The translations under genes were made by a program, and so were the position numbers. A stretch of DNA of 64,000 nt from Motilibacter peucedani (GTDB taxonomy: Bacteria; Actinomycetota; Actinomycetes; Motilibacterales; Motilibacteraceae). The DNA is taken from NCBI RefSeq assembly GCF_003634695.1, contig NZ_RBWV01000015.1, positions 1-64,000 of the forward strand, in the 5' to 3' direction. The notes beneath the pieces are model-generated. The model was given only the letters and a program-made list of their open reading frames with translations. It was not told the DNA's origin and made no database searches. Of the stretch, positions 1 to 64,000 are shown piece after piece; positions within the stretch are counted from its first letter, which is position 1, and each line of letters begins with the position of its first letter.

Positions 1-95
1 GGCTCCACGAGTACAACCATCACAGGCTCCACACCGCCATCGGGCAAGTCCCACCCATCACAAGGTTGACCAACCTCACTGGGCAGAACAGCTAG
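1..95 (+). pseudogene. C-terminal fragment of an integrase-core transposase (cut by window edge)
   Basis: Reading from base 3, the frame gives LHEYNHHRLHTAIGQ, then a Pro-Pro pair and a TAG stop at 93-95. The YNxxRxHxAxG...PP pattern is the usual end of the DDE integrase core of IS481/IS3-type transposases. Only about 30 residues are visible, so it cannot be said whether the element is intact upstream. The reading runs into the stop of the convergent desaturase: the two genes share the bases CTAG (92-95). No terminal inverted repeat can be recognised between them. The family-level call rests on this short motif only. Confidence 0.7.
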
Positions 96-1195
96 CCGCG
101 CAGCGAGCTCGCCAGCGGGCAGGTGAACGGGTCGCGCGCGCCGAGGCCGACCGAGTTGAGGTAGCGGACCACGATGCCGTAGGACTCGAGCATCCCGGCC
201 TCGGTGTAGGCCACGCCGCGCTCCTCGCAGAAGCGGCGGACCAGCGGCTGCGCGCGGCGCAGGTTCGGGCGCGGCATGCTCGGGAAGAGGTGGTGCTCGA
301 CCTGGTAGTTGAGCCCGCCCATCGCGAAGTCGGTCAGCAGCCCGCCGCGCACGTTGCGCGACATGAGCACCTGGCGGCGCAGGAAGTCGACGTTCATCGA
401 GCGCGGCACGATGGGCATGCCCTTGTGGTTGGGCGCGAACGACGCCCCCATCAGCACGCCGAAGAGCCCCAGCTGCACGGCGGCGAACGCCACCGCCTTC
501 AGCGGCGGCAGGACGACGGCCAGCACCACGACGTACGCGGTGAGCCGGCTCAGCACCAGCGTGAGCTCGAGGCGGCGGTGCCTGGCCTCGCGGCGCGTGA
601 GCAGGGTGCGCACGCCGGCGGCGTGGAGGTTGACGCCCTCGAGCAGCAGCAGCGGGAAGAACGCCCAGCCCTGGTGGCGGGTCCACCACGCCGCCAGCCC
701 GGTGCGGCCCTCGGCCGCCTCGTCGCTGAAGGCGAGCACCGCCGACTCGATGTCGGGGTCGCGGCCGAGCTGATTGGGCCCGCTGTGGTGGCGGTTGTGC
801 TTGCTCGACCACCAGGCGTAGCTCAGCCCGGTGACGACGCCGCCGATCAGCCGCGAGGTCCACTCGTTCCAGGCGTGCGAGGCGAAGACCTGCCGGTGGG
901 CGGTGTCGTGGCCGAGGAAGGTCAGCTGGCTCAGCACCACCGCCATCAGCGCCGCGAGCCCGAGCTGCAGCCACGAGTCGCCCAGCAGCACGACGCCGAC
1001 CCACAGCGCCACGAACGCGCCGAGCAGGAGCAGCCCGTAGGTCCAGTACCACCCCAGGCGCCGCTGCAGCAGACCAGCCGCCATCACCTGCTTGGAGAGC
1101 TCGGCGTAGTCGGTGACGTGCCGCTCGCGGTTGCGCAGCGGCCGCGCCGGCCGCTCGCCCGCCGGTGCTGAGGGGTCGAAGACGCCTGAGGTCAC
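92..1195 (-). CDS. Membrane fatty acid desaturase (acyl-lipid/acyl-CoA type)
   Basis: A di-iron integral-membrane desaturase that would introduce a double bond into fatty acyl chains of membrane lipids. All three histidine boxes are present: HDTAH (about residues 96-100), HNRHH (133-137) and QVEHH followed by LFP near the C-terminus. Hydrophobic stretches lie around residues 48-95 and in the middle. There is no fused cytochrome b5 domain, so electrons must come from a separate ferredoxin or reductase. The GTG at 1195 is preferred because GGAAGG precedes it by 8 bases; the frame stays open to 1249. It is the last gene of the minus-strand run after mobA. Regiospecificity cannot be read from sequence. 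Confidence 0.88.
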   Translation of the reverse strand: MTSGVFDPSAPAGERPARPLRNRERHVTDYAELSKQVMAAGLLQRRLGWYWTYGLLLLGAFVALWVGVVLLGDSWLQLGLAALMAVVLSQLTFLGHDTAHRQVFASHAWNEWTSRLIGGVVTGLSYAWWSSKHNRHHSGPNQLGRDPDIESAVLAFSDEAAEGRTGLAAWWTRHQGWAFFPLLLLEGVNLHAAGVRTLLTRREARHRRLELTLVLSRLTAYVVVLAVVLPPLKAVAFAAVQLGLFGVLMGASFAPNHKGMPIVPRSMNVDFLRRQVLMSRNVRGGLLTDFAMGGLNYQVEHHLFPSMPRPNLRRAQPLVRRFCEERGVAYTEAGMLESYGIVVRYLNSVGLGARDPFTCPLASSLRG

Positions 1196-1250
1196 GAAGA
1201 AGGCCTTCCGGCAGACAGCGCTGGACACCGCTGGGGGCGCGGAGTGCACG

Positions 1251-1856
1251 TCACTGTACGCGGGGGTCCCCGCCGCCGCCCGCCCGCAGCCGTGCCGCGT
1301 CGAGCTGCTCGGGGGTGTCGCAGTCGGCCCACGCGGGCGGGCCGTCCGCGTCGACGCGGACGCCGGTGCGGGCGATGCCGCTCACCAGCCGGTGCAGCGC
1401 CAGGCCCTCGAGGTCGGGGCGGTCGCACGCTGCCTGGAGGGCGGTCCGTCGCCACACGCCGAAGAGCGTCTGCTGGCGTCCGGTGTCGTCCAGCGCGAGC
1501 GCCGCGTCGACGTCCGGGCGGCCCTCCAGCTCCTCGGCCAGCAGGCGGAGGGCGCCGGCGGTCGCGAACGGCAGGTCACCGGCGAGGACCGCGACCAGCG
1601 GCGTACGGCTGGGGCACCGTGCGACGCCCGCGGCCACCGCTGCGGCCGGACCGCCACCCGCGGGCTCCTCGCGGCACCAGGTGACGGGGCGCGCCGTCGG
1701 CCGCTCCGGGCCGACCGCCACCGTGAGCTCGGCGCCCGCGACCGCGTCGAGGACCCGGTCGAGGATCGGCCGGCCGCCGACCTCGAGGCCGAGCTTGTCG
1801 GCGCCCATGCGCCGTGACGCGCCACCAGCGAGCACCACCGCAGACCACGCGAGCAC
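1251..1856 (-). CDS. mobA: Molybdenum cofactor guanylyltransferase (MobA-like)
   Basis: A 201-residue NTP-transferase domain protein. The N-terminus has the family signature LAGGASRRMGADK, which binds the nucleotide and the pterin, and a central DLPF segment provides a metal-binding Asp. MobA transfers GMP from GTP to molybdopterin to make the guanine dinucleotide cofactor. Related actinobacterial proteins can use CTP, and that specificity cannot be decided here. The start is the GTG at 1856, 10 bases after the DUF6457 stop. Pairing with DUF6457 is common in actinobacteria and supports the call. No other molybdopterin gene lies in the window. Confidence 0.82.
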   Translation of the reverse strand: MLAWSAVVLAGGASRRMGADKLGLEVGGRPILDRVLDAVAGAELTVAVGPERPTARPVTWCREEPAGGGPAAAVAAGVARCPSRTPLVAVLAGDLPFATAGALRLLAEELEGRPDVDAALALDDTGRQQTLFGVWRRTALQAACDRPDLEGLALHRLVSGIARTGVRVDADGPPAWADCDTPEQLDAARLRAGGGGDPRVQ

Positions 1857-1866
1857 TCGCGATGCC

Positions 1867-2121
1867 TCAGTCGGCAGGGAGCTGACGGCGTACGTCGTCG
1901 GCCGCGGTGCGCAGGTCGGCGAGCGAGCCGCCGGCGCGCCCGGCGGCGACCCCGGCGAGGAACGTCGTCAGCGGGGCTGCCGGGCGGGCGACACCGTGGG
2001 CGACGTCGCGCGCGAGGTCGAGCACCAGCTGACGGGCGTCGAGGCCGGCGAGCTCGGGCGGCAGGCCGAGGGCCTCGGCGACCTGCGCGGTCCACTCGTC
2101 GAGCGTGGGGCCCTCGGTCAC
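1867..2121 (-). CDS. DUF6457 small protein linked to mobA
   Basis: An 84-residue predicted soluble, helical protein beginning [10 protein letters not shown] and ending RRQLPAD. DUF6457-type domains are found next to, or fused with, MobA in actinobacteria; no biochemical function is established. The GTG start at 2121 overlaps the TGA of the upstream transglycosylase in a GTGA junction, so translation is probably coupled. mobA follows after 10 bases. The family assignment is from recognition of the sequence pattern and context, not from a profile search. Confidence 0.7.
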   Translation of the reverse strand: MTEGPTLDEWTAQVAEALGLPPELAGLDARQLVLDLARDVAHGVARPAAPLTTFLAGVAAGRAGGSLADLRTAADDVRRQLPAD

Positions 2122-3026
2122 GGCGTGGCCTTCCCGGTCGGGGTGGGTGACGGCGTGCTGGCCGGCACGTCCGGGATCGGCGCCGTCTTGCCCGAGGCGT
2201 AGGCCTGGGCAACGGCCGCCACGAGGTTCACGTAGTCGGCGCTGTGGTTGTAGCTGAAGATCGCGGCGCCGAGGCCGGTGCCGGTGCGCAGGTCGCGCCC
2301 GCCGGAGCAGAGGTAGACGCCCGCAGCCGCGGCCGCGTCGTCGATGTCCTGCGGGTCGGCGGTGCCGTCGTGGTCGGCGTCGACCGCGACCCGCACCCAC
2401 GTGCTCGGCAGGAACTGCATCGGGCCGACCGCCCGGTCGAACTCGGTGTCGCCGTCGAGCGCGCCCCCGTCGGAGTCGGCCACGGCGGCGAACTGGCCGC
2501 CGTCGAGCCGCGGCCCGACGATCGCAGGGACGGGTACGCCGTCGGCCCCCAGCACGCTGCCCCCGAACCGCCCGTGGTTCGACTCGACCCGCCCGATGCC
2601 GGCGAGCACCGGCCAGGACAGGTGGCAGCCGGGGGAGCGCTGGGCCAGCAGGGCCGCCGCGGAGATGTAGGCGGAGAGCGCGTGCGCCGGGATGCCGCTG
2701 CTGAGCAGCTGGGCCGGGACCACGCGGGCGGCCGTCACGGGCGCCTGGGTGGCAGCCGCGGACGCCTGCTCGCGCAGCTCGTCACCGAGGCTGCCGACGA
2801 CCGGAGCGCTCGGCACGGGCGCGGCGACCTCCTGCAGGCCGAGCGCCGGGCGGGCCGGTGCGGCGGGAAGGGCGGCGGCAGGGGCGGGCGCCGGTCCCGG
2901 CGAGCTGAGGGCGGAGGCGGAGACCAGGAGCACGGGCACGCAGGCGAGCGCCGCGGCGGTCGCCGGCCTGGGCAGGCGGCGGGTTGCCGGGCGCCGAACG
3001 GCCTGCACAGCGGTTCGCATCCTCAT
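2118..3026 (-). CDS. Secreted lytic murein transglycosylase (SLT/MltB-like)
   Basis: A 302-residue exported muramidase-like enzyme that cleaves the glycan strand with formation of 1,6-anhydro-muramic acid. An Arg-rich N-terminus and a hydrophobic segment around residues 22-42 form a signal peptide, followed by an Ala/Pro linker. The catalytic domain (about 125-275) has GRVESNHG with the catalytic Glu, then [10 protein letters not shown] and SYNHSADYV, all hallmarks of the lysozyme-like transglycosylase fold. The Ser/Thr/Pro C-terminal tail is low complexity. It heads the minus-strand run with DUF6457-mobA. It is divergent from hemL, with about 110 bases between the two starts. Confidence 0.88.
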
Positions 3027-3138
3027 CGTCGCGTCCTACTGTGCCACCTGCCGCCCGATCCGTCCCAGTCCGCGCCCCGCCGCAGGGCGAGACGAACGCC
3101 ACTGCGCGGCACGGTCGCGGCGCTGGAAGAATGACCGC

Positions 3139-4455
3139 GTGACCCCGCCCGACGACGCGCCCGTCTCCGCCGCCCTGTTCGACCGCGCGCTGGCGGTGAG
3201 CCCCGGCGGGGTCAACTCCCCGGTGCGCGCGTTCAAGGCCGTGGGCGGCACGCCGCGCTTCTTCGTCGAGGGCCACGGACCCTACCTCGTCGACGCCGAC
3301 GGCAAGGACTACGTCGACCTCGTCTCCTCCTGGGGACCGCTGCTGCTCGGCCACGCGCACCCCGCTGTCGTCGAGGCAGTGCGCGAGCAGGCCGGCAAGG
3401 GCACGTCCTACGGCGCGCCCAACCCGCGCGAGCTCGAGCTGGCCGAGGAGATCGTCGCCCGCATCGGGCCGGTCGAGCAGGTGCGCCTGGTCTCCTCCGG
3501 CACCGAGGCGACCATGTCCGCGATCCGGCTGGCCCGCGCCGCGACCGCGCGGGACGCGATCATCAAGTTCTCCGGCCACTACCACGGCCACTCCGACAGC
3601 CTGCTCGCCGACGCGGGCAGCGGCGTCGCGACGCTCGGCATCCCCGGCACTCCCGGCGTGACGCGCGGGGCGGCCGCCGACACCGTGGTCGTCCCCTACA
3701 ACGACCTCGCCGCGGTCGAGGCCGCGTTCGCCGCGCTCGACGGCCAGGTCGCCTGCGTCATCACCGAGGCCGCCGCCGGCAACATGGGCGTCGTGCCGCC
3801 CGAGCCCGGCTTCACCGCGGGCCTGCGCGAGGTCTGCGACCGCTACGGCGCGCTGCTGGTGAGCGACGAGGTCATGACGGGCTTCCGCGCCTCGGCCACC
3901 GGCTGGTACGGCATCGAGGGCGTCCGCCCCGACCTCATGACGTTCGGCAAGGTCATGGGCGGCGGCTTCCCGGCCGCGGCGTTCGGCGGCCCTGCCGAGG
4001 TGATGAGCCTGCTCGCGCCCTCCGGCCCCGTCTACCAGGCGGGCACGCTGTCGGGGAACCCCGTCGCCACCGCAGCGGGGCTCGCCACGCTGCGCGCGGC
4101 GGACGACGACGCGTACGCAGCGCTGGGCCACGCCGCCACCACCGTGGCGCGCCTGGCGAGCGACGCGCTCGCCGCCGAGGGCGTCGCCCACCGGGTGCAG
4201 ACGGCGGGCACGATGTTCAGCATCTTCTTCACCGCGGAGCAGGTCGTCGACTACGACGGCGCCCGCGGCCAGCAGGCGTGGCGCTACCCGGCGTTCTTCC
4301 ACTCGATGCTCGACGCGGGCGTCTACCTGCCGCCGTCGGCGTTCGAGGCGTGGTTCCTCTCCGCGGCCCACGACGACGCGGCGCTCGAGCGGGTCGCCGA
4401 CGCGCTGCCCGCCGCAGCCAAGGCCGCGGCCGCCGCGGAGGCGCCCGATGCCTGA
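3139..4455 (+). CDS. hemL: Glutamate-1-semialdehyde 2,1-aminomutase
   Basis: A PLP-dependent enzyme that converts glutamate-1-semialdehyde to 5-aminolevulinate in the C5 heme pathway. It is 438 residues, the normal family length. Visible are the N-terminal [12 protein letters not shown] motif, the phosphate-binding GTEA (121-124), SDEV with the PLP-pyridine Asp243, and GKVMGGG with the Schiff-base Lys271. The GTG at 3139 is chosen because it begins the conserved N-terminus. It lies six bases after an AAGAAT -10-like box, so the message may be leaderless, though a GGAAG is also present. The 3' end overlaps the next gene by 8 bases, starting a six-gene heme/cytochrome c operon. Confidence 0.95.
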
Positions 4456-5086
4456 GACCACTCGAGTCCACGTGGTGCGCCACGGGGAGGTGCACAACCC
4501 CGAGGGCGTCCTCTACGGCCGACTGCCCGGCTTCCGGCTCTCGGAGCTCGGTCTGCAGATGGCGGAGCGCCTGGGCGAGGTCCTCGGCCGGCGCGAGATC
4601 ACGCACATCGTGTCCTCGCCGCTCGAGCGCGCGCAGCAGACCGCGGCGCCGCTGGCCGCGACGCTGGGCCTCGAGGTCGCCGTCGACCCGCGGGTGATCG
4701 AGGCCGGCAACCGCTTCGAGGGCAAGACCTTCGGGGTCGGCGACGGCTCCCTGCGCCGCCCGGCGATCTGGCCGCTGCTGGTCAACCCGTTCCGCCCGTC
4801 GTGGGGCGAGCCCTACGTCGAGATCGCCGCCCGCATGCGTGCGGCGGTCGCCGACGTGCGCGCGGCCGTCCGCGGCGGCGAAGCGGTCATCGTCAGCCAC
4901 CAGCTGCCCGTGTGGACGATGCGCCGGTCCTACGAAGGCCGCCGGCTCTGGCACGACCCGCGCAACCGCCAGTGCTCGCTCGCGTCGGTGACCACGCTGG
5001 TCTGGACCGGCGACCGGCTGACGGCGATCGACTACACCGAGCCGGCGGGCGACCTGCTGCCCGTCAAGGCGGGCTTCGGCGCATGA
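4448..5086 (+). CDS. Histidine phosphatase family protein (phosphoglycerate-mutase-like)
   Basis: A 212-residue histidine phosphatase superfamily member. The phosphate-accepting RHGE motif appears at about residues 11-14 (VRHGEVHNP), and the second catalytic His is in [10 protein letters not shown]-loop-like spacing with an Arg in SSPLERA supports an active enzyme. Proteins of this branch sit between hemL and resA in many actinobacteria; the physiological substrate is unknown, and the label phosphoglycerate mutase should not be taken literally. It overlaps hemL (ATGCCTGA) and the thioredoxin-like gene (ATGA), so it is part of the same translationally coupled operon. Confidence 0.85.
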
Positions 5087-5682
5087 GGGTCCGACTCGCG
5101 GCGCTCGCCGCGCTCGTCGCGCTGGGTCTGGCCGGCTGCACCGGCGGCTCGGACTCGCCCGCCGACGGCATCGTCATCGGTGACGGCGGCATCGTGCAGT
5201 GGGACCCGGGCAAGGGCCCGGAGCTGCCGGCTGTCTCCGGCACGACGCTCGAGGGCACGAAGCTCGACCTCGCGTCGTTCAAGGGCGACGTGACGGTCGT
5301 CAACCTCTGGGGCACCTGGTGCGGGCCCTGCCAGGAGGAGTCGCCGACCCTGGCTGCCGTCGCCGGGCAGTTCCCCGACGTCCACTTCGTCGGTGTCGAC
5401 GTCCGCGACTCCGGCGACCGCACCAAGGCGCAGAAGTTCCTCGAGAAGTACCGCATCACCTACCCCAGCCTCGACGACGCCGACGGCTCGCTGACCCTCG
5501 CGATGCGCAAGGTCCTCGTGGGCGCGGGCTCGCCCCCGCAGACGCTCGTCGTGGGCCGCGACGGCCGGCTCGTCGGCCGCATCGCCCAGACGGCCGAGAA
5601 GTCGATCCTCGTCGGCCTGCTGCAGACCGCCGGCGTCGACACCGGCAGCGCGCCCACGCCCTCGGCGGGTGCCTCGTCGTGA
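5083..5682 (+). CDS. resA: Thioredoxin-like lipoprotein for cytochrome c maturation (ResA/TlpA)
   Basis: A 199-residue exported thiol-disulfide oxidoreductase. The N-terminal signal ends in a lipobox, LAGC at about residues 17-20, so it should be anchored to the outer face of the membrane. The thioredoxin fold contains WCGPC, and a cis-Pro is likely in SPPQTLVV. In System II biogenesis this protein reduces the apocytochrome c CxxCH cysteines, taking electrons from CcdA, which is encoded immediately downstream. ATG 5083 overlaps the previous stop and the 3' end overlaps ccdA as GTGA. The low-complexity Ser/Ala/Pro C-terminus is unremarkable. Confidence 0.9.
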   Translation: MRVRLAALAALVALGLAGCTGGSDSPADGIVIGDGGIVQWDPGKGPELPAVSGTTLEGTKLDLASFKGDVTVVNLWGTWCGPCQEESPTLAAVAGQFPDVHFVGVDVRDSGDRTKAQKFLEKYRITYPSLDDADGSLTLAMRKVLVGAGSPPQTLVVGRDGRLVGRIAQTAEKSILVGLLQTAGVDTGSAPTPSAGASS

Positions 5683-6422
5683 GCGTCGGCGGCACGGTCG
5701 TCAGCGGGCCGCTGGTGCTGGCCGTGCCCGTGGCGCTCGCGGCCGGGCTGGTGTCGTTCGCGTCGCCGTGCGTGCTGCCGCTGGTGCCCGGCTACCTCTC
5801 CTACGTCACCGGCCTGTCCGGCGAGGAGATCGCCGAGCGCCGCCAGGGCCGCGTACTGCTCGGCACGCTGCTGTTCGTGCTGGGCTTCTCGGTCGTCTTC
5901 GTGGTCGAGGGCGCTCTGGTGGGAGCCGCGGCGAGCGTCTTCCTCCGCGAGCACCAGGACGCGCTGCAGCGCGGGCTCGGCGCCCTGACGGTCGTCTTCG
6001 GCCTCGCCTTCGCCGGCGCGCTGCCGGGCGTCTCGCGCGAGTGGCGCCTGCACACCCGCCCTCGCCTGGGTCTCGCCGGCGCGCCCCTGCTCGGCGCGCT
6101 GTTCGGCCTCGGCTGGACCCCCTGCCTCGGCCCGACGATCGGCGCGGTGCTGACCCTCGCCGCCCGCGACGGGAGCGCAGCCCGCGGCGCGGGGCTCGCC
6201 GCCGCGTACTGCGTCGGGCTCGGTCTGCCGTTCCTGGTCGCGGGGCTGGCCTACCGCCGCGCGCTCGGCACGTTCAAGGTCATCCGCGCCCACTCGGCGT
6301 GGGTGATGCGCCTGGGCGGTGCGATGCTCGTGACCGTGGGGCTGCTGCTGGTGACCGGTACGTGGGGTGAGCTCATCGTGGAGCTGCAGCGGCACTACGG
6401 CACGTACTCGACGGGGCTGTGA
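5679..6422 (+). CDS. ccdA: Cytochrome c biogenesis membrane protein CcdA
   Basis: A 247-residue polytopic membrane protein with about six hydrophobic segments that passes reducing equivalents from cytoplasmic thioredoxin to extracytoplasmic ResA. Both redox cysteines are visible in their family contexts, FASPCVLPLVPGY near residue 30 and GWTPCLGPTIG near residue 148. The GTG start overlaps the resA stop (GTGA). The resB GTG begins one base after the ccdA stop. The operon order resA-ccdA-resB-ccsA is typical of actinobacterial System II. Confidence 0.93.
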   Translation: MSVGGTVVSGPLVLAVPVALAAGLVSFASPCVLPLVPGYLSYVTGLSGEEIAERRQGRVLLGTLLFVLGFSVVFVVEGALVGAAASVFLREHQDALQRGLGALTVVFGLAFAGALPGVSREWRLHTRPRLGLAGAPLLGALFGLGWTPCLGPTIGAVLTLAARDGSAARGAGLAAAYCVGLGLPFLVAGLAYRRALGTFKVIRAHSAWVMRLGGAMLVTVGLLLVTGTWGELIVELQRHYGTYSTGL

Positions 6423-6423
6423 C

Positions 6424-8022
6424 GTGGTAGCCGTCGTCGAGAGGACCGCCAGCCGCACCCCGAAGGGCCTCGGTCCCGTCGGCTGGGCGCGGTGGGGGTG
6501 GCGGACGCTCACCTCGATGCGTACGGCGCTGCTCCTCCTGCTCCTGCTGGCGCTCGCCGCCGTGCCGGGGTCGCTGCTGCCGCAGCAGGGCGTCAACCCC
6601 TCGCGGGTGGCGGCCTACCGCGACGAGCACCCGGACCTCGCGCCGTGGGTCGACCGGCTGGGCGGGTTCGCCGTCTACTCCTCGCCGTGGTTCGCCGCGG
6701 TCTACCTGCTGCTGTTCGCCTCGCTCATCGGCTGCGTGGTGCCGCGGGCGCGGCTGCACCTGCGCGCCATCCGCTCGCGGCCGCCGGCGACGCCGAGCCG
6801 GCTCGAGCGGCTGCAGGAGCACCGGCTGCTGAGCAGCGCGGCCCCGGCGGCCGACGTGCTCACCGCCGCTCGCGAGGCGCTGGATGCCGGTCGCTACCGC
6901 CACGACGACCACCCGTCGTCGGTCGCGGCGGAGAAGGGCTACCTCAAGGAGACCGGCAACCTGGTCTTCCACGTGGCCCTGCTGCTGCTGCTCGTGGCGT
7001 TCGCCTACGGCCACCTGCTCGGCTACACCGGCAACCGCGTGGTGACCGAGGGCGAGGGCTTCGGCAACGGGCAGTACGACAGCGTCTCCTACGGCGCGAG
7101 CGCCGGCCCCGGCGACGTCGTCCCCTTCACGCTCCACCTCGACAGCCTCGACGTCCGCTACCAGCAGGACGGCGACCAGCGCGGGGCGCCCCGCGGCTTC
7201 GACGCGAAGGTGCGCTGGACGATGGGCGCGCGGTCCGGCACCGCCGACATCGCGCCGAACGAGCCGCTGGTCGTCGACGGCGACAAGGTGTTCCTCACCG
7301 GCAACGGCTACAGCCTGGTGTTCACCGTGCGCGACAAGGACGGCACGGTGGTGAGCAAGGAGCGGCCCTCGGTCTTCCTGCCGCGTGACGGCAACAACAC
7401 CTCGATCGGCGCGGTCAAGGTGCCCGAGGCCGACGGGGGACTGGCCTTCCAGGGCGTCTTCCTGCCCACCGAGCTGATGGACTCCAAGCAGGGCCCGATC
7501 TCGATCTTCCCCGACCTGCTGATCCCGAAGGTGTTCCTGACCGCCTACACCGGCGTCGACGCCTCGGCCTCGGTCTACACGCTGGACACGACGCACCTGA
7601 AGCAGGTCAGCGACAACGGCGTGAAGTGGACCCGCTCGATCGGCATCGGCGAGACGGCGACGCTGCCCGACGGCAGCTCGATCACGCTCGACACGGTGCG
7701 CCGGTTCGCCAACTTCCAGGTCTCGAACTCCACGGGCAACCTCCCGACGCTGGCCGCCGCGGTGCTCGCGCTCGCCGGGCTGACGATGTCGCTGCTGATG
7801 CGCCAGCGCCGCGTCTGGGTCCGCGCGACGCCGGGCGCCGACGGGCGTACCGTCGTGGAGGTCGCCGGCCTGGGCAAGGGCGACTCCGAGGGCCTGCGGG
7901 CCGAGGTCGACGCTCTCGCCGCCGAGCTCGCACGCCGCCTCGGCGAGCAGCCGCCCGACCTCCGGCCCCCCGGGCCGCGCACCGACACACCGCAGGTCGC
8001 ACACCGCGAGGAGAGCACGTGA
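6424..8022 (+). CDS. resB: Cytochrome c synthase subunit ResB (CcsB/Ccs1)
   Basis: A 532-residue member of the ResB family, half of the System II heme lyase that attaches heme to apocytochrome c outside the membrane. It has hydrophobic segments near residues 35-55 and 80-100, another after about residue 180, a large extracytoplasmic domain, and a last membrane segment around 440-460. The GTG at 6424 is chosen because the preceding stop is at 6422 and the frame contains no better signal; a second GTG at 6433 is possible. The 3' end overlaps ccsA as GTGA, with GAGGAG placed for ccsA. Confidence 0.92.
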   Translation: MVAVVERTASRTPKGLGPVGWARWGWRTLTSMRTALLLLLLLALAAVPGSLLPQQGVNPSRVAAYRDEHPDLAPWVDRLGGFAVYSSPWFAAVYLLLFASLIGCVVPRARLHLRAIRSRPPATPSRLERLQEHRLLSSAAPAADVLTAAREALDAGRYRHDDHPSSVAAEKGYLKETGNLVFHVALLLLLVAFAYGHLLGYTGNRVVTEGEGFGNGQYDSVSYGASAGPGDVVPFTLHLDSLDVRYQQDGDQRGAPRGFDAKVRWTMGARSGTADIAPNEPLVVDGDKVFLTGNGYSLVFTVRDKDGTVVSKERPSVFLPRDGNNTSIGAVKVPEADGGLAFQGVFLPTELMDSKQGPISIFPDLLIPKVFLTAYTGVDASASVYTLDTTHLKQVSDNGVKWTRSIGIGETATLPDGSSITLDTVRRFANFQVSNSTGNLPTLAAAVLALAGLTMSLLMRQRRVWVRATPGADGRTVVEVAGLGKGDSEGLRAEVDALAAELARRLGEQPPDLRPPGPRTDTPQVAHREEST

Positions 8023-8969
8023 CGCTGGCAGCCCTGAGCCTCGACCTCGTCTACTCGGCGATGGCCGTCTACGCGCTGGCGATGGTGTGCTACTTCGTCG
8101 AGCTCGCGGTCGGCGAGGTCGTCGTGCCGGCGGCCGCTCCGGTGCCCGCGCCCGTCGCGGCCGCGTCGGGCGGCTCGACGATCACGCTGGCCGAGCCGCC
8201 GGTCGCGGTTCCCGCCGTCCCGCGCGGCGAGCGCTGGGGGCGCACCGCCGTCTCGCTCACCGTGCTCGCCTTCGTGCTCCACGCCGCCGGCGTGGTCACG
8301 CGCGGCCTGGCCGCGGGGCGCGCGCCCTGGGGCAACATGTACGAGTTCGCGATCACCGCGACGCTCGCCGCCTCCGGCGTGCTCCTCCTGGGCCTGCGCA
8401 GCTGGCGGGTCCGCGCGGTCGGCGCCGTGGTCGTCCCGGTCCTGCTGCTCCTGCTCGGGCTGGCCGTCACGGTCCTCTACACCGACGCCGAGCAGCTGGT
8501 GCCGGCGCTGCAGTCGTACTGGCTCTGGATCCACGTCACCGCTGCGACGCTCGCGGCCGGCGGCTTCACGCTCGGCGCCGCGTTCACCGTGCTGCAGATG
8601 GCGCGCTCGCGGGCCGAGTCGCGCGGGCGCACCCCGCGCTGGGCGGTCTCGCTGCCGGCGTCGGAGCAGCTCGAGCGCATGGCCTACCGCGCCCACGTCT
8701 TCGCCTTCCCGGTCTTCACCTTCGCGGTGATGGCCGGTGCGATCTGGGCCGAGAACGCCTGGGGCCGCTACTGGGGCTGGGACCCCAAGGAGACCTGGTC
8801 GTTCATCACCTGGGTCTTCTACGCCGCGGCCCTGCACGCCCGCGCGACCGCCGGCTGGCGCGGCCGGGGCAGCGGCGTGCTCGCCCTGCTCGGCTTCGCC
8901 GCGCTGATGTTCAACCTGTTCGGCGTCAACATCTGGATCACCGGCCTGCACTCCTACGCGGGGGTATGA
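8019..8969 (+). CDS. ccsA: Cytochrome c biogenesis protein CcsA (heme-handling WWD protein)
   Basis: A 316-residue polytopic membrane protein that, with ResB, exports heme and ligates it to apocytochrome c. The tryptophan-rich WWD signature is clear around residues 250-270 (WGRYWGWDPKETWSF). Conserved heme-ligand-type histidines occur in flanking segments, for example WIHVT and LHSYAGV at the C-terminus. An Ala/Pro-rich insertion follows the first membrane segment. It is the last gene of the hemL-ccsA operon. The downstream gene is on the other strand, ending 7 bases away. Confidence 0.94.
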   Translation: MTLAALSLDLVYSAMAVYALAMVCYFVELAVGEVVVPAAAPVPAPVAAASGGSTITLAEPPVAVPAVPRGERWGRTAVSLTVLAFVLHAAGVVTRGLAAGRAPWGNMYEFAITATLAASGVLLLGLRSWRVRAVGAVVVPVLLLLLGLAVTVLYTDAEQLVPALQSYWLWIHVTAATLAAGGFTLGAAFTVLQMARSRAESRGRTPRWAVSLPASEQLERMAYRAHVFAFPVFTFAVMAGAIWAENAWGRYWGWDPKETWSFITWVFYAAALHARATAGWRGRGSGVLALLGFAALMFNLFGVNIWITGLHSYAGV

Positions 8970-8976
8970 CCGGGGC

Positions 8977-9333
8977 TCAGCCCGTCGCGTCGGGGCCTTC
9001 CTCGCGCAGCTTGCGCTCGCGCTCCTCGAGGTCGCGCTGCCACTTGCTCAGCCGCAGCCGCTCGAGGAACTCGGGGTCGTCGTCGGGCGCGACGCTCGGG
9101 GTGCTCGGGCGGTAGCCGCCGTAGGGGCCGAAGCCTCCGGGCGAGGCCGGCCGACGGCGCTTCTTGCCGGCGAAGATGTAGACCAGCGCCCCGATGACCG
9201 GGAACAGCAGGATGAACAGCACCCACACCACCTTGGGCAGCCCCTCGAGGTCCTCCTCCCGCGTCTGCAGGATGTCGACCAGCGCCCAGACGTCGAGGGC
9301 CACGAACAGCAGGTAGGGCAGGATCCGGAGCAC
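8977..9333 (-). CDS. PLDc_N domain membrane protein
   Basis: A 118-residue protein with two hydrophobic segments (about 3-20 and 36-54) followed by KKRRR and a charged Arg/Glu-rich tail. The layout matches the phospholipase D-nuclease N-terminal (PLDc_N) family of small membrane proteins; the catalytic HKD motif is absent, so it is not a phospholipase. Its function is unknown. The GTG start at 9333 is exactly six bases after TACGCT on the minus strand, predicting a leaderless transcript. It is divergent from the DUF4229 gene, which has the mirror-image arrangement. Confidence 0.8.
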   Translation of the reverse strand: MLRILPYLLFVALDVWALVDILQTREEDLEGLPKVVWVLFILLFPVIGALVYIFAGKKRRRPASPGGFGPYGGYRPSTPSVAPDDDPEFLERLRLSKWQRDLEERERKLREEGPDATG

Positions 9334-9339
9334 GGGTTC

Positions 9340-9380
9340 AGCGTAGGCGTCCCGGGCGAGTCCTGTCGTGCGCGTACGCT
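9340..9380. promoter_or_regulatory. Divergent leaderless promoters for PLDc_N and DUF4229 genes
   Basis: Two TACGCT hexamers face away from each other. Minus-strand TACGCT (9345-9340) is followed by six bases and GTG 9333. Plus-strand TACGCT (9375-9380) is followed by six bases and GTG 9387. TANNNT is the actinobacterial -10 consensus, and this spacing places transcription starts at or next to the start codons. No convincing -35 hexamer was found for either; ACGACA on the minus strand (9369-9364) is only a partial match. Confidence 0.6.
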
Positions 9381-9386
9381 GACCGG

Positions 9387-9635
9387 GTGCAGCAGCGCTT
9401 CGCCCTCCTCCGGTTCCTGACCCTGCGCACCCTGCTCCTGGTCGCGGTGGCCGTGGTGCTGTGGGCGGTCGGGCTGCGCGGCGCCCCGGCGCTGCTGCTC
9501 GCGCTGCTGATCAGCAGCGTCGTCAGCGTCTTCGTGCTGAGCAGCTCGCGCGACGCCGTGTCCGCCTCGCTCGAGGGCCGCGTCAGCCGCATGCGCCACC
9601 GCATCGACGAGGCCGCGTCCTCCGAGGACGAGTAG
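9387..9635 (+). CDS. DUF4229 small membrane protein
   Basis: An 82-residue protein with two adjacent hydrophobic segments (about 14-30 and 34-52), then SSSRDAVSASLEGR and a basic/acidic tail. This matches DUF4229, a short actinobacterial membrane-protein family with no known function that is usually found between cytochrome c biogenesis and menaquinone genes, as here. The GTG at 9387 follows TACGCT by six bases. No ribosome binding site is visible, which fits a leaderless message. Confidence 0.78.
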   Translation: MQQRFALLRFLTLRTLLLVAVAVVLWAVGLRGAPALLLALLISSVVSVFVLSSSRDAVSASLEGRVSRMRHRIDEAASSEDE

Positions 9636-9695
9636 CCCCAGCAGCGCCAGCCGCCCGGGGCTTCAGGTGCGGGCCCGGGCTGCCGATGGTCTGGC

Positions 9696-11663
9696 ATGGC
9701 CGGTCGTGCGCACAGGGCGACCCGCGTGCGCCGCACGACCCGCTCGCTGCTGGTCTTCGTGGTCGTCAGCCTCGTGCCGGTCGTCGCCGTCGGCCTCGTG
9801 CTCGTGCACGGCGCCCGGCAGACCGGCGCCGAGCGGGTGCTCGGGCGGGGCCGTGCGCAGGCCCAGCTCGTGCAGTCGATGGGTCTCGCGCCGGTGCTGT
9901 TCGCCTCCGACGTCGAGCACCTCGAGCCGCTCGCGCGCGCCCAGCTGCAGGAGGTCATGCACCGCGGCCGGGTGACCGGCGCCGTGCGCGAGGTCGTGCT
10001 GCGCGACGGCGCCGGCCGGGCCGTCCTGCGCGAGGGGGCCGACACTTCTGTCCCGACGCCGAGTACGTCCCGGGCCCTGCGCCGCGCGCTCGACGGGGGC
10101 GTCGAGACCGTCTGGCTGGCCGAGGACCCTACCGCGCCCTCCGGCCACGTCATCACGGTGATGCAGCCGCTGCAGCCCAACGACCTCGGCGTGCGCGCCG
10201 GTGCGCTCGAGCTCGAGCTTCCCTACGAGGACATCGCGACCACCGTCGAGGCCGACCTGCACCAGTCCTACTGGACGCTGGGCGCGAGCCTGCTGCTCGT
10301 CTGGCTGTGCCAGGCGGCGCTCGCCTGGGGGACCACCCGGCGGCTGCGGCGCACCGCCGCCGAGTCGGCCCACCAGGCGCTCCACGACGAGCTGACCGAG
10401 CTGCCGAACAGGCGGATGTTCGGCCAGGAGGCGCTCGCCGCCGCGCAGCGGGCCCGTGCCGGCGGGCGTCCCGCGGCGCTGGTCCTCATCGACCTCGACC
10501 ACTTCAAGGAGGTCAACGACACCCTGGGCCACGAGTGCGGCGACGAGCTGCTGCGGGTGGCGGGGGCGCGGCTGCGCGGAGCGCTCGGCGACGACGACCT
10601 CGTCGCCCGGCTGGGCGGCGACGAGTTCGGGCTGCTGCTCGACGGCGTCGCCGGCGAGGAGGAGGCGCGGCTCCGGCTGGGGCAGGTGCGCGACGTGCTC
10701 GCCGAGGAGCTCGTGCTCTGCGACGTGCCGCTCTCGGTGGAGGCCAGCTTCGGCGTCGCGCTGGTCGGCGCCCAGGCCGAGGACGTGACGGTGCTGATGC
10801 GGCGTGCGGACGTGGCGATGTACGAGGCCAAGCGCTCGGGCAGCAGCGTCGTCGTGTGGGGCTCCGAGCTCGACCGGCACTCCTCGCAGCGCCTCGCGCT
10901 GCAGGCGGAGCTGCGCCGGGCGCTGGAACGCGACGAGCTCGTGCTGCACTACCAGCCGCAGCTCGACCTGGCCTCCGGTCGGGTCGCCGGCGTGGAGGCG
11001 CTCGTGCGCTGGCAGCACCCCGAGCGCGGCCTGCTGCCGCCGGCGGAGTTCCTCGGCGCGGTCGAGCAGTCGGGCCTCGTCGACCCGTTCACCTCGTGGG
11101 TGCTCACCCGCGCGGTGCAGGACTGCGCCCGCTGGCGCGCCGAGGGCCTCGACTGGGCAGTCTCGGTCAACGTCTCGGTGCGCAACCTCGTCTGCGACGA
11201 GCTGGCCTCCCGGCTCGGCCGGCTGCTCGAGCGCACCGGCCTGCCGCCCGACCAGCTCACCATCGAGATCACCGAGACCGCGCTGGCGACCGACGCCGAC
11301 GTGCTCGCGTCCGCCGTAGGCGCGCTGGCCGACCTCGGCGTCGACATCTCGATCGACGACTTCGGCACCGGCTTCACGACCTTCGCCCTGCTGTCGCGCT
11401 TGCGCGTCAACGAGATCAAGGTCGACCGCGAGTTCGTCGGTGGCGCCCTCGCGCGCGACGAGGACCGCGCGATCGTCTCGGCCGTCGTCGGCCTGGCCGG
11501 CGGCATCGGCTGCCGCGTCGTCGCCGAGGGCGTCGAGGACGGCGCGACCGCCGACTGGCTGCGCACGATCGGCTGCACGCGCGCCCAGGGCTACCACTAC
11601 TCGCGGCCGGTGCCGTGGCCCGAGCTCGCGGCCGCACGGCTGGGGAGCCCGCAGAGCGTCTAG
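9696..11663 (+). CDS. Membrane-bound GGDEF-EAL protein (c-di-GMP synthase/phosphodiesterase)
   Basis: A 655-residue protein: membrane helix (about 17-38), extracytoplasmic sensor region (40-190), second helix (about 194-212), GGDEF domain (225-385) and EAL domain (400-650). The cyclase motif GGDEF (307-311) is intact. The phosphodiesterase residues are all present: EAL (434-436), EITE (524-527), DDFGTG (554-559), Lys575 and AEGVE (610-614). The product-inhibition RxxD motif upstream of GGDEF is not there (GDDD instead). Both activities are therefore possible. The 3' end shares CTAG with the convergent small gene. It sits between DUF4229 and the menaquinone genes without an evident functional link. 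Confidence 0.93.
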   Translation: MAGRAHRATRVRRTTRSLLVFVVVSLVPVVAVGLVLVHGARQTGAERVLGRGRAQAQLVQSMGLAPVLFASDVEHLEPLARAQLQEVMHRGRVTGAVREVVLRDGAGRAVLREGADTSVPTPSTSRALRRALDGGVETVWLAEDPTAPSGHVITVMQPLQPNDLGVRAGALELELPYEDIATTVEADLHQSYWTLGASLLLVWLCQAALAWGTTRRLRRTAAESAHQALHDELTELPNRRMFGQEALAAAQRARAGGRPAALVLIDLDHFKEVNDTLGHECGDELLRVAGARLRGALGDDDLVARLGGDEFGLLLDGVAGEEEARLRLGQVRDVLAEELVLCDVPLSVEASFGVALVGAQAEDVTVLMRRADVAMYEAKRSGSSVVVWGSELDRHSSQRLALQAELRRALERDELVLHYQPQLDLASGRVAGVEALVRWQHPERGLLPPAEFLGAVEQSGLVDPFTSWVLTRAVQDCARWRAEGLDWAVSVNVSVRNLVCDELASRLGRLLERTGLPPDQLTIEITETALATDADVLASAVGALADLGVDISIDDFGTGFTTFALLSRLRVNEIKVDREFVGGALARDEDRAIVSAVVGLAGGIGCRVVAEGVEDGATADWLRTIGCTRAQGYHYSRPVPWPELAAARLGSPQSV

Positions 11664-11929
11664 GTGCGCAGCCGGGCGACGACGACGTCGGGGAAGCCCT
11701 CGACCCGCGCGCCCAGCTGCTCGAGCGTCACGTCGTTACCGACGCCCGCCAGCACCTCCGGGTCGAGCAGCTCGAGGGTGCGCCGCACCAGCAGCGGCTC
11801 CTCGACCGGACCGAGTCCAAGCTCGGCCAGCGTGGCGTCGGAGACGGTGACGCGTACGCTGCGCTCCCCCTGCGTCGCGCGGTAGGCGTGCGCGCCGTCG
11901 GCGCGCAGGTCGATGTCGTCGGGGTGCAC
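11660..11929 (-). CDS. Small hypothetical protein, convergent with the GGDEF-EAL gene
   Basis: An 89-residue acidic soluble protein, not recognised. It has a SVRVTVSDATLAELGLG segment and a C-terminal DVVVARLRT. The frame has good actinobacterial codon use, with G/C in most third positions. The GTG at 11929 is the first start in the frame. Its stop overlaps that of the GGDEF-EAL gene in CTAG (11660-11663). It lies 20 bases upstream of the start of the menaquinone block on the other side. No function is inferred. Confidence 0.6.
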   Translation of the reverse strand: MHPDDIDLRADGAHAYRATQGERSVRVTVSDATLAELGLGPVEEPLLVRRTLELLDPEVLAGVGNDVTLEQLGARVEGFPDVVVARLRT

Positions 11930-11949
11930 GTCCCACGACTACCACCTGC

Positions 11950-12822
11950 TCAGCTCAGGGCGAGCCCGAGGCCGAGGAACACGCCGTAGGCGAGCTGCAG
12001 CCGCCCCGTCCCGGCCAGCGCCGGGATCAGGTCGCGGCCGCGCGCACCGCCCAGCACCGTACGCAGCGGTGCCGCCGCGAGCACCAGCGCGACGAGCCCG
12101 AGCAGCGCCCAGGGCCGCGCCGGCGCGAGCGCGAGCGGGGCGACAGCGGCCACCGCGACGAGCGCGGCGTAGAGGGCGCGGGTGCGCCGGTCGCCGAGCA
12201 GCACGGCGAGCGTCCGCTTGCCGCTGACCGCGTCGGTGGGGATGTCGCGCAGGTTGTTGACGACCAGCAGCGCGCAGGCCAGGGCGCCGACGGGCACGGA
12301 CGCGGCGACGGCGAGACCGCTGAGGTCCTCGGTCTGGGCGAAGGCGGTGCCCGTGACGGCGACCAGGCCGAAGAACACGAAGACGGCGACCTCGCCGAGC
12401 CCGCGGTAGCCGTAGGGCTTCGAGGTGCCGGTGTAGCCCCAGGCCGCGGCCACGCAGACCAGGCCGACCAGCACGAGCCACCACGCGCCCGTGGCGACGA
12501 CGATGGACAGGCCGAAGACGCAGGCGAGCCCGAACGACGCGAACGCCGCGAGCTTGACCGCGCGCGGTGACGCGGCGCGGGAGCCGACGAGCCGGAACGG
12601 CCCGACGCGCTCGTCGTCGGTGCCGCGGATGCCGTCGCTGTAGTCGTTGGCGTAGTTGACCCCTACCTGCAGGGCGAGGGCCACGCCGGCGGCGGCGACC
12701 GCCCGCCAGGCGATCGCGCCGTCCTCGGCGGCGGCCACCCCCGTGCCGACGAGGACAGGAGCGAGCGCGGCGGGCAGGGTGCGCGGGCGCGCACCGGCGA
12801 CCCACTGGGCGGACGTCGTCAC
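11950..12822 (-). CDS. menA: 1,4-dihydroxy-2-naphthoate polyprenyltransferase
   Basis: A 290-residue UbiA-family membrane prenyltransferase that attaches the polyprenyl tail to DHNA, giving demethylmenaquinone. The Asp-rich Mg-diphosphate motif NDYSDGIRGTDD follows NYA near residue 60. The second motif NLRDIPTDAVSGKRT is around residue 185. Eight or nine hydrophobic segments are visible. The GTG at 12822 begins the conserved N-terminus, TTSAQWVAGARPRTLPAA. It lies 7 bases after menE, with which it should be cotranscribed. Its prenyl donor is probably made by the synthase at 59924. Confidence 0.94.
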   Translation of the reverse strand: MTTSAQWVAGARPRTLPAALAPVLVGTGVAAAEDGAIAWRAVAAAGVALALQVGVNYANDYSDGIRGTDDERVGPFRLVGSRAASPRAVKLAAFASFGLACVFGLSIVVATGAWWLVLVGLVCVAAAWGYTGTSKPYGYRGLGEVAVFVFFGLVAVTGTAFAQTEDLSGLAVAASVPVGALACALLVVNNLRDIPTDAVSGKRTLAVLLGDRRTRALYAALVAVAAVAPLALAPARPWALLGLVALVLAAAPLRTVLGGARGRDLIPALAGTGRLQLAYGVFLGLGLALS

Positions 12823-12829
12823 GAGGCGA

Positions 12830-13990
12830 TCACGCGGGCAAGCCTCCCAGGGCCGCCCGGTCGAGCTTGCCGGAGGGGAGCAGCGGCAGCGCCGGGAGCA
12901 CGTGCAGGCGCTTGGGCACGGCTGCTCGGCCGAGGGCCTCGCCGATCGCGGGGCCGAGCTCGAGGAGCGTCGGGGGCGTCCCGGCGCTGACCACCGCGAG
13001 CTCGACCCGGGTGCCCCACTCGGGATCGGGCCGCCCGAACGCGGCCGCCTCGCGCACCCGCGGGTCGCGCAGCGCCACGGCCTCGACGGCGGGCAGCGCG
13101 ACGTTCGCGCCGCCGGTGACGACCACGTCGTCGACACGGCCGAGCACGCGCAGGGTGCCATCGGCGTCGAGCGCCCCCAGGTCGGAGGTACGGAACGCGC
13201 CGCCGGGGAACGCCTCGGCGGTGAGGTCGGGCCGGAGCCGGTAGCCGGCGGCCACCACGGCGCCGGCGAGCACGACGCGGCCATCGGGCTGAAGGCGTGC
13301 GTCGACGCCGTCGAGCGCGCGGCCGTCGTAGACGCAGCCGCCGCACGTCTCGGACATGCCGTAGGTCGTGACGACGCGTACGCCGGCGGCCTTCGCCTGC
13401 TCGAGCAGTGGCGCCGGTGTGGCGGCGCCGCCGACGAGCACCGCATCGAAGGCGGTGAGCGCGTCGAGGGCTGGCCCTTTCGCCTCGACGACGCGGCGCA
13501 GCTGGGTGGGCACCAGGGACGTGCAGTGGCGCACCCCTGGGTCGAGCTCCGCGGCTGCGCGGGCGAACGCCTCGGGGTCGAACGGCGCGTCGGGGTCGAG
13601 CTGCACCGGCTCGGTGCCGGCCAGCAGCGAGCGGAGCACGACCTGGAGACCCGCGACGTGGCCGGGGTCGAGGGCCAGCAGCCACTGGGCCGGGCCGCCG
13701 AGTCGCGTCTCGGTCGCGGCCGCCGACGCGCGCAGGGCGCTTGCGGGGAGCAGCACGCCCTTCGGCTCGCCGGTCGAGCCGCTGGTGGTCACCACGACGG
13801 CGACGTCGTCGGACTCGAGCGGGAGGTCGGGGCGTACGGCTGCGGTGACCGCCGCGACGACCGCACCCGACGCCCGCGGCACCGGCGCCACGGCGGGCCC
13901 GGTGCCGTCCACGGCGGCGCGCAGGGCCGGGACCAGCGCGTCGAGGTCGGCGCCGGCGACGGGCTGCAGCCGGCGGGACGGACGGGTCAC
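12830..13990 (-). CDS. menE: o-Succinylbenzoate-CoA ligase
   Basis: A 386-residue ANL-superfamily adenylating enzyme that activates o-succinylbenzoate to its CoA thioester, the substrate of MenB. The P-loop TTSGSTGEPKG is near residues 68-78, the A5 motif TYGMSET is in the middle, a GRVDD hinge follows, and the catalytic Lys is in PSGKLDR near the C-terminus. It is shorter than typical ANL ligases, as is usual for actinobacterial MenE. It precedes menA by 7 bases. The next upstream minus-strand gene, the FMN reductase, ends 7 bases before its start. Confidence 0.92.
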   Translation of the reverse strand: MTRPSRRLQPVAGADLDALVPALRAAVDGTGPAVAPVPRASGAVVAAVTAAVRPDLPLESDDVAVVVTTSGSTGEPKGVLLPASALRASAAATETRLGGPAQWLLALDPGHVAGLQVVLRSLLAGTEPVQLDPDAPFDPEAFARAAAELDPGVRHCTSLVPTQLRRVVEAKGPALDALTAFDAVLVGGAATPAPLLEQAKAAGVRVVTTYGMSETCGGCVYDGRALDGVDARLQPDGRVVLAGAVVAAGYRLRPDLTAEAFPGGAFRTSDLGALDADGTLRVLGRVDDVVVTGGANVALPAVEAVALRDPRVREAAAFGRPDPEWGTRVELAVVSAGTPPTLLELGPAIGEALGRAAVPKRLHVLPALPLLPSGKLDRAALGGLPA

Positions 13991-13997
13991 CCCGCCA

Positions 13998-14606
13998 TCA
14001 TCCCTGGCCGAGGCCGGAGAGCAGCTGCTCGAAGGGCACGGCGTCGCGGTAGGGGTCGGCCGGCGCCTCCCGCCGGCGCGCCGCTACCAGGTCGGCGAGC
14101 TCGCCCGAGGCACGGGCGATGCGCGTGGGCAGGCCCGAGTCGGCGCCCCAGTCCTCGGTCGCCGCGAAGACCGCGGTGGGCACGACGACGGCATGGAGGT
14201 AGCTGAACAGCGGGCGCAGCGCGTGCTCGAGGGCGAGGCTGTGCCGGGCGGTGCCGGCCGTCGCGCCCAGCAGCACCGGCGTACCGTCGAGCGCGTCCCT
14301 GTCGAGCACGTCGAAGAACGTCTTGAACAGCCCGCTGTAGGACGCGCTGAAGATGGGCGTGACGGCGATGACGCCGTCGGCCCGGACCACCGCGTCCATC
14401 GCCTCCTGCAGCTCCTCGGTCGCGAAGCCGGTGAGCAGCGCGTCGGTCAGGGCGTGCGCCAGCTCGCGGAGCTCGACGACGCGCACGTCGACCTGCTGGC
14501 CCTGCTGCTGCAAGGACTCCCGGGTCGCCGTGGCCAGCCGGTCGGCGAGCAGCCGCGTGGACGACGGCTCGCTCAGACCGGCAGTGACGACTGCGAGCGT
14601 CCTCAT
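13998..14606 (-). CDS. NAD(P)H-dependent FMN reductase, CE1759-type partner of a luciferase-like monooxygenase
   Basis: A 202-residue flavodoxin-like FMN reductase. The N-terminus MRTLAVVTAGLSEPSSTRLLADR carries the phosphate-binding loop, and TPIFSASYSGLFKTFFD is the usual FMN-contact motif. It is the family of reductases found strictly paired with a luciferase-like monooxygenase (the CE1758/CE1759 duo of actinobacteria). Here the pair overlaps as ATGA, with the monooxygenase upstream. It should supply reduced FMN to its partner. The substrate is not known. Confidence 0.85.
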   Translation of the reverse strand: MRTLAVVTAGLSEPSSTRLLADRLATATRESLQQQGQQVDVRVVELRELAHALTDALLTGFATEELQEAMDAVVRADGVIAVTPIFSASYSGLFKTFFDVLDRDALDGTPVLLGATAGTARHSLALEHALRPLFSYLHAVVVPTAVFAATEDWGADSGLPTRIARASGELADLVAARRREAPADPYRDAVPFEQLLSGLGQG

Positions 14607-15688
14607 GAGGTGACCAGCTCCTTGGCGGCCTTCAGGCTCTCGTGGGTGGGGGCGTCGGGCACGTGCGCCGGCTTGAGGGCCGCGAACTCCTTGCGCAGCA
14701 CGGGCACGACCTCCTCGCCGAGGATGTCCATCTGCTCGAGCACGGTCTTGAGCGGCAGGCCCGCGTGGTCGATGAGGAACAGCTGGCGCTGGTAGTCGCC
14801 GACGTAGTCCCGGAACCCGAGGGTGCGCTCGATGACCTGCTGCGGGCTGCCCACGGTCAGCGGCGTCGCCCGGGTGAAGTCCTCGAGCGAGGGGCCGTGG
14901 CCGTAGACCGGCGCGTTGTCGAAGTAGGGCCGGAACTCCTTCACCGCGTCCTGGCTGTTCTTGCGCATGAACACCTGGCCGCCGAGGCCGACGATGGCCT
15001 GGTCGGCCTGCCCGTGGCCGTAGTGCTCGAAGCGCTCGCGGTAGAGCCCCACCATGCGCTGGGTGTGCTCCTTGTTCCAGAAGATGTGGTTGTGGAAGAA
15101 GCCGTCGCCGTAGTAGGCCGCCTGCTCGGCGATCTCGGGGCTGCGGATCGAGCCGTGCCAGACGAAGGGCGGCACGTCGTCGAGCGGGCGCGGCGTCGAC
15201 GTGAACGACTGCAGCGGGGTGCGGAACCGGCCCTCCCAGTCGACGACGTCCTCGCGCCACAGCCGGCGCAGCAGGGCGTAGTTCTCGACCGCCAGGCTGA
15301 TGCCGTCGCGGATGTCCTTGCCGAACCACGGGTAGACCGGGCCGGTGTTGCCGCGGCCCAAGGTGAGGTCGACGCGACCGCCCGCGAGGTGCTGGAGCAT
15401 CGCGTAGTCCTCGGCGATCTTCACCGGGTCGTTCGTGGTGATCAGCGTCGTGGCGGTCGAGAGGATCAGCCTCTCGGTCCTGGCGGCGATCCAGCCGAGC
15501 ATCGTGGTGGGGGAGGAGGGCACGAACGGCGGGTTGTGGTGCTCGCCGGTCGCGAAGACGTCGAGCCCGACCTCCTCGGCCTTCTGCGCGATGGTGACCA
15601 TCGCCTGGATGCGCTCGGCCTCGCTCGGCACGCGCCCGTTGGTCGGGTCCGGCGTGACGTCGCCGACCGTGAAGACCCCGAACTGCAT
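14603..15688 (-). CDS. FMN-dependent luciferase-like monooxygenase, CE1758 family
   Basis: A 361-residue bacterial-luciferase-fold (TIM barrel) monooxygenase. It starts MQFGVFTVGDVTPDP and has typical family segments such as GEHHNPPF and TLGRGNTGPVYPWFG. It would use reduced FMN from the overlapping reductase to oxygenate an unidentified substrate. The ATG at 15688 has GAGGAG seven bases upstream; the frame is open further up, but that part has no conserved sequence and overlaps the promoter. A perfect palindrome over the promoter suggests control by a dimeric repressor. Confidence 0.86.
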   Translation of the reverse strand: MQFGVFTVGDVTPDPTNGRVPSEAERIQAMVTIAQKAEEVGLDVFATGEHHNPPFVPSSPTTMLGWIAARTERLILSTATTLITTNDPVKIAEDYAMLQHLAGGRVDLTLGRGNTGPVYPWFGKDIRDGISLAVENYALLRRLWREDVVDWEGRFRTPLQSFTSTPRPLDDVPPFVWHGSIRSPEIAEQAAYYGDGFFHNHIFWNKEHTQRMVGLYRERFEHYGHGQADQAIVGLGGQVFMRKNSQDAVKEFRPYFDNAPVYGHGPSLEDFTRATPLTVGSPQQVIERTLGFRDYVGDYQRQLFLIDHAGLPLKTVLEQMDILGEEVVPVLRKEFAALKPAHVPDAPTHESLKAAKELVTS

Positions 15689-15710
15689 GGCCTGCTCCTC
15701 TGTCCCGTTC

Positions 15711-15728
15711 GTTGAATGTTCAACTGTA
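15711..15728 (-). promoter_or_regulatory. Palindromic operator overlapping a -10 box ahead of the monooxygenase/FMN reductase pair
   Basis: Bases 15711-15724 read GTTGAATGTTCAAC: two perfect 6-base arms with a 2-base spacer. On the minus strand a TANNNT box, TACAGT (15728-15723), overlaps the end of the palindrome, placing the predicted transcription start inside it. This is the usual geometry of a repressor site. The short TTGAA/TTCAA arms resemble MarR-type operators, but no MarR gene is in the window, so the regulator is unknown. Confidence 0.55.
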
Positions 15729-15898
15729 CGCTGCTGTGAACGCCCGGGGCGGGTCGGGTATGCCCGCGGTCTTGCCTGCGTCGTCTGCTCACGTCCTGGC
15801 GAGTGCGGACTACGCATGCCATGGCACAGCGGGAACCTCGTCCACAGGCCCGTCCCTCAGAGCCGTGGGACCGACTGATCCGGTGCACCCTGCCGTGC

Positions 15899-16855
15899 AT
15901 GAGCCGGCAACTGCCACAACCCGCCCGTTCACGGCTTCACGCCCAGCGTGGCGTCATGCGGTGGAGCGAGCTGCGCGACGCGGTCGGTCGGTCGGCCGTG
16001 GAGTGGCGCCTGCGTCGAGGTGACTGGCAGACCCCGGCGAAGGGTGTCGTCGTGACGCACAACGGACCGCTCTCCACGGAGCAGGAGCTGTGGGTGGACG
16101 TCGTCGTGGGCGGTCGCGGGGCGGTCCTCGCCGGGCTCACCGCCGCCTCACTGGCGGGGCTCCGCGGCTTCGACGACTCGGCGCGGAGGCGCTGGGTCCT
16201 GGTCCCGCACGGGCGGAAGGTGACGCACGCTCGGCCGGGGCTCGTGGTGCGCAGCTCGTCGATGCTGGGGCCCGAGGCAGTGCAGGCGGGAACGCGACCT
16301 CCGAGGACGCGGATCGCTCGCTCCCTCATCGATGCGGTGTCGTGGGCGCGCTCGGACCGGCATGCCGAGGCGCTGCTGCTGGCAGGGGTCCAGCAGCGGC
16401 TCGTGCTGCCCGGGGCGCTGGCCGTCGAGACGGCTCGAAGGTCGAACTTCCCCCGGCGTTCAGTCGCCGCGCGGGCGGTGGCCGAAGCCGTCGGGGGAGC
16501 GCAGACCCTCTCGGAGGCCGAGTTCGGGCGGATCTGCCGGGCAGCGGGGCTGCCGGCGCCGGACAGGCAGACTCGGAGGCTCGATGCCTCGGGACGAGCG
16601 CGCTGGCTCGACTGCGAGTGGGCCCGCTACGGCCTGGTGGTGGAGATCGACGGCCGTGGGCACATGGACGTGCGGCAGTGGTGGGCCGACATGCTTCGCG
16701 ACGCGCACCTGGTGGTCGAGGGGAAGCGGGTCCTGCGGTTCCCGAGCTTCATCGTGCGGGAAGAGCCGGACCTCGTCGCCTCGCTCGTGGCCAGTGCCCT
16801 CGAGCTCGGCGGCTGGAGCCGACCGCATGCGTCGTCTGCACGCATGCCCGCATGA
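15899..16855 (+). CDS. AbiEi-like antitoxin-domain protein with a DUF559/Vsr-like C-terminus
   Basis: A 318-residue protein of a type common in actinobacteria and usually annotated as type IV toxin-antitoxin AbiEi antitoxin domain. Residues about 1-60 fit the winged-helix N-terminus (RSRLHAQRGVMRWSELRDAVG, then WRLRRGDWQTPAKGVVV). Residues 230-310 have VVEIDGRGH and WWADMLRDAHLVVEGKRVLRF, like DUF559/Vsr nuclease-fold proteins. No AbiEii nucleotidyltransferase toxin is adjacent, so a toxin-antitoxin role is doubtful. ATG 15899 is preferred to the upstream starts (15803) because the N-terminal extension is not conserved in character. It is an isolated plus-strand gene among minus-strand genes. 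Confidence 0.65.
   Translation: MSRQLPQPARSRLHAQRGVMRWSELRDAVGRSAVEWRLRRGDWQTPAKGVVVTHNGPLSTEQELWVDVVVGGRGAVLAGLTAASLAGLRGFDDSARRRWVLVPHGRKVTHARPGLVVRSSSMLGPEAVQAGTRPPRTRIARSLIDAVSWARSDRHAEALLLAGVQQRLVLPGALAVETARRSNFPRRSVAARAVAEAVGGAQTLSEAEFGRICRAAGLPAPDRQTRRLDASGRARWLDCEWARYGLVVEIDGRGHMDVRQWWADMLRDAHLVVEGKRVLRFPSFIVREEPDLVASLVASALELGGWSRPHASSARMPA
16825..16847 (+). other. Perfect stem-loop at the 3' end of the AbiEi-like gene
   Basis: GCATGCGT (16825-16832) and ACGCATGC (16840-16847) are 8-base inverted repeats around a 7-base loop, inside the last codons of the gene. No T-tract follows, so it is not a classical terminator. It could still act as a 3' end hairpin between this gene and the convergent menB. 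Confidence 0.4.
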
Positions 16856-16884
16856 GTGGACGACGCGCGCTCCGGTGCGAAGCG

Positions 16885-17787
<903 letters not shown>

Positions 17788-17797
17788 CACGAGCAGC

Positions 17798-17804
17798 GAG
17801 GATA
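17798..17804. promoter_or_regulatory. Overlapping back-to-back -10 elements between menB and menC
   Basis: On the minus strand bases 17804-17799 read TATCCT, eight bases before the first menB GTG. On the plus strand 17798-17803 read GAGGAT, six bases before the menC GTG at 17810. The two boxes occupy the same DNA. Since only 22 bases separate the genes, the promoter of each must extend into the coding sequence of the other. The menC box matches TANNNT only at the second and sixth positions. Confidence 0.45.
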
Positions 17805-17809
17805 GGCCC

Positions 17810-18769
17810 GTGACCGCCGACCGGACGCCCGCTCCCGTGCCGTTCCAGGTGGCGATGAGCACCCGGTTCCGGGGCGTCGACTCCCGCGAGGGCTGGCTGC
17901 TCGAGGGCCCAGCGGGGTGGGGCGAGTTCTCGCCGTTCTGGGACTACGACACGTTCCGCGCCGTGCCGTGGCTGCACGCCGCGCGGGAGGCGGCGTTCGA
18001 GGGGTGGCCGACACCCGTACGCGACTCCGTGCCCGTCAACGCCACCGTCCCGGCGGTCGGGCCGGAGCGTGCCGCCGAGCTCGTGCGCGCCGCAGGCTGC
18101 ACGACGGTCAAGGTGAAGGTCGCCGAGCGCGGCCAGTCGCTCGCCGACGACGTCGCCCGCGTGGCCGCCGTGCGCGACGCGCTCGGCAAGCAGGGGCGCA
18201 TCCGCATCGACGCCAACGGCGCCTGGGACGTCGACGTCGCGCTCCGCTCGGTGCGGGCGCTCGACATCGCCGCCGGCGGGCTGGAGTACGTCGAGCAGCC
18301 GTGCGCGTCGATCGAGGAGCTCGCAGCCGTACGCCGTCGGCTCGACGTCCCGGTCGCGGCTGACGAGTCGGTGCGGCTCTCGGACGACCCGCTGCGCGTG
18401 GTGCGCGCCGACGCGGCCGACATCCTGGTGCTGAAGGTCGCGCCCCTCGGCGGCGTCAGCTCGTGCCTGATCCTCGCCGAGCAGGTCGGCCTGCCGGTCG
18501 TGGTGTCGTCGGCGCTCGAGACCTCGATCGGGCTCGCGGCGGGGCTCGCGCTCGCCGCCGCGCTCCCGGAGCTGCCGTACGCCTGTGGCCTCGGCACCGC
18601 GCGGCTGCTTGCCGCCGACGTGGTCGCCGACCCGCTGATCCCGGTGGACGGGGCGATCGCCGTACGCCGCGTGGTGCCCGACCCTGCAGCCCTCACCGCC
18701 GCCGCCCCCGACGACGGGACCCGGCGACGGCTGGACGACCGCCTGCGCGCGGTGGAGGCCGAGGCGTGA
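17810..18769 (+). CDS. menC: o-Succinylbenzoate synthase
   Basis: A 319-residue enolase-superfamily dehydratase that converts SHCHC to o-succinylbenzoate. The catalytic pieces are in order: TVKVKV with the general-acid/base lysines, metal ligands in IDANGAW, VEQPC and AADES, and LKVAPLGG with the opposing Lys. The length is normal for the short actinobacterial MenC form. The GTG at 17810 is the first start. The 3' end overlaps menD as GTGA, giving a menC-menD operon divergent from menB. Confidence 0.92.
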   Translation: MTADRTPAPVPFQVAMSTRFRGVDSREGWLLEGPAGWGEFSPFWDYDTFRAVPWLHAAREAAFEGWPTPVRDSVPVNATVPAVGPERAAELVRAAGCTTVKVKVAERGQSLADDVARVAAVRDALGKQGRIRIDANGAWDVDVALRSVRALDIAAGGLEYVEQPCASIEELAAVRRRLDVPVAADESVRLSDDPLRVVRADAADILVLKVAPLGGVSSCLILAEQVGLPVVVSSALETSIGLAAGLALAAALPELPYACGLGTARLLAADVVADPLIPVDGAIAVRRVVPDPAALTAAAPDDGTRRRLDDRLRAVEAEA

Positions 18770-20442
18770 ACCCGTCGACGGCGTTCGCGACCGTGCTGGT
18801 CGACGAGCTGGTGCGCGGCGGGGTGCACGAGGCGGTGGTCTGTCCGGGCTCGCGGTCGGCGCCGCTGGCCTACGCGCTCGCGGCCGCCGACGCCGCGGGC
18901 CGGCTGCGCCTGCACGTACGCATCGACGAGCGCACCGCCGGCTTCCTCGCGCTCGGGCTGGCCAAGGCCTCGGGGCAGCCGGTGCCGGTCGTGACCACCT
19001 CGGGCACGGCGACGGCCAACCTGCACCCGGCGGTGCTCGAGGCGTCGCACTCGGGCGTGCCGCTCGTGGTGCTCACTGCGGACCGACCGGCCGAGCTGCT
19101 GGGCGTGGGGGCCAACCAGACCGTCGACCAGGTGCGGCTCTACGGCACCAGCGTGCGCCACGAGGTGAGCCTGCCCGCTGCGGACGGTCGGCCCGGCCAG
19201 GTGGGCTGGTGGCGGTCCACGGTGTGCCGCGCGCTGGTCGCGGCCACCGGGGCGCTCACGGGCGAGCCCGGGCCGGTGCACCTCAACCTCGCGCTGCGCG
19301 ACCCGCTCGTGCCCGACGGCACCACCGACTGGGTCGAGCCGCTCGACGGCCGGCCCGACGGCGGCGCCTGGACCGTGGCCGCGAAGGCCCAGGACTCCGA
19401 GCCGGAGCTCTACGCCGGGGCGCCCCGCACCCTGCTCGTCGTGGGCGACTGCCCGCCCGCCCTGGCCGACCGGGCCCGCCGGGTCGCAGAGGCGAGCGGC
19501 TGGCCCGTGGTGGCCGAGCCGTCGTCGGGGCTCGCGGGCGAGGCGCTGCCGCTCGCCCTGCTGGGCGTGCCGGCGCTGCTCGAGGCGTGGGCTCCCGAGC
19601 GGGTCCTCGTCGTGGGCCGGCCCACGCTCTCGCGCACCGTCGGCGCGCTGCTCCGGCGGCCCGGCGTGGTCGTCGACGTCCTGACCGGCACCGAGCGGTG
19701 GTACGACGCGGCCTTGACGGCCAGCACGGTGTTCACCGGCGAGCTCGAGGTTCTCGGCTCGGCGGACAGCGACTTCGCCGCGGCGTGGACCCGCGCCGGC
19801 CAGGCCGCCCGGAAGGCGCAGTGGCCGGTCGGGAGCGACCTCACCGGCCCGGGCGTCGCGGCCGCTCTCGCGCGCATTCTCGACCCCGACGACCTGCTCG
19901 TCGTCGGCTCCAGCAACCCCGTCCGCGACCTGGCCACTGCAAACCTACCGTCGGGTGTGCGAGTTCTCGCCAACCGCGGCGTCGCCGGCATCGACGGCAC
20001 GGTGTCGTCGGCGGTGGGCGCGGCGCTCGCGCACCAGGCCGCGGGCGGCTCGCACGCGTACGCGGTGATGGGCGACCTGACGTTCCTGCACGACGCGACC
20101 GGCCTGGTCATCGGGCCCGACGAGCCGCGGCCCGACCTGTGCATCGTGGTCGTCAACGACGACGGCGGCGGCATCTTCGGCCTGCTGGAGCAGGGGGCCG
20201 ATGAGCTGAGCGGCCCGTTCGAGCGGGTGTTCGGCACCCCGCACGGCACGGACCTCGCGGCGCTGTGCGCGGCGACGCGTACGGTGCACGTGCGGGTCAG
20301 CACTCCGGCCGAGCTGGCCGCCGCACTGGCACCGCAAAGTGGCGTCCATGTCGTCGAGGTGCCGCTCGACCGGCGCGCACGGCGCGCGCAGCAGGTCGAG
20401 CTCGACCGCCGGATCGCAGAAGCCGTCGCGCAGGTCTTGTGA
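18766..20442 (+). CDS. menD: 2-succinyl-5-enolpyruvyl-6-hydroxy-3-cyclohexene-1-carboxylate synthase (SEPHCHC synthase)
   Basis: A 558-residue thiamine-diphosphate enzyme that couples isochorismate with 2-oxoglutarate in menaquinone synthesis. The N-terminal CPGSRSAPLAYAL and the DERTAGF segment, with the cofactor-activating Glu, are clear. TSGTATANLHPAV follows, and the C-terminal ThDP/Mg motif runs from GDLTFLHD to NDDGGGIF. The GTG start overlaps the menC stop. menF, which makes its isochorismate substrate, is at 37447-38661, outside this operon. The sulfurtransferase gene starts 33 bases downstream with its own strong ribosome binding site. Confidence 0.95.
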   Translation: MNPSTAFATVLVDELVRGGVHEAVVCPGSRSAPLAYALAAADAAGRLRLHVRIDERTAGFLALGLAKASGQPVPVVTTSGTATANLHPAVLEASHSGVPLVVLTADRPAELLGVGANQTVDQVRLYGTSVRHEVSLPAADGRPGQVGWWRSTVCRALVAATGALTGEPGPVHLNLALRDPLVPDGTTDWVEPLDGRPDGGAWTVAAKAQDSEPELYAGAPRTLLVVGDCPPALADRARRVAEASGWPVVAEPSSGLAGEALPLALLGVPALLEAWAPERVLVVGRPTLSRTVGALLRRPGVVVDVLTGTERWYDAALTASTVFTGELEVLGSADSDFAAAWTRAGQAARKAQWPVGSDLTGPGVAAALARILDPDDLLVVGSSNPVRDLATANLPSGVRVLANRGVAGIDGTVSSAVGAALAHQAAGGSHAYAVMGDLTFLHDATGLVIGPDEPRPDLCIVVVNDDGGGIFGLLEQGADELSGPFERVFGTPHGTDLAALCAATRTVHVRVSTPAELAAALAPQSGVHVVEVPLDRRARRAQQVELDRRIAEAVAQVL

Positions 20443-20475
20443 GGATCACGGTGGCATGAGGAGGAAGGTGGAGAC

Positions 20476-21279
20476 GTGGTTGACCCGATCGTGAGCCAGG
20501 AGTGGTTCGCCGAGCACCGCGAGGAGGTCATCCTCGCCGACGTGCGGTGGTACATGGACGGCAGCTCCGGGCTGGCCGCCTTCGAGCGCGCGCACATCCC
20601 CGGTGCCGTCTACGTCGACCTCGACACCTGGCTGGCCGCACCGGCGTCGGAGGCGGAGGGACGCCACCCGCTGCCCGCACCCGAGGTCTTCGCCGAGGGC
20701 ATGGCCGTGTCCGGCATCTCCGACGGTGACGTGGTCGTCGCCTACGACGACGCGGGCGGGGTCATCGCGGCCCGCCTGGTGTGGATGCTGCGCGCGACCG
20801 GCCACCAGGCGGCGCTGCTCGACGGCGGGCTCGGCGCCTACCGGCTGCCGCTCGCTAGCGGGTCCGAGCCCGTGCCCGCACGGGGCTCCTTCGCCGCGCG
20901 CGAGTTCGAGCGGGTCGCCGGCATCGACGACGCGGTCGCGCCCGACACCGTCGTGATCGACGCCCGGCCGCGCGAGCGCTACTCCGGCGACGTCGAGACG
21001 ATCGACGCCCGGCCGGGGCACATCCCCGGCGCGCTCAACGTGCCCTGCCGCGAGAACCTCCAGGGCGACGGCACGTTCCTGCCCGTGGAGGACCTCCGGA
21101 GGCGCTTCACCGACGTGGGCATCGGCCCCGACACCGAGGTCGTGTCCTACTGCGGCTCCGGCGTCACCGCCGCGCACAACGCGCTCGCGCTCGAGCAGCT
21201 CGGGCTCGGCAGGGTGCGGCTGTACCCCGGCTCGTGGTCGCAGTACGCAGCGACCGACCGCCCCGCCGCCCTGGGGTGA
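20476..21279 (+). CDS. sseA: Thiosulfate/3-mercaptopyruvate sulfurtransferase
   Basis: A 267-residue protein of two rhodanese domains. The first (about 10-125) is structural and lacks the active-site Cys. The second (about 150-262) carries the catalytic Cys in SYCGSGVTA, a CGSGVT-type loop that favours mercaptopyruvate or thiosulfate as sulfur donor. GTG 20476 has GGAGGAAGG a suitable distance upstream. It follows menD on the same strand and may be cotranscribed; a role in iron-sulfur or general sulfur trafficking is plausible but not shown. The gene symbol is given at family level. Confidence 0.85.
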   Translation: MVDPIVSQEWFAEHREEVILADVRWYMDGSSGLAAFERAHIPGAVYVDLDTWLAAPASEAEGRHPLPAPEVFAEGMAVSGISDGDVVVAYDDAGGVIAARLVWMLRATGHQAALLDGGLGAYRLPLASGSEPVPARGSFAAREFERVAGIDDAVAPDTVVIDARPRERYSGDVETIDARPGHIPGALNVPCRENLQGDGTFLPVEDLRRRFTDVGIGPDTEVVSYCGSGVTAAHNALALEQLGLGRVRLYPGSWSQYAATDRPAALG

Positions 21280-21282
21280 AGG

Positions 21283-22371
21283 CTACGAGGCCCAAGGCTC
21301 CCGGGCGGTGGTGACGGGCGCGCCGGTGCGGGCCGACTCCTCGATGGCCAAGCCCAGCAGGTGGTCCTGGCAGCCCTCGGCCAGCGGGTACGGCGCCGGC
21401 CCCTCGCCCCGCGCCCACAGGCCGGTGTCGCGCAGGATCGTCGCCACTGCGATGTCGTCGTCGGAGAAGCGGGCGCCCGGGAACGGGTTGCGGCAGACCA
21501 CCTCGCCGTCGAAGGAGATGTGGTCGAGGTCGACGCCCTCGAGGTTGAGGTCGATGCCCAGCTGCCGGCGGAGGAGCCGCGACTCGACGGGCGTGCGCGG
21601 GTCGACCAGCCGCACGACGGAGTCGTCGACGATCTCGCCGCGCGACCCGCGCAGGACGATGCGCCGGGCCCGCAGCGGGTTCCACCACTGGTTGTCGGTG
21701 AAGTCGTAGACGCCGCTGCGCCCGTTGCCGAGATCGAGCAGCGCCAGCGTCGTGCCCGCCTCCTTCGGGCCGTCGTCGCCAGACCAGCCCGCCGGTGAGA
21801 GCGGGTCGGCCAGGGGAGCCGTGAACCTCCGGGCCGTCACCGTCACCGGGTCGAACCCGGCCCCGAGCATCAACCGGATCATCGAGGTCGCGTGGTAGAG
21901 GTGCGTCGACGACACCTGCACCGACGTCACGTGACCGATGACGCCGCGCTGCAGGAGCGACAGGCGGGCGGCATGACCTGGCATGAGGAGGTACTGCTCG
22001 GCGACCTGCACCAGACCTGACGACCCCACATCGGACCACAGCTCCCGCAGCGCCTCGGCGGTCGGCGCGGGCGGCGTCTCGGCGAGGACCCGGAGCCCCA
22101 GGCGTACGGCCTCCCGCGTCACCGCGGGCGTCTCCGACCAGGGCACCGACGGCACCACGAACTCCGGGTCGCCCACGCGTGCGGCCTCCTCGAGCGTGCG
22201 GAAGGTCGGCACGCCCCACTCCGCGGTCACCTGCTCGCCGCGCTCGGCCGTGCGCGTCACGACGCCGGTCACCTGGAGCGCGTGCGGTGCCATGCGCGCG
22301 AGGCGCAGGAAGAACTGCGAGCGCCAGCCGCTGCCGACGACGGCGAAGCGGACTGCGGGGGCGGTGGTCAT
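21283..22371 (-). CDS. Gfo/Idh/MocA-like oxidoreductase lacking the EKP lysine
   Basis: A 362-residue protein with an N-terminal Rossmann domain (VRFAVVGSGWRSQFF) and an alpha/beta C-terminal domain, the Gfo/Idh/MocA layout for NAD(P)-dependent sugar or inositol dehydrogenases. The normally conserved EKP motif reads ETP here (VLAETPPAP), so the usual substrate-binding/catalytic Lys is replaced by Thr. It may use another residue, or have a non-redox role. ATG 22371 is chosen for the AGGAG in front of it; an in-frame ATG at 22395 lacks one. It is the last gene of the glycoside operon. Confidence 0.8.
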   Translation of the reverse strand: MTTAPAVRFAVVGSGWRSQFFLRLARMAPHALQVTGVVTRTAERGEQVTAEWGVPTFRTLEEAARVGDPEFVVPSVPWSETPAVTREAVRLGLRVLAETPPAPTAEALRELWSDVGSSGLVQVAEQYLLMPGHAARLSLLQRGVIGHVTSVQVSSTHLYHATSMIRLMLGAGFDPVTVTARRFTAPLADPLSPAGWSGDDGPKEAGTTLALLDLGNGRSGVYDFTDNQWWNPLRARRIVLRGSRGEIVDDSVVRLVDPRTPVESRLLRRQLGIDLNLEGVDLDHISFDGEVVCRNPFPGARFSDDDIAVATILRDTGLWARGEGPAPYPLAEGCQDHLLGLAIEESARTGAPVTTAREPWAS

Positions 22372-22403
22372 GGAGCTCCTAGCGTCGAAAGGCATGAGGT
22401 GGT

Positions 22404-23606
22404 CTAGCGGGCGGCCAGTCCGCCGTCGAGCGCGACGGTGGCGGCTCCGATGGCCGACGACTGCATCTGCAGGGTCGAGAGCTCCACCGTCACCGGGTGG
22501 ACCTGCCGCATGAACGACAGCTCCGAGACGGCTGACTGGGTGGCGCGCAGGTAGTACTCGCCCGCGTCGGCGAAGGCCGGCCCGGACAGCACGATGCGGT
22601 CCAGGTCGAGGGCGTTCGTCAGCGACAGCAGCGTCGCGCCGACGTAGCCGGCGGACTCCTCGACCAGCTGCTCGCACGCCGCGTCGCCTGCCGCCGCCGC
22701 CCGGGCGACGAGGGCGAAGTCGGCGCGCACGGCGTCGGGGTCGCCGGTGAGCGACAGGCGTCGGGCGAGCGCGCGCGACGCCAGCGCCTTGCGCACCACC
22801 GTGCGCGGTCCGGCTACCGCCTCGAGGCACCCGCGCGACCCGCACCAGCACTCGGGCCCGCCCGCCTGGAGCACGACGTGCCCGACCTCGCCCGCGTTGC
22901 CCGACGAGCCGCGGTAGATCTCGCCGCCGAGCATGATGCCGGCACCGAAGCCGGTGGCCGCGTAGAAGCACACGAAGTCCGATGACGCCGGGATGCGCCC
23001 TACCCAGAACTCGCCCAGCGCGGCGCAGACGTAGTCGTGCTCGAGGGTGGCGGGCAGGCCGAGCGCCTCCTCGAGGGCCGGGCCGAGTGCGAACTGCTCC
23101 CAGTCGGTCGTGTCGCGCAGCGCGCGCATCGCGGCGCCGCGCAGGTCGAGCCGCCCGGCGATGGCGACGCCGATGCCGAGCACGTCGCCCGCGTCGACCT
23201 CGTGCTCGCGCAGCAGCCGGGTCGTCTCGCGCACCATCCGGCGCACGACGACCGCGGGCGTGTCGGTGCCGATGCCGCGGGACACCAGCCGCCCGACGAC
23301 CTCGCCGCGCAGGTTGGTCAGCGCGTAGGTCAGCTGCGCCTCGTCGACCGAGAGCCCGACGGCGTAGCGCCCGTTGGTGTTGAGCGCGAGCAGACGGCGC
23401 GGCTTGCCCCCGGTCGTCTCGCTCTGGCCGACCTCGACGAGCAGGCCGTCCTCGAGCAGCCGCTTCACGGTGCGCGAGATCGAGGCCTCCGTCAGCCCGG
23501 ACAGCTCGGCGAGCTCGACCCGGCTGATGACCTCGCTCGAGCGCACGAGGTCGACGATGCCGCGCCCCGTCTCAGCTGCCGAGCGCCCCGCGAACCGTGC
23601 TCCCAT
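22404..23606 (-). CDS. ROK-family transcriptional regulator
   Basis: A 400-residue protein: winged helix-turn-helix (about 20-60, SRVELAELSGLTEASISRTVKRL) and a ROK sugar-kinase-like domain. The zinc site His243 with C-W-C-G...GC (253-260) is intact. The kinase catalytic DNDAN motif is degenerate (EHDYVCAA), as expected for a regulator rather than a glucokinase. It should bind a sugar effector and repress its own operon. ATG 23606 starts one base after the GH1 stop and has AGGGG upstream. The best candidate operator is the AT-rich element at 30453-30483. Confidence 0.88.
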   Translation of the reverse strand: MGARFAGRSAAETGRGIVDLVRSSEVISRVELAELSGLTEASISRTVKRLLEDGLLVEVGQSETTGGKPRRLLALNTNGRYAVGLSVDEAQLTYALTNLRGEVVGRLVSRGIGTDTPAVVVRRMVRETTRLLREHEVDAGDVLGIGVAIAGRLDLRGAAMRALRDTTDWEQFALGPALEEALGLPATLEHDYVCAALGEFWVGRIPASSDFVCFYAATGFGAGIMLGGEIYRGSSGNAGEVGHVVLQAGGPECWCGSRGCLEAVAGPRTVVRKALASRALARRLSLTGDPDAVRADFALVARAAAAGDAACEQLVEESAGYVGATLLSLTNALDLDRIVLSGPAFADAGEYYLRATQSAVSELSFMRQVHPVTVELSTLQMQSSAIGAATVALDGGLAAR

Positions 23607-23607
23607 C

Positions 23608-24984
23608 TCAGCCGGCCCCCTCACCGCGGAGGAACGTACGCAGCCAGTCGCCGCTGTCCTTCAGGGTACGGGCCTGGGTGCCGTAGTCGACGTGGACCAG
23701 CCCGAAGCGCCGGCTCTGCCCCCACGCCCACTCCCAGTTGTCCATGAGCGTCCACGCGAAGTAGCCCTGCAGGGGCAGCCCTTCGGCCCGCGCCGCAGCG
23801 CAGGCCGCTACGTGGGTGGCGAGGTAGTCGGTGCGCTCCGGGTCGTGGACGGCGCCGTCGGGCGAGACCTCGTCGGGCCAGGCGGAGCCGTTCTCGGTGA
23901 TGCAGAGCGGCAGCTCCGGTGCCAGGGTGTGCGCCTGGCGCAGCACGTCGAGCATGCCCTCGGGGCACACCGGCCAGCCCATGTGCGTACGCGGTGCGCC
24001 CGTGTCGACGGCACGGACGCCCTCGCTGCCGGGGAAGCTCGGGCCGAAGCCCCCCGCACCGTCAGGTGCGGGCGCCGCCACGGTGTGCCGGCTGTAGTAG
24101 TTGATGCCGAGGAAGTCCAGCGGCCGCGACACCAGCTCCAGGTCGGCGGCCGGCTGGGCGGCGAACCACTCCTGCTCGCCCAGGTCCTCGAGGACGTCGG
24201 CGGGGTAGGCGCCGCGCAGCACCGGCTCGAGGAAGAAGCGGTTCTGCAGCCCGTCGATGCGCCGCGCGGCGTCGCGGTCGGCAGCGGTGCCGCTGGCCGG
24301 CTCGACCGAGTACAGGTTGACCGTGATCCCGACCTGCGCTTCCGGGTCGGCCGCGCGGAGCACGTCGACCGCGAGCCCGTGACCGAGCAGGAGGTGGTGC
24401 GCAGCGTGGGCGGAGCGCGTACCGACCTGCTGCCCTGGGGCGTGCACCCCCGAGCCGTAGCCCAGGAACGCCGAGCACCACGGCTCGTTGAGGGTGATCC
24501 ACGACGACACCAGGTCGCCGAGCGCGTCGTGCACGGCCGCCGCGTAGTCGGCGAACCGGTACGCGGTGTCGCGCTCCAGCCAGCCGCCGCGGTCCTCGAG
24601 CACCTGCGGCAGGTCCCAGTGGTAGAGCGTGACCCAGGGAGCGAGGCCATGGGCGAGCAGCGACTCGGTGAGCCGGCGGTAGAAGTCGACGCCGGCGCGG
24701 TTGACGCGACCGGACCCCTCGGGGAGCAGACGCGACCACGAGAGGGAGTAGCGGTAGGCGTTGACCCCGAGGTCCGCCATGATGGCGACGTCCTCCGCCC
24801 AGCGGTGGTAGTGGTCGTCGGCCAGGTCACCGGTCGTGCCGTCGGCTATCGCGCCGGGCGTCGCCGCGAAGGTGTCCCAGATGCTGGGGGAGCGGCCGTC
24901 CTCGCAGGTCGCCCCCTCGATCTGGTAGGACGCGGTCGCCGTGCCCCAGGCGAAGTCGGCGGGGAACTCGTCTCGACTCGTCAC
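23608..24984 (-). CDS. GH1 beta-glucosidase
   Basis: A 458-residue glycoside hydrolase family 1 TIM barrel, with no signal peptide, hence cytoplasmic. The acid/base Glu167 is in TLNEPW and the nucleophile Glu364 in CITENGSAW. The N-terminal FAWGTATASYQIEG is the family signature. It cleaves terminal beta-glucosyl or related residues from an imported glycoside. The GTG start overlaps the tautomerase stop (GTGA). The neighbouring ring- and carbonyl-handling enzymes suggest that the aglycone is also metabolised, which is an inference. Confidence 0.94.
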   Translation of the reverse strand: MTSRDEFPADFAWGTATASYQIEGATCEDGRSPSIWDTFAATPGAIADGTTGDLADDHYHRWAEDVAIMADLGVNAYRYSLSWSRLLPEGSGRVNRAGVDFYRRLTESLLAHGLAPWVTLYHWDLPQVLEDRGGWLERDTAYRFADYAAAVHDALGDLVSSWITLNEPWCSAFLGYGSGVHAPGQQVGTRSAHAAHHLLLGHGLAVDVLRAADPEAQVGITVNLYSVEPASGTAADRDAARRIDGLQNRFFLEPVLRGAYPADVLEDLGEQEWFAAQPAADLELVSRPLDFLGINYYSRHTVAAPAPDGAGGFGPSFPGSEGVRAVDTGAPRTHMGWPVCPEGMLDVLRQAHTLAPELPLCITENGSAWPDEVSPDGAVHDPERTDYLATHVAACAAARAEGLPLQGYFAWTLMDNWEWAWGQSRRFGLVHVDYGTQARTLKDSGDWLRTFLRGEGAG

Positions 24985-25364
24985 CGGGCTGTCGCCGACG
25001 CGGCGAAGTCGCGGCCGGGCGCGTACCAGTCCGGCCCGTCGTTCTCCGTGCAGGCGATCAGCACGTTGTCGGGCTTGACCCCCTCGGCAGCCAGCTCGCT
25101 GACGACCGCGCGGCCCATGGCCTGCTTCTGCTCGCCGTCGTAGAGCCGGGCCAGCAGGATCTGCACGAAGACGATGTCGTCGCGGTCGGCGTCGGGGAAG
25201 CTCGGCGAGTAGAAGAGGTCGCCCGGCTCGTGCAGCCGGAACACCTGGAAGAGGTCGTCGGCGGGCATGCCCAGGCTCGACACGAGACCACGGTGGATCG
25301 CCGCGCTGAACGCCTCCCTGCGGGACGCGTGGGTCGAGTACATGTCGACACGGACGAGAGGCAT
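24981..25364 (-). CDS. Tautomerase-superfamily protein
   Basis: A 127-residue protein starting MPLVRVDMY, so the processed N-terminus would be the catalytic Pro1 of the 4-oxalocrotonate tautomerase/MIF superfamily. Its length and the later segments (DIVFVQILLARLYDGEQKQAM) fit the fused-repeat (about 125-residue) members. Such enzymes catalyse keto-enol tautomerisation or related steps on unsaturated acids and aromatic breakdown products. It overlaps the GH1 gene. The physiological substrate is unknown. Confidence 0.82.
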   Translation of the reverse strand: MPLVRVDMYSTHASRREAFSAAIHRGLVSSLGMPADDLFQVFRLHEPGDLFYSPSFPDADRDDIVFVQILLARLYDGEQKQAMGRAVVSELAAEGVKPDNVLIACTENDGPDWYAPGRDFAASATAR

Positions 25365-25422
25365 GCGGGGGTGCTCCTTCGTAGAGGTGGTGAGCGGGGA
25401 CGATGGACTGGTACGCAGTGGC

Positions 25423-26382
25423 TCAGGCGTCCAGCCAGGTGTCGGACGGCGGCACGAGGGTCTCGAGCTCGTCCCAGAAGTCCGGCGGCAGCTCGGACGC
25501 GGCGCTGTCGAGAACCGCTGGGATCCGCGAGCGCTTGCTGATGCCGACGATCGTCGAGGCGACGCGCGTGTCGCGCAGCGAGAACTGCAGCGCCGCCGTC
25601 GCGAGGTCGGTGCCGTGCCGGTTCGTCAGCTCGCGCATGGCGCGGACCGCCCGGAGGGTCTCCGGCGGCGCGGGACGGTAGCCGTAGGTGTCGCCGGGCC
25701 GCTCCTCCTGGCGGGCCAGGATGCCGCCGCCGTAGACGGCCGCGTTCACGACGCCCAGACCCCGCTCGTGGGCCGTCGCGACGATCTCTCCGGCGCTGCG
25801 GTCCACCAGCGTCCAGCGGTTGTGCACCAGCAGGACGTCGAAGACCCCGAGGTCGAGGTAGCGCGCCATGACGCGCACGTCGCCGCCTGCCAGCCCGAGC
25901 GAGCCGACCTGGCCGCTCTCGCGCAGCCGGACGAGCGCGTCGACGGCGCCGCCGGGCTTGGTCATGGCGGCGAAGTCGTGGAACTCCGGGTCGTGCAGGT
26001 GCACCAGGGGCAGGTCGTCGAGGCCGAGCCGGGTCCGGCTCTCCTCCACCGAGGCCCGGACCCGGTCGCCGGAGTAGTCCGCTTCGTCGGCGTCGACCTT
26101 GGTCGCGACGAGGAACCCGGGCGGCAGGCCGCCGGCCGCGGCGATGCCCAGCCCGATGCGGCGCTCGCTCTCCCCGCCGCTGTAGCCGTTGGCGGTGTCG
26201 ATGACCGTGATCGGGCTGGCCAGCACGTCGGTCACCAGGTCGACGGCGTCCTGGACGGGGACGTCGTAGCCGAAGTTCTCCGGCATGCTGCCCAGCGGGC
26301 CACCGCCCAGGCAGACTGCCGAGACGTGCAGCCCGGTGCCGCCCAGCCGCCGCTGCCAGCCTGAGGCGTCGCTCGCGACCAC
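25423..26382 (-). CDS. Aldo/keto reductase (D-threo-aldose 1-dehydrogenase-like)
   Basis: A 319-residue (alpha/beta)8 NAD(P)H oxidoreductase. The catalytic tetrad is visible: Asp62 and Tyr67 in IDTANGYSGG, Lys95 in VATKVD and His130 in HLHDPE. The sequence resembles the branch annotated as D-threo-aldose 1-dehydrogenase/L-fucose dehydrogenase, so oxidation of a released aldose is a reasonable guess. It lies between the VOC protein (3 bases upstream) and the tautomerase (58 bases downstream) in the glycoside operon. Confidence 0.87.
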   Translation of the reverse strand: MVASDASGWQRRLGGTGLHVSAVCLGGGPLGSMPENFGYDVPVQDAVDLVTDVLASPITVIDTANGYSGGESERRIGLGIAAAGGLPPGFLVATKVDADEADYSGDRVRASVEESRTRLGLDDLPLVHLHDPEFHDFAAMTKPGGAVDALVRLRESGQVGSLGLAGGDVRVMARYLDLGVFDVLLVHNRWTLVDRSAGEIVATAHERGLGVVNAAVYGGGILARQEERPGDTYGYRPAPPETLRAVRAMRELTNRHGTDLATAALQFSLRDTRVASTIVGISKRSRIPAVLDSAASELPPDFWDELETLVPPSDTWLDA

Positions 26383-26385
26383 CGC

Positions 26386-27156
26386 TCAGACCGCCGTGGG
26401 GAAGCCGTCGGCGTCGACGAGCACGCGGTGGCCGGCCCGCTCGCCGACAACGCTGAAGGCGTCGGCGTCCTCGGCCACCCCGGTCACGACCGCCGCGACG
26501 AAGCCGGGCGCGTCGAGCTGCGGCGCCCGCTGCGTCTTCTCGACACCGTAGGTGAAGACCTCCAGCACGGTGTCCTGCGACCTGAGGTAGGCGATGTCGA
26601 AGCCGCGCGGGTCGTGCGGCTGGGCGATCGTGCCCATGAGCGAGAAGCCCAGCGGTGCATAGCGCTCCTGGGTGGCGTCCAGCTCCTCGACCGTCACTGC
26701 CACGTGGTCGAAGCGCGGGCGGGACGGTACGCCGAGGGCTCGCTCCTGCTCGACGAGGCGCTGGTCGAGCACCTCGGTGTAGTGCAGGTCGCGCTCGACG
26801 AGCTCGAGCAGCGTGCCGTCGGGGTCGTAGAAGAAGGTGATGCGCACGTCGCCGGTCGCCTCGATCGGCTCGAGGTGGAACTCCACCTCCGAGGCTTTGA
26901 GCTCGGAGACGTAGGTGTCGACCGAGTCGACCTTGAAGCCGACGTGCCGGAACCCGCGCTGGAGGTCGTCAGGGACCCAGGTCGAGGAGGAGCGGTCGCC
27001 GCCGAGGCGTACGAGCTCCAGCGTGCCCGTGACCAGGTCGAGCACCGCGCGCTCGTCGGTGGCCTCGCCGACGACCTGCGCGCGCAGGTGGCGGGTGTAG
27101 AAGTCGACCGAGCGGGCGACGTCGTCGACGTTGAGCAGGACGGAGGTGATGGGCAT
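26386..27156 (-). CDS. Two-domain VOC (glyoxalase/extradiol-fold) protein
   Basis: A 256-residue protein of two vicinal-oxygen-chelate modules (about 1-122 and 138-256). Candidate metal ligands appear at the expected places: His in FRHVGFKV, Glu in TLLELVERD, His in FDHVAVTV and Glu in VLEVFTYG. The family includes extradiol dioxygenases, glyoxalases and isomerases, so the reaction cannot be assigned. ATG 27156 follows GAGAGG, and the upstream extension is not conserved in character. Its place directly after the two permeases suggests a role in processing the imported compound. Confidence 0.8.
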   Translation of the reverse strand: MPITSVLLNVDDVARSVDFYTRHLRAQVVGEATDERAVLDLVTGTLELVRLGGDRSSSTWVPDDLQRGFRHVGFKVDSVDTYVSELKASEVEFHLEPIEATGDVRITFFYDPDGTLLELVERDLHYTEVLDQRLVEQERALGVPSRPRFDHVAVTVEELDATQERYAPLGFSLMGTIAQPHDPRGFDIAYLRSQDTVLEVFTYGVEKTQRAPQLDAPGFVAAVVTGVAEDADAFSVVGERAGHRVLVDADGFPTAV

Positions 27157-27166
27157 CTGCAGCCTC

Positions 27167-28051
27167 TCAGTTCTTGACGGCACCGAGCGTCATGCCGGCG
27201 ACGAACTGTCGCTGCATCCAGACGTAGACGGCGATCACGGGGACGACGGACATGACCAGGCCGGCCGTGAGCACCGGCCAGTTGGTGGAGTACTGGCCTA
27301 CGATCGCGAAGAGCACCGGCTGCAGGGTCAGCTTGCCCGGGTCGCGCAGGACGGTGTTGGCGTAGAGGAACTCGTTCCAGGTGGCGAGGAACTGGAAGAT
27401 CGTCACGGTCGCCAGTCCCGGGCGGGTCAGGGGCAGGATGACCCGCCAGAAGACCTGGAACTCGCTGGCCCCGTCGATGCGGGCGGCCTGCGCCAGCTCG
27501 CGCGGCAGCGTCTCGAAGAACGCCCGCATGAGGAACATCGCGAACGGCGCCGAGCCGCTGACGTAGAGGACGACGAGGCCGAGCTGCGAGTCGAGCAGGC
27601 CGAACTTCTTCAGCTGCAAGTAGAGCGGCAGGATCAGCGCAGTCGCCGGCATCATCAGCGTCGTGAGCAGCAGCAGGTAGATCACGTTCTTGAACGGGAA
27701 GCTGAGCTGGGCGAAGGCGTAGCCGCTCAGCGAGGCGAACAGCAGCACCAGCACGACTGTCGCAACCGTGATCCACAGGCTGGCCAGGAAGTGCGACGGG
27801 AAGTCCGTCGAGCTCCACACCTCGCGGTAGGCGTCGAAGGACACGTGCTTCGGCCACAGCCCACCCGTGAAGACGTCGTTCGACGGGCGCAGCGAGGTGA
27901 GCACCATCCAGATCAGCGGGAAGGCGATGACCACGCAGACGACGCCGAGGACGACCGCCGTGACCAGCCGGGCGACCGGTCGCTTGCGCCGTCGGGCCGC
28001 GCCGGGCTCGGCAGTCGTCGGGCGAGGACGTGCCTGGACCGAGGTGCTCAT
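27167..28051 (-). CDS. Sugar ABC transporter permease (MalG/CUT1 type)
   Basis: A 294-residue membrane protein with six hydrophobic segments. The EAA loop that contacts the ATPase is present, ELAQAARIDGASEFQVFWRV followed by LPLTRPG. The N-terminus is basic and Pro/Ala rich. ATG 28051 overlaps the preceding permease stop (ATGA). Together with the 28048-28998 permease it forms the membrane channel of a carbohydrate importer of the CUT1 family. No ATPase is encoded here, so a shared MsmK-type ATPase elsewhere is expected. Confidence 0.93.
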   Translation of the reverse strand: MSTSVQARPRPTTAEPGAARRRKRPVARLVTAVVLGVVCVVIAFPLIWMVLTSLRPSNDVFTGGLWPKHVSFDAYREVWSSTDFPSHFLASLWITVATVVLVLLFASLSGYAFAQLSFPFKNVIYLLLLTTLMMPATALILPLYLQLKKFGLLDSQLGLVVLYVSGSAPFAMFLMRAFFETLPRELAQAARIDGASEFQVFWRVILPLTRPGLATVTIFQFLATWNEFLYANTVLRDPGKLTLQPVLFAIVGQYSTNWPVLTAGLVMSVVPVIAVYVWMQRQFVAGMTLGAVKN

Positions 28052-28998
28052 CGCGCCGCCCTCCGGTTGAGCAGGATCTGGACGACGACCGCCGCGGTGC
28101 ACAGCAGCAGCACCACGACGCTCATCGCGCTGGCGTAGCCGAACTGCGGGACCGCTCCCGACGTGGTGCCGAACGCCAGCCCGTAGAGCCGGGTGCCGAG
28201 CACCTCGCTCGCGTGGTTGGGGCCGCCCTGAGTCATGACGTAGATCAGGTCGAAGGCCTTGAAGCCGTTGATGAGGTTGAGGCTGATGACGATGCCGGTC
28301 ACCAGTCGCAGCCCCGGCACGGTGACGTAGCGGAACTGCGGCCAGGCGCCGGCGCCGTCGACCTCGGCCGCCTCGTAGAGCGTGGGGTCGATGCCCTGCA
28401 GGCCGGCGAAGAAGATGAGCATGTTGAGGCCGAGCGCCTGCCAGAGGGACACCACCATGATGGCCGGCAGCGCGGTGGAGCTCTCGCCCAGCCAGCTGTG
28501 CGTCAGCGAGTCGAGCCCGATGCCGTCGAGCAGCTTGTTGAGCAGGCCCAGGTTCGGGTCGAGCACCAGCTTCCAGATCACGCCGCTGACCACGAACGAC
28601 ACGACTCCGGGGATGAAGAGCAGGGTCCGCGCGGCGATGCCGAAGCGTCGCCAGGTGGCGTTCACCAGGACGGCCACGAGCAGCGGCAGCACCGTCTGCA
28701 GCACCGTCGTCACCGCCGCGAAGACCAGCGTGTTGCGGAACGCCTGGCGCGCGACCGTGTCGTCGAACATGCGGTGGTAGTTGTGGAAGCCGGTCCAGCT
28801 GGGTGAGCCGAACCCGCTCCACGTCGTGAACCCGAGGTAGACCGAGCGGACGATCGGGTAGCCGACGAAGACGAGGAACAGCAGGACCGTCGGCAGGATG
28901 AACAGGTAGCCCGCGAGCATCTCGGGCCGGTGCCGCTTCGACAGCATCCGCAGCCGCGGACGGTGCGCCGCGCCCGGTGCCAGTGTCTGGGAGGCCAT
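28048..28998 (-). CDS. Sugar ABC transporter permease (MalF/CUT1 type)
   Basis: A 316-residue polytopic permease. Its first hydrophobic segment (GYLFILPTVLLFLVFVGYP) is typical of the MalF group, and the EAA loop is YEAAEVDGAGAWPQFRYVT. It pairs with the overlapping MalG-type gene and the binding protein 13 bases upstream. The N-terminal cytoplasmic stretch is basic. Substrate specificity follows from the binding protein and is not known; the GH1 enzyme suggests a beta-glucoside or oligosaccharide. Confidence 0.93.
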   Translation of the reverse strand: MASQTLAPGAAHRPRLRMLSKRHRPEMLAGYLFILPTVLLFLVFVGYPIVRSVYLGFTTWSGFGSPSWTGFHNYHRMFDDTVARQAFRNTLVFAAVTTVLQTVLPLLVAVLVNATWRRFGIAARTLLFIPGVVSFVVSGVIWKLVLDPNLGLLNKLLDGIGLDSLTHSWLGESSTALPAIMVVSLWQALGLNMLIFFAGLQGIDPTLYEAAEVDGAGAWPQFRYVTVPGLRLVTGIVISLNLINGFKAFDLIYVMTQGGPNHASEVLGTRLYGLAFGTTSGAVPQFGYASAMSVVVLLLCTAAVVVQILLNRRAAR

Positions 28999-29011
28999 GG
29001 CGGTCCGTCCG

Positions 29012-30388
29012 CTAGCCGCGGACGTTCTTCACCGCCTCCTGCATCTTCTTCGCCACGTCCGCGGGGTCGCCCGACCCGTCGTAGATGCTCGCGAGCGGGC
29101 CGCCCGCCTCGCTGGAGCCGTTGCCGAAGGGGATGTGGGGCACTCCGTTGCCGGCGATGAGCCACGAGGTCATCTGCTTGAGCACGGGGTTGGACACCTT
29201 CTCGGCCGCCGACTGGGTCGAGGGCATGCTGTTGCTGTTGTTCATCGTGGTCGCGTATTGCTCCGGCGAGTAGATGAACTTGACGAACTCGAGCGCGGCG
29301 TCCTTGTTCTTGCTCGTCTCGCTCACCGCCAGACCGGCCCCTGCCTGGTTGGCCGTGTAGTGCTTGGCACCGGGCTTGAGCGCAGGGGTCTGCATCACCT
29401 TCACCTTGTCGGCGAAGCCCTTGGGTGCGTTGGTGATGAGGTCCTGCGGCGTCCATGAGCCGTTGAAGAGCATCGCCGAGCCGCCGGTGTAGAACAGCTG
29501 CTCGGCCTGGTCGCCCGCCGTGCCGTTCACACCCGGCTGGAATACCTTCGCCTTCACGAGCTTCTGCAGCAAGGTGAGCGCGTCGATGACGGGTTGGTCG
29601 GTGTAGGACACGCCGTCGAGCTGGTCGAGCTTGAGGTAGTAGGTCGGGTCGTCGGTGACCTGCGCGAGCAGCGGGAGGAAGAAGTCGAGCCCGCTCGTCG
29701 AGGGGTTGGCCGAGACGGTGACGGCCGCCTTGCCCGTCTTGCCGATCTTCGCCGCTGCGGCGATGAGGTCGTCCCACGTCTCCGGCTCGCCCTGCACGCC
29801 GGCCGCGCTGAGCATGTCGGGGTTGTAGAAGATGCCGAACGTCTGCGCCATCCAGCCCAGCGCGTACTGCTTGCCTTCGAGGGTGTACTCGTCGCGGGTG
29901 GACTTGAAGAAGTCGGCCAGGAAGTCGTCGCCCAGCTCCTTCTTCAGGTCGGCCGACACACCCTGCTGGCCGTAGGTCAGCGCGCGGATGTGCGGTGCGA
30001 AGATCTCCGGCGGGTTGCCGGCCGAGACCGCCGCCGCGAGGGCGGGCAGGAACTGGTCAGGGGTGCCGAAGATGCGGTTCTCGACGGTGATGTTGGGGTT
30101 CTTGGCCTGGAACTCACTGATGAGCCGCGGGAACTCCTTCTGCTGCTGGGTGTACCAGGTCCACACGCGCACGGTCGCCTTCTTGCCTCCGCCGCTCCCG
30201 CCCACCGCCGCCGAGCTCGAACCGCTCGAGCTGGCGCTGCCGGACGAGCTGCCGCCGCACGCGGCGAGCAGAGGGCTGACACCCATGGCTGCTGCGCCCA
30301 GTGAGCCGAGCTTCAGCAGGGTGCGGCGGCTCATCGGCGCCGACGCGGGCGCCGAGCCGGTCTGCTCAGGGGTCTGCTGGTCGGACAT
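29012..30388 (-). CDS. Extracellular solute-binding lipoprotein of the sugar importer
   Basis: A 458-residue family-1 solute-binding protein. The N-terminus has SRRTLLKLG, a Tat-like twin-arginine pattern, then a hydrophobic stretch and a lipobox, LAAC at about residues 42-45, followed by a Gly/Ser-rich linker. It would be exported, lipid-anchored and capture the glycoside for the two permeases. ATG 30388 has GAGGAG six bases ahead; the frame is open upstream without conserved sequence. It is the first gene of the operon, and its promoter lies at 30453-30483. Confidence 0.92.
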   Translation of the reverse strand: MSDQQTPEQTGSAPASAPMSRRTLLKLGSLGAAAMGVSPLLAACGGSSSGSASSSGSSSAAVGGSGGGKKATVRVWTWYTQQQKEFPRLISEFQAKNPNITVENRIFGTPDQFLPALAAAVSAGNPPEIFAPHIRALTYGQQGVSADLKKELGDDFLADFFKSTRDEYTLEGKQYALGWMAQTFGIFYNPDMLSAAGVQGEPETWDDLIAAAAKIGKTGKAAVTVSANPSTSGLDFFLPLLAQVTDDPTYYLKLDQLDGVSYTDQPVIDALTLLQKLVKAKVFQPGVNGTAGDQAEQLFYTGGSAMLFNGSWTPQDLITNAPKGFADKVKVMQTPALKPGAKHYTANQAGAGLAVSETSKNKDAALEFVKFIYSPEQYATTMNNSNSMPSTQSAAEKVSNPVLKQMTSWLIAGNGVPHIPFGNGSSEAGGPLASIYDGSGDPADVAKKMQEAVKNVRG

Positions 30389-30452
30389 GCACATCTCCTC
30401 GTCGAGAGCGCCCGCGGCCGGGTGGTGAGCGGGCTCGTCCTGTCGTGCCGCC

Positions 30453-30483
30453 AACCTACTCAAAGTAAGAAAGTACCTGTCAA
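30453..30483 (-). promoter_or_regulatory. Promoter with AT-rich repeat (candidate ROK operator) for the glycoside operon
   Basis: On the minus strand TTGACA (30483-30478) is a perfect -35 hexamer. TAGGTT (30458-30453) is a TANNNT -10, with a 19-base spacer. The spacer carries the direct repeat AAAGTA-AG-AAAGTA (plus strand 30462-30475), a conspicuous AT-rich island in GC-rich DNA. A repressor bound between -35 and -10 would block transcription. The operon's own ROK protein is the obvious candidate. The spacer is longer than ideal, which would fit a controlled promoter. Confidence 0.55.
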
Positions 30484-30587
30484 GGTCTCGTTACCGGCTT
30501 GTGACCGCGTCGCCGACGTCATCTGCTCTGCGTATGGCAGTCATCCGGGCGGCGGCTGCAGGCACGATTGGCCAGGGGGTCGACGCG

Positions 30588-30593
30588 TACGCT
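30588..30593 (+). promoter_or_regulatory. Leaderless -10 box for the zinc alcohol dehydrogenase
   Basis: TACGCT is followed by six bases and ATG 30600, predicting transcription starting at or beside the start codon. No ribosome binding site is present. No matching -35 was found. Confidence 0.5.
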
Positions 30594-30599
30594 GCCGCC

Positions 30600-31646
30600 A
30601 TGGACGGCGCGACCATGCCAGCCGTGCGCTGGCACGCGCGCGGCGACGTACGCGTCGAGCAGGTGCCCGCCGCCCCGGCCCCCGGCGCAGGTGAGGTACG
30701 CGTGCGAGTGGCCTTCTGTGGCATCTGTGGATCCGACGTGCACGAGTACCTGCACGGTCCGTTCACCATCCCGACCCGGCCGCACCCCACGACGGGTGCC
30801 ATGGCACCGATCGTCCTGGGGCACGAGGTGTCCGGGTGGGTCGACACCGTCGGGTCGGGTGTCAGCGGGCTCGCCGTCGGAGACGTGGTGGCGCTGAACG
30901 CGTTGCTGCCGTGCGGACGCTGCCCCCAGTGCGCCGCAGGGGCGCCGCACCTCTGCCTGCAGCTCGGTCACATCGGCATGTCAGCCGACGGTGGGCTGGC
31001 CGAAGCCCTCACCGTGCCGGCGGCGATGGTGGTCGCGGCCCCTCCGGGCATGGCGCCGCAGCTGGCGGCGCTGGGTGAGCCCTTCGCTGTCGCGCTCCAC
31101 GCCCTGCGGCTCGCGGGCAGCCCTGTCGGCAGGCGGTGCACCGTCGTGGGGTCGGGCACCATCGGGCTGTGTGTCGCACTGCTGCTCGTCGACGCGGGCA
31201 ACGAGGTGACGGTGCTCGACGTGGCCGAGGAGCGGCTCGCCCATGCGGCGTCGCTCGGTCTCGACGCGCGGCCGGTGGACGAGGGCGTCCGCGGCGGCGC
31301 GTCGGTCGTGCTCGAGTGCTCCGGTGCGGCGCCGGCGGTGTCCGCCGCCGTGGGCCTCGCCGAGCCGGGCGGCACGGTGGTGCTCCTCGGCCTGCCCGAA
31401 CGGCCGGTCGAGCTCGACGTCACCGACGTGGTGCTCCGCGAGGTCCACGTGGTGGGGAGCATGTCGCACCTCGCCGACGCCGACCTCGCTCCTGCGCTGG
31501 CCTTCCTCGCCCGCAACGCCGAGCTCGCCGCGAAGGTCGTCACGGCGGTAGTGCCGCTCGACGCCGCCGTGAGCGGTGGGCTCGAGGCGCTGGTCGGGTC
31601 CGACCGTGCCCGGCACGCGAAGATCCTCGTCGCGGTCGGCGCCTGA
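30600..31646 (+). CDS. Zinc-dependent alcohol/polyol dehydrogenase (MDR family)
   Basis: A 348-residue medium-chain dehydrogenase. The catalytic zinc Cys is in CGICGSDVHEY and the GHE motif in VLGHEVSGWV. Four structural-zinc cysteines occur around CGRCPQCAAGAPHLC. The NAD-binding GSGTIG is near residue 182. It resembles butanediol, threonine or sorbitol dehydrogenases; the substrate is not known. The ATG at 30600 is six bases after TACGCT; ATG 30615 is an alternative. It is divergent from the glycoside operon, with 211 bases between the starts, and convergent with the LysR gene. Confidence 0.87.
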   Translation: MDGATMPAVRWHARGDVRVEQVPAAPAPGAGEVRVRVAFCGICGSDVHEYLHGPFTIPTRPHPTTGAMAPIVLGHEVSGWVDTVGSGVSGLAVGDVVALNALLPCGRCPQCAAGAPHLCLQLGHIGMSADGGLAEALTVPAAMVVAAPPGMAPQLAALGEPFAVALHALRLAGSPVGRRCTVVGSGTIGLCVALLLVDAGNEVTVLDVAEERLAHAASLGLDARPVDEGVRGGASVVLECSGAAPAVSAAVGLAEPGGTVVLLGLPERPVELDVTDVVLREVHVVGSMSHLADADLAPALAFLARNAELAAKVVTAVVPLDAAVSGGLEALVGSDRARHAKILVAVGA

Positions 31647-31655
31647 CCGTCAGGC
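31641..31655. terminator. Palindrome spanning the convergent dehydrogenase/LysR stops
   Basis: GCCTGAC-C-GTCAGGC is a perfect inverted repeat with a one-base centre. It contains both stop codons (TGA 31644-31646 and, on minus, 31652-31650). It may act as a bidirectional 3' end structure, though the centre is too short for a relaxed hairpin loop and there is no T-tract. Confidence 0.35.
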
Positions 31656-32603
31656 GGGCGCCCCGCCGTCGCGCTCCCACGGCCATCGCGGCACGGGCAG
31701 CGAGGTCAGCACCTCGCGCACCGCGGCGGCGGCAGGGGAAGGCGGGGTGTCGGTGCGCCACCACAGCGCGACCTGCCGGGTCATCGGCACGTCGACGATC
31801 GGCGCCAGCGCCACTCCGTCGAGGTTCGCCGTGGTCATGGCCAGCGCGTTGGTGACGCCGACACCGAGACCGTGGCGCACGATCGACACCAGCGTCTGCG
31901 GCTGGTTGGTCTGGAACGCGATCGTCGGCGCGAGCCCGGCCTGCGCGAAGGCGAGGTTCGTCTCGAACTGGCGGCCCCCGGCACCCGTCTCGCCGATCGT
32001 GACCAGGGGCTGCGACGCCAGCTCGCGCAAGGTCATCGGCTTCGACGGCCGAGTGGCATCGAGTGGCATCACCGCGACGAGCGGCTCCTGCCACAGCACG
32101 GTGCTCGCCAGCCGGTCGTCCGACACCAGCGGCAGGACCGGCCGGATGGCGAGGTCGACCTCGCCGTGCGACAGCGACGTGCCGAGCGCGAGGCTTGGCC
32201 CCTCGCGTAGCACGAGGGAGAGGCTGGGGTGCGTCTGCGCCAGCCGTCGCACGGCGGGCGGGAAGAGGAAGGCAGCGGCGCTCGGGTAGGCGCCGAGGCG
32301 TACCTCGCCGCGCAGCGGGCCCTGCGCGCCGGAGGTCACCTCGGCGAACAACGTCATGCGTGCCAACACTTCTTCAGCGTGCGGCAGCAGCGCCCGTCCT
32401 TCGGGCGTGAGCGCGACGGGCTGCACCGTGCGGTCGAAGAGCCGGGCTCCCAGCGCGTGCTCCAGCTCGGCGACGTGGGTGCTCACCCGCGGCTGGGAGC
32501 GGTAGAGCGACTTGGCAGCCGCGGAGAAACCGCCCTCGCGGGCGACGGCCACGAAGCTCGCGACCCACTCGAGGCGCAGGCCGGCAGCCCTCGACGGCTC
32601 CAT
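31650..32603 (-). CDS. LysR-family transcriptional regulator
   Basis: A 317-residue LysR protein. The N-terminal winged helix (about 10-70) has WVASFVAVAREGGFSAAAKSL and LYRSQPRVSTHVAELEHALG, then LFDRT. The periplasmic-binding-like effector domain covers about 95-300. ATG 32603 follows GAGGAGGG; the GTG five codons earlier would overlap that signal. It is convergent with the dehydrogenase at 30600. LysR proteins usually control a neighbouring divergent gene; here the divergent gene is the small protein at 32705, so the target is uncertain. Confidence 0.88.
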   Translation of the reverse strand: MEPSRAAGLRLEWVASFVAVAREGGFSAAAKSLYRSQPRVSTHVAELEHALGARLFDRTVQPVALTPEGRALLPHAEEVLARMTLFAEVTSGAQGPLRGEVRLGAYPSAAAFLFPPAVRRLAQTHPSLSLVLREGPSLALGTSLSHGEVDLAIRPVLPLVSDDRLASTVLWQEPLVAVMPLDATRPSKPMTLRELASQPLVTIGETGAGGRQFETNLAFAQAGLAPTIAFQTNQPQTLVSIVRHGLGVGVTNALAMTTANLDGVALAPIVDVPMTRQVALWWRTDTPPSPAAAAVREVLTSLPVPRWPWERDGGAPA

Positions 32604-32704
32604 CGGCCCTCCTCGCACGCGGTCCCCGGTGGGTCACGCTACCGGTCGCAGGCCTGTGGACAAGCGCAGCGGAGCGCCCCCGTCCTCCGGCAGGATCCCG
32701 GCCC

Positions 32705-32965
32705 ATGGACGACCTCCCTCTTCCCCCTGCTGACCGGATCGCCGACGACCACGCCCTGCTCCAGCTCGCCACCTGGCTGGCCGAGGACTGCGCGCCCGGT
32801 CGCGGCGTCGTCGCGGTGCTGTGCCGACCGGGTCCTGCGGCGGTCGGCGCGGACGACCGGGCCTGGGACCAGCAGCTCCGCGCGCAGCGGCGCGCGCGGG
32901 TCCGCGGCGTGTTCGTGGCCGCGGGCGGCACCGTGCGCCCGCTGACCCTCGACGACGCTGCCTGA
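32705..32965 (+). CDS. Small hypothetical protein (86 residues)
   Basis: Not recognised. It starts MDDLPLPPADRIADDHALL, has a hydrophobic patch GVVAVLCRPG and ends TVRPLTLDDAA. It is acidic and soluble, with third-position G/C typical of real genes here. ATG 32705 lies eight bases after a CAGGAT -10-like box and has no ribosome binding site. It is divergent from the LysR gene, with 101 bases between the starts. It could be a chance frame. Confidence 0.45.
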   Translation: MDDLPLPPADRIADDHALLQLATWLAEDCAPGRGVVAVLCRPGPAAVGADDRAWDQQLRAQRRARVRGVFVAAGGTVRPLTLDDAA

Positions 32966-32995
32966 GCGCGGGGTCCGCGTCGAGCGGGGGCGCGC

Positions 32996-33502
32996 TCAGC
33001 GGATGAACTGCGTGACGTAGTCCGCGCCGAGCCCGTTGGCGGTGTAGTGCGCGCGGCACATGTCGATCTTGGTGAACGTGTCCTCGTAGCCGACCTGGTG
33101 GCCGTCCTCGTCGAGGTAGATCATCGCGCCGAGGATGTTGAAGAACGTCACCATCTCGGTGCAGTGCTCGGGCACGCGCAGGGTGTGGATCTCGCCCGGC
33201 GGCTCGTAGACGAACGAGCCCTGGTCGGCTACCCAGTCGTGCTCGTCGTACTGCCACGTGCCGCGCACCACGTACCCCACGACCGCGCCGGGGTGCCGGT
33301 GGCGCGAGACGATGCCCGCCTTGGTGACCCGGAGCAGGTTGCACCACTGACCCGTCACGGTGTTGAGCAGCAGGGGGCGGAACCACACGTCCGGCGCCTG
33401 CGGCACCCACACCCGCGGGTCCTCGGGCTCGGCGGGCACCGCGATCTCGGGCGGGTAGTCCGTCGACACAGGCACCAGGGGGCCCAGCTCGTCCGTCGTC
33501 AT
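32996..33502 (-). CDS. Cupin protein of the 2,4'-dihydroxyacetophenone dioxygenase-like family
   Basis: A 168-residue single-domain cupin. Metal-ligand histidines are in SRHRHPGAV and EIHTLRVPEH, in the usual cupin motif 1 and 2 positions. The family name comes from an enzyme that cleaves a C-C bond of a hydroxylated acetophenone, but most members are uncharacterised, so activity on an aromatic ketone is only a possibility. The SDR gene ends 31 bases upstream on the same strand, suggesting cotranscription. Confidence 0.75.
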   Translation of the reverse strand: MTTDELGPLVPVSTDYPPEIAVPAEPEDPRVWVPQAPDVWFRPLLLNTVTGQWCNLLRVTKAGIVSRHRHPGAVVGYVVRGTWQYDEHDWVADQGSFVYEPPGEIHTLRVPEHCTEMVTFFNILGAMIYLDEDGHQVGYEDTFTKIDMCRAHYTANGLGADYVTQFIR

Positions 33503-33533
33503 CGTCGTGGCTCTCTCTCGTGGGGATGGTGGG

Positions 33534-34250
33534 TCAGGCTGCGAGGTAGCCGCCGTCGACCGGCAGCACCACGCCGGTGACGAAGGCGGCGTCGGGGCCG
33601 GCGAGGAACGCCACCGCGCCGGCGACGTCCTCGGGGTCCCCCCAGCGACGCATGGGTGTGCGCTCCAGGATGCGCCGGTCGGTGTCGGGGTCCTCTCGGG
33701 CGCCGCGGGAGAGCTCGGTGCGGATCCAGCCGGGTGCGACGGCGTTGACGCGTACGCCCTCGGCCGCCCACGCGACCGCCAGCGACTTGGTCAGCTGGGC
33801 GACGCCGCCCTTGCTGGCGGTGTAGGCCGGCACCAGCGGCCCGCCGAAGAAGCTCAGCATCGAGGCGAGGTTGACGATCGAGCCGCCCGAGGCGGCGAGC
33901 AGAGGACGGGCCGCGACGCAGGCGCGCATCGTGCCGATGAGGTTGACCTCGAGGACGGCGCCGAACACCGCCGGGTCGAACTCCGAGCCGCGGCGGATGA
34001 CGCCGGCCGCGTTGACCAGCACGTCGAGCCGGGGCAGTCCGCCCAGCAGCTCCTCGACCGCCCCCGGCTCCGTCACGTCGAGCTCCACGGCGCGGAGGCC
34101 CGGCGGCGCCTGTGCGCTGGCCAGCCCCGCGACGAGGACGTCGGCCCCGTCGGCGGCGAACCGTGTGGCGACCGCGGCGCCGATGCCGCTGGTGCCGCCG
34201 ACGACCGCGACCCGTCGACCTGCGAACGCCTGCCCCGCACCCTCGGCCAC
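33534..34250 (-). CDS. Short-chain dehydrogenase/reductase
   Basis: A 238-residue SDR with the cofactor motif GGTSGIG near residue 16, NAAG around residue 79, a catalytic Ser in NLASMLS, and YTASKGG with the catalytic Tyr and Lys. The C-terminal VTGVVLPVDGGY is typical of the classical group. GTG 34250 is selected because GAGGAGG lies eight bases upstream; the frame is open to 34340 without conserved sequence. It is followed by the cupin gene, so the two may act on the same metabolite. Confidence 0.87.
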   Translation of the reverse strand: MAEGAGQAFAGRRVAVVGGTSGIGAAVATRFAADGADVLVAGLASAQAPPGLRAVELDVTEPGAVEELLGGLPRLDVLVNAAGVIRRGSEFDPAVFGAVLEVNLIGTMRACVAARPLLAASGGSIVNLASMLSFFGGPLVPAYTASKGGVAQLTKSLAVAWAAEGVRVNAVAPGWIRTELSRGAREDPDTDRRILERTPMRRWGDPEDVAGAVAFLAGPDAAFVTGVVLPVDGGYLAA

Positions 34251-34370
34251 CGCGTACACCTCCTCGTCATGCAGCCCCGCGACCCTCGCCGTGCGCGGTC
34301 GCCATGGTGCTGCGCGGAGGACGTCAGGAGGCAGCAGCATCCGGACCGGGGATGGGAGGCATCCGGATCA

Positions 34371-35333
34371 TCAGGCCACGCCAGACCTCCGGCTGAACGT
34401 CGCGCGGTAGTCGCGGGGCGAGAGGCCGACGCTGCGAGAGAAGTGCGTACGCATCGCGACGGCCGATCCGAACCCCGCCCGGTCGGCGACGGCCTCGACG
34501 GGCAGGTCGGTCGTCTCGAGCAGGCGCTGGGCCAGGAGGGTGCGCTGCTGCAGCAGCCACTGCACGGTGCTTGTGCCGACGCTGGCCCGGAAGCGCCGGG
34601 TGAACGTGCGCCGGCTCATGAACGCGCGCGCCGCCAGGTCATCGACGCCGAGGGGGCGGTCGAGGTGCTCGAGCGCCCAGGTCATCGCCTGGCTGACCCG
34701 GTCGTCCTCGGCATCGTCGGCGACCGGGGTCTCGATGAACTGGGCCTGCCCGCCCGAGCGGTGCGGGGCCACGACCATCCCGCGGGCCACCGCGTTGGCG
34801 GCCTCGGCGCCGTCGAGCTGGCGGCGCAGGTGCAGGCACAGGTCGATCGCCGCAGCCGTACCGGCCGCCGTCAGCACGTCGCCTTCGTCGACGAAGAGCA
34901 CTTCGGGGACGACCTCGACCTGCGGGTGCAGGCGCGCGAGCCGCTCGGTGTAGTGCCAGTGCGTCGTCGCCCGCCGCCCGTCGAGCAGGCCCGCCTCGGC
35001 GAGCACGAAGGTGCCGCCGCAGCAGCCGGCGATGCGCGCCCCCGCCGCGTGAGCCGTGCGCACGGCGTCGAGCACGGCGGGCGGCACGGGCTCCTGCGCG
35101 TGCAGCGACCACGGCACGACCACCAGATCCGCTCCCGCCAGGGCGTCGAGGCCGAGCGGCACCTCGACGCGCATCCCCTCCCGCGTCACGACCGCGCCCG
35201 GGCGCTCGGTCACGACGCGCACCTCGTGGGCGGGCACCTGCGGCGCCGACTGGCGAGGGCCGAACACCTCTCCGGCGATGGACAGGTGGAACAGCGGGAC
35301 TCCCGGCAGTGCGAGCACGACGACGACGGACAT
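34371..35333 (-). CDS. GlxA-family AraC transcriptional regulator
   Basis: A 320-residue protein with an N-terminal DJ-1/PfpI-like domain (about 1-185) and a C-terminal AraC double helix-turn-helix (about 215-315; FMSRRTFTRRFRASVG, then AVADRAGFGSAVAMRTHFSRS). The nucleophile-elbow region reads AGCCGGTFVLAEAG. Such regulators often activate nearby catabolic genes, so the SDR-cupin pair immediately downstream is a likely target. ATG 35333 is six bases after CACACT on the minus strand, suggesting a leaderless message. Confidence 0.9.
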   Translation of the reverse strand: MSVVVVLALPGVPLFHLSIAGEVFGPRQSAPQVPAHEVRVVTERPGAVVTREGMRVEVPLGLDALAGADLVVVPWSLHAQEPVPPAVLDAVRTAHAAGARIAGCCGGTFVLAEAGLLDGRRATTHWHYTERLARLHPQVEVVPEVLFVDEGDVLTAAGTAAAIDLCLHLRRQLDGAEAANAVARGMVVAPHRSGGQAQFIETPVADDAEDDRVSQAMTWALEHLDRPLGVDDLAARAFMSRRTFTRRFRASVGTSTVQWLLQQRTLLAQRLLETTDLPVEAVADRAGFGSAVAMRTHFSRSVGLSPRDYRATFSRRSGVA

Positions 35334-35421
35334 GGGTGCAGTGTGCCGGTGGCCCGATCAGAGCGCAAGGTCGCCCGCAGGCCACTTCTCGACAGCGGTC
35401 GAGGCCGCGACGATCGGTGCC

Positions 35422-36402
35422 ATGCAGCTCTCGCCCCGCACCATCGGCGCCTCGGGCGCCACCCTGACGGCCGTCATCTGGGGAGGGCAGTTCATCGTCG
35501 CGCGCTCCGCCTTCCCCCACCTCTCGCCGGTGTGGATGACCGCGCTGCGCTACCTGCTCGCCGGCGCGCTGCTCCTCACCCTGCTGCTGGTGCGCGAGCC
35601 GGGGGCGCTGCGCGACGTGCGCCGCGACCCCCGCGCAGGGCGGGTGCTGGCGTACGGCGTGGTCGGGTTCGCCGGCTTCAACCTCCTGGCGTTCGTGGGG
35701 CTGCAGCACAGCAATCCGGAGCCCGCTTCGCTCATCGTCTCGACCATGCCGCTGCTCACCGGCTTCGTGCTCTGGGCCAAGCTCGGCCGGCGCCCGAGCC
35801 GGGTCACCTGGGTGGTCGCCGCGGTGGCGCTGGTGGGCGTCGGAACCGTGCTGACGGACGGACACCTGGACCGACTGGTCACGGGTGGTCTGGGCTGGGG
35901 CGAGGGGCTCGTGCTGCTGGGCGCGACCTGCTGGGTGGTCTACACGACCGGCGCCGCCGAGGTCCCCGAGTGGTCGCCGCTGCGCTACACCGCCGTCAGC
36001 GCCGCGTCCGGCGGCCTCGCCGCCCTCGCCGTCGCGGTCGTCCTCACGATGACCGGCGTCCTCTCCGCCCCGGGAGCGGGCGACGTCGCCGCAGCCTGGT
36101 GGCAGCTGGCCTACCTCGTCGTCCCTGGCGCCCTGGTCGCCGTCCTGAGCTGGAACGCCGCCGCCCGCACCCTCGGGGCCCAGGACGTGTCGCTGTTCAT
36201 CAACCTCGTGCCGGTCACGACCTTCGCCGTCGAGGCGGTCCGCGGCCAGGCGCCGCACCCCGCCGAGGTCGCCGGCGCGCTGCTGACGGTCGCCGCGCTC
36301 TTCGCCGGCAACCTGCTGGGGCGCCGCCGCCCCGCCGCGCCCACCGCGCCCGCCGAGCCCGCGGTCGAGCGCCGGGTGCCGGCAGGCACGATGACCGCAT
36401 GA
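35422..36402 (+). CDS. EamA/DMT-family transporter
   Basis: A 326-residue membrane protein with about ten hydrophobic segments arranged as two EamA repeats, typical of drug/metabolite exporters. The N-terminus has AVIWGGQFIVARSAF, a common EamA pattern. The C-terminal tail is Pro/Ala-rich and cytoplasmic. It is divergent from the GlxA regulator, with 88 bases between the starts. Its stop overlaps the next dehydrogenase start as ATGA, so the two form an operon. The exported compound is unknown. Confidence 0.88.
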   Translation: MQLSPRTIGASGATLTAVIWGGQFIVARSAFPHLSPVWMTALRYLLAGALLLTLLLVREPGALRDVRRDPRAGRVLAYGVVGFAGFNLLAFVGLQHSNPEPASLIVSTMPLLTGFVLWAKLGRRPSRVTWVVAAVALVGVGTVLTDGHLDRLVTGGLGWGEGLVLLGATCWVVYTTGAAEVPEWSPLRYTAVSAASGGLAALAVAVVLTMTGVLSAPGAGDVAAAWWQLAYLVVPGALVAVLSWNAAARTLGAQDVSLFINLVPVTTFAVEAVRGQAPHPAEVAGALLTVAALFAGNLLGRRRPAAPTAPAEPAVERRVPAGTMTA

Positions 36403-37433
36403 GAGCTCTGGTGTTCGAGGCGTTCGGCGGCCCGCTCGAGGTGCGCGAGGTGCCCGACCCGGTGCCGTCGAGGGGCGGCGTCGTCGTCCGGGTCGGCGCC
36501 ACGGGGGTCTGCCGGAGCGACTGGCACGGCTGGCAGGGCCACGACCCCGACATCCGGCTGCCGCACGTCCCCGGCCACGAGCTCGCCGGCACCGTCGAGG
36601 CGGTGGGCGACGACGTACGCCGCTGGCAGCCCGGCGCGCGGGTGACGGTGCCGTTCGTCTGCGCCTGCGGGCGCTGCCGGCAGTGCCTCGACGGCGACGG
36701 GCAGGTGTGCCCGCACCAGACCCAGCCCGGCTTCACGCACTGGGGCTCGTTCGCCGAGCTGGTCGCCCTCGACGCCGCGGACGTCAACCTCGTGGCGCTG
36801 CCCGACGAGGTCTCGTTCAGCACCGCGGCCGGCCTGGGCTGCCGGTTCGCCACCGCCTACCGCGCCGTCGTCGCGCAGGGACGCGTACGCGTCGGCGAGC
36901 GCCTCGCGGTGCTCGGGTGCGGAGGTGTCGGGCTCTCGGCGGTGCAGGTCGCGGTCGCCGCGGGCGCCCGGGTCGTCGCCGTCGACGTCTCGCCGGGCGC
37001 GCTCGCGCTGGCCGCCGAGCTCGGCGCCGAGCAGGTGCTCGACGCCGGGTCGGTCGACGACGTCGGTGCGGCCGTGCGCGAGCTGACCGGCGGTGGCGTC
37101 GACGTCGCGCTCGACTGCCTCGGCTCGGCGCAGACCTGCGCCGGCTCGATCGAGTCGCTGCGCCCGCGCGGCCGGCACGTGCAGGTCGGGCTGCTGCCGC
37201 CCGCGCTCGGCCGGCCGGCCGTGCCCATGGAGCGGGTCGTCGCGCTCGAGCTCGAGATCCTCGGCAGCCACGGCATCGCGGCGCACGCCTACCCCGAGCT
37301 GCTGGGGCTGGTGGAGGCCGGGCGGCTGCGGCCCGACCGGCTGGTCACCCGCGAGCTGTCGCTCGACGGGGCGGGGGAGGCCCTGCGCACCGTGGGCTCG
37401 ACGCCGGGCTTCTCGGTCGTGACGTCGTTCTGA
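36399..37433 (+). CDS. Zinc-dependent alcohol dehydrogenase (MDR family)
   Basis: A 344-residue medium-chain dehydrogenase distinct from the one at 30600. The catalytic zinc Cys is in GVCRSDWHGW and GHE is in VPGHELAG. The structural zinc lobe has cysteines in CACGRCRQCLDGDGQVC. The cofactor loop is GCGGVG near residue 173. The sequence character fits the alcohol-dehydrogenase group acting on simple alcohols or aldehydes; no substrate is claimed. Its start overlaps the EamA transporter stop. menF is convergent, with 13 bases between the stops. Confidence 0.88.
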   Translation: MRALVFEAFGGPLEVREVPDPVPSRGGVVVRVGATGVCRSDWHGWQGHDPDIRLPHVPGHELAGTVEAVGDDVRRWQPGARVTVPFVCACGRCRQCLDGDGQVCPHQTQPGFTHWGSFAELVALDAADVNLVALPDEVSFSTAAGLGCRFATAYRAVVAQGRVRVGERLAVLGCGGVGLSAVQVAVAAGARVVAVDVSPGALALAAELGAEQVLDAGSVDDVGAAVRELTGGGVDVALDCLGSAQTCAGSIESLRPRGRHVQVGLLPPALGRPAVPMERVVALELEILGSHGIAAHAYPELLGLVEAGRLRPDRLVTRELSLDGAGEALRTVGSTPGFSVVTSF

Positions 37434-37446
37434 GCCGGGAGGAGCC

Positions 37447-38661
37447 TCAGAGCGCGCGGGTCAGCGCCGCGCGCACGGGCTCGAACTTCGCCCGCGCCTC
37501 GGCCGCCTCGGCCTCGGGGTCGCTGTCGCCGACGATCCCGCAGCCGGCCCACAGGCGGGCGGTGCGGCCGTCCAGCTGTGCGCACCGGAGGGCGAGCCCG
37601 AGCTCGCCGTCGCCGGTCGAGTCGACCCAACCGACCGGACCCGCGTAGCGGCCGCGGTCGCTGCGCTCGAGCTTGCCGATCGCCCGCATCGCCGCCCGCG
37701 TCGGCGTCCCGCCGACCGCGGCGGTCGGGTGGAGGGCGCCGGCGAGCTCGAGCAGCGAGGCGTCGTCGGCGACACGGGCCCGCACGTCGGTCGCCAGGTG
37801 CACGACGTTGGCCAGCCGCAGCAGGTAGGGGTCGCCCGCGCGCACGTTCTTGCAGTGGGCGGCGAAGCCCGCGACGAGGGAGTCGACGGCGTAGCGGTGC
37901 TCGAGCTGGTCCTTCTCCGAGTCGAGCAGCGCCCGGTCGCCCTCGTCGCCGTTGGCGCGCACGGTGCCGGCGAGCACCCGCGACTCGGCGAGCTCGCCGC
38001 TGCGGCGCACCAGCAGCTCGGGCGTCGCACCGACCAGGCCGTCGACGGCGAAGGCCCAGCACGACGGGTAGCGCTCGGCGAGGCCCTGCAGCAGCCACCG
38101 CGCGTCGACGGGCGCGTCGGCGGTCGCCACCTGGTCGAGCGCGAGCACGACCTTGTCGAGGTCTCCGGTGGCGATGGCGTTGCGCACCCACCCGATCGCG
38201 GCCCGCCAGTCCTCCGGCGTCGTCGCGCCGTCGCCCCAGGCGACCGTCTGCGGTGCCGAGACCGGCACCGGCGCGACGTCGCCGTCCACGCCGTCGACGG
38301 TCGTGCGCCAGAAGCGCCCGTCGCGGGAACCGACGACCACGGCCGGCACCACGAGCCGCGACGTGCTCGGGCCGTCGGAGAACGCGAAGCTGCTGAAGGC
38401 GACCAGCCCGGTGCCGGGCAGGCCCACCTCGTCGAGGACCTTGGCGTCGGCGGCCACCTCCGACCACCAGCGCGCCGCGGTGTCGAAGCGGTCAGGGCCG
38501 GCGGTCTCGAAGCGGGCGGCCTCGCCCCAGCCGACGATGCCCTCGCCGCCGGTCACCCAGGCGTGCGCCGCGGGCCCGGGCAGCGCCGACAGCAGCGGTC
38601 CGGGGTCGTCGACCTCGACCGTCCGGGCCACGATCGGGCCCGTCGTCGGCGCGGTGGTCAC
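37447..38661 (-). CDS. menF: Isochorismate synthase
   Basis: A 404-residue chorismate-binding enzyme that converts chorismate to isochorismate, the first committed menaquinone step. The C-terminal catalytic domain has [27 protein letters not shown] and [11 protein letters not shown]. The Lys in LDKVVLA (about residue 170) corresponds to the water-activating Lys of isochorismate synthases. A siderophore-type isochorismate synthase is the alternative, but the other men genes nearby favour MenF. GTG 38661 follows TAACCT by six bases (leaderless). It is divergent from menG. Confidence 0.9.
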
Positions 38662-38667
38662 CGCACG

Positions 38668-38673
38668 AGGTTA
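38668..38673 (-). promoter_or_regulatory. Leaderless -10 box for menF
   Basis: The minus strand reads TAACCT, then six bases, then GTG 38661. There is no ribosome binding site in front of the GTG. The menG start is 66 bases away on the other strand, so the two promoters lie close together. Confidence 0.5.
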
Positions 38674-38726
38674 CGTGGGCCGGGGGCGCCGCGCGCCCCA
38701 GCCGTCGTCTGGCACGCTTGCCGCCC

Positions 38727-39455
38727 ATGGACGGCGACACGGCGCGGCGAGCGGACCTCGGCAAGGACCCGCACGACGTCGCGGCGATGTTCGACACCGT
38801 CGCCCCGCGCTACGACCTGGCCAACGACGTGCTGTCCCTGGGCCAGGACCGCATCTGGCGCCGCGCGGTGCGCCGCGCGGTCGACCCGCGGCCCGGCACC
38901 CGGGTGCTCGACCTGGCCGCCGGCACGGGCACGTCGTCGCGCCCCTTCGCCGACGGCGGTGCCCTCGTGGTCGCGGCCGACTTCAGCCTCGGGATGCTGC
39001 GCGCCGGCACCGGTCGGCGTGCCGCGGGCGTCGTGCCGGTCGGGGCCGACGCGCTGCACCTGCCCTTCGCCGACGACGCGTTCGACGCCGTGACCATCTC
39101 CTTCGGCCTGCGCAACGTCAACGACACCGCGCTGGCCCTGCGCGAGCTGCTGCGCGTCACCCGCCCCGGCGGCCGGCTGGTCGTCTGCGAGTTCAGCACG
39201 CCGACGCTGCGCCCGCTGCGCACGGTCTACTCGCGCTACCTCGTGCGGGCGCTGCCGCGCGTCGCCCGCCGCGTCGGCACCAACGGGCCGGCCTACGCCT
39301 ACCTCGCCGAGTCGATCGCGGCCTGGCCCGACCAGGAGGCACTGGCCCGCGTCGTGCGCGACGCCGGCTGGGAGCAGGTCGAGTGGCGCGACCTGACCGG
39401 CGGGATCGTCGCGCTGCACCGCGCCAGGAAGAGTGCGGCGTCTCCGGAGGGGTAG
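38727..39455 (+). CDS. menG: Demethylmenaquinone methyltransferase
   Basis: A 242-residue class I SAM-dependent methyltransferase of the UbiE/MenG family, which methylates demethylmenaquinone in the last step of the pathway. Motif I is [11 protein letters not shown], the family segment [16 protein letters not shown] precedes it, and [10 protein letters not shown] follows. ATG 38727 is preferred to the TTG at 38718; a CACGCT box eight bases upstream may give a very short leader. The start faces menF. The CsbD gene lies 9 bases downstream with its own strong ribosome binding site. Confidence 0.93.
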
Positions 39456-39464
39456 GAGGTCGTC

Positions 39465-39638
39465 ATGGGACTCGACGACAAGATCTCGAACGCAGCAGAG
39501 AAGCTCACCGGCTCGGCCAAGGAGAAGGCCGGTGACGCGACGGGCAACGAGGACCTCCAGGCCGAGGGTGCCGGCCAGGAGTCCGTGGCCGACCTGAAGC
39601 AGGCCGGCGAGAAGATCAAGGACGCCTTCAAGAGCTGA
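39465..39638 (+). CDS. CsbD-family stress-response protein
   Basis: A 57-residue, strongly charged helical protein: MGLDDKISNAAEKLTGSAKE, then KAGDATGNEDLQAEG and a C-terminal IKDAFKS. The Lys/Glu-rich CsbD layout, with the TGxAKExxGxxTGNxxLxxEG pattern, is clear. CsbD proteins accumulate under general stress in many bacteria, but their molecular function is unknown. The ATG has AGGAGG five bases ahead. It is 9 bases after menG and probably shares its transcript. Confidence 0.88.
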   Translation: MGLDDKISNAAEKLTGSAKEKAGDATGNEDLQAEGAGQESVADLKQAGEKIKDAFKS

Positions 39639-39685
39639 CCCGCACCCGGAGCGCAGAGGCCTCGGGCGGGCCGGTCCGCCGCGGC

Positions 39686-39691
39686 TAGGCT
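39686..39691 (+). promoter_or_regulatory. Leaderless -10 box for the FAD/Fe-S dehydrogenase
   Basis: TAGGCT is followed by six bases and ATG 39698, with no ribosome binding site. This predicts transcription from the start codon. No -35 match was found. Confidence 0.5.
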
Positions 39692-39697
39692 CGCGGC

Positions 39698-42601
39698 ATG
39701 ACCGGCTCGCTCGAGGCTGCGCTGCGCCAGGCCGTGCGCGGTGAGGTGGAGTTCGGCAGCTCCACCCGGGCGGTCTACGCGACCGACTCCTCGAACTACC
39801 GCCAGGTGCCTATCGGCGTGGTCTTCCCGCGCGACACCGACGACCTCGTCGCAGCCGTACGCGTGTGCGCCGACCACGGCGTCCCCGTCCTCGGGCGCGG
39901 GGCCGGCACCAGCCTGGCCGGCCAGGCCTGCAACGTGGCGGTGGTGCTCGACACCAGCCGCCACATGACCCGCATCCTCGAGATCGACCCGGTGCGCCGC
40001 ACCGCGCGCGTGCAGCCCGGTGTCGTGCTCGACGACCTGCGCCGGGCCGCGGAGGTGCACGGCCTGACCTTCGGCCCCGACCCCGCCACCCACGCCTGGT
40101 GCACGCTCGGCGGGATGATCGGCAACAACTCGTGCGGCACGCACGCGCTCTACGCCGGCAAGACGGTCGACAACGTCGAGAGCCTCACCGTGGTGACCTA
40201 CGACGGCGAGGTGCTCGAGCTCGGCGCCTACGACGACTCCGCCTACGCAGCAGCAGTGGTAGCAGGTGGTCGCACGGCTGAGGTGCTGGGTGGGCTGCGC
40301 GAGATCGGGCGCCGTCACGAGGCCCTTGTCCGAGAGCGCTACGTCGACATCCCGCGCCGGGTGAGCGGCTACAACCTCGACCAGCTGCTGCCCGACAGCG
40401 GCTTCCACGTCGCTCGAGCGCTCGTCGGCACGGAGTCGACCTGCGTGCTGGTCGCCGAGGCGACGGTGACGCTGTCGGTCAGCCCCGCCCACCGCCGCCT
40501 GGTCGTCCTCGGCTATCCCGACGTCTTCGCCGCGGCCGACGCGGTGCCCTCGCTCCTGGGGCACGGCCTGCTCGGCCTCGAGGGGTTCGACGAGACGCTC
40601 GAGCGCCAGATGCGCGACCGCGACCTGCACGTGCAGCACCTCGAGCTGCTGCCCCCGGGTGGCGGCTGGCTGCTCGCCGAGCTCGGCGCCGACGACCCTG
40701 CGGAGGCCGACGCGCGCACCGACGCCTTCACCGCCGCGCTGCCCGACGGCGTCGCGTGGCGCCGGTTCGACGACGAGACCGACCAGCGACGGGTCTGGCT
40801 CGTGCGCGAGTCGGGGCTCGGCGCCACAGCCATCCGCGCCGACGGCCGGCACAACTCCGAGGGCTGGGAGGACGCGGCGGTCGCGCCGGAGCGGCTCGGC
40901 GAGTACCTCCGCGCGGTCACCGCCCTCTGGGACGACTACGGCTACTCCGGCGCCTGGTACGGCCACTTCGGCCAGGGCTGCGTCCACACCCGCAACGACT
41001 TCGACCTGCACACCGAGCAGGGCCTGCGCGACTACCGCTCCTACGTCGAGCGCGCCGCCGACCTCGTCGTGTCGATGGGCGGCTCGCTCTCGGGGGAGCA
41101 CGGTGACGGCCAGTCGCGCGGCGAGCTGCTCGAGCGGATGTACGGCCCCGAGCTGGTCGACGCCTTCCGCCAGTTCAAGGCGGTGTTCGACCCGCGCGGC
41201 CGGATGAACCCCGGCAAGGTCGTCGACGCGTACCCGCTCGACAGCTCCCTCCGCTTCGGGCCCGACCACCGCGTCGTACGCCCGCACCAGCAGTTCTTCG
41301 CCCTCGCCGATGACGGCGGGTCGCTGCAGACGGCGGTCGAGCGCTGCGTCGGCGTCGGTCGCTGCCGCCGCGACGACGCGGGCACCATGTGCCCCTCCTA
41401 CCGCGTCACCCGCGACGAGCGCCACAGCACCCGCGGCCGCGCCAAGCTGCTCGCCGAGATGTTCCAGGGCGAGGTGACGCCCGCGACCTGGCGCAACGAC
41501 GACGTGCGCGAGGCGCTCGACCTGTGCCTGTCGTGCAAGGGGTGCCAGACCGACTGCCCCACGCACGTCGACATGGCGACCTACAAGGCGGAGTTCCTCT
41601 CCCACCACTACGCGCGCCGGCTGCGCCCGCGGGTGATGTACGCGCTCGGCCTCCTCCCGTGGGCCGCCCGCGCCGCGACGGCGGTGCCGAGGGCCGCGAA
41701 CCTCGTGCTGACCGCGCCCGGCCTGTCGCAGCTCGTACGCCGTGCCGCCGGCGTGACGACCGCGCGCCCGGCGCCGCGCTTCGCTGCCACGTCCTGGCGG
41801 CGTACGCGGTCGGCGCGGGACCACGCGCGCACGTCCCAGCCGACCGTCGTCGTCTGGCCCGACACCTTCACCGACGCGTACTCGCCCGAGGTCGGCGAGC
41901 GGCTGGTCGAGCTGCTCGAGCGGCTGGGGGAGCGGGTCGTCGTGCCGGAGCAGTGGGGCTGCTGCGGGCGCCCCCTCTACGACGCGGGCATGCTCGCGAC
42001 GGCCCGCCGCACCCTGGCCGGGCTGCTCGACGTCCTCCAGCCGTGGCTCGACCGGGGGCTCCCCGTCGTGGTGCCGGAGCCCAGCTGCCTGTCGACGTTC
42101 CGCGACGAGCTGCCGGGCCTGCTGCCGGACGACCCGCGGGCGGCTCGGCTGGCCTCGCTGGCCCGCAGCCCCGCCGAGCAGCTGCTCGCCTCGTCGCGGC
42201 TCGACGGGGCGCTGGCGGCAGCGCCGCACGACCTCCCGGAGCGGCTGGTGATCCACCCGCACTGCCACGCCCGGGCCGGCGCCGCCGCTCCGGCCGACCG
42301 CGAGCTGCTGCAGCGGCTCGGCCACGAGGCCGAGGTGCTCGACGCGGGGTGCTGCGGGCTCGCCGGGTCGTTCGGCTTCGACGCCGCGCACGAGCCGCTC
42401 TCGCGCCGCATCGGCGAGGAGAGCTGGCTGCCGCAGGTGCGCGCCGCCCTCGGCGACGACCGGCTCGTGGCCGACGGCTTCAGCTGCCGGACCCAGCTCG
42501 ACCATCTGGGCGGGCCGGCCGCCACCGACCTCGTGACGCTCGCGTGGCAGCGGCTCTGCGACGGCGGGCAGGGGCGGCCGGCAGGAGTTAGGGGAGACTG
42601 A
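39698..42601 (+). CDS. FAD-linked oxidase with C-terminal Fe-S domain (D-2-hydroxyacid dehydrogenase type)
   Basis: A 967-residue fusion. The N-terminal half is a GlcD/vanillyl-alcohol-oxidase FAD domain (PVLGRGAGTSLAGQA; IGNNSCGTHA; HFGQGCVH). The C-terminal half is GlpC-like, with two ferredoxin-type cysteine clusters (CVGVGRC...MCPSY and CLSCKGCQTDCP) and two CCG motifs (WGCCGRPLYDAG and GCCGLAGSFGFD). Such fused enzymes oxidise D-lactate, glycolate or D-2-hydroxyglutarate and feed electrons to quinone; which substrate is not decidable here. Its place between menG and the menJ-nuo genes fits an electron-transport role. There are 104 bases to the menJ-like gene. Confidence 0.9.
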   Translation: MTGSLEAALRQAVRGEVEFGSSTRAVYATDSSNYRQVPIGVVFPRDTDDLVAAVRVCADHGVPVLGRGAGTSLAGQACNVAVVLDTSRHMTRILEIDPVRRTARVQPGVVLDDLRRAAEVHGLTFGPDPATHAWCTLGGMIGNNSCGTHALYAGKTVDNVESLTVVTYDGEVLELGAYDDSAYAAAVVAGGRTAEVLGGLREIGRRHEALVRERYVDIPRRVSGYNLDQLLPDSGFHVARALVGTESTCVLVAEATVTLSVSPAHRRLVVLGYPDVFAAADAVPSLLGHGLLGLEGFDETLERQMRDRDLHVQHLELLPPGGGWLLAELGADDPAEADARTDAFTAALPDGVAWRRFDDETDQRRVWLVRESGLGATAIRADGRHNSEGWEDAAVAPERLGEYLRAVTALWDDYGYSGAWYGHFGQGCVHTRNDFDLHTEQGLRDYRSYVERAADLVVSMGGSLSGEHGDGQSRGELLERMYGPELVDAFRQFKAVFDPRGRMNPGKVVDAYPLDSSLRFGPDHRVVRPHQQFFALADDGGSLQTAVERCVGVGRCRRDDAGTMCPSYRVTRDERHSTRGRAKLLAEMFQGEVTPATWRNDDVREALDLCLSCKGCQTDCPTHVDMATYKAEFLSHHYARRLRPRVMYALGLLPWAARAATAVPRAANLVLTAPGLSQLVRRAAGVTTARPAPRFAATSWRRTRSARDHARTSQPTVVVWPDTFTDAYSPEVGERLVELLERLGERVVVPEQWGCCGRPLYDAGMLATARRTLAGLLDVLQPWLDRGLPVVVPEPSCLSTFRDELPGLLPDDPRAARLASLARSPAEQLLASSRLDGALAAAPHDLPERLVIHPHCHARAGAAAPADRELLQRLGHEAEVLDAGCCGLAGSFGFDAAHEPLSRRIGEESWLPQVRAALGDDRLVADGFSCRTQLDHLGGPAATDLVTLAWQRLCDGGQGRPAGVRGD

Positions 42602-42625
42602 CCGGCCGGTCGCTGCAGACGTGCC

Positions 42626-42662
42626 TAGACTGCTGCCACGAGTCCATGTGAACGCGTTCACA
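42626..42662 (+). promoter_or_regulatory. Promoter with a perfect CRP/GlxR-type operator ahead of menJ
   Basis: TAGACT (42626-42631) is a TANNNT -10 box. The 16-base palindrome TGTGAACGCGTTCACA (42647-42662) matches TGTGA-N6-TCACA, the consensus of actinobacterial cAMP receptor-type regulators (CRP/GlxR), in every defined position. Centred about 17 bases after the predicted transcription start, it would act as a repressor site. The menJ ATG is at 42706. LacI-type operators have a central CG, whereas the centre here is GC, so that reading is less likely. Confidence 0.7.
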
Positions 42663-42705
42663 AGGGGTCTCGACAGGCGCAGGCACGAGGAGGTGACGGC
42701 GGACG

Positions 42706-43995
42706 ATGAGCGTGACGAGCGGAGCGGTGCAGGGCATCGCGGGCAGCACCGAGGCAGACGTCGTCGTCGTCGGTGCCGGGCCCGCCGGGTCCACCACGGC
42801 CGCCCACCTGGCGCGTGCCGGGCTCGACGTCTGCCTGGTCGAGAAGACCGCCTTCCCGCGCGAGAAGGTGTGCGGCGACGGCCTGACCCCGCGCGCGGTC
42901 GCCCAGCTGGTCAAGCTCGGCATCGACACCAGCGAGCAGGCCGGCTGGCTGCGCAACAAGGGCCTGCGCATCCTCGGCGGCGGCCACACCCTCCACATGC
43001 CCTGGCCCGAGCTGGCCAGCTTCCCCGACTACGGCCTGGTGCGCCGGCGCGACGACTTCGACGAGCTGCTGGCGCGCACCGCGCAGAAGTCGGGCGCCCG
43101 GCTGGCCGAGCGCACGGCAGTGACGGAGCCGCTGCTCGACGAGCGCAGCGGCCGGGTGACCGGCGTGCGTGCCAAGGGCCCCGAGGGCGAGCCGCTCGAG
43201 GTGCGGGCCCCGCTGGTGATCGCGGCTGACGGGAACTCCTCCCGCCTCTCGCTGGCCCTGGGCCGGCGCCCGCGCGACGACCGCCCGATGGGCGTCGCCG
43301 TGCGCGCCTACTACACCAGCCCCCGCGACAAGGACGACTGGCTCGAGTCGTGGCTCGAGCTGTGGGACGGCTCCAACCTGCTGCCCGGCTACGGCTGGGT
43401 GTTCGGCATGGGCGACGGCACGAGCAACGTCGGGCTCGGCATGCTCAACACCACCAAGGCGTGGGGCACGGTCGACTACCGCGACCTGCTGCGGCGCTGG
43501 CTCGACGGCACGCCCGAGGAGTGGGGGCTGCGCGAGCCCAACCGCGTCGGACCCGTGCGCGGGGCGGCGCTGCCGATGGGCTTCAACCGCCAGCCCCACT
43601 ACGACCGCGGCCTGCTGCTCGTCGGCGACGCCGGCGGCATGGTCAACCCGTTCAACGGCGAGGGCATCGCCTACGCGATGGAGTCCGGCGCCATGGCGGC
43701 CGAGGTCGTCGCGCAGGCGCTGTCGCGAGCGGAGGGCCCGGCGCGGGAGAAGGCGCTGGCCGCCTACCCGCAGGCGCTCAAGGACACCTGGGGCGGCTAC
43801 TTCACCCTCGGGCGCGCCTTCGTCAAGCTCATCGGCGACCCGCGCGTCATGCGCGTCGCGACCTCGCGCGGGCTCTCGCACGAGACGCTGATGAAGTTCA
43901 CCCTCAAGCTCCTGGCCAACCTCACCGACCCGCGCGGCGGGGACGCCATGGACCGGATCATCAACGGCCTCGCCAAGGTGGCGCCGTCCGCGTGA
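42706..43995 (+). CDS. menJ: Geranylgeranyl reductase-family protein, probable menaquinone reductase MenJ
   Basis: A 429-residue FAD-dependent reductase of the geranylgeranyl-reductase family. The dinucleotide-binding motif DVVVVGAGPAGSTTAAHL is at about residues 12-30. CGDGLTPRAV is the family's substrate/FAD motif, and GDAGGMVNPFNGEGIAYA is the second FAD motif. In mycobacteria the homologue saturates one isoprene unit of the menaquinone tail, and the gene lies near menG and a polyprenyl synthase, as here. A role in other isoprenoids (archaeol-like lipids, carotenoids) is less likely. Transcription is probably controlled by the CRP-type site upstream. A hairpin separates it from nuoA. Confidence 0.85.
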   Translation: MSVTSGAVQGIAGSTEADVVVVGAGPAGSTTAAHLARAGLDVCLVEKTAFPREKVCGDGLTPRAVAQLVKLGIDTSEQAGWLRNKGLRILGGGHTLHMPWPELASFPDYGLVRRRDDFDELLARTAQKSGARLAERTAVTEPLLDERSGRVTGVRAKGPEGEPLEVRAPLVIAADGNSSRLSLALGRRPRDDRPMGVAVRAYYTSPRDKDDWLESWLELWDGSNLLPGYGWVFGMGDGTSNVGLGMLNTTKAWGTVDYRDLLRRWLDGTPEEWGLREPNRVGPVRGAALPMGFNRQPHYDRGLLLVGDAGGMVNPFNGEGIAYAMESGAMAAEVVAQALSRAEGPAREKALAAYPQALKDTWGGYFTLGRAFVKLIGDPRVMRVATSRGLSHETLMKFTLKLLANLTDPRGGDAMDRIINGLAKVAPSA

Positions 43996-44005
43996 CCGAC
44001 CCGGC

Positions 44006-44027
44006 GCGCTGCCGACGAGGGCAGCGC
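44006..44027 (+). terminator. Stem-loop between menJ and nuoA
   Basis: GCGCTGCC (44006-44013) and GGCAGCGC (44020-44027) form a perfect 8-base stem with a 6-base loop, ten bases after the menJ stop. The downstream sequence is not T-rich, so termination is likely partial. It would allow the nuo operon to be driven mainly from its own promoter. Confidence 0.5.
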
Positions 44028-44036
44028 GGCAGCACT

Positions 44037-44042
44037 TAGGAT
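44037..44042 (+). promoter_or_regulatory. Candidate -10 box of the nuo operon
   Basis: TAGGAT matches TANNNT and follows the hairpin at 44006-44027. A start about seven bases downstream would give a 5' leader of roughly 40 bases to the nuoA GTG, which has GAGGAG. No -35 hexamer was recognised. Confidence 0.4.
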
Positions 44043-44088
44043 GCGGCGCCCGACGACGGAGTCGGGGCACACAGAGAGGAGCGCTCGC

Positions 44089-44445
44089 GTGGACTGGGTT
44101 CCCATCGCGTGGCTGGGCGCGCTGTCGTTCGGCTTCGCCGTCTTCTCGCTGGTCTCCGGCGCGCTGTCCGGGCCGCGCCGCTACAACCGCGCCAAGGCCG
44201 AGGCCTACGAGTGCGGCATCGAGCCGACGCCCCAGCCGGTCGGCGGCGGTCGCTTCCCGGTGAAGTACTTCCTCACCGCCATGCTGTTCATCCTCTTCGA
44301 CATCGAGATCATCTTCCTGTACCCCTGGGCGGTCACCTTCGACAGCCTCGGGGTCTTCGGGCTGGTCGAGATGGTGCTGTTCGTCGGCACGGTCTTCGTC
44401 GCGTACGCCTACGTCTGGCGGCGCGGCGGCCTCGAGTGGGACTAG
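44089..44445 (+). CDS. nuoA: NADH-quinone oxidoreductase subunit A
   Basis: A 118-residue membrane subunit of complex I with three hydrophobic segments. The family motif YECGIEPTP with [15 protein letters not shown] is complete; the Cys is in the loop lining the quinone cavity. GTG 44089 has GAGGAG seven bases upstream and gives the normal NuoA length; the longer frame to 44041 would overlap the promoter. It is the first of fourteen nuo genes in standard order, with 55 bases to nuoB. Confidence 0.95.
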
Positions 44446-44500
44446 CGGCACCTCAGCTCCAGCACCAGCACCCGACCGAGCACGAAGGCGAGTTCGCACC

Positions 44501-45055
44501 ATGGGTCTCGAAGAGAAGCTGCCGAGCGGCTTCGCGCTGTCGACGGTCGAGGGGCTGGCCGGCTACATGCGCAAGGCCTCGCTCTGGCCGGCGACGTTCG
44601 GCCTGGCCTGCTGCGCCATCGAGATGATGACGTTCGGCGGGCCGAAGTACGACTCGGCGCGCTTCGGCATGGAGGTCTTCCGCGCCTCGCCCCGCCAGGC
44701 CGACCTGATGATCGTCGCCGGCCGGGTGAGCAACAAGATGGCCCCCGTGCTGCGCCAGATCTACGACCAGATGGCCAACCCCAAGTGGGTCATCGCCATG
44801 GGCGTGTGCGCCAGCAGCGGCGGCATGTTCAACAACTACGCCATCGTGCAGGGCGTCGACCACATCGTGCCGGTCGACATCTACCTGCCCGGCTGCCCGC
44901 CGCGGCCCGAGATGCTGCTCGACGCGATCCTCAAGCTGCACGACAAGATCCAGCACACCCCGCTGGGCTCCGACGCCGTGCGCGCCGACCTGCAGGCCGA
45001 GCAGCTCGCCCTCGCCGCCCCGCCCACCAGCGCCCAGCGCGGGCTGCTGCGATGA
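44501..45055 (+). CDS. nuoB: NADH-quinone oxidoreductase subunit B
   Basis: A 184-residue subunit that holds the N2 [4Fe-4S] cluster next to the quinone site. The four ligands are Cys37 and Cys38 (GLACCAIE), Cys103 (MGVCASSGG) and Cys132 (LPGCPPRPE). The C-terminal 30 residues are a variable tail. The stop overlaps the nuoC start as ATGA. Upstream is only a weak AAGG, so translation may depend on the nuoA transcript context. Confidence 0.97.
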
Positions 45056-45798
45056 GCGACGTGCGCGAGCCCTCGACCGCGCTCGAGGCCAAGGACGCGG
45101 GCCAGCAGCCGGAGGCGCAGCCCGACCCCGCCGCGAGCGGCGTGCCCAACGAGGTCTTCGAGCAGCGCCGCGGGTTCTTCGGCGTGCGCAACGGGCCCGA
45201 CACCACCGGCTACGGCGGCCTCGTGCGCCGGGTCCAGCTGCCCGGCTCGAGCGCTCGGCCCTACGGCGGCGTGTTCGACGAGGTCGCCGACGCCCTCGAG
45301 CGGGCCTACCCCCAGCTCGACGAGGCGCTCGAGCGGGTCGTCGTCGACCGCGGCGAGCTGACGTTCGTGGTGCGCCGCACGCACCTGCTGCAGGTGATGC
45401 AGGTGCTGCGCGACGACCCGGCGCTGCGCTTCGAGTTCTGCGCGGGCGTCGCGGGCATCCACTACCCCGAGGACGCCGGCCGCGAGTACCACGCGGTCTG
45501 GCCGCTGCTGAGCATCACGCACAACCGCCGCGTACGCGTGGAGACCACCGCGCCCGCCGCCGACCCGCACGTCCCCAGCGTCGTGCGCGTCTACCCGGGC
45601 GACGACTGGCACGAGCGCGAGGCCTGGGACCTGGTCGGCATCGTCTTCGACGGGCACCCCGCGCTCACGCGCATCCTGATGCCAGACGACTGGCCCGGGC
45701 ACCCGCAGCGCAAGGACTACCCGCTCGGCGGCATCCCCGTCGAGTACCACGGCGCGCAGATCCCGCCGCCGGACGAGCGGAGGTCGTACAGCGGATGA
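45052..45798 (+). CDS. nuoC: NADH-quinone oxidoreductase subunit C
   Basis: A 248-residue subunit of the peripheral arm (30 kDa family). The signature ERE(A)[23 protein letters not shown] is in the second half, followed by [11 protein letters not shown]. The N-terminal 35 residues are Glu/Ala/Pro-rich and variable. ATG 45052 overlaps nuoB, and its stop overlaps nuoD (ATGA). Not fused to NuoD, as expected outside enterobacteria. Confidence 0.96.
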
Positions 45799-47135
45799 GC
45801 ACCACCATGACCGACGGCTACGCGGGCGGCGAGCCCGCCGAGGGCCGCGTCTTCACCGTCTCCGGCGGCGGCGACTGGGACGAGGTGATCAGCGGTGACC
45901 TGGGTAGCGACGTCGGCAACGAGCGCATCGTCGTGAACATGGGCCCGCAGCACCCCTCCACCCACGGAGTGCTGCGCCTGATCCTCGAGATGGAGGGCGA
46001 GACCGTCACCGAGACCCGTCTCGGCATCGGCTACCTCCACACCGGCATCGAGAAGAACTGCGAGTACCGCACCTGGACCCAGGGCGTCACCTTCGTGACG
46101 CGCATGGACTACCTGGCGCCGTTCTTCAACGAGGCCGCCTACGTGCTCGGCGTCGAGCGGCTGCTCGGCATCGAGGACCAGATCCCCGAGCGGGTCAACG
46201 TCATCCGAGTGATGATGATGGAGCTCAACCGCGTCTCCTCCCACCTCGTGGCGATCGCCACCGGCGGCATGGAGCTCGGCGCTCTCACCGTCATGACCAT
46301 CGGGTTCCGCGAGCGCGAGCTGATCCTCAAGGTGTTCGAGACGGTCACCGGCCTGCGCATGAACCACGCCTACTTCCGGCCGGGCGGCCTCGCCCAGGAC
46401 CTCCCGCAGGGCGCGGAGCAGCTGGTGCAGGAGACCGTCGACCTCGTCCGCAGCCGGCTGCACGAGTACGCCGACCTCTGCAACGAGAACTACGTGTTCA
46501 AGGCCCGCACCGTCGGCGTCGGCTACCTCGACCTCACCGGCTGCATGGCCCTGGGCATCACCGGGCCGATCCTGCGAGCCACGGGCCTGGCGCACGACCT
46601 GCGCAAGTCCCAGCCCTACTGCGGCTACGAGGCCTACGACTTCGACGTCGTCACCCGCGACACCTGCGACGCCTACGGCCGCTTCCGGGTCCGCCTCGAC
46701 GAGATCGAGCAGTCGCTCTCGATCGTCGAGCAGTGCCTGGCCCGCCTGAAGCCCGGGCCGGTGATGGTGGAGGACAAGAAGATCGCCTGGCCCTCGCAGC
46801 TCGCGCTGTCCGGTGACGGTCTCGGCAACTCCCTCGACCACATCCGCCACATCATGGGCGAGTCGATGGAGGCCCTGATCCACCACTTCAAGCTCGTGAC
46901 GGAAGGCTTCCGCGTGCCACCAGGGCAGGTCTACACCGCTGTCGAGTCGCCCCGCGGCGAGCTCGGCTGCCACCTGGTCAGCGACGGCGGCACCCGGCCC
47001 TACCGCGTGCACTACCGCGACCCCTCGTTCAGCAACCTGCAGGCGGCGCCGGCCATGACCGAGGGCTCCCAGGTCGCCGACGTCATCGCGGCCGTCGCCT
47101 CGATCGACCCGGTCATGGGCGGGGTGGACCGCTGA
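45795..47135 (+). CDS. nuoD: NADH-quinone oxidoreductase subunit D
   Basis: A 446-residue 49 kDa-type subunit forming much of the quinone pocket. [14 protein letters not shown] and [14 protein letters not shown] are the family motifs, with the conserved His and Tyr of the quinone site nearby. The C-terminal [14 protein letters not shown] and Arg-containing segments complete it. ATG 45795 overlaps nuoC. A second ATG at 45807 is possible. The stop shares its last base with the nuoE start (TGATG). Confidence 0.97.
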
Positions 47136-47956
47136 TGGCGATCAGCGAGCAGGCCCTGGTGCGCCTCGAGGCCGACGCCGCCGAGGTGATCGCGCGCTAC
47201 CCGCGCCCGCGCTCGGCGCTGCTGCCGCTGCTGCACCTGGTGCAGTCGGAGGAGGGCTGGGTGAGCCCCGAGGGCGTCGAGCTGTGCGCCCGCTGGGTGG
47301 GCCTCACCACCGCAGAAGTGACTGCTGTGTCGACGTTCTACTCGATGTACCGCCGCGAGCCCGGCGGCGACTACAACGTCGGCGTCTGCACCAACACCCT
47401 CTGCGGGGTCCTCGGCGGCGACGCCATCCTCGAGCGGCTCGAGAGCCACCTCGGCGTCCACCACGGCGAGACCGCGGGCAACGTGACGCTCGAGCACCTC
47501 GAGTGCAACGCGGCCTGCGACTACGCGCCGGTCGTGATGGTCAACTGGGAGTTCTACGACAACCAGACGCCGTCGAGCGCGGTCGAGCTCGTCGACGCGC
47601 TGCAGGCCGGCACCCCGCCCGCTCCCTCGCGCGGCGTCGGCCGGCTGTGCACCTTCCGCGAGACCGAGCGCGTGCTCGCCGGCTTCGAGGACGGGCTGGC
47701 CGACACCGGCACCGGCTCCGGACCGGCCACCCTGGCGGGCCTGCGGCTGGCGCGCGAGCGCGGCTGGTCCGCGCCCCGGCCCGGCACGACGAGCACGTCG
47801 GCCGACGGGGCAGGGGCGCCTGCGACCGGCTACGGCCGGTCCGGCGGCCCCAGCGGCGACGACGCACCACTGCGTACCGCCGCCTCCGACCCCGCCAACA
47901 CCACGCCCGCCGCTGCCAGCGGCTCCGGCTCCGGCAAGCCCGAGGAGCGTCCGTGA
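47135..47956 (+). CDS. nuoE: NADH-quinone oxidoreductase subunit E
   Basis: A 273-residue 24 kDa-type subunit carrying the N1a [2Fe-2S] cluster; the ligands are Cys85, Cys90, Cys124 and Cys128 (CTNTLC and CNAAC). The thioredoxin-like core ends around residue 200. The remaining 70 or so residues form a Gly/Ser/Ala/Pro/Thr low-complexity tail, making this NuoE longer than most. The start overlaps the nuoD stop, and the nuoF GTG overlaps its stop. Confidence 0.95.
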   Translation: MAISEQALVRLEADAAEVIARYPRPRSALLPLLHLVQSEEGWVSPEGVELCARWVGLTTAEVTAVSTFYSMYRREPGGDYNVGVCTNTLCGVLGGDAILERLESHLGVHHGETAGNVTLEHLECNAACDYAPVVMVNWEFYDNQTPSSAVELVDALQAGTPPAPSRGVGRLCTFRETERVLAGFEDGLADTGTGSGPATLAGLRLARERGWSAPRPGTTSTSADGAGAPATGYGRSGGPSGDDAPLRTAASDPANTTPAAASGSGSGKPEERP

Positions 47957-49275
47957 CCGACCTGCTCACCCCGATGCTGTCGCGCACGTGGGACTCCGAG
48001 CGCTCCTGGTCGCTCGCGGCCTACCGCGACAAGGACGGCTACCGCGGCCTGCACGCCGCGCTGTCGATGTCGCCGGCCGACCTGATCGGCTTGGTCAAGG
48101 ACTCCGGCCTGCGCGGGCGCGGGGGAGCGGGCTTCCCCACGGGCATGAAGTGGGACTTCATCCCCAAGGACGACGGCAAGCCGCACTACCTCGTGGTCAA
48201 CGCCGACGAGAGCGAGCCGGGCACCTGCAAGGACATCCCGCTGATGATGGCCTCGCCGCACCAGCTGGTCGAGGGCGTCGTCATCGCCTCCTACGCGATC
48301 AAGGCGACGCACGCCTTCATCTACGTACGCGGTGAGGTGGCCTCGGTCTACCGCCGGGTGCTGGCCGCGGTGCGCGAGGCCTACGACGCGGGCTACGTCG
48401 GCAACGACATCCTCGGCTCGGGCTACAGCCTCGAGATCGTGGTGCACGCGGGCGCTGGCGCCTACATCTGCGGCGAGGAGACCGCGCTGCTCGACTCGCT
48501 CGAGGGCTACCGCGGCCAGCCGCGGCTGCGGCCGCCGTTCCCGGCGATCGCCGGCCTCTACGGCTCGCCGACGGTCATCAACAACGTCGAGTCGATCGCC
48601 AGCGTCCCGGTCGTCGTGCTCAACGGCGCCGACTGGTTCAAGTCGATGGGCACCGAGAAGTCCGCCGGCGCCACGATCTACTCGCTCTCCGGCCACGTGC
48701 AGAACCCCGGCCAGTACGAAGCCCCGCTGGGCATCACGCTGCGCCAGCTGCTCGAGATGTCGGGCGGCGTGCGCGAGGGCCACGAGCTGAAGTTCTGGAC
48801 ACCTGGCGGGTCGTCGACCCCGCTGCTGACGGCGGAGCACCTCGACGTGCCGCTCGACTACGAGGGCGTCGGCGCGGCGGGCTCCATGCTCGGCACCAAG
48901 GCGCTGCAGGTCTTCGACGAGACGGTGTGCGTGCTGCGGTGCGTGCTGCGATGGACGCAGTTCTACGCCCACGAGTCGTGCGGCAAGTGCACCCCGTGCC
49001 GCGAGGGCACGTGGTGGCTCGTGCAGGCGCTGGCGCGCCTCGAGGCCGGCGACGGCACCGAGGAGGACCTCGACAAGCTGCTGGACCTGTGCGACAACAT
49101 CCTCGGCCGGGCGTTCTGCGCGCTGGGCGACGGTGCGACCAGCCCGATCACCAGCTCCATCAAGTACTTCCGCGAGGAGTACGTCGCCCACTTCGTCAAC
49201 GGCGGCTGCCCCTTCGACCGGGCCGCCTCCACGCTGTTCGCCTCCGACCTCCTCGCCTCCGGAGCAGCACTCTGA
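47953..49275 (+). CDS. nuoF: NADH-quinone oxidoreductase subunit F
   Basis: A 440-residue 51 kDa-type subunit that binds NADH and FMN and the N3 [4Fe-4S] cluster. [13 protein letters not shown] is the NADH/FMN glycine-rich motif, and [12 protein letters not shown] follows. [16 protein letters not shown] gives three cluster cysteines, with the fourth near [14 protein letters not shown] 47953 overlaps nuoE. Its stop joins nuoG as TGATG. Confidence 0.97.
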
Positions 49276-51830
49276 TGACCGTCACCACCACCAGCGGCGC
49301 CGCCAGCGGGGGCGAGGTCCAGCCCGAGGTCGAGCTGGTCTCGCTGACCATCGACGGGTTCGAGGTCTCGGTGCCCAAGGGCACGCTGATCATCCGCGCG
49401 GCCGAGCTGCTCGGCATCGCGATCCCGCGCTTCTGCGACCACCCGCTGCTCGACCCGGTCGGCGCGTGCCGCCAGTGCCTGGTCGTCGTCAGCGACATGG
49501 GCAACGGGCGCGGGATGCCCAAGCCGGCCGCCTCGTGCACGACCACGGTCATGCCCGGCATGGTCGTCGAGACCCAGCTCGCCTCCCCGGTTGCCGACAA
49601 GGCGCAGAAGGGGGTCATGGAGCTGCTGCTCATCAACCACCCCCTCGACTGCCCGGTGTGCGACAAGGGCGGCGAGTGCCCGCTGCAGAACCAGGCCATG
49701 AGCAACGGGCGCGGCGAGAGCCGCTACGAGGGCGTCAAGCGCACCTACCCCAAGCCCATCCCGATCTCCCCGCAGGTCCTGCTCGACCGCGAGCGCTGCG
49801 TGCTCTGCGCCCGGTGCACCCGCTTCTCCCAGCAGGTGGCGGGCGACCCGTTCATCGAGATGCTCGAGCGCGGCGCGCTGCAGCAGGTGGGCATCTACGA
49901 GAAGCAGCCGTTCGACAGCTACTTCTCCGGCAACACGGTGCAGATCTGCCCGGTCGGCGCGCTGACCGGTGCGCAGTACCGCTTCCGCGCCCGGCCCTTC
50001 GACCTGGTCTCGACTCCTACGGCCTGCGAGCACTGCGCGTCCGGCTGCTCGCTGCGCACCGACAGCCGGCGGGGCAAGGTGCTGCGCCGGATGGCCGGCG
50101 ACGACCCCCAGGTCAACGAGGAGTGGAACTGCGACAAGGGCCGCTGGGCCTTCCAGTACGCGTTCGCGAAGGACCGCATCTCCTCGCCCCTGGTCCGTGA
50201 CGAGTCGGGGGCGCTGGTCCCGACCTCGTGGCCCGACGCCCTCGACGTCGCCGCCCGCGGCCTGGCCGCCGCCCGCGGGCGCGGCGGGGTCGGCGTGCTG
50301 CCGGGCGGCCGGCTCACGCGCGAGGACGCGTACGCGTACGCGAAGTTCGCGCGCGTCGTGCTCGGCACCAACGACGTCGACTTCCGCGCGCGCCCGCACT
50401 CGGCCGAGGAGGCCGCGTTCCTCGGGGCGCTCGTCGCCGGCCGCGGGCCGGCACAGGGCGCGGTCACCTACGCCGACCTCGAGCGCGCCTCCACGGTGCT
50501 CCTCGTCGGGCTCGAGCCCGAGGAGGAGTCGCCCATCCTGCTGCTGCGCATGCGCAAGGCGGTGCGCAAGAAGGGCCTGCGGGTCCTGGCGCTGGCGCCC
50601 TTCGTCACCCGCGGACTGCGCAAGCTGACCGGAGAGCTGGTGCCCACCGCTCCCGGCACGGAGGCCGAGGTGCTCGACGCGCTCGGCGCAGGCGGCGAGC
50701 TGGCCCAGACCGGCGACGCGTTGCGCTCACCGGGCGCCGTGGTGCTCGTGGGCGAGCGGCTGGCCGAGTCGCCGGGTGCGCTATCCGCCGTCGCCCGGCT
50801 GGCCGCCGCCACGGGCGCGCGCGTCGGCTGGGTGCCGCGCCGCGCGGGCGACCGTGGTGCCCTCGACGCCGGCGCGCTGCCCACCCTGCTGCCGGGTGGC
50901 CGCCCGGTCGACACCCCGGAGGCCCGGGTCGACGTGGCCGCCGCGTGGGGGGTCGGCTCGCTGCCCACCGCCGCCGGGCGCGACCTCAGCGCCATCCTGG
51001 CCGCCGCCGCCGAGGGCTCGCTCGCCGGCCTGGTCGTCGGTGGCGTCGACCCCGACGACCTGCCCGACCCCGAGCTCGCCCGCCGCGCGCTCTCGACGGC
51101 CTCCTTCGTCGTCAGCCTCGAGCAGCGGCACAGCGCCGTCACCGCCGAGGCCGACGTGGTGCTGCCCGTGGCCTTCGACGTGGAGCGCGAGGGCAGCTAC
51201 CTCGACTGGGAGGGGCGTCCGCGCGAGTTCGCCACGGTGCTGTCCAACCCCCAGCTCGCCTCGCCGATGCTGCCCGACACCCGGGTGCTGCACCTGCTCG
51301 CCGAGGAGCTGGGGGTCGAGCTCGGCCTGCCCGACGTGCGCAGCGCGCGCGCCGAGCTCGAGGAGCTGGGTCCCTGGGAGGGCAGGCGGACCGCTGCGCC
51401 GGCCGCAGGCGTACCCGCACCTCCGCAGCCCGCAGCGGGCCAGGCGGTCCTGTGCACCTGGCACGAGCTGCTCGACGCCGGCCGCCTCCAGGACGGCGAG
51501 CCGCTGCTCGCCGCCACCGCCCACGTGCCCGTGGCCCGGGTCTCGGCGCCCACCGCGGTCGAGCTCGGCTTCTCCGGCCCCGGTCCTGCTGGCCTCGGCG
51601 AGCTCACCGTCTCGACCGGGCGCGGGTCGCTGACGCTGCCGCTCGTCGTCACCGACATGCCCGACCACGTCGTGTGGGTGCCGACCCGGTCGGCCGGCAG
51701 CGAGGTGCGCAAGGCGCTCGGCGTCGGCAACGGCGCGACCGTCTCGGTCGAGCGCAGGGTCGCGGCGGCCGTGCTCGACGCGCCGGCCGCGGACGCCGCA
51801 GGAGACACCACTCAGGAGGACGCGCTGTGA
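49275..51830 (+). CDS. nuoG: NADH-quinone oxidoreductase subunit G
   Basis: An 851-residue 75 kDa-type subunit. N-terminal ferredoxin domain: [2Fe-2S] ligands around FCDHPLL and GACRQC. The His-ligated cluster is in [17 protein letters not shown], and another [4Fe-4S] is in CVLCARC with a later Cys. CEHCASGC plus a downstream Cys (WNCDKGRW) indicates that the off-pathway N7 cluster is retained. A molybdopterin-oxidoreductase-like domain without cofactor fills the rest. The start is at the nuoF stop, and the stop overlaps nuoH (GTGA). Confidence 0.96.
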
Positions 51831-53131
51831 ACCACGCGCAGCAGCTGCTCGCCGACGACCCCTGGTGGCTGATCGCCGGCAAGGCCGTCGTGATCTTCGG
51901 CTTCCTGGTGCTCATCACGCTGTTCAACATCTGGTTCGAGCGCCGCGTCGTCGCGCGCATGCAGCACCGCGTCGGCCCGAACGTGCACGGCCCGTTCGGG
52001 CTGCTGCAGTCGCTGGCCGATGGCGTGAAGCTGGGGCTCAAGGAGGACGTGATCCCGAAGGGCGCCGACAAGGTGGTCTTCGTGCTCGCGCCGCTCATCT
52101 CGGTGACGCCCTCGTTCCTGGCCTTCGCCGTCATCCCGTTCGGGCCCGAGGTCTCGGTCTTCGGCGAGCGCACGACGCTGCAGCTGGCCGACTTCCCGGT
52201 CGGCGTGCTCTACGTGCTGGCCATCGCCTCGATCGGCATCTACGGCATCGTGCTGGCCGGCTGGTCGAGCGGCTCGACCTACCCGCTGCTGGGCGGCCTG
52301 CGCTCGAGCGCTCAGATGATCTCCTACGAAGTCGCCATGGGGCTCAGCTTCGTGGCGGTGTTCCTCTTCGCCGGGTCCATGAGCACCTCGGAGATCGTCG
52401 CCGCGCAGCACCGCGTCTGGTACGCACTGGTCTTGGCGCCCTCGTTCATCATCTACTTGATCTCGATGGTCGGCGAGACCAACCGTGCGCCGTTCGACCT
52501 GCCGGAGGCCGAGGGCGAGCTCGTCGGCGGCTTCCACACCGAGTACAGCTCGCTGAAGTTCGCGCTGTTCTTCCTCGCCGAGTACATCAACATGGTCAAC
52601 GTCTCCGCGCTGGCCGTCACGATGTTCCTCGGTGGCTGGCGGGCGCCCTTCCCGCTCTCGCTGTGGGCCGGTGCCAACGAGAACTGGTGGCCGGTGCTGT
52701 GGTTCGTCGCCAAGGTGATGATCCTGATCTTCGTCTTCGTGTGGCTGCGCGGCACGCTGCCCCGGCTGCGCTACGACCAGTTCATGCGGCTGGGCTGGAA
52801 GCGGCTCATCCCCGCGTCGCTGGTGTGGATCCTCGCGGTGGCGACCCTGCGGGTGCTCACCAACGACGACTCGCTCACGAAGACCCAGCGCTACACCACG
52901 GTCGGCATCGCGATCGCCGTGATCGTGGTGGCCTTCGCCGCCTGGGACGTGCTGGCCGGTCGCAAGGAGCCCGACGAGCCCGCCCGGGTGCACCGCGCCC
53001 CGGTCGAGCGCGACCCGTTCGCCGGTGGGTTCCCGGTGCCGGCACTGCCCGGCGAGTCGCACAGCGCCCCGGTGGTCGCGCACGCGCAGCGCACGACCGA
53101 CACTGACGAGCAGGAGGTCACCCATGCCTGA
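51827..53131 (+). CDS. nuoH: NADH-quinone oxidoreductase subunit H
   Basis: A 434-residue membrane subunit at the junction of the two arms, lining the quinone tunnel. [15 protein letters not shown] and [20 protein letters not shown] are the conserved cytoplasmic loops with the acidic and Arg residues of the family. Eight or so hydrophobic segments are visible. The C-terminus has about 70 extra hydrophilic residues, common in actinobacteria. GTG 51827 follows AGGAGG. Its end overlaps nuoI by 8 bases. Confidence 0.97.
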
Positions 53132-53774
53132 GCCCAGCACGACGCCCGAGCCGGGGCTGCTCGACGGGGTCAAGGGCTTCGCCGTCACCTTCGGCACGAT
53201 GTTCCGCAAGCCGGTGACCGAGCAGTACCCCCGCGAGAAGGTGCCGACGGCGCCGCGGTTCCACGGCCGCCACCAGCTCAACCGGCACCCCGACGGGCTC
53301 GAGAAGTGCATCGGCTGCGAGCTGTGCGCCTGGGCGTGCCCCGCCGACGCGATCTACGTCGAGGGCGCCGACAACACCGAGGAGGAGCGGTTCTCCCCGG
53401 GCGAGCGCTACGGCCGCGTCTACCAGATCAACTACCTGCGCTGCATCCTCTGCGGCCTGTGCATCGAGGCGTGCCCGACGCGCGCGCTGACGATGACCAA
53501 CGAGTACGAGCTGGCCGACACCACGCGGGAGAGCCTGATCTACGACAAGGAGGACCTGCTCGGGCCGATGCTGCCGGGCATGGTCGAGGCGCCGCACCCC
53601 ATGGCCGAGGGGACCGACGAGCAGTCCTACTACTCGGGCAGGGTCGCCAGGGCGACGGACGCGCAGATCCGCTACGTTGCCGAGCGCGCCGCCGAGTCGG
53701 CAGGCAGCGGTGCCCCCGGCGCCGAGCCGGCGACCACGGGCGCCACCGCGGCGACCGGGCAGGTCAGCTCGTGA
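53124..53774 (+). CDS. nuoI: NADH-quinone oxidoreductase subunit I
   Basis: A 216-residue subunit with two [4Fe-4S] clusters (N6a, N6b). The ferredoxin motifs are [11 protein letters not shown] (Cys62, 65, 68 and 72) and [11 protein letters not shown] (Cys107, 110, 113 and 117). The C-terminal 40 residues are low complexity. ATG 53124 has CAGGAGG seven bases upstream. The stop overlaps nuoJ (GTGA). Confidence 0.97.
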
Positions 53775-54568
53775 CGGGCACCCTGGCAGCCGCGACGACG
53801 TCCAGCACGGAGGCCATCGGCTTCTGGCTGCTCGCGCCGCTCGCGGTGCTCGCCTCGGTCGGCATGCTGCTGGTGAAGAAGGCCGTGCACTCGGCGCTGC
53901 TGCTCGTCGTGACCATGGTGGTGCTCGCCGCCTTCTACCTCGCGCAGAGCGCCCCCTTCCTCGGCGTCGTGCAGATCGTCGTCTACACCGGCGCGGTCAT
54001 GATGCTGTTCCTGTTCGTGCTGATGCTGGTCGGCGTCGACTCCAGCGAGTCGCTGGTCGAGACGATCCGCGGGCAGCGGCTGGTCGGGCTGCTGCTGGCG
54101 CTCGGCTTCGCCGCCATCGTCGTCGGTGCGCTGGGCCGGGCCGCGTTCGGCGACCGCCGTCCCGTCGGGCTCGGAGCCGCGAACGCGCAGGGCAACGTGC
54201 AAGGCATCGCCCAGCTGCTGTTCACCCGCTACGTGTTCGCCTTCGAGGTCACCAGCGCGCTGCTCATCACGGCGGCGCTGGGCGCCATGGTGCTCACCCA
54301 CCGCGAGGCCATGGCCCCGCGCCTGACGCAGCGCGAGCTGTCGGAGGCGCGCTTCCGCAGCTCGACCCACCCCGGGCCGCTGCCGCCTCCGGGCGTCTAC
54401 GCGCGCCACAACGCCGTCGACTTCCCGGCGCTGCTGCCCGACGGCACCACCTCGGACCTCTCGGTCTCGAAGGTGCTGGTCGCCCGCGGCGACGTGCAGG
54501 ACATCCGGCACGGCGCGCACCCGGTGGCCGACGACGTGCGCGAGATCGAGGAGAGCGGACACCCGTGA
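53771..54568 (+). CDS. nuoJ: NADH-quinone oxidoreductase subunit J
   Basis: A 265-residue membrane subunit with five hydrophobic segments. The third contains the conserved [20 protein letters not shown] helix with its flexible pi-bulge Tyr-Thr-Gly. The last 80 residues are a hydrophilic extension. GTG 53771 overlaps nuoI. The nuoK GTG overlaps its stop. Confidence 0.96.
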
Positions 54569-54864
54569 ACGTCGCCAACTACCTCTACCTCTCGGCGATC
54601 CTGTTCTCCATCGGCGCCGCCGGCGTGCTGCTGCGGCGCAACGCGATCGTCGTGTTCATGTGCGTCGAGCTCATGCTCAACGCGGTCAACCTCTCGTTCG
54701 TCACCTTCGCGCGCATCCAGGGCAACCTCGACGGCCAGATCATCGCGTTCTTCGTGATGGTGGTCGCGGCCGCCGAGGTCGTCGTCGGGCTCGCCGTGAT
54801 CATCACCATCTTCCGTGCCCGCCGCTCGACCTCGGTCGACGACGCGAACCTGCTGAAGTACTGA
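54565..54864 (+). CDS. nuoK: NADH-quinone oxidoreductase subunit K
   Basis: A 99-residue subunit of three transmembrane helices. Conserved membrane glutamates of the proton path are in [11 protein letters not shown] and [10 protein letters not shown]. It has the usual NuoK length. The GTG start overlaps nuoJ, and nuoL begins 10 bases downstream. Confidence 0.97.
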
Positions 54865-54874
54865 GGACGGACGC

Positions 54875-56770
54875 GTGACCTCCACTTCGTACGCGCTGGC
54901 GCCTGCCCTGCTCGCGCTGCCCGTGGCCGGTGCCGCGGTGCTGCTGCTCGGCGGACGCCGCACCGACCGGTTCGGCCACGTCATCGGCACGCTGGCCTCG
55001 GTCGCGGCCTTCGTGGTCGCGGCCGTCGTCTGGGTGCAGATGATCGGCCGCGACGAGGCCGACCGTCCCGCGGTGCAGAAGCTCTGGACCTTCGTCCACA
55101 CCGGCGGCTTCCGTGTGGACGTCGGCCTGCAGCTCGACCAGCTCTCGATCGTCTTCGCGCTGCTCATCACCGGCGTCGGGTCGCTGATCCACGTCTACTC
55201 GATCGCCTACATGGAGCACGACGCCCACCGGCGCCGGTTCTTCGCCTACCTCAACCTGTTCGTCGCGGCGATGCTGCTGCTGGTCCTGGCCAGCGACTAC
55301 CTGCTCGTCTACGTCGGCTGGGAGGGCGTGGGGCTGGCGTCCTACCTGCTCATCGGGTTCTGGAGCCACAACCCGCCCTACGCGACCGCGGCGAAGAAGG
55401 CGTTCGTCGCCAACCGCGTCGGTGACATCGGCATGTCGCTGGCCATCGTCATGATGTTCACGACTTTCGGCGCCACCGACTTCGCACGCGTGCTGCCCAA
55501 CGCCGGCTCGGCGAGCGACGGGCGGCTGACCGCCATCGGCCTGCTGCTCCTGCTCGCCGCCTGCGGCAAGTCCGCCCAGCTGCCGCTGCAGTCCTGGCTG
55601 GGCGACGCCATGGCCGGTCCGACGCCGGTGTCGGCCCTGATCCACGCGGCGACGATGGTGACTGCCGGGGTCTACCTCATCGTGCGCTCCGGGGCGATCT
55701 TCGACGAGTCGCCCGACGCCCGCCTGGTCGTGACGATCGTCGGTGCCGCGACGCTGCTGTTCGGTGCGCTGATCGGCACGGCCAAGGACGACGTCAAGAA
55801 GGCGCTCGCCGCCTCGACCATGAGCCAGATCGGCTACATGGTGCTGGCCGCGGGCCTCGGACCCGCCGGCTACGCGATCGCCATCTTCCACCTGCTGACG
55901 CACGGGTTCTTCAAGGCCGGGCTCTTCCTCGGCGCCGGCTCGGTGATGCACGCGATGGGCGACCGCACCGACATGCGCCGCTTCGGCGGGCTGTGGCGGG
56001 TCATGCCCGTCACCGGCGCGACCTTCGGCCTCGGCTACCTCGCCATCATCGGCTGCCCGCCGTTCTCCGGCTTCTGGAGCAAGGACAAGATCATCGAGGC
56101 CGCCTTCGACAAGGGCGGCACGAGCGGCTGGATCCTCGGCCTGGTCGCCCTGCTCGGCGCCGGCATCACCGCCTTCTACATGACGCGCGTCTTCGTCATG
56201 ACGTTCCTCGGGCCGCGCCGCTGGCGCGACGACGTGCACCCGCACGAGGCACCGACGCTCATGACCGCGCCGATGGTCGTGCTCGCGCTCGGCTCGGTCT
56301 TCCTCGGTGGCGTCCTCACCATCGGCGCGACCCTGCAGAACTGGCTCGAACCGGCCGTGGGCAAGAGCGCCGAGGAGGGCGCCCACACGATGTCGCCGCT
56401 GGTGCTCAGCCTGCTGACGCTGCTGGTGGTGCTGGGCGGCGTCGCCGGTGCGGCCGCGATGTACGCGCGCCGCGAGGTCCCGCTCACCGCTCCGGTCGCG
56501 GGCCCCCTGACCGTCGCGGCCCGCAACGACCTCTACCAGGACGCGGTCAACGAGGCGGTGCTCATGCGCCCCGGCCAGTACGTCACCCGCTCGCTGGTCT
56601 TCGGCGACCTGCGCGGGGTCGACGGCCTGGTCAACGGGTTCGCCGCCGTCATCGGCGGCACCTCGGGACGCCTGCGCCGGCTCCAGACCGGGTTCGTCCG
56701 CAGCTATGCCCTGTCCGTGCTCGGCGGCGCCGTGCTGCTCGCCGGCGCCCTGCTGATCGTGAGGATCTGA
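54875..56770 (+). CDS. nuoL: NADH-quinone oxidoreductase subunit L
   Basis: A 631-residue antiporter-like subunit, the distal proton pump with the long lateral helix. [18 protein letters not shown] carries the key membrane Glu. [20 protein letters not shown] and [14 protein letters not shown] hold the conserved lysines. GTG 54875 follows GAGGACG. There are 35 bases to nuoM. Confidence 0.97.
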
Positions 56771-56805
56771 AGCGATGACGCGACTGTCGAAGGCGAGCGT
56801 GCACC

Positions 56806-58356
56806 GTGGCTGACCCCGCCTTCCCCTGGCTCAGCGTCGCTGCGGCCGTCCCCGCCGTGGGCGCTCTCGCGGTGGCCGCCGTGCCGCGCGGGCGCGAGGA
56901 GCTCGCCAAGCGGGCTGCGCTCGCCGTCTCGCTGGTGACGCTGGCGCTGGTCCTCGTCGTGGCCCTGCAGTTCGACCGCGACTCGGGCCAGCACTTCCAG
57001 TTCACCGAGCTGCACGAGTGGATCCCGGCGCTGGGGGCGAGCTACTCGCTCGGCGTCGACGGCATCGCCCTGGTGCTGCTCGGGCTCACCGCGGTGCTCT
57101 CGCCGGTGTGCCTGCTGGCGTCCTGGAACGACGTGCCGAGCGAGGGACGCTCGCGACCGCAGGCCTTCTTCGCGCTGATGCTGCTCGTCGAGTCGCTGCT
57201 GGTGCTGGTCTTCAGCGCCACCGACGTCTTCCTCTTCTACGTCGCGTTCGAGTTCTCGCTGATCCCGATGTACTTCATCATCGGCGGCTTCGGTGGTCCG
57301 CGGAGGTCCTACGCGGCGGTCAAGTTCCTCATCTACTCGCTGCTGGGCGGCCTGCTCATGCTGGCCGCGGTCATCGGCACCTACGTCGCCGGCCCGGGCG
57401 GCGAGCGCGGCTTCCTCCGCACCACGCTCGAGGCGTCCTCGATCGACCCGACCACCCAGCGCTGGCTCTTCCTCGGCTTCATGGCGGCCTTCGCGGTCAA
57501 GGCGCCGCTGTGGCCGTTCCACACCTGGCTGCCCGACGCGGCGGCCGAGGCGCCGCCGGGGGGAGCGGTGATGCTCGTGGGCGTGCTCGACAAGATCGGC
57601 ACCTACGGGATGATCGCCTACTGCCTCCCGCTGTTCCCCGACGCGAGCGTCTGGGCCCGGCCGGTGGTCATCGCGCTGGCGGTCGTCGGCATCGTCTACG
57701 GCGCCCTGGTCGCGATCGGCCAGGCCGACATCATCCGGCTGGTCGCCTACACCTCGATCTCGCACTTCGGCTTCATCGCGCTGGGCATCTTCGCGATGAC
57801 GACGCAGTCGCAGAGCGGCTCGACCCTCTACATGCTGAGCCACGGCTTCTCGACCGCCGGGCTGTTCCTCATCGCCGGCATGCTCGTCCAGCGCCGCGGC
57901 TCCCGCCGGATCGCCGACTTCGGCGGGGTCCAGACGGTGGCGCCGCTGCTGGCCGGCAGCTTCCTGCTGGCGGGCCTCTCCAGCCTGGCACTGCCCGGCT
58001 TCTCGAGCTTCGTCAGCGAGTTCCTCGTGCTGGCAGGCACTTTCGAGCGCTACAAGGTCGTCGCCTGCATCGCGGTCACCGCGATCGTGCTGGCCGCGCT
58101 CTACATCCTCATCCTGTGGCAGCGCACGATGACCGGCCCGGTGGCCGAGGGGGTGGGCGGCGTCCGCGAGATGGTGGCCAGGGAGGCCTGGGTCGTGGCC
58201 CCCGTCATCGCCCTGCTCATCGGGCTCGGGGTCGCCCCGCAGGTCGTGCTCGACGTCGTCAACCCGGCTGTGGGCCGCACGCTACAGTCCGTCGACCAGC
58301 ACGACCCGGCCCCCGTGGCCGGGCAGGCGGCGACGGCCGAGAGGACGACGAAGTGA
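56806..58356 (+). CDS. nuoM: NADH-quinone oxidoreductase subunit M
   Basis: A 516-residue antiporter-like proton-pumping subunit. The membrane Glu is in YVAFEFSLIPMYFIIGGFGG. FHTWLPDAAAEAPPGGAVML and VAYTSISHFGFIALG are the other family motifs. GTG 56806 gives the normal N-terminus; a 12-codon frame starting at 56775 overlaps it but is not considered a gene. The stop overlaps nuoN as GTGA. Confidence 0.96.
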   Translation: MADPAFPWLSVAAAVPAVGALAVAAVPRGREELAKRAALAVSLVTLALVLVVALQFDRDSGQHFQFTELHEWIPALGASYSLGVDGIALVLLGLTAVLSPVCLLASWNDVPSEGRSRPQAFFALMLLVESLLVLVFSATDVFLFYVAFEFSLIPMYFIIGGFGGPRRSYAAVKFLIYSLLGGLLMLAAVIGTYVAGPGGERGFLRTTLEASSIDPTTQRWLFLGFMAAFAVKAPLWPFHTWLPDAAAEAPPGGAVMLVGVLDKIGTYGMIAYCLPLFPDASVWARPVVIALAVVGIVYGALVAIGQADIIRLVAYTSISHFGFIALGIFAMTTQSQSGSTLYMLSHGFSTAGLFLIAGMLVQRRGSRRIADFGGVQTVAPLLAGSFLLAGLSSLALPGFSSFVSEFLVLAGTFERYKVVACIAVTAIVLAALYILILWQRTMTGPVAEGVGGVREMVAREAWVVAPVIALLIGLGVAPQVVLDVVNPAVGRTLQSVDQHDPAPVAGQAATAERTTK

Positions 58357-59915
58357 ACACGGCTGCCGCGGTCGACACCTTCCCCACGCCCCACATCGAG
58401 TACTTCGCGCTCTCGCCGCTGTTCGTCGTCCTGGGCGCCGCCGTCGTCGCGGTCCTCGTCGAGGCGCTGGCACCACGCGCGTACCGGTGGGCGCTCCAGC
58501 TCGCGGTCTCGGTGCTCGGGCTGCTCGGCGCGCTGGCCATGGTCGGCGTCGTCGCCTCCGGCGACCGCCGGGGCGTGATGGCCGAGGGTGCGGTGGCCGT
58601 CGACGGTCCCGCTCTCTTCCTCCAAGGCACGATCCTGCTGCTGTCGCTGGCGGCGCTGCTGCTCATCGCCGAGCGCTCGCTCGACTCCGGCTCGGCCGGC
58701 GCCTTCACTCCGCAGGCGTCGGCGCTGCCGGGCTCCGACGCGGAGCGCTCCGGCGCGCTTGCCGGCGTCGCCCAGACCGAGGTCTTCCCGCTCACGCTGT
58801 TCGCGGTGAGCGGCATGCTGCTGTTCCCGGCGGCCAACGACCTGCTGCTGATGTTCGTGGCGCTCGAGGTGCTCTCGCTGCCGCTCTACCTGCTGTGCGG
58901 GCTCGCCCGCCGGCGCCGCCTGCTCTCGCAGGAGGCGGCGATGAAGTACTTCCTGCTCGGCGCCTTCTCCTCGGCGTTCTTCCTCTACGGCATCGCGCTG
59001 CTCTACGGCTACGCCGGCACCGTGCGCCTCTCGGGCATCGCCGACGCCGCTGCGACCGCCTCGGGCAGCGACGCGCTGCTCCTCACCGGGGTGGCCCTGC
59101 TGACCGTCGGCCTGCTGTTCAAGGTCGGCGCCGCGCCGTTCCACGCCTGGACGCCCGACGTCTACCAGGGCGCCCCGACGCCGGTGACCGGCTTCATGGC
59201 CGCCTGCACCAAGGTGGCCGCGTTCGGGGCCCTGCTCCGCGTCTACTACGTGGCGCTCGGCGGGCTCAAGTGGGAGTGGCGCCCGCTGATGTGGGGCGTC
59301 GCCATCCTGACGATGCTCGTCGGTGCGGTGCTCTCGCTCACCCAGACCGACGTCAAGCGCATGCTCGCCTACTCCTCGATCGCACACGCCGGCTTCCTCC
59401 TCGTCGGCGTGCTCGCGGCCGACGACAAGGGCATCTCGAGCGTGCTGTTCTACCTGGTCGCCTACGGCTTCGCGACGGTCGGCGCGTTCGCCGTCGTCAC
59501 CCTCGTCCGCGACGGGGCGGGCGAGGCCACCCACCTCTCCCAGTGGGCCGGCCTCGGGCGCCGCTCGCCCTGGGTGGCCGGCGCGTTCGCGCTGTTCCTG
59601 CTCGCCTTCGCCGGACTGCCGCCGACCTCGGGCTTCATGAGCAAGTACTCCGTGTTCAGCGCCGCGCTCGACGGCGGCGCCCCGCAGGTCGTCGTCGTCG
59701 GCGTGCTCGCCAGCGTCGTCGCCGCGTTCTTCTACGTGCGCGTCATCGTCCTCATGTTCTTCACCGAGCCGGGTGCCGACGCACCGGTCGTCGTGGTGCC
59801 CAGCATCCTCACGACCATCGCGCTCACCCTCGGCGTCGCGGTGACCCTGGTGCTCGGCGTGGCGCCCCAGCCGGTACTCGACCTCGCGTCCAACGCCGCG
59901 GGTTTCGTACGCTGA
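58353..59915 (+). CDS. nuoN: NADH-quinone oxidoreductase subunit N
   Basis: A 520-residue antiporter-like subunit. The Glu-bearing helix is LLMFVALEVLSLPLYLLCG. FHAWTPDVYQGAPTPVTGFM and KRMLAYSSIAHAGFLL are conserved. A low-complexity insertion around residues 110-135 distinguishes it from shorter NuoN proteins. It completes the fourteen-gene nuo operon. The polyprenyl synthase gene starts 9 bases downstream and is probably cotranscribed. Confidence 0.96.
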   Translation: MNTAAAVDTFPTPHIEYFALSPLFVVLGAAVVAVLVEALAPRAYRWALQLAVSVLGLLGALAMVGVVASGDRRGVMAEGAVAVDGPALFLQGTILLLSLAALLLIAERSLDSGSAGAFTPQASALPGSDAERSGALAGVAQTEVFPLTLFAVSGMLLFPAANDLLLMFVALEVLSLPLYLLCGLARRRRLLSQEAAMKYFLLGAFSSAFFLYGIALLYGYAGTVRLSGIADAAATASGSDALLLTGVALLTVGLLFKVGAAPFHAWTPDVYQGAPTPVTGFMAACTKVAAFGALLRVYYVALGGLKWEWRPLMWGVAILTMLVGAVLSLTQTDVKRMLAYSSIAHAGFLLVGVLAADDKGISSVLFYLVAYGFATVGAFAVVTLVRDGAGEATHLSQWAGLGRRSPWVAGAFALFLLAFAGLPPTSGFMSKYSVFSAALDGGAPQVVVVGVLASVVAAFFYVRVIVLMFFTEPGADAPVVVVPSILTTIALTLGVAVTLVLGVAPQPVLDLASNAAGFVR

Positions 59916-59923
59916 GCCCCCTC

Positions 59924-60943
59924 ATGCCTGCACCGATCTCGACCTCACCCCGCAGCCTCGGCCTCCCGGCGATCGACCCGGCCCTCGAGGCCGAGCTCGC
60001 CGACTCGCTCGAGGAGGTCGAGCGGCGACTGCGCGACGACGTCACGAGCGAGTTCGGCCTGGTCACCGACGCCGCCCGCCACCTGGTCGACGCGGGCGGC
60101 AAGCGCTTCCGCCCGATGCTCGCGCTGCTGGGCGCCCAGTTCGGCGACCCGGCGCGCCACGGGGTGGTCGAGGCGGCGGTCGTCGTCGAGCTGACGCACC
60201 TCGCCTCGCTCTACCACGACGACGTCATGGACGACGCGACGCTGCGCCGCGGGGCGCCGAGCGCCAACGTACGCTTCGGCAACTCGGTCTCGATCCTGGT
60301 CGGCGACTTCCTCTTCGCTCGCGCGGCGGCCCGCACGGCCGAGCTCGGGGCCGACGCGGTGCTGCTGCAGGCACGCACGTTCGAGCGGCTGGTCGTCGGG
60401 CAGGTCAGGGAGACCGCGGGACCCGGTGCCGGCGACCCCCTCGAGCACTACCTCGCGGTGCTGGCCGACAAGACCGGCTCGCTCATCGCCACGAGCGGTC
60501 GGCTCGGCGCCCTCCAGGCTGGCGCCAGCGAGCAGGTCGCCGACACGCTGACGCGCTTCGGCGAGCTCATCGGCGTCGCGTTCCAGCTCGCCGACGACCT
60601 CCTCGACGTCGAGGCCGAGTCACAGGCGTCCGGCAAGGCGGTGGGCACGGACCTGCGCGAGGGCGTCGCGACGCTGCCCGTGCTGTGGTTCCGTCGGGTC
60701 GCCGATCCGGCCGACCCCGCCGACGCGCGCCTGGCCGAGCTGCTCGACGGCGACCTCGGCGACGACGCCCGGCTCGCGGAGGCGGTCGCCCTGCTGCGCG
60801 CCCACCCGGCCATCGAGCAGGCCCGGGCCGACCTGGTGCGCTGGTCGGAGGACGCCCGGGCCGTGCTCGCCGACCTGCCCGACGTCCCGGCGCGGGCGGC
60901 CCTCGAGGCGCTGTGCGACGCAGTGGTGCAGCGCACCGGCTGA
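59924..60943 (+). CDS. Trans-polyprenyl diphosphate synthase (menaquinone side chain)
   Basis: A 339-residue all-helical trans-prenyltransferase that elongates allylic diphosphates with isopentenyl diphosphate. The two Asp-rich motifs are HDDVMDD (Asp99, 100 and 103) and LADDLLD (Asp224, 225 and 228), and GGKRFRP is at about 58-64. Immediate linkage to nuo and menJ indicates that the product is the polyprenyl donor for MenA (GrcC/HepT-like). The chain length cannot be reliably predicted. ATG 59924 lies ten bases after a TACGCT box that overlaps the nuoN end, so an extra promoter is possible. Confidence 0.92.
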   Translation: MPAPISTSPRSLGLPAIDPALEAELADSLEEVERRLRDDVTSEFGLVTDAARHLVDAGGKRFRPMLALLGAQFGDPARHGVVEAAVVVELTHLASLYHDDVMDDATLRRGAPSANVRFGNSVSILVGDFLFARAAARTAELGADAVLLQARTFERLVVGQVRETAGPGAGDPLEHYLAVLADKTGSLIATSGRLGALQAGASEQVADTLTRFGELIGVAFQLADDLLDVEAESQASGKAVGTDLREGVATLPVLWFRRVADPADPADARLAELLDGDLGDDARLAEAVALLRAHPAIEQARADLVRWSEDARAVLADLPDVPARAALEALCDAVVQRTG

Positions 60944-60953
60944 CTTCTGGACC

Positions 60954-60990
60954 TGTCTAGTAGACAAGTCGCGGTCCGCGGCGCTACGGT
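60954..60990 (+). promoter_or_regulatory. Promoter and palindromic operator of the cysteine dioxygenase module
   Basis: TAGACA (60961-60966) matches the -35 consensus in five of six positions, and TACGGT (60985-60990) is a TANNNT -10; the spacer is 18 bases. The -35 lies within the perfect palindrome TGTCTAGTAGACA (60954-60966), which extends imperfectly to 19 bases. A dimeric regulator bound there would cover the -35. The GTG of the predicted leader peptide follows the -10 by seven bases. The regulator is unknown. Confidence 0.55.
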
Positions 60991-60997
60991 GGACCTC

Positions 60998-61090
60998 GTG
61001 ATCGCGTCCCGTGTCCGCCGCCGCCTCCACGGCCGGCCCTACCTCGACACCGGTCGACGCACCACCGCAGCCTGTCGCTCCGGGGTCTGA
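60998..61090 (+). CDS. Predicted cysteine-responsive leader peptide
   Basis: A 30-codon frame starting GTG and ending TGA, seven bases after a -10 box (leaderless). Its C-terminal half reads YLDTGRRTTAACR. This aligns position by position with the pattern [HY]-[VL]-D-x-x-R-x-x-[ST]-A-x-C-R, which I recognise from short actinobacterial peptides encoded ahead of sulfur-metabolism genes. The single Cys codon near the end would make ribosomes stall when cysteinyl-tRNA is scarce. The peptide precedes a hairpin and then cysteine dioxygenase, so attenuation sensing cysteine is the natural model. Family membership is from pattern recognition and the mechanism is inferred. Confidence 0.65.
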   Translation: MIASRVRRRLHGRPYLDTGRRTTAACRSGV

Positions 61091-61095
61091 CACCC

Positions 61096-61126
61096 GGCCG
61101 CGACCGACGACCCGCTCGTCGCGGCC
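61096..61126 (+). terminator. Attenuator-like hairpin between leader peptide and cysteine dioxygenase
   Basis: GGCCGCGAC (61096-61104) and GTCGCGGCC (61118-61126) form a perfect 9-base stem with a 13-base loop, starting six bases after the leader stop. A competing stem CGACGA/TCGTCG (61105-61110 with 61116-61121) shares bases with the right arm, so two exclusive structures are possible. The stretch after the stem is C/T-rich (CTCCGTCCGTCTCC) rather than a T-run. Confidence 0.5.
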
Positions 61127-61154
61127 CTCCGTCCGTCTCCCGAGGAGCCCGCGC

Positions 61155-61634
61155 ATGTCCCGCACCGCTGCACCCCTGTCCCTGTCCGCTCTCGTCGAGC
61201 TGGTCCAGGACCTCGCTGCCGACCCGTCGACCTGGGCGCCCCGGCTCGAGCGCCACCCCGACCGGCGCTGGTGGACCAGGCTCGCCGGCGACGACACCGT
61301 CGACGTCTGGCTCATCACCTGGCCGGGCGGCGGCTCGACCGACCTGCACGACCACGGCAGCTCCTCGGCGGCGTTCACCGTCGTCGAGGGCGTCCTGGAG
61401 GAGGTCCGCCCGGAGCCCTCCGGCGGGCTCGAGGCCGCCGACCTGCGCGAGGGGCAGGTCCAGTGGGTCGCCCCCGGTGTCGTCCACGACGTGCGCAACG
61501 CGACCTCGACGCCGGCGGCCAGCATCCACGCCTACTCGCCTCCGCTCGAGCAGATGACCTACTACCGCCGTGCGCCCGGTGGCCTCGAGCCGGCCTACAC
61601 GATCACCGGCGACGAGCCCGAGCAGGCGTGGTGA
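61155..61634 (+). CDS. Cysteine dioxygenase
   Basis: A 159-residue cupin of the type I cysteine dioxygenase family, which oxidises L-cysteine to cysteine sulfinate with a mononuclear iron. The iron ligands His65 and His67 are in LHDHGSSSAAF and His111 in VAPGVVHDVRN. SIHAYSPPLEQMTYY, with its conserved Tyr, is typical. ATG 61155 has GAGGAG seven bases upstream. The stop overlaps the rhodanese start (GTGA). A related thiol dioxygenase acting on 3-mercaptopropionate cannot be excluded. Confidence 0.88.
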   Translation: MSRTAAPLSLSALVELVQDLAADPSTWAPRLERHPDRRWWTRLAGDDTVDVWLITWPGGGSTDLHDHGSSSAAFTVVEGVLEEVRPEPSGGLEAADLREGQVQWVAPGVVHDVRNATSTPAASIHAYSPPLEQMTYYRRAPGGLEPAYTITGDEPEQAW

Positions 61635-62047
61635 GCGTCCTCACCCCGCCCCGCAGCACTGCTCCCCGCCGCAGCATCGAGCAGGTGCTGGCCGACGCCC
61701 GTGCGCGCATCGAGCGGCTCGACCCGGCCGCCGCGGCCCTGGCCCAGCGCGAGGGTGCGGTCCTCGTCGACATCCGACCCGACGAGAACCGCCTCGCGGA
61801 GGGGGAGATCCCGGGCGCGGTGGTGCTGCACCGCAACGTGCTCGAGTGGCGGTTCGACCCCGCCAGTGGCGCGCGGGTGCCCGAGGCCTCCTACGACCTG
61901 CAGGTGGTCGTGGTCTGCAACGAGGGCTACACCTCGAGCCTGGCCGCCGCCGCGCTCGTCGAGCTGGGCGTCTGGCGGGCGGCCGACCTCGTGGGCGGGT
62001 TCCGCGCGTGGAAGGCCGCGGGCCTGCCGGTCCTTCCGAGGTCCTAG
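61631..62047 (+). CDS. Single-domain rhodanese
   Basis: A 138-residue rhodanese-fold sulfurtransferase. The conserved entry segment is VLVDIRPDENRLAEGEIPGAV, and the active-site loop is VVCNEGYTSS with Cys96. The N-terminal 30 residues form a helical extension. Co-translation with cysteine dioxygenase suggests handling of sulfane sulfur or downstream oxidation products. The stop overlaps that of the convergent zur gene in CTAG (62044-62047). Confidence 0.88.
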   Translation: MSVLTPPRSTAPRRSIEQVLADARARIERLDPAAAALAQREGAVLVDIRPDENRLAEGEIPGAVVLHRNVLEWRFDPASGARVPEASYDLQVVVVCNEGYTSSLAAAALVELGVWRAADLVGGFRAWKAAGLPVLPRS

Positions 62048-62460
62048 GAGTCCGAGGCCGCGCAGTCGCCGCAGGTGCCGAAGACCTCGACGGTGTGGGT
62101 CACGTCGACGAAGCCGTTCTGCCCGGCCACGGTCGCGGCCCAGCGCTCGACGTCCGGGCCCTCGACCTCCACCGTGCGCCCGCAGCTGCGGCACACCAGG
62201 TGGTGGTGGTGGCTCGCGCTGCACCGGCGGTAGACCGACTCGCCGTCGGTGCGGCGCAGGACGTCGACCTCGCCCGCCTCCGCCAGCGTCTGCAGGGCGC
62301 GGTAGACCGTGGTGAGGCCGACGGACTCGCCGCGCGAGCGCAGCAGGGCGAACAGGTCCTGGGCGCTGCGGAAGTCGTCGAGCTCGTCCAGCGCCGCCGC
62401 GACCGCCGATCGCTGCCGCGTCGAGCGCGTGCGGGTCGGTGCGAGTTCGTTGAGAGCCAC
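62044..62460 (-). CDS. zur: Fur-family metalloregulator, probable zinc uptake regulator Zur
   Basis: A 138-residue Fur-family repressor: winged helix (about 10-75; VGLTTVYRALQTLAEAG) and a dimerisation domain with SHHHHLVC (His84-87), structural-zinc cysteines CRSC (90, 93) and CGDC (130, 133). The C-terminal THTVEVFGTCGDC is the pattern of actinobacterial Zur rather than of Fur or PerR. GTG 62460 is six bases after CATACT on the minus strand (leaderless). No Zur box was recognised in the window, and no zinc transporter is adjacent. Confidence 0.85.
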   Translation of the reverse strand: MALNELAPTRTRSTRQRSAVAAALDELDDFRSAQDLFALLRSRGESVGLTTVYRALQTLAEAGEVDVLRRTDGESVYRRCSASHHHHLVCRSCGRTVEVEGPDVERWAATVAGQNGFVDVTHTVEVFGTCGDCAASDS

Positions 62461-62498
62461 GTGTCCAGTATGCCCATGGCGTGCTGGGCGACGATCCC

Positions 62499-62514
62499 TG
62501 TGATCTGCCTCACG
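62499..62514. promoter_or_regulatory. CRP-like site between zur and the DUF4331 gene
   Basis: TGTGATCTGCCTCACG matches TGTGA-N6-TCACA at nine of the ten defined positions (last A is G). It lies 39 bases upstream of the leaderless zur start and 91 bases before the DUF4331 start, so it could serve either gene. Confidence 0.4.
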
Positions 62515-62558
62515 CACGGGGCAGTCCGGAGCGGGCGCCGCGACGAAGAGGAGACGGC

Positions 62559-62577
62559 GTGCTGGACCTCCCAGCAC
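62559..62577 (+). other. Stem-loop in the DUF4331 upstream region
   Basis: GTGCTGG (62559-62565) and CCAGCAC (62571-62577) pair perfectly around a 5-base loop, 27 bases before the DUF4331 GTG. AGAGGAG just ahead of it could serve a GTG at the base of the stem, but that frame is not the DUF4331 frame. It may be a 5' leader structure. Confidence 0.35.
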
Positions 62578-62604
62578 CGTACGGAGCCAGAAAGGCCCCC
62601 GAAC

Positions 62605-64000
62605 GTGACCCGACAGCCAGCCGTTCCTCCCGCCCGCACGAAGAACCTCGAGCAGCGCCGACGCAGCCGGCTGCCTGCACTGCTCGCCACCACCGCCCTG
62701 GTCGGCACGGCCTTCGCCGTCCTGCCTGCCGGGTCGGCGTCGGCGTCCAGCCACCGCGAGGCACCACTGGTCGCGGGGACCCCGAAGCTCGACGCCACGG
62801 ACACCTACGCGTTCGTGAGCCCGGACAAGCCCGACACGGTCACCATCCTGGGCAACTTCCAGCCGTTCGAGGAGCCCTCCGGCGGCCCGAACTTCTACCC
62901 GTGGTCCGACGACGCGAAGTACGACATCAACATCGACAACAACGGCGACGCGAAGGCCGACATCACCTACGAGTTCACCTTCAGGAGCGCGTACCAGGAC
63001 CGGAAGTCCTTCCTCTACAACACCGGCGCCGTCACGAGCCTGACCGACCCCGACCTCAACTTCCGGCAGACCTACTCGGTGCGACGGATCGACGCCGACG
63101 GCCGCTCGAAGCTGCTGCGCAAGGCCGACGCCGCCCCGAGCGACGTCGGTGCCGCGTCCATGCCCGACTACGGCGCGCTGCGCGACGGCGCGGTCCAGCC
63201 GGTCGCCGGGGGCGGTCACGTCTTCGCCGGCCAGGCGGACGACCCGTTCTTCCTCGACCTGCGCATCTTCGACCTGCTCTACGGCGGCAACCTCAGCGAG
63301 GTCGGCAACGACACGCTGCACGGCTACAACGTCAACACGCTCGGCATCCAGATCCCGAAGTCCCAGCTGACCGCAGGCGGCGACCCCGTCATCGGCGTCT
63401 GGACCTCCGTGCTGACGGAGAACTCGAAGGGCCGCCAGGTCTCCGTCTCGCGCTTGGGCAGCCCCCTGGTCAACGAGGCCGTCCTCCCGGTGAAGGAGAA
63501 GGACGTCTGGAACGCGTCGGTGCCCTCCGGTGACGCGCAGTTCGGGAAGTACGTCCTCGACCCCGAGGTGCCCAAGCTCGTGCAGTCGATCTACGGCATC
63601 CCGGCCCCGGCCACCCCGCGCAACGACCTCGCACAGGTCTTCCTCACCGGCGTCCCTGGGCTGACCCAGCCGAAGAAGGTCACGCCGAGCGAGGAGCTCC
63701 GCCTCAACACCGCCGTCGCGCCGTCGGCGACCCCGAACCGGCTCGGCGTGCTCAAGGGAGACCTCGCCGGCTTCCCGAACGGCCGTCGCCTCGGCGACGA
63801 CGTCGTCGACATCTCGCTCCAGGCGCTCGAAGGTGCCCTGCTGCCGGGCCACGCGGCCGCGGTCGACGGGCTCGGCGACGGGGTGGACGCCAACGACAAG
63901 GCGTTCGGCACGACCTTCCCCTACGTCGCCCTGCCGTGGTCGGGCTCGGTGACCCGACCCGGCCCGCAGGGCGCGACCAGCTTCCTGACCGGTGCGCGTC
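62605..64000 (+). CDS. DUF4331 secreted protein (3' end beyond window)
   Basis: The frame stays open from GTG 62605 to the window end, about 465 residues. A basic N-terminus (EQRRRSRLPALL) and hydrophobic stretch form a signal peptide with a likely cleavage site before SSHREAPL, the hallmark N-terminus of mature DUF4331 proteins. Later segments such as LDATDTYAFVSPD and DINIDNNGDAKADITYEF are also typical. Function is unknown; it is extracellular and often in stress or sigma-factor-controlled loci. AAAGG lies nine bases before the GTG. Comparable proteins are usually only slightly longer, so little is missing. Confidence 0.85.
   Translation, partial: MTRQPAVPPARTKNLEQRRRSRLPALLATTALVGTAFAVLPAGSASASSHREAPLVAGTPKLDATDTYAFVSPDKPDTVTILGNFQPFEEPSGGPNFYPWSDDAKYDINIDNNGDAKADITYEFTFRSAYQDRKSFLYNTGAVTSLTDPDLNFRQTYSVRRIDADGRSKLLRKADAAPSDVGAASMPDYGALRDGAVQPVAGGGHVFAGQADDPFFLDLRIFDLLYGGNLSEVGNDTLHGYNVNTLGIQIPKSQLTAGGDPVIGVWTSVLTENSKGRQVSVSRLGSPLVNEAVLPVKEKDVWNASVPSGDAQFGKYVLDPEVPKLVQSIYGIPAPATPRNDLAQVFLTGVPGLTQPKKVTPSEELRLNTAVAPSATPNRLGVLKGDLAGFPNGRRLGDDVVDISLQALEGALLPGHAAAVDGLGDGVDANDKAFGTTFPYVALPWSGSVTRPGPQGATSFLTGAR

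Follow-up and report, generated by a model that had tools for sequence, protein, structure and literature searches.

Which regulator reads the palindrome ahead of the nuo operon of Motilibacter peucedani, and to what signal would the operon respond? In the window (the whole stretch of 64,000 nucleotides analysed here), a 104-bp gap between the end of one gene at 42601 and the ATG of the next at 42706 contains the exact 16-bp palindrome TGTGAACGCGTTCACA at 42647-42662. The sequence-only reading saw it as a perfect site for a cAMP/CRP-type regulator that would repress menJ and, by read-through, perhaps complex I. The fit to the CRP consensus TGTGA-N6-TCACA is indeed exact. With one flanking base per side, the palindrome becomes the 18-mer ATGTGAACGCGTTCACAA, which has one mismatch in the 14 fixed positions of the Rex operator (ROP) consensus TTGTGAA-N4-TTCACAA. 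The two consensus sequences overlap, and they differ in the inner A6 and T11, which are fixed for Rex, and in the weight given to the outer bases. The locus is laid out as follows.

42626..42631, + strand: -10 promoter element TAGACT in a conserved arrangement, its first base 20 bp before the ROP
42638, + strand: expected transcription start, placed from the -10 spacing (about 7 nt after the -10)
42646..42663, no strand assigned: predicted Rex operator (ROP), 18-mer, identical to a footprinted ROP and conserved upstream of GGR
42689..42694, + strand: ribosome-binding-site-like GGAGGT, 11 bp before the ATG
42706..43995, + strand: FAD-dependent geranylgeranyl-reductase-family protein (MenJ-like; GGR), 429 aa, TIGR02032
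44089..44445, + strand: nuoA, NF005922, 203 bits, over the cut-off of 155
44501..47956, + strand: nuoB, nuoC, nuoD and nuoE, with the NuoC start near 45091 within its open frame
47953..59915, + strand: nuoF, G, H, I, J, K, L, M and N
59942..60943 (start approximate), + strand: long-chain polyprenyl diphosphate synthase, best match NF042417 at 331.9 bits, below the cut-off of 600

Palindromes as such are unremarkable in the window (10 perfect 16-bp palindromes versus 4.7 expected), and CRP-like sites with up to two mismatches show no enrichment (4 versus 10.2 expected from shuffles). With 73% GC in the window, one would expect TGTGAA-N4-TTCACA 0.0001 times per 64 kb and 0.008 times per genome of such size, and the looser TGTGA-N6-TCACA 0.006 times per 64 kb. 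A chance palindrome is rejected on these expected counts together with the conservation described below. Exact TGTGA-N6-TCACA occurs twice in the whole genome, here and at C11:464255, and the Rex-type inner A and T are found only in the copy before GGR and nuo.

The site had also been placed just downstream of the predicted start, and this fits the promoter elements that we found. The ROP adjoins the predicted promoter by virtue of the -10 element 20 bp upstream, and would lie at about +9 to +26 if transcription starts near 42638. Among the 109 GGR-nuoA loci with a ROP that are introduced below, 107 have a TAnnnT starting 13-23 bp upstream of it, while three control windows of the same width gave 0, 2 and 1 of 109; the commonest hexamers are TAGACT (52 loci) and TACACT (39). 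No conserved -35 element was seen among the GGR promoters compared, and a consensus scan of 42450-44200, palindrome included, found no full sigma-70 promoter (-35 and -10).

A full-text literature search with the 16-mer returned a single paper, on Rex of Streptomyces avermitilis (PMC5355995). The ROP of cydA1 in that species is the identical 18-mer, and a Rex footprint protects -3 to +25 there, a start-relative position similar to the one expected here (PMC5355995). This resemblance suggests a roadblock or clearance-type repression. In the same species, Rex represses nuoA1-N1 and binds its promoter in gel shift and ChIP, nuoA1 expression is higher in the rex mutant, and NADH lowers Rex binding (PMC5355995). 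Repression of the leader gene, as proposed by the sequence-only reading, is a plausible and likely sign of control, and the regulator behind it is highly likely, judging by the sequence comparisons, to be Rex rather than CRP/GlxR. As far as sequence can tell, the signal would then be NADH/NAD+ and not cAMP. The attribution to a cAMP/CRP-type regulator gives way on three points: the identity with a footprinted Rex operator, the retention of the inner A6/T11, and the way in which the motif tracks rex.

The genome encodes candidates for both. A Rex gene at C11:5531-6277 matches the equivalog NF003992 at 329.2 bits (cut-off 226) and the Pfam domain PF06971 at 66.9 bits (cut-off 27); its product has eight matches among solved chains, seven of them named Rex and the best (2dt5) named 'AT-rich DNA-binding protein'. 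A CRP-like protein is encoded at C11:174274-174969, its best NCBIfam match being CRP (NF008732) at 99 bits, below the cut-off of 266, and the cNMP-binding domain occurs at six places in the genome, of which two were looked at more closely. Because Rex and a CRP-like protein are both encoded, gene presence alone is indecisive.

We therefore rely on how the site is conserved. From the class, 246 genomes were drawn; 145 have a GGR homologue (E 1e-90 or better) and 101 have none. We picked 120 genomes by the GGR protein, blind to the motif, comprising 115 further genomes and those of the window's own family. Left out were family f17 (24 genomes of one genus, taken as Streptomyces), since nuoA was expected further off there, and G100, since a contig edge truncates its match, which starts within the gene. 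Seven of the 145 genomes, four of them in the sample, have two GGR matches, of which one was used. At each locus, the ROP was placed at the best-matching position within the 400 bp upstream of GGR.

The distance from GGR to nuoA is at most 500 bp in 114 of the 120 genomes, and 109 of these 114 loci, in 23 of the 25 families seen, have a ROP with up to two mismatches upstream of GGR (26 with none, 33 with one and 50 with two). No ROP with three or fewer mismatches occurs inside the 114 GGR gene bodies, where the best match has four or more. The five loci without a ROP are those of G026, where the contig ends and provides no upstream sequence, of G087, which has rex, and of G028, G186 and G257, in which no rex was found. 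By rex status, the ROP is present at 107 of 109 loci from genomes with rex and at 2 of 5 from genomes without it (G078 and G220); both of the latter are drafts, and rex is present in most other genomes of their families. Six loci of the 120 fall outside the 500-bp limit. In G003, where GGR stands at a contig end, a ROP precedes GGR, and in G244 (f41) it precedes nuoA, 1.9 kb on, rather than GGR. No ROP was found before GGR in G128, G024 and G217, which have no nuoA in the next 2.5 kb, or in G041, where the contig ends and no rex was found. Family f15 (e.g. L209, L225, L232, L269 and L270) has, in 14 of 24 genomes, a second ROP-like site with 2-4 mismatches between GGR and nuoA, besides the ROP before GGR.

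A set assembled by protein similarity comprises 85 loci, 80 named ones and five from the own family, the window's locus included. At 16 of them nuoA directly follows GGR, and a ROP stands upstream of GGR at 12, 13 and 14 of these with up to one, two and three mismatches, respectively. L037 and L080 have no ROP despite GGR adjoining nuoA and a rex in the genome; L103 and L104 are near relatives and share one site. At 22 loci of Streptomycetaceae, GGR and nuoA are set apart by other genes (0.7-2.2 kb); all 22 have a ROP (two mismatches) before nuoA, and none has one before GGR, where the best matches have 5-8 mismatches. The ROP thus moves with nuoA in this family, and we conclude that the operator is part of the nuo transcription unit. 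Another 47 loci stop short of nuoA and are little informative: L029 has a ROP upstream of GGR, and the other 46 have matches with at least five mismatches. A smaller set of 23 loci includes nine found via the motif itself and 14 chosen motif-blind. Among the genomes behind a choice of the 85 loci and those of the own family, 23 in all, rex was found in 21, the exceptions being the MAGs of L053 and L104, in which the ROP is present although no rex was found.

The bases that are kept at these sites distinguish the two regulators. Of the 109 homologous sites, 107 have the Rex core GTGAA-N4-TTCAC without a mismatch and just 30 the full CRP consensus. A scan by the CRP consensus with up to two mismatches, which does not favour Rex, still finds A and T at the free positions in 102 of 109. 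The first CRP position is C or A in 72 of the 109 relatives (C in 65), and the last is G in 48. We favour Rex over CRP because the inner A6/T11 is kept in 23 families and the outer CRP bases are not.

The centre of the palindrome argues against GlxR in particular. Its half-sites TGTGA and TCACA and its 16-bp size are those of the Corynebacterium glutamicum GlxR sites (TGTGANNTANNTCACA, PMC4254451), but its centre is GC instead of the TA of that consensus, its inner A/T is Rex-like, and its outer bases are unconserved in relatives. The other exact palindrome in the genome, TGTGATATAGATCACA at C11:464255, does have the GlxR centre; with its full GlxR fit, it is the better candidate for CRP control. 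That site (C11:464254-464271; L001, L123) stands ahead of a minus-strand RHS/YD-repeat open frame.

The third line of evidence is the distribution of the motif across the class. Exact TYGTGAANNNNTTCACAA occurs in 145 of the 246 genomes, and a reversed control pattern in one. Of the 186 genomes whose rex match passes the cut-off, 143 contain the motif and 43 lack it, and among the 60 without rex it is present in two (G078 and G209) and absent in 58; the three weakest of 189 rex matches fell below the cut-off and were counted as 'no rex'. The association gives 5e-26 in Fisher's test with related genomes treated as independent. The 43 are not all true negatives, since the exact pattern misses ATGTGAA...TTCACAA, the form in the window's own genome, and TCGTGAA...TTCACGA. 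As the sequence centre, the conservation and the link to rex all oppose it, CRP/GlxR is rejected as the main regulator, and the proposal that a cAMP-dependent protein of this type binds the site and represses the operon is very unlikely, even with an exact consensus match and a CRP-like gene in the genome.

Thirty motif loci, one per genome and not a random draw, were viewed in their surroundings. Nine precede GGR and six precede rex; L154 precedes a cytochrome bd subunit I gene, and L157, among the other 13, has a gene for a mandelate-racemase-like enzyme downstream. Seven flanking frames of other motif loci had no Pfam match. ROPs were also seen upstream of serA-type D-3-phosphoglycerate dehydrogenase genes at L176 (G091, one of the thirty), L181 (G002, C2:296583) and L182 (G003, C234:401341); G002 and G003 belong to the window's own family, and their serA products match TIGR01327 at 606 and 613 bits (cut-off 454).

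A shared operator, with Rex as main regulator and CRP competing for the site in some lineages including this one, would account for the exact TGTGA-N6-TCACA of the window's site and of those Streptomyces nuoA sites that read TTGTGAACTGCCTCACAT or TTGTGACCTGCTTCACAT. We consider it unlikely: the C or A at the first position in 72 of 109 relatives and the G at the last in 48 spoil the CRP site and leave the Rex core intact. A literature search for Crp acting on nuo in Streptomyces found no relevant paper within its scope, which did not extend to the main Streptomyces Crp paper (10.1128/mBio.00407-12).

If Rex is the regulator, its own gene in this genus is unusual. The Rex of the window's genome keeps RDLSHLG, and AVVRRD (in the AVVRRDLSHLGPTGTRG region) replaces AKLRKD and PTG replaces SYG; AKLRKD stands at that position in 14 of the 18 relatives displayed, and SYG in most. 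Rex of G001, from the same genus, also diverges in the recognition region. The rex loci of the genus (G000 and G001, about 3 kb each) have no ROP, with best matches at 6 and 7 mismatches, while 16 of 18 other rex loci scanned have one at 1-3 mismatches (G004 has 4 and G010 has 5). Since the recognition region is altered and the genus' rex locus has no ROP, the specificity or strength of Rex may have drifted. These same observations would suit a relic, in which Rex has drifted, lost its autoregulatory operator and no longer controls the operon in the genus. Such a relic is very unlikely, because both genus genomes keep the nuo operator with different spacer bases (ATGTGAACGCGTTCACAA and TCGTGAAGGACTTCACAA), which argues for ongoing selection, and the Rex of G000 still scores far above the cut-off.

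No second strong ROP was seen in the window's own genome, the rex locus included. The next-best matches to the Rex 16-mer have two mismatches (7 places in all, versus 5 for the reversed control pattern), and those to the 18-mer three (11 places in all, versus 4). By these counts, most of the weak ROP-like sites are near chance level. A broad Rex regulon was not seen among the other ten sites with up to three mismatches to the 18-mer. One of the ten (C11:464254) is the GlxR-like palindrome described above. Seven are overlapped by open frames of at least 100 aa, which is weak evidence of an in-gene position in GC-rich DNA, the GGR operator being overlapped as well. Two near-palindromes, C11:256369-256386 (L121) and C11:269003-269020 (L122), lie between divergent LacI-family regulator genes and sugar genes, the partner encoding L-rhamnose isomerase at L121 and a sugar-binding-protein-like product at L122; we take both to be probably LacI-type operators and not Rex sites. 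Rex here may serve a single operon, with weak sites or half-sites possible in addition.

The naming of the leader gene as menJ was too specific. Its product scores 274.5 bits with the geranylgeranyl reductase family TIGR02032 (cut-off 158.8) and 263.1 bits with the MenJ equivalog NF045655, where the cut-off is 700, so that only the family model is passed and MenJ identity is left unconfirmed; a GGR paralogue at C3 scores 109.6 bits with the MenJ model. We regard GGR as a candidate menaquinone-tail reductase. The gene directly after nuoN, for the polyprenyl diphosphate synthase, is a candidate for quinone-tail synthesis, and the placement of GGR before nuo and of this gene behind it would fit a quinone-tail role. 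On the other side of the operator, the gene at 39698-42601 encodes a 967-aa fusion of an FAD-linked oxidase and an iron-sulphur protein that resembles D-2-hydroxyglutarate dehydrogenase YdiJ (463 bits, below the cut-off of 1350).

Coupling of complex I to this promoter by read-through, suggested by the sequence-only reading, is plausible, with neither a terminator-like site nor a consensus promoter found between GGR and nuoA. Across 43900-61500, two terminator-like sites were found versus 2.5 expected, a number not above chance. The site itself, its position at a conserved promoter, its tie to nuo and rex and the rex gene in the genome are observations of the present analysis. By analogy with the Rex family, Rex would use the palindrome as its operator, situated in the core promoter from which GGR and nuoA-N would be transcribed as one unit. 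When NAD+ is plentiful and NADH low, a Rex dimer would sit at about +9 to +26, just past the -10 element, and hinder the start or escape of RNA polymerase. A rise in NADH, for example under oxygen limitation, would take NADH-bound Rex off the DNA and let the operon be transcribed, so that complex I, and probably the quinone-modifying enzyme too, would be made when NADH needs reoxidising. Rex binding, the NADH response, repression and read-through into nuo are thus expectations that the family provides.

Compared with the Rex regulon of Streptomyces (S. avermitilis, PMC5355995, and S. coelicolor as cited there), the 18-mer of the cydA1 ROP and the nuo target are the same. The arrangement is different: the ROP of S. 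avermitilis is 147 bp before nuoA1 (PMC5355995), whereas here it stands before the GGR gene that heads the nuo unit, and in the window's genome even the rex locus has no strong ROP of its own. Actinomyces oris likewise has a geranylgeranyl reductase gene (ANA_1625) adjoining nuoA, and transposon insertions in ANA_1625, nuoA, nuoJ and nuoG fall into one coaggregation-defective class, CS-2 (PMC5478893); unlike in the present case, Rex does not figure there, with 0 occurrences in the main text of that paper. The passages compared from PMC5355995, PMC5478893, PMC7831573, PMC9958174, PMC5317091 and PMC4172946 describe no ROP before GGR. The founding (PMC212721) and 2012 comparative (PMC3294762) Rex papers lie outside this comparison, and such sites could already be listed in the latter. 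Rex control of nuo is known in Streptomyces; the version with a GGR leader across 23 families is an extension of it.

We propose tentatively, as a possibility rather than an expectation, that promoter and Rex operator of the GGR-nuo unit form an ancient module of the class, which almost all genomes with a GGR-headed nuo operon have retained. Through it, NADH/NAD+ would determine how much complex I is made and, via the leader gene, how saturated its menaquinone partner is; in this genus, the Rex regulon would have been reduced to this operon alone, with rex no longer controlled by its own product. For annotation, the case is a warning that an actinobacterial palindrome with a perfect CRP fit may be a Rex site if it has A at position 6 and T at position 11. 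For the organism, a reading in terms of carbon catabolites (cAMP) is replaced by a physiologically sensible redox reading, in which NADH would induce the operon of a main enzyme of its own oxidation. The prediction that follows is that Rex control of complex I is not confined to Streptomyces and extends to no fewer than 23 other families of the sample. The regulated unit also gains a candidate quinone-modifying gene, and it becomes testable whether tail saturation follows the redox state.
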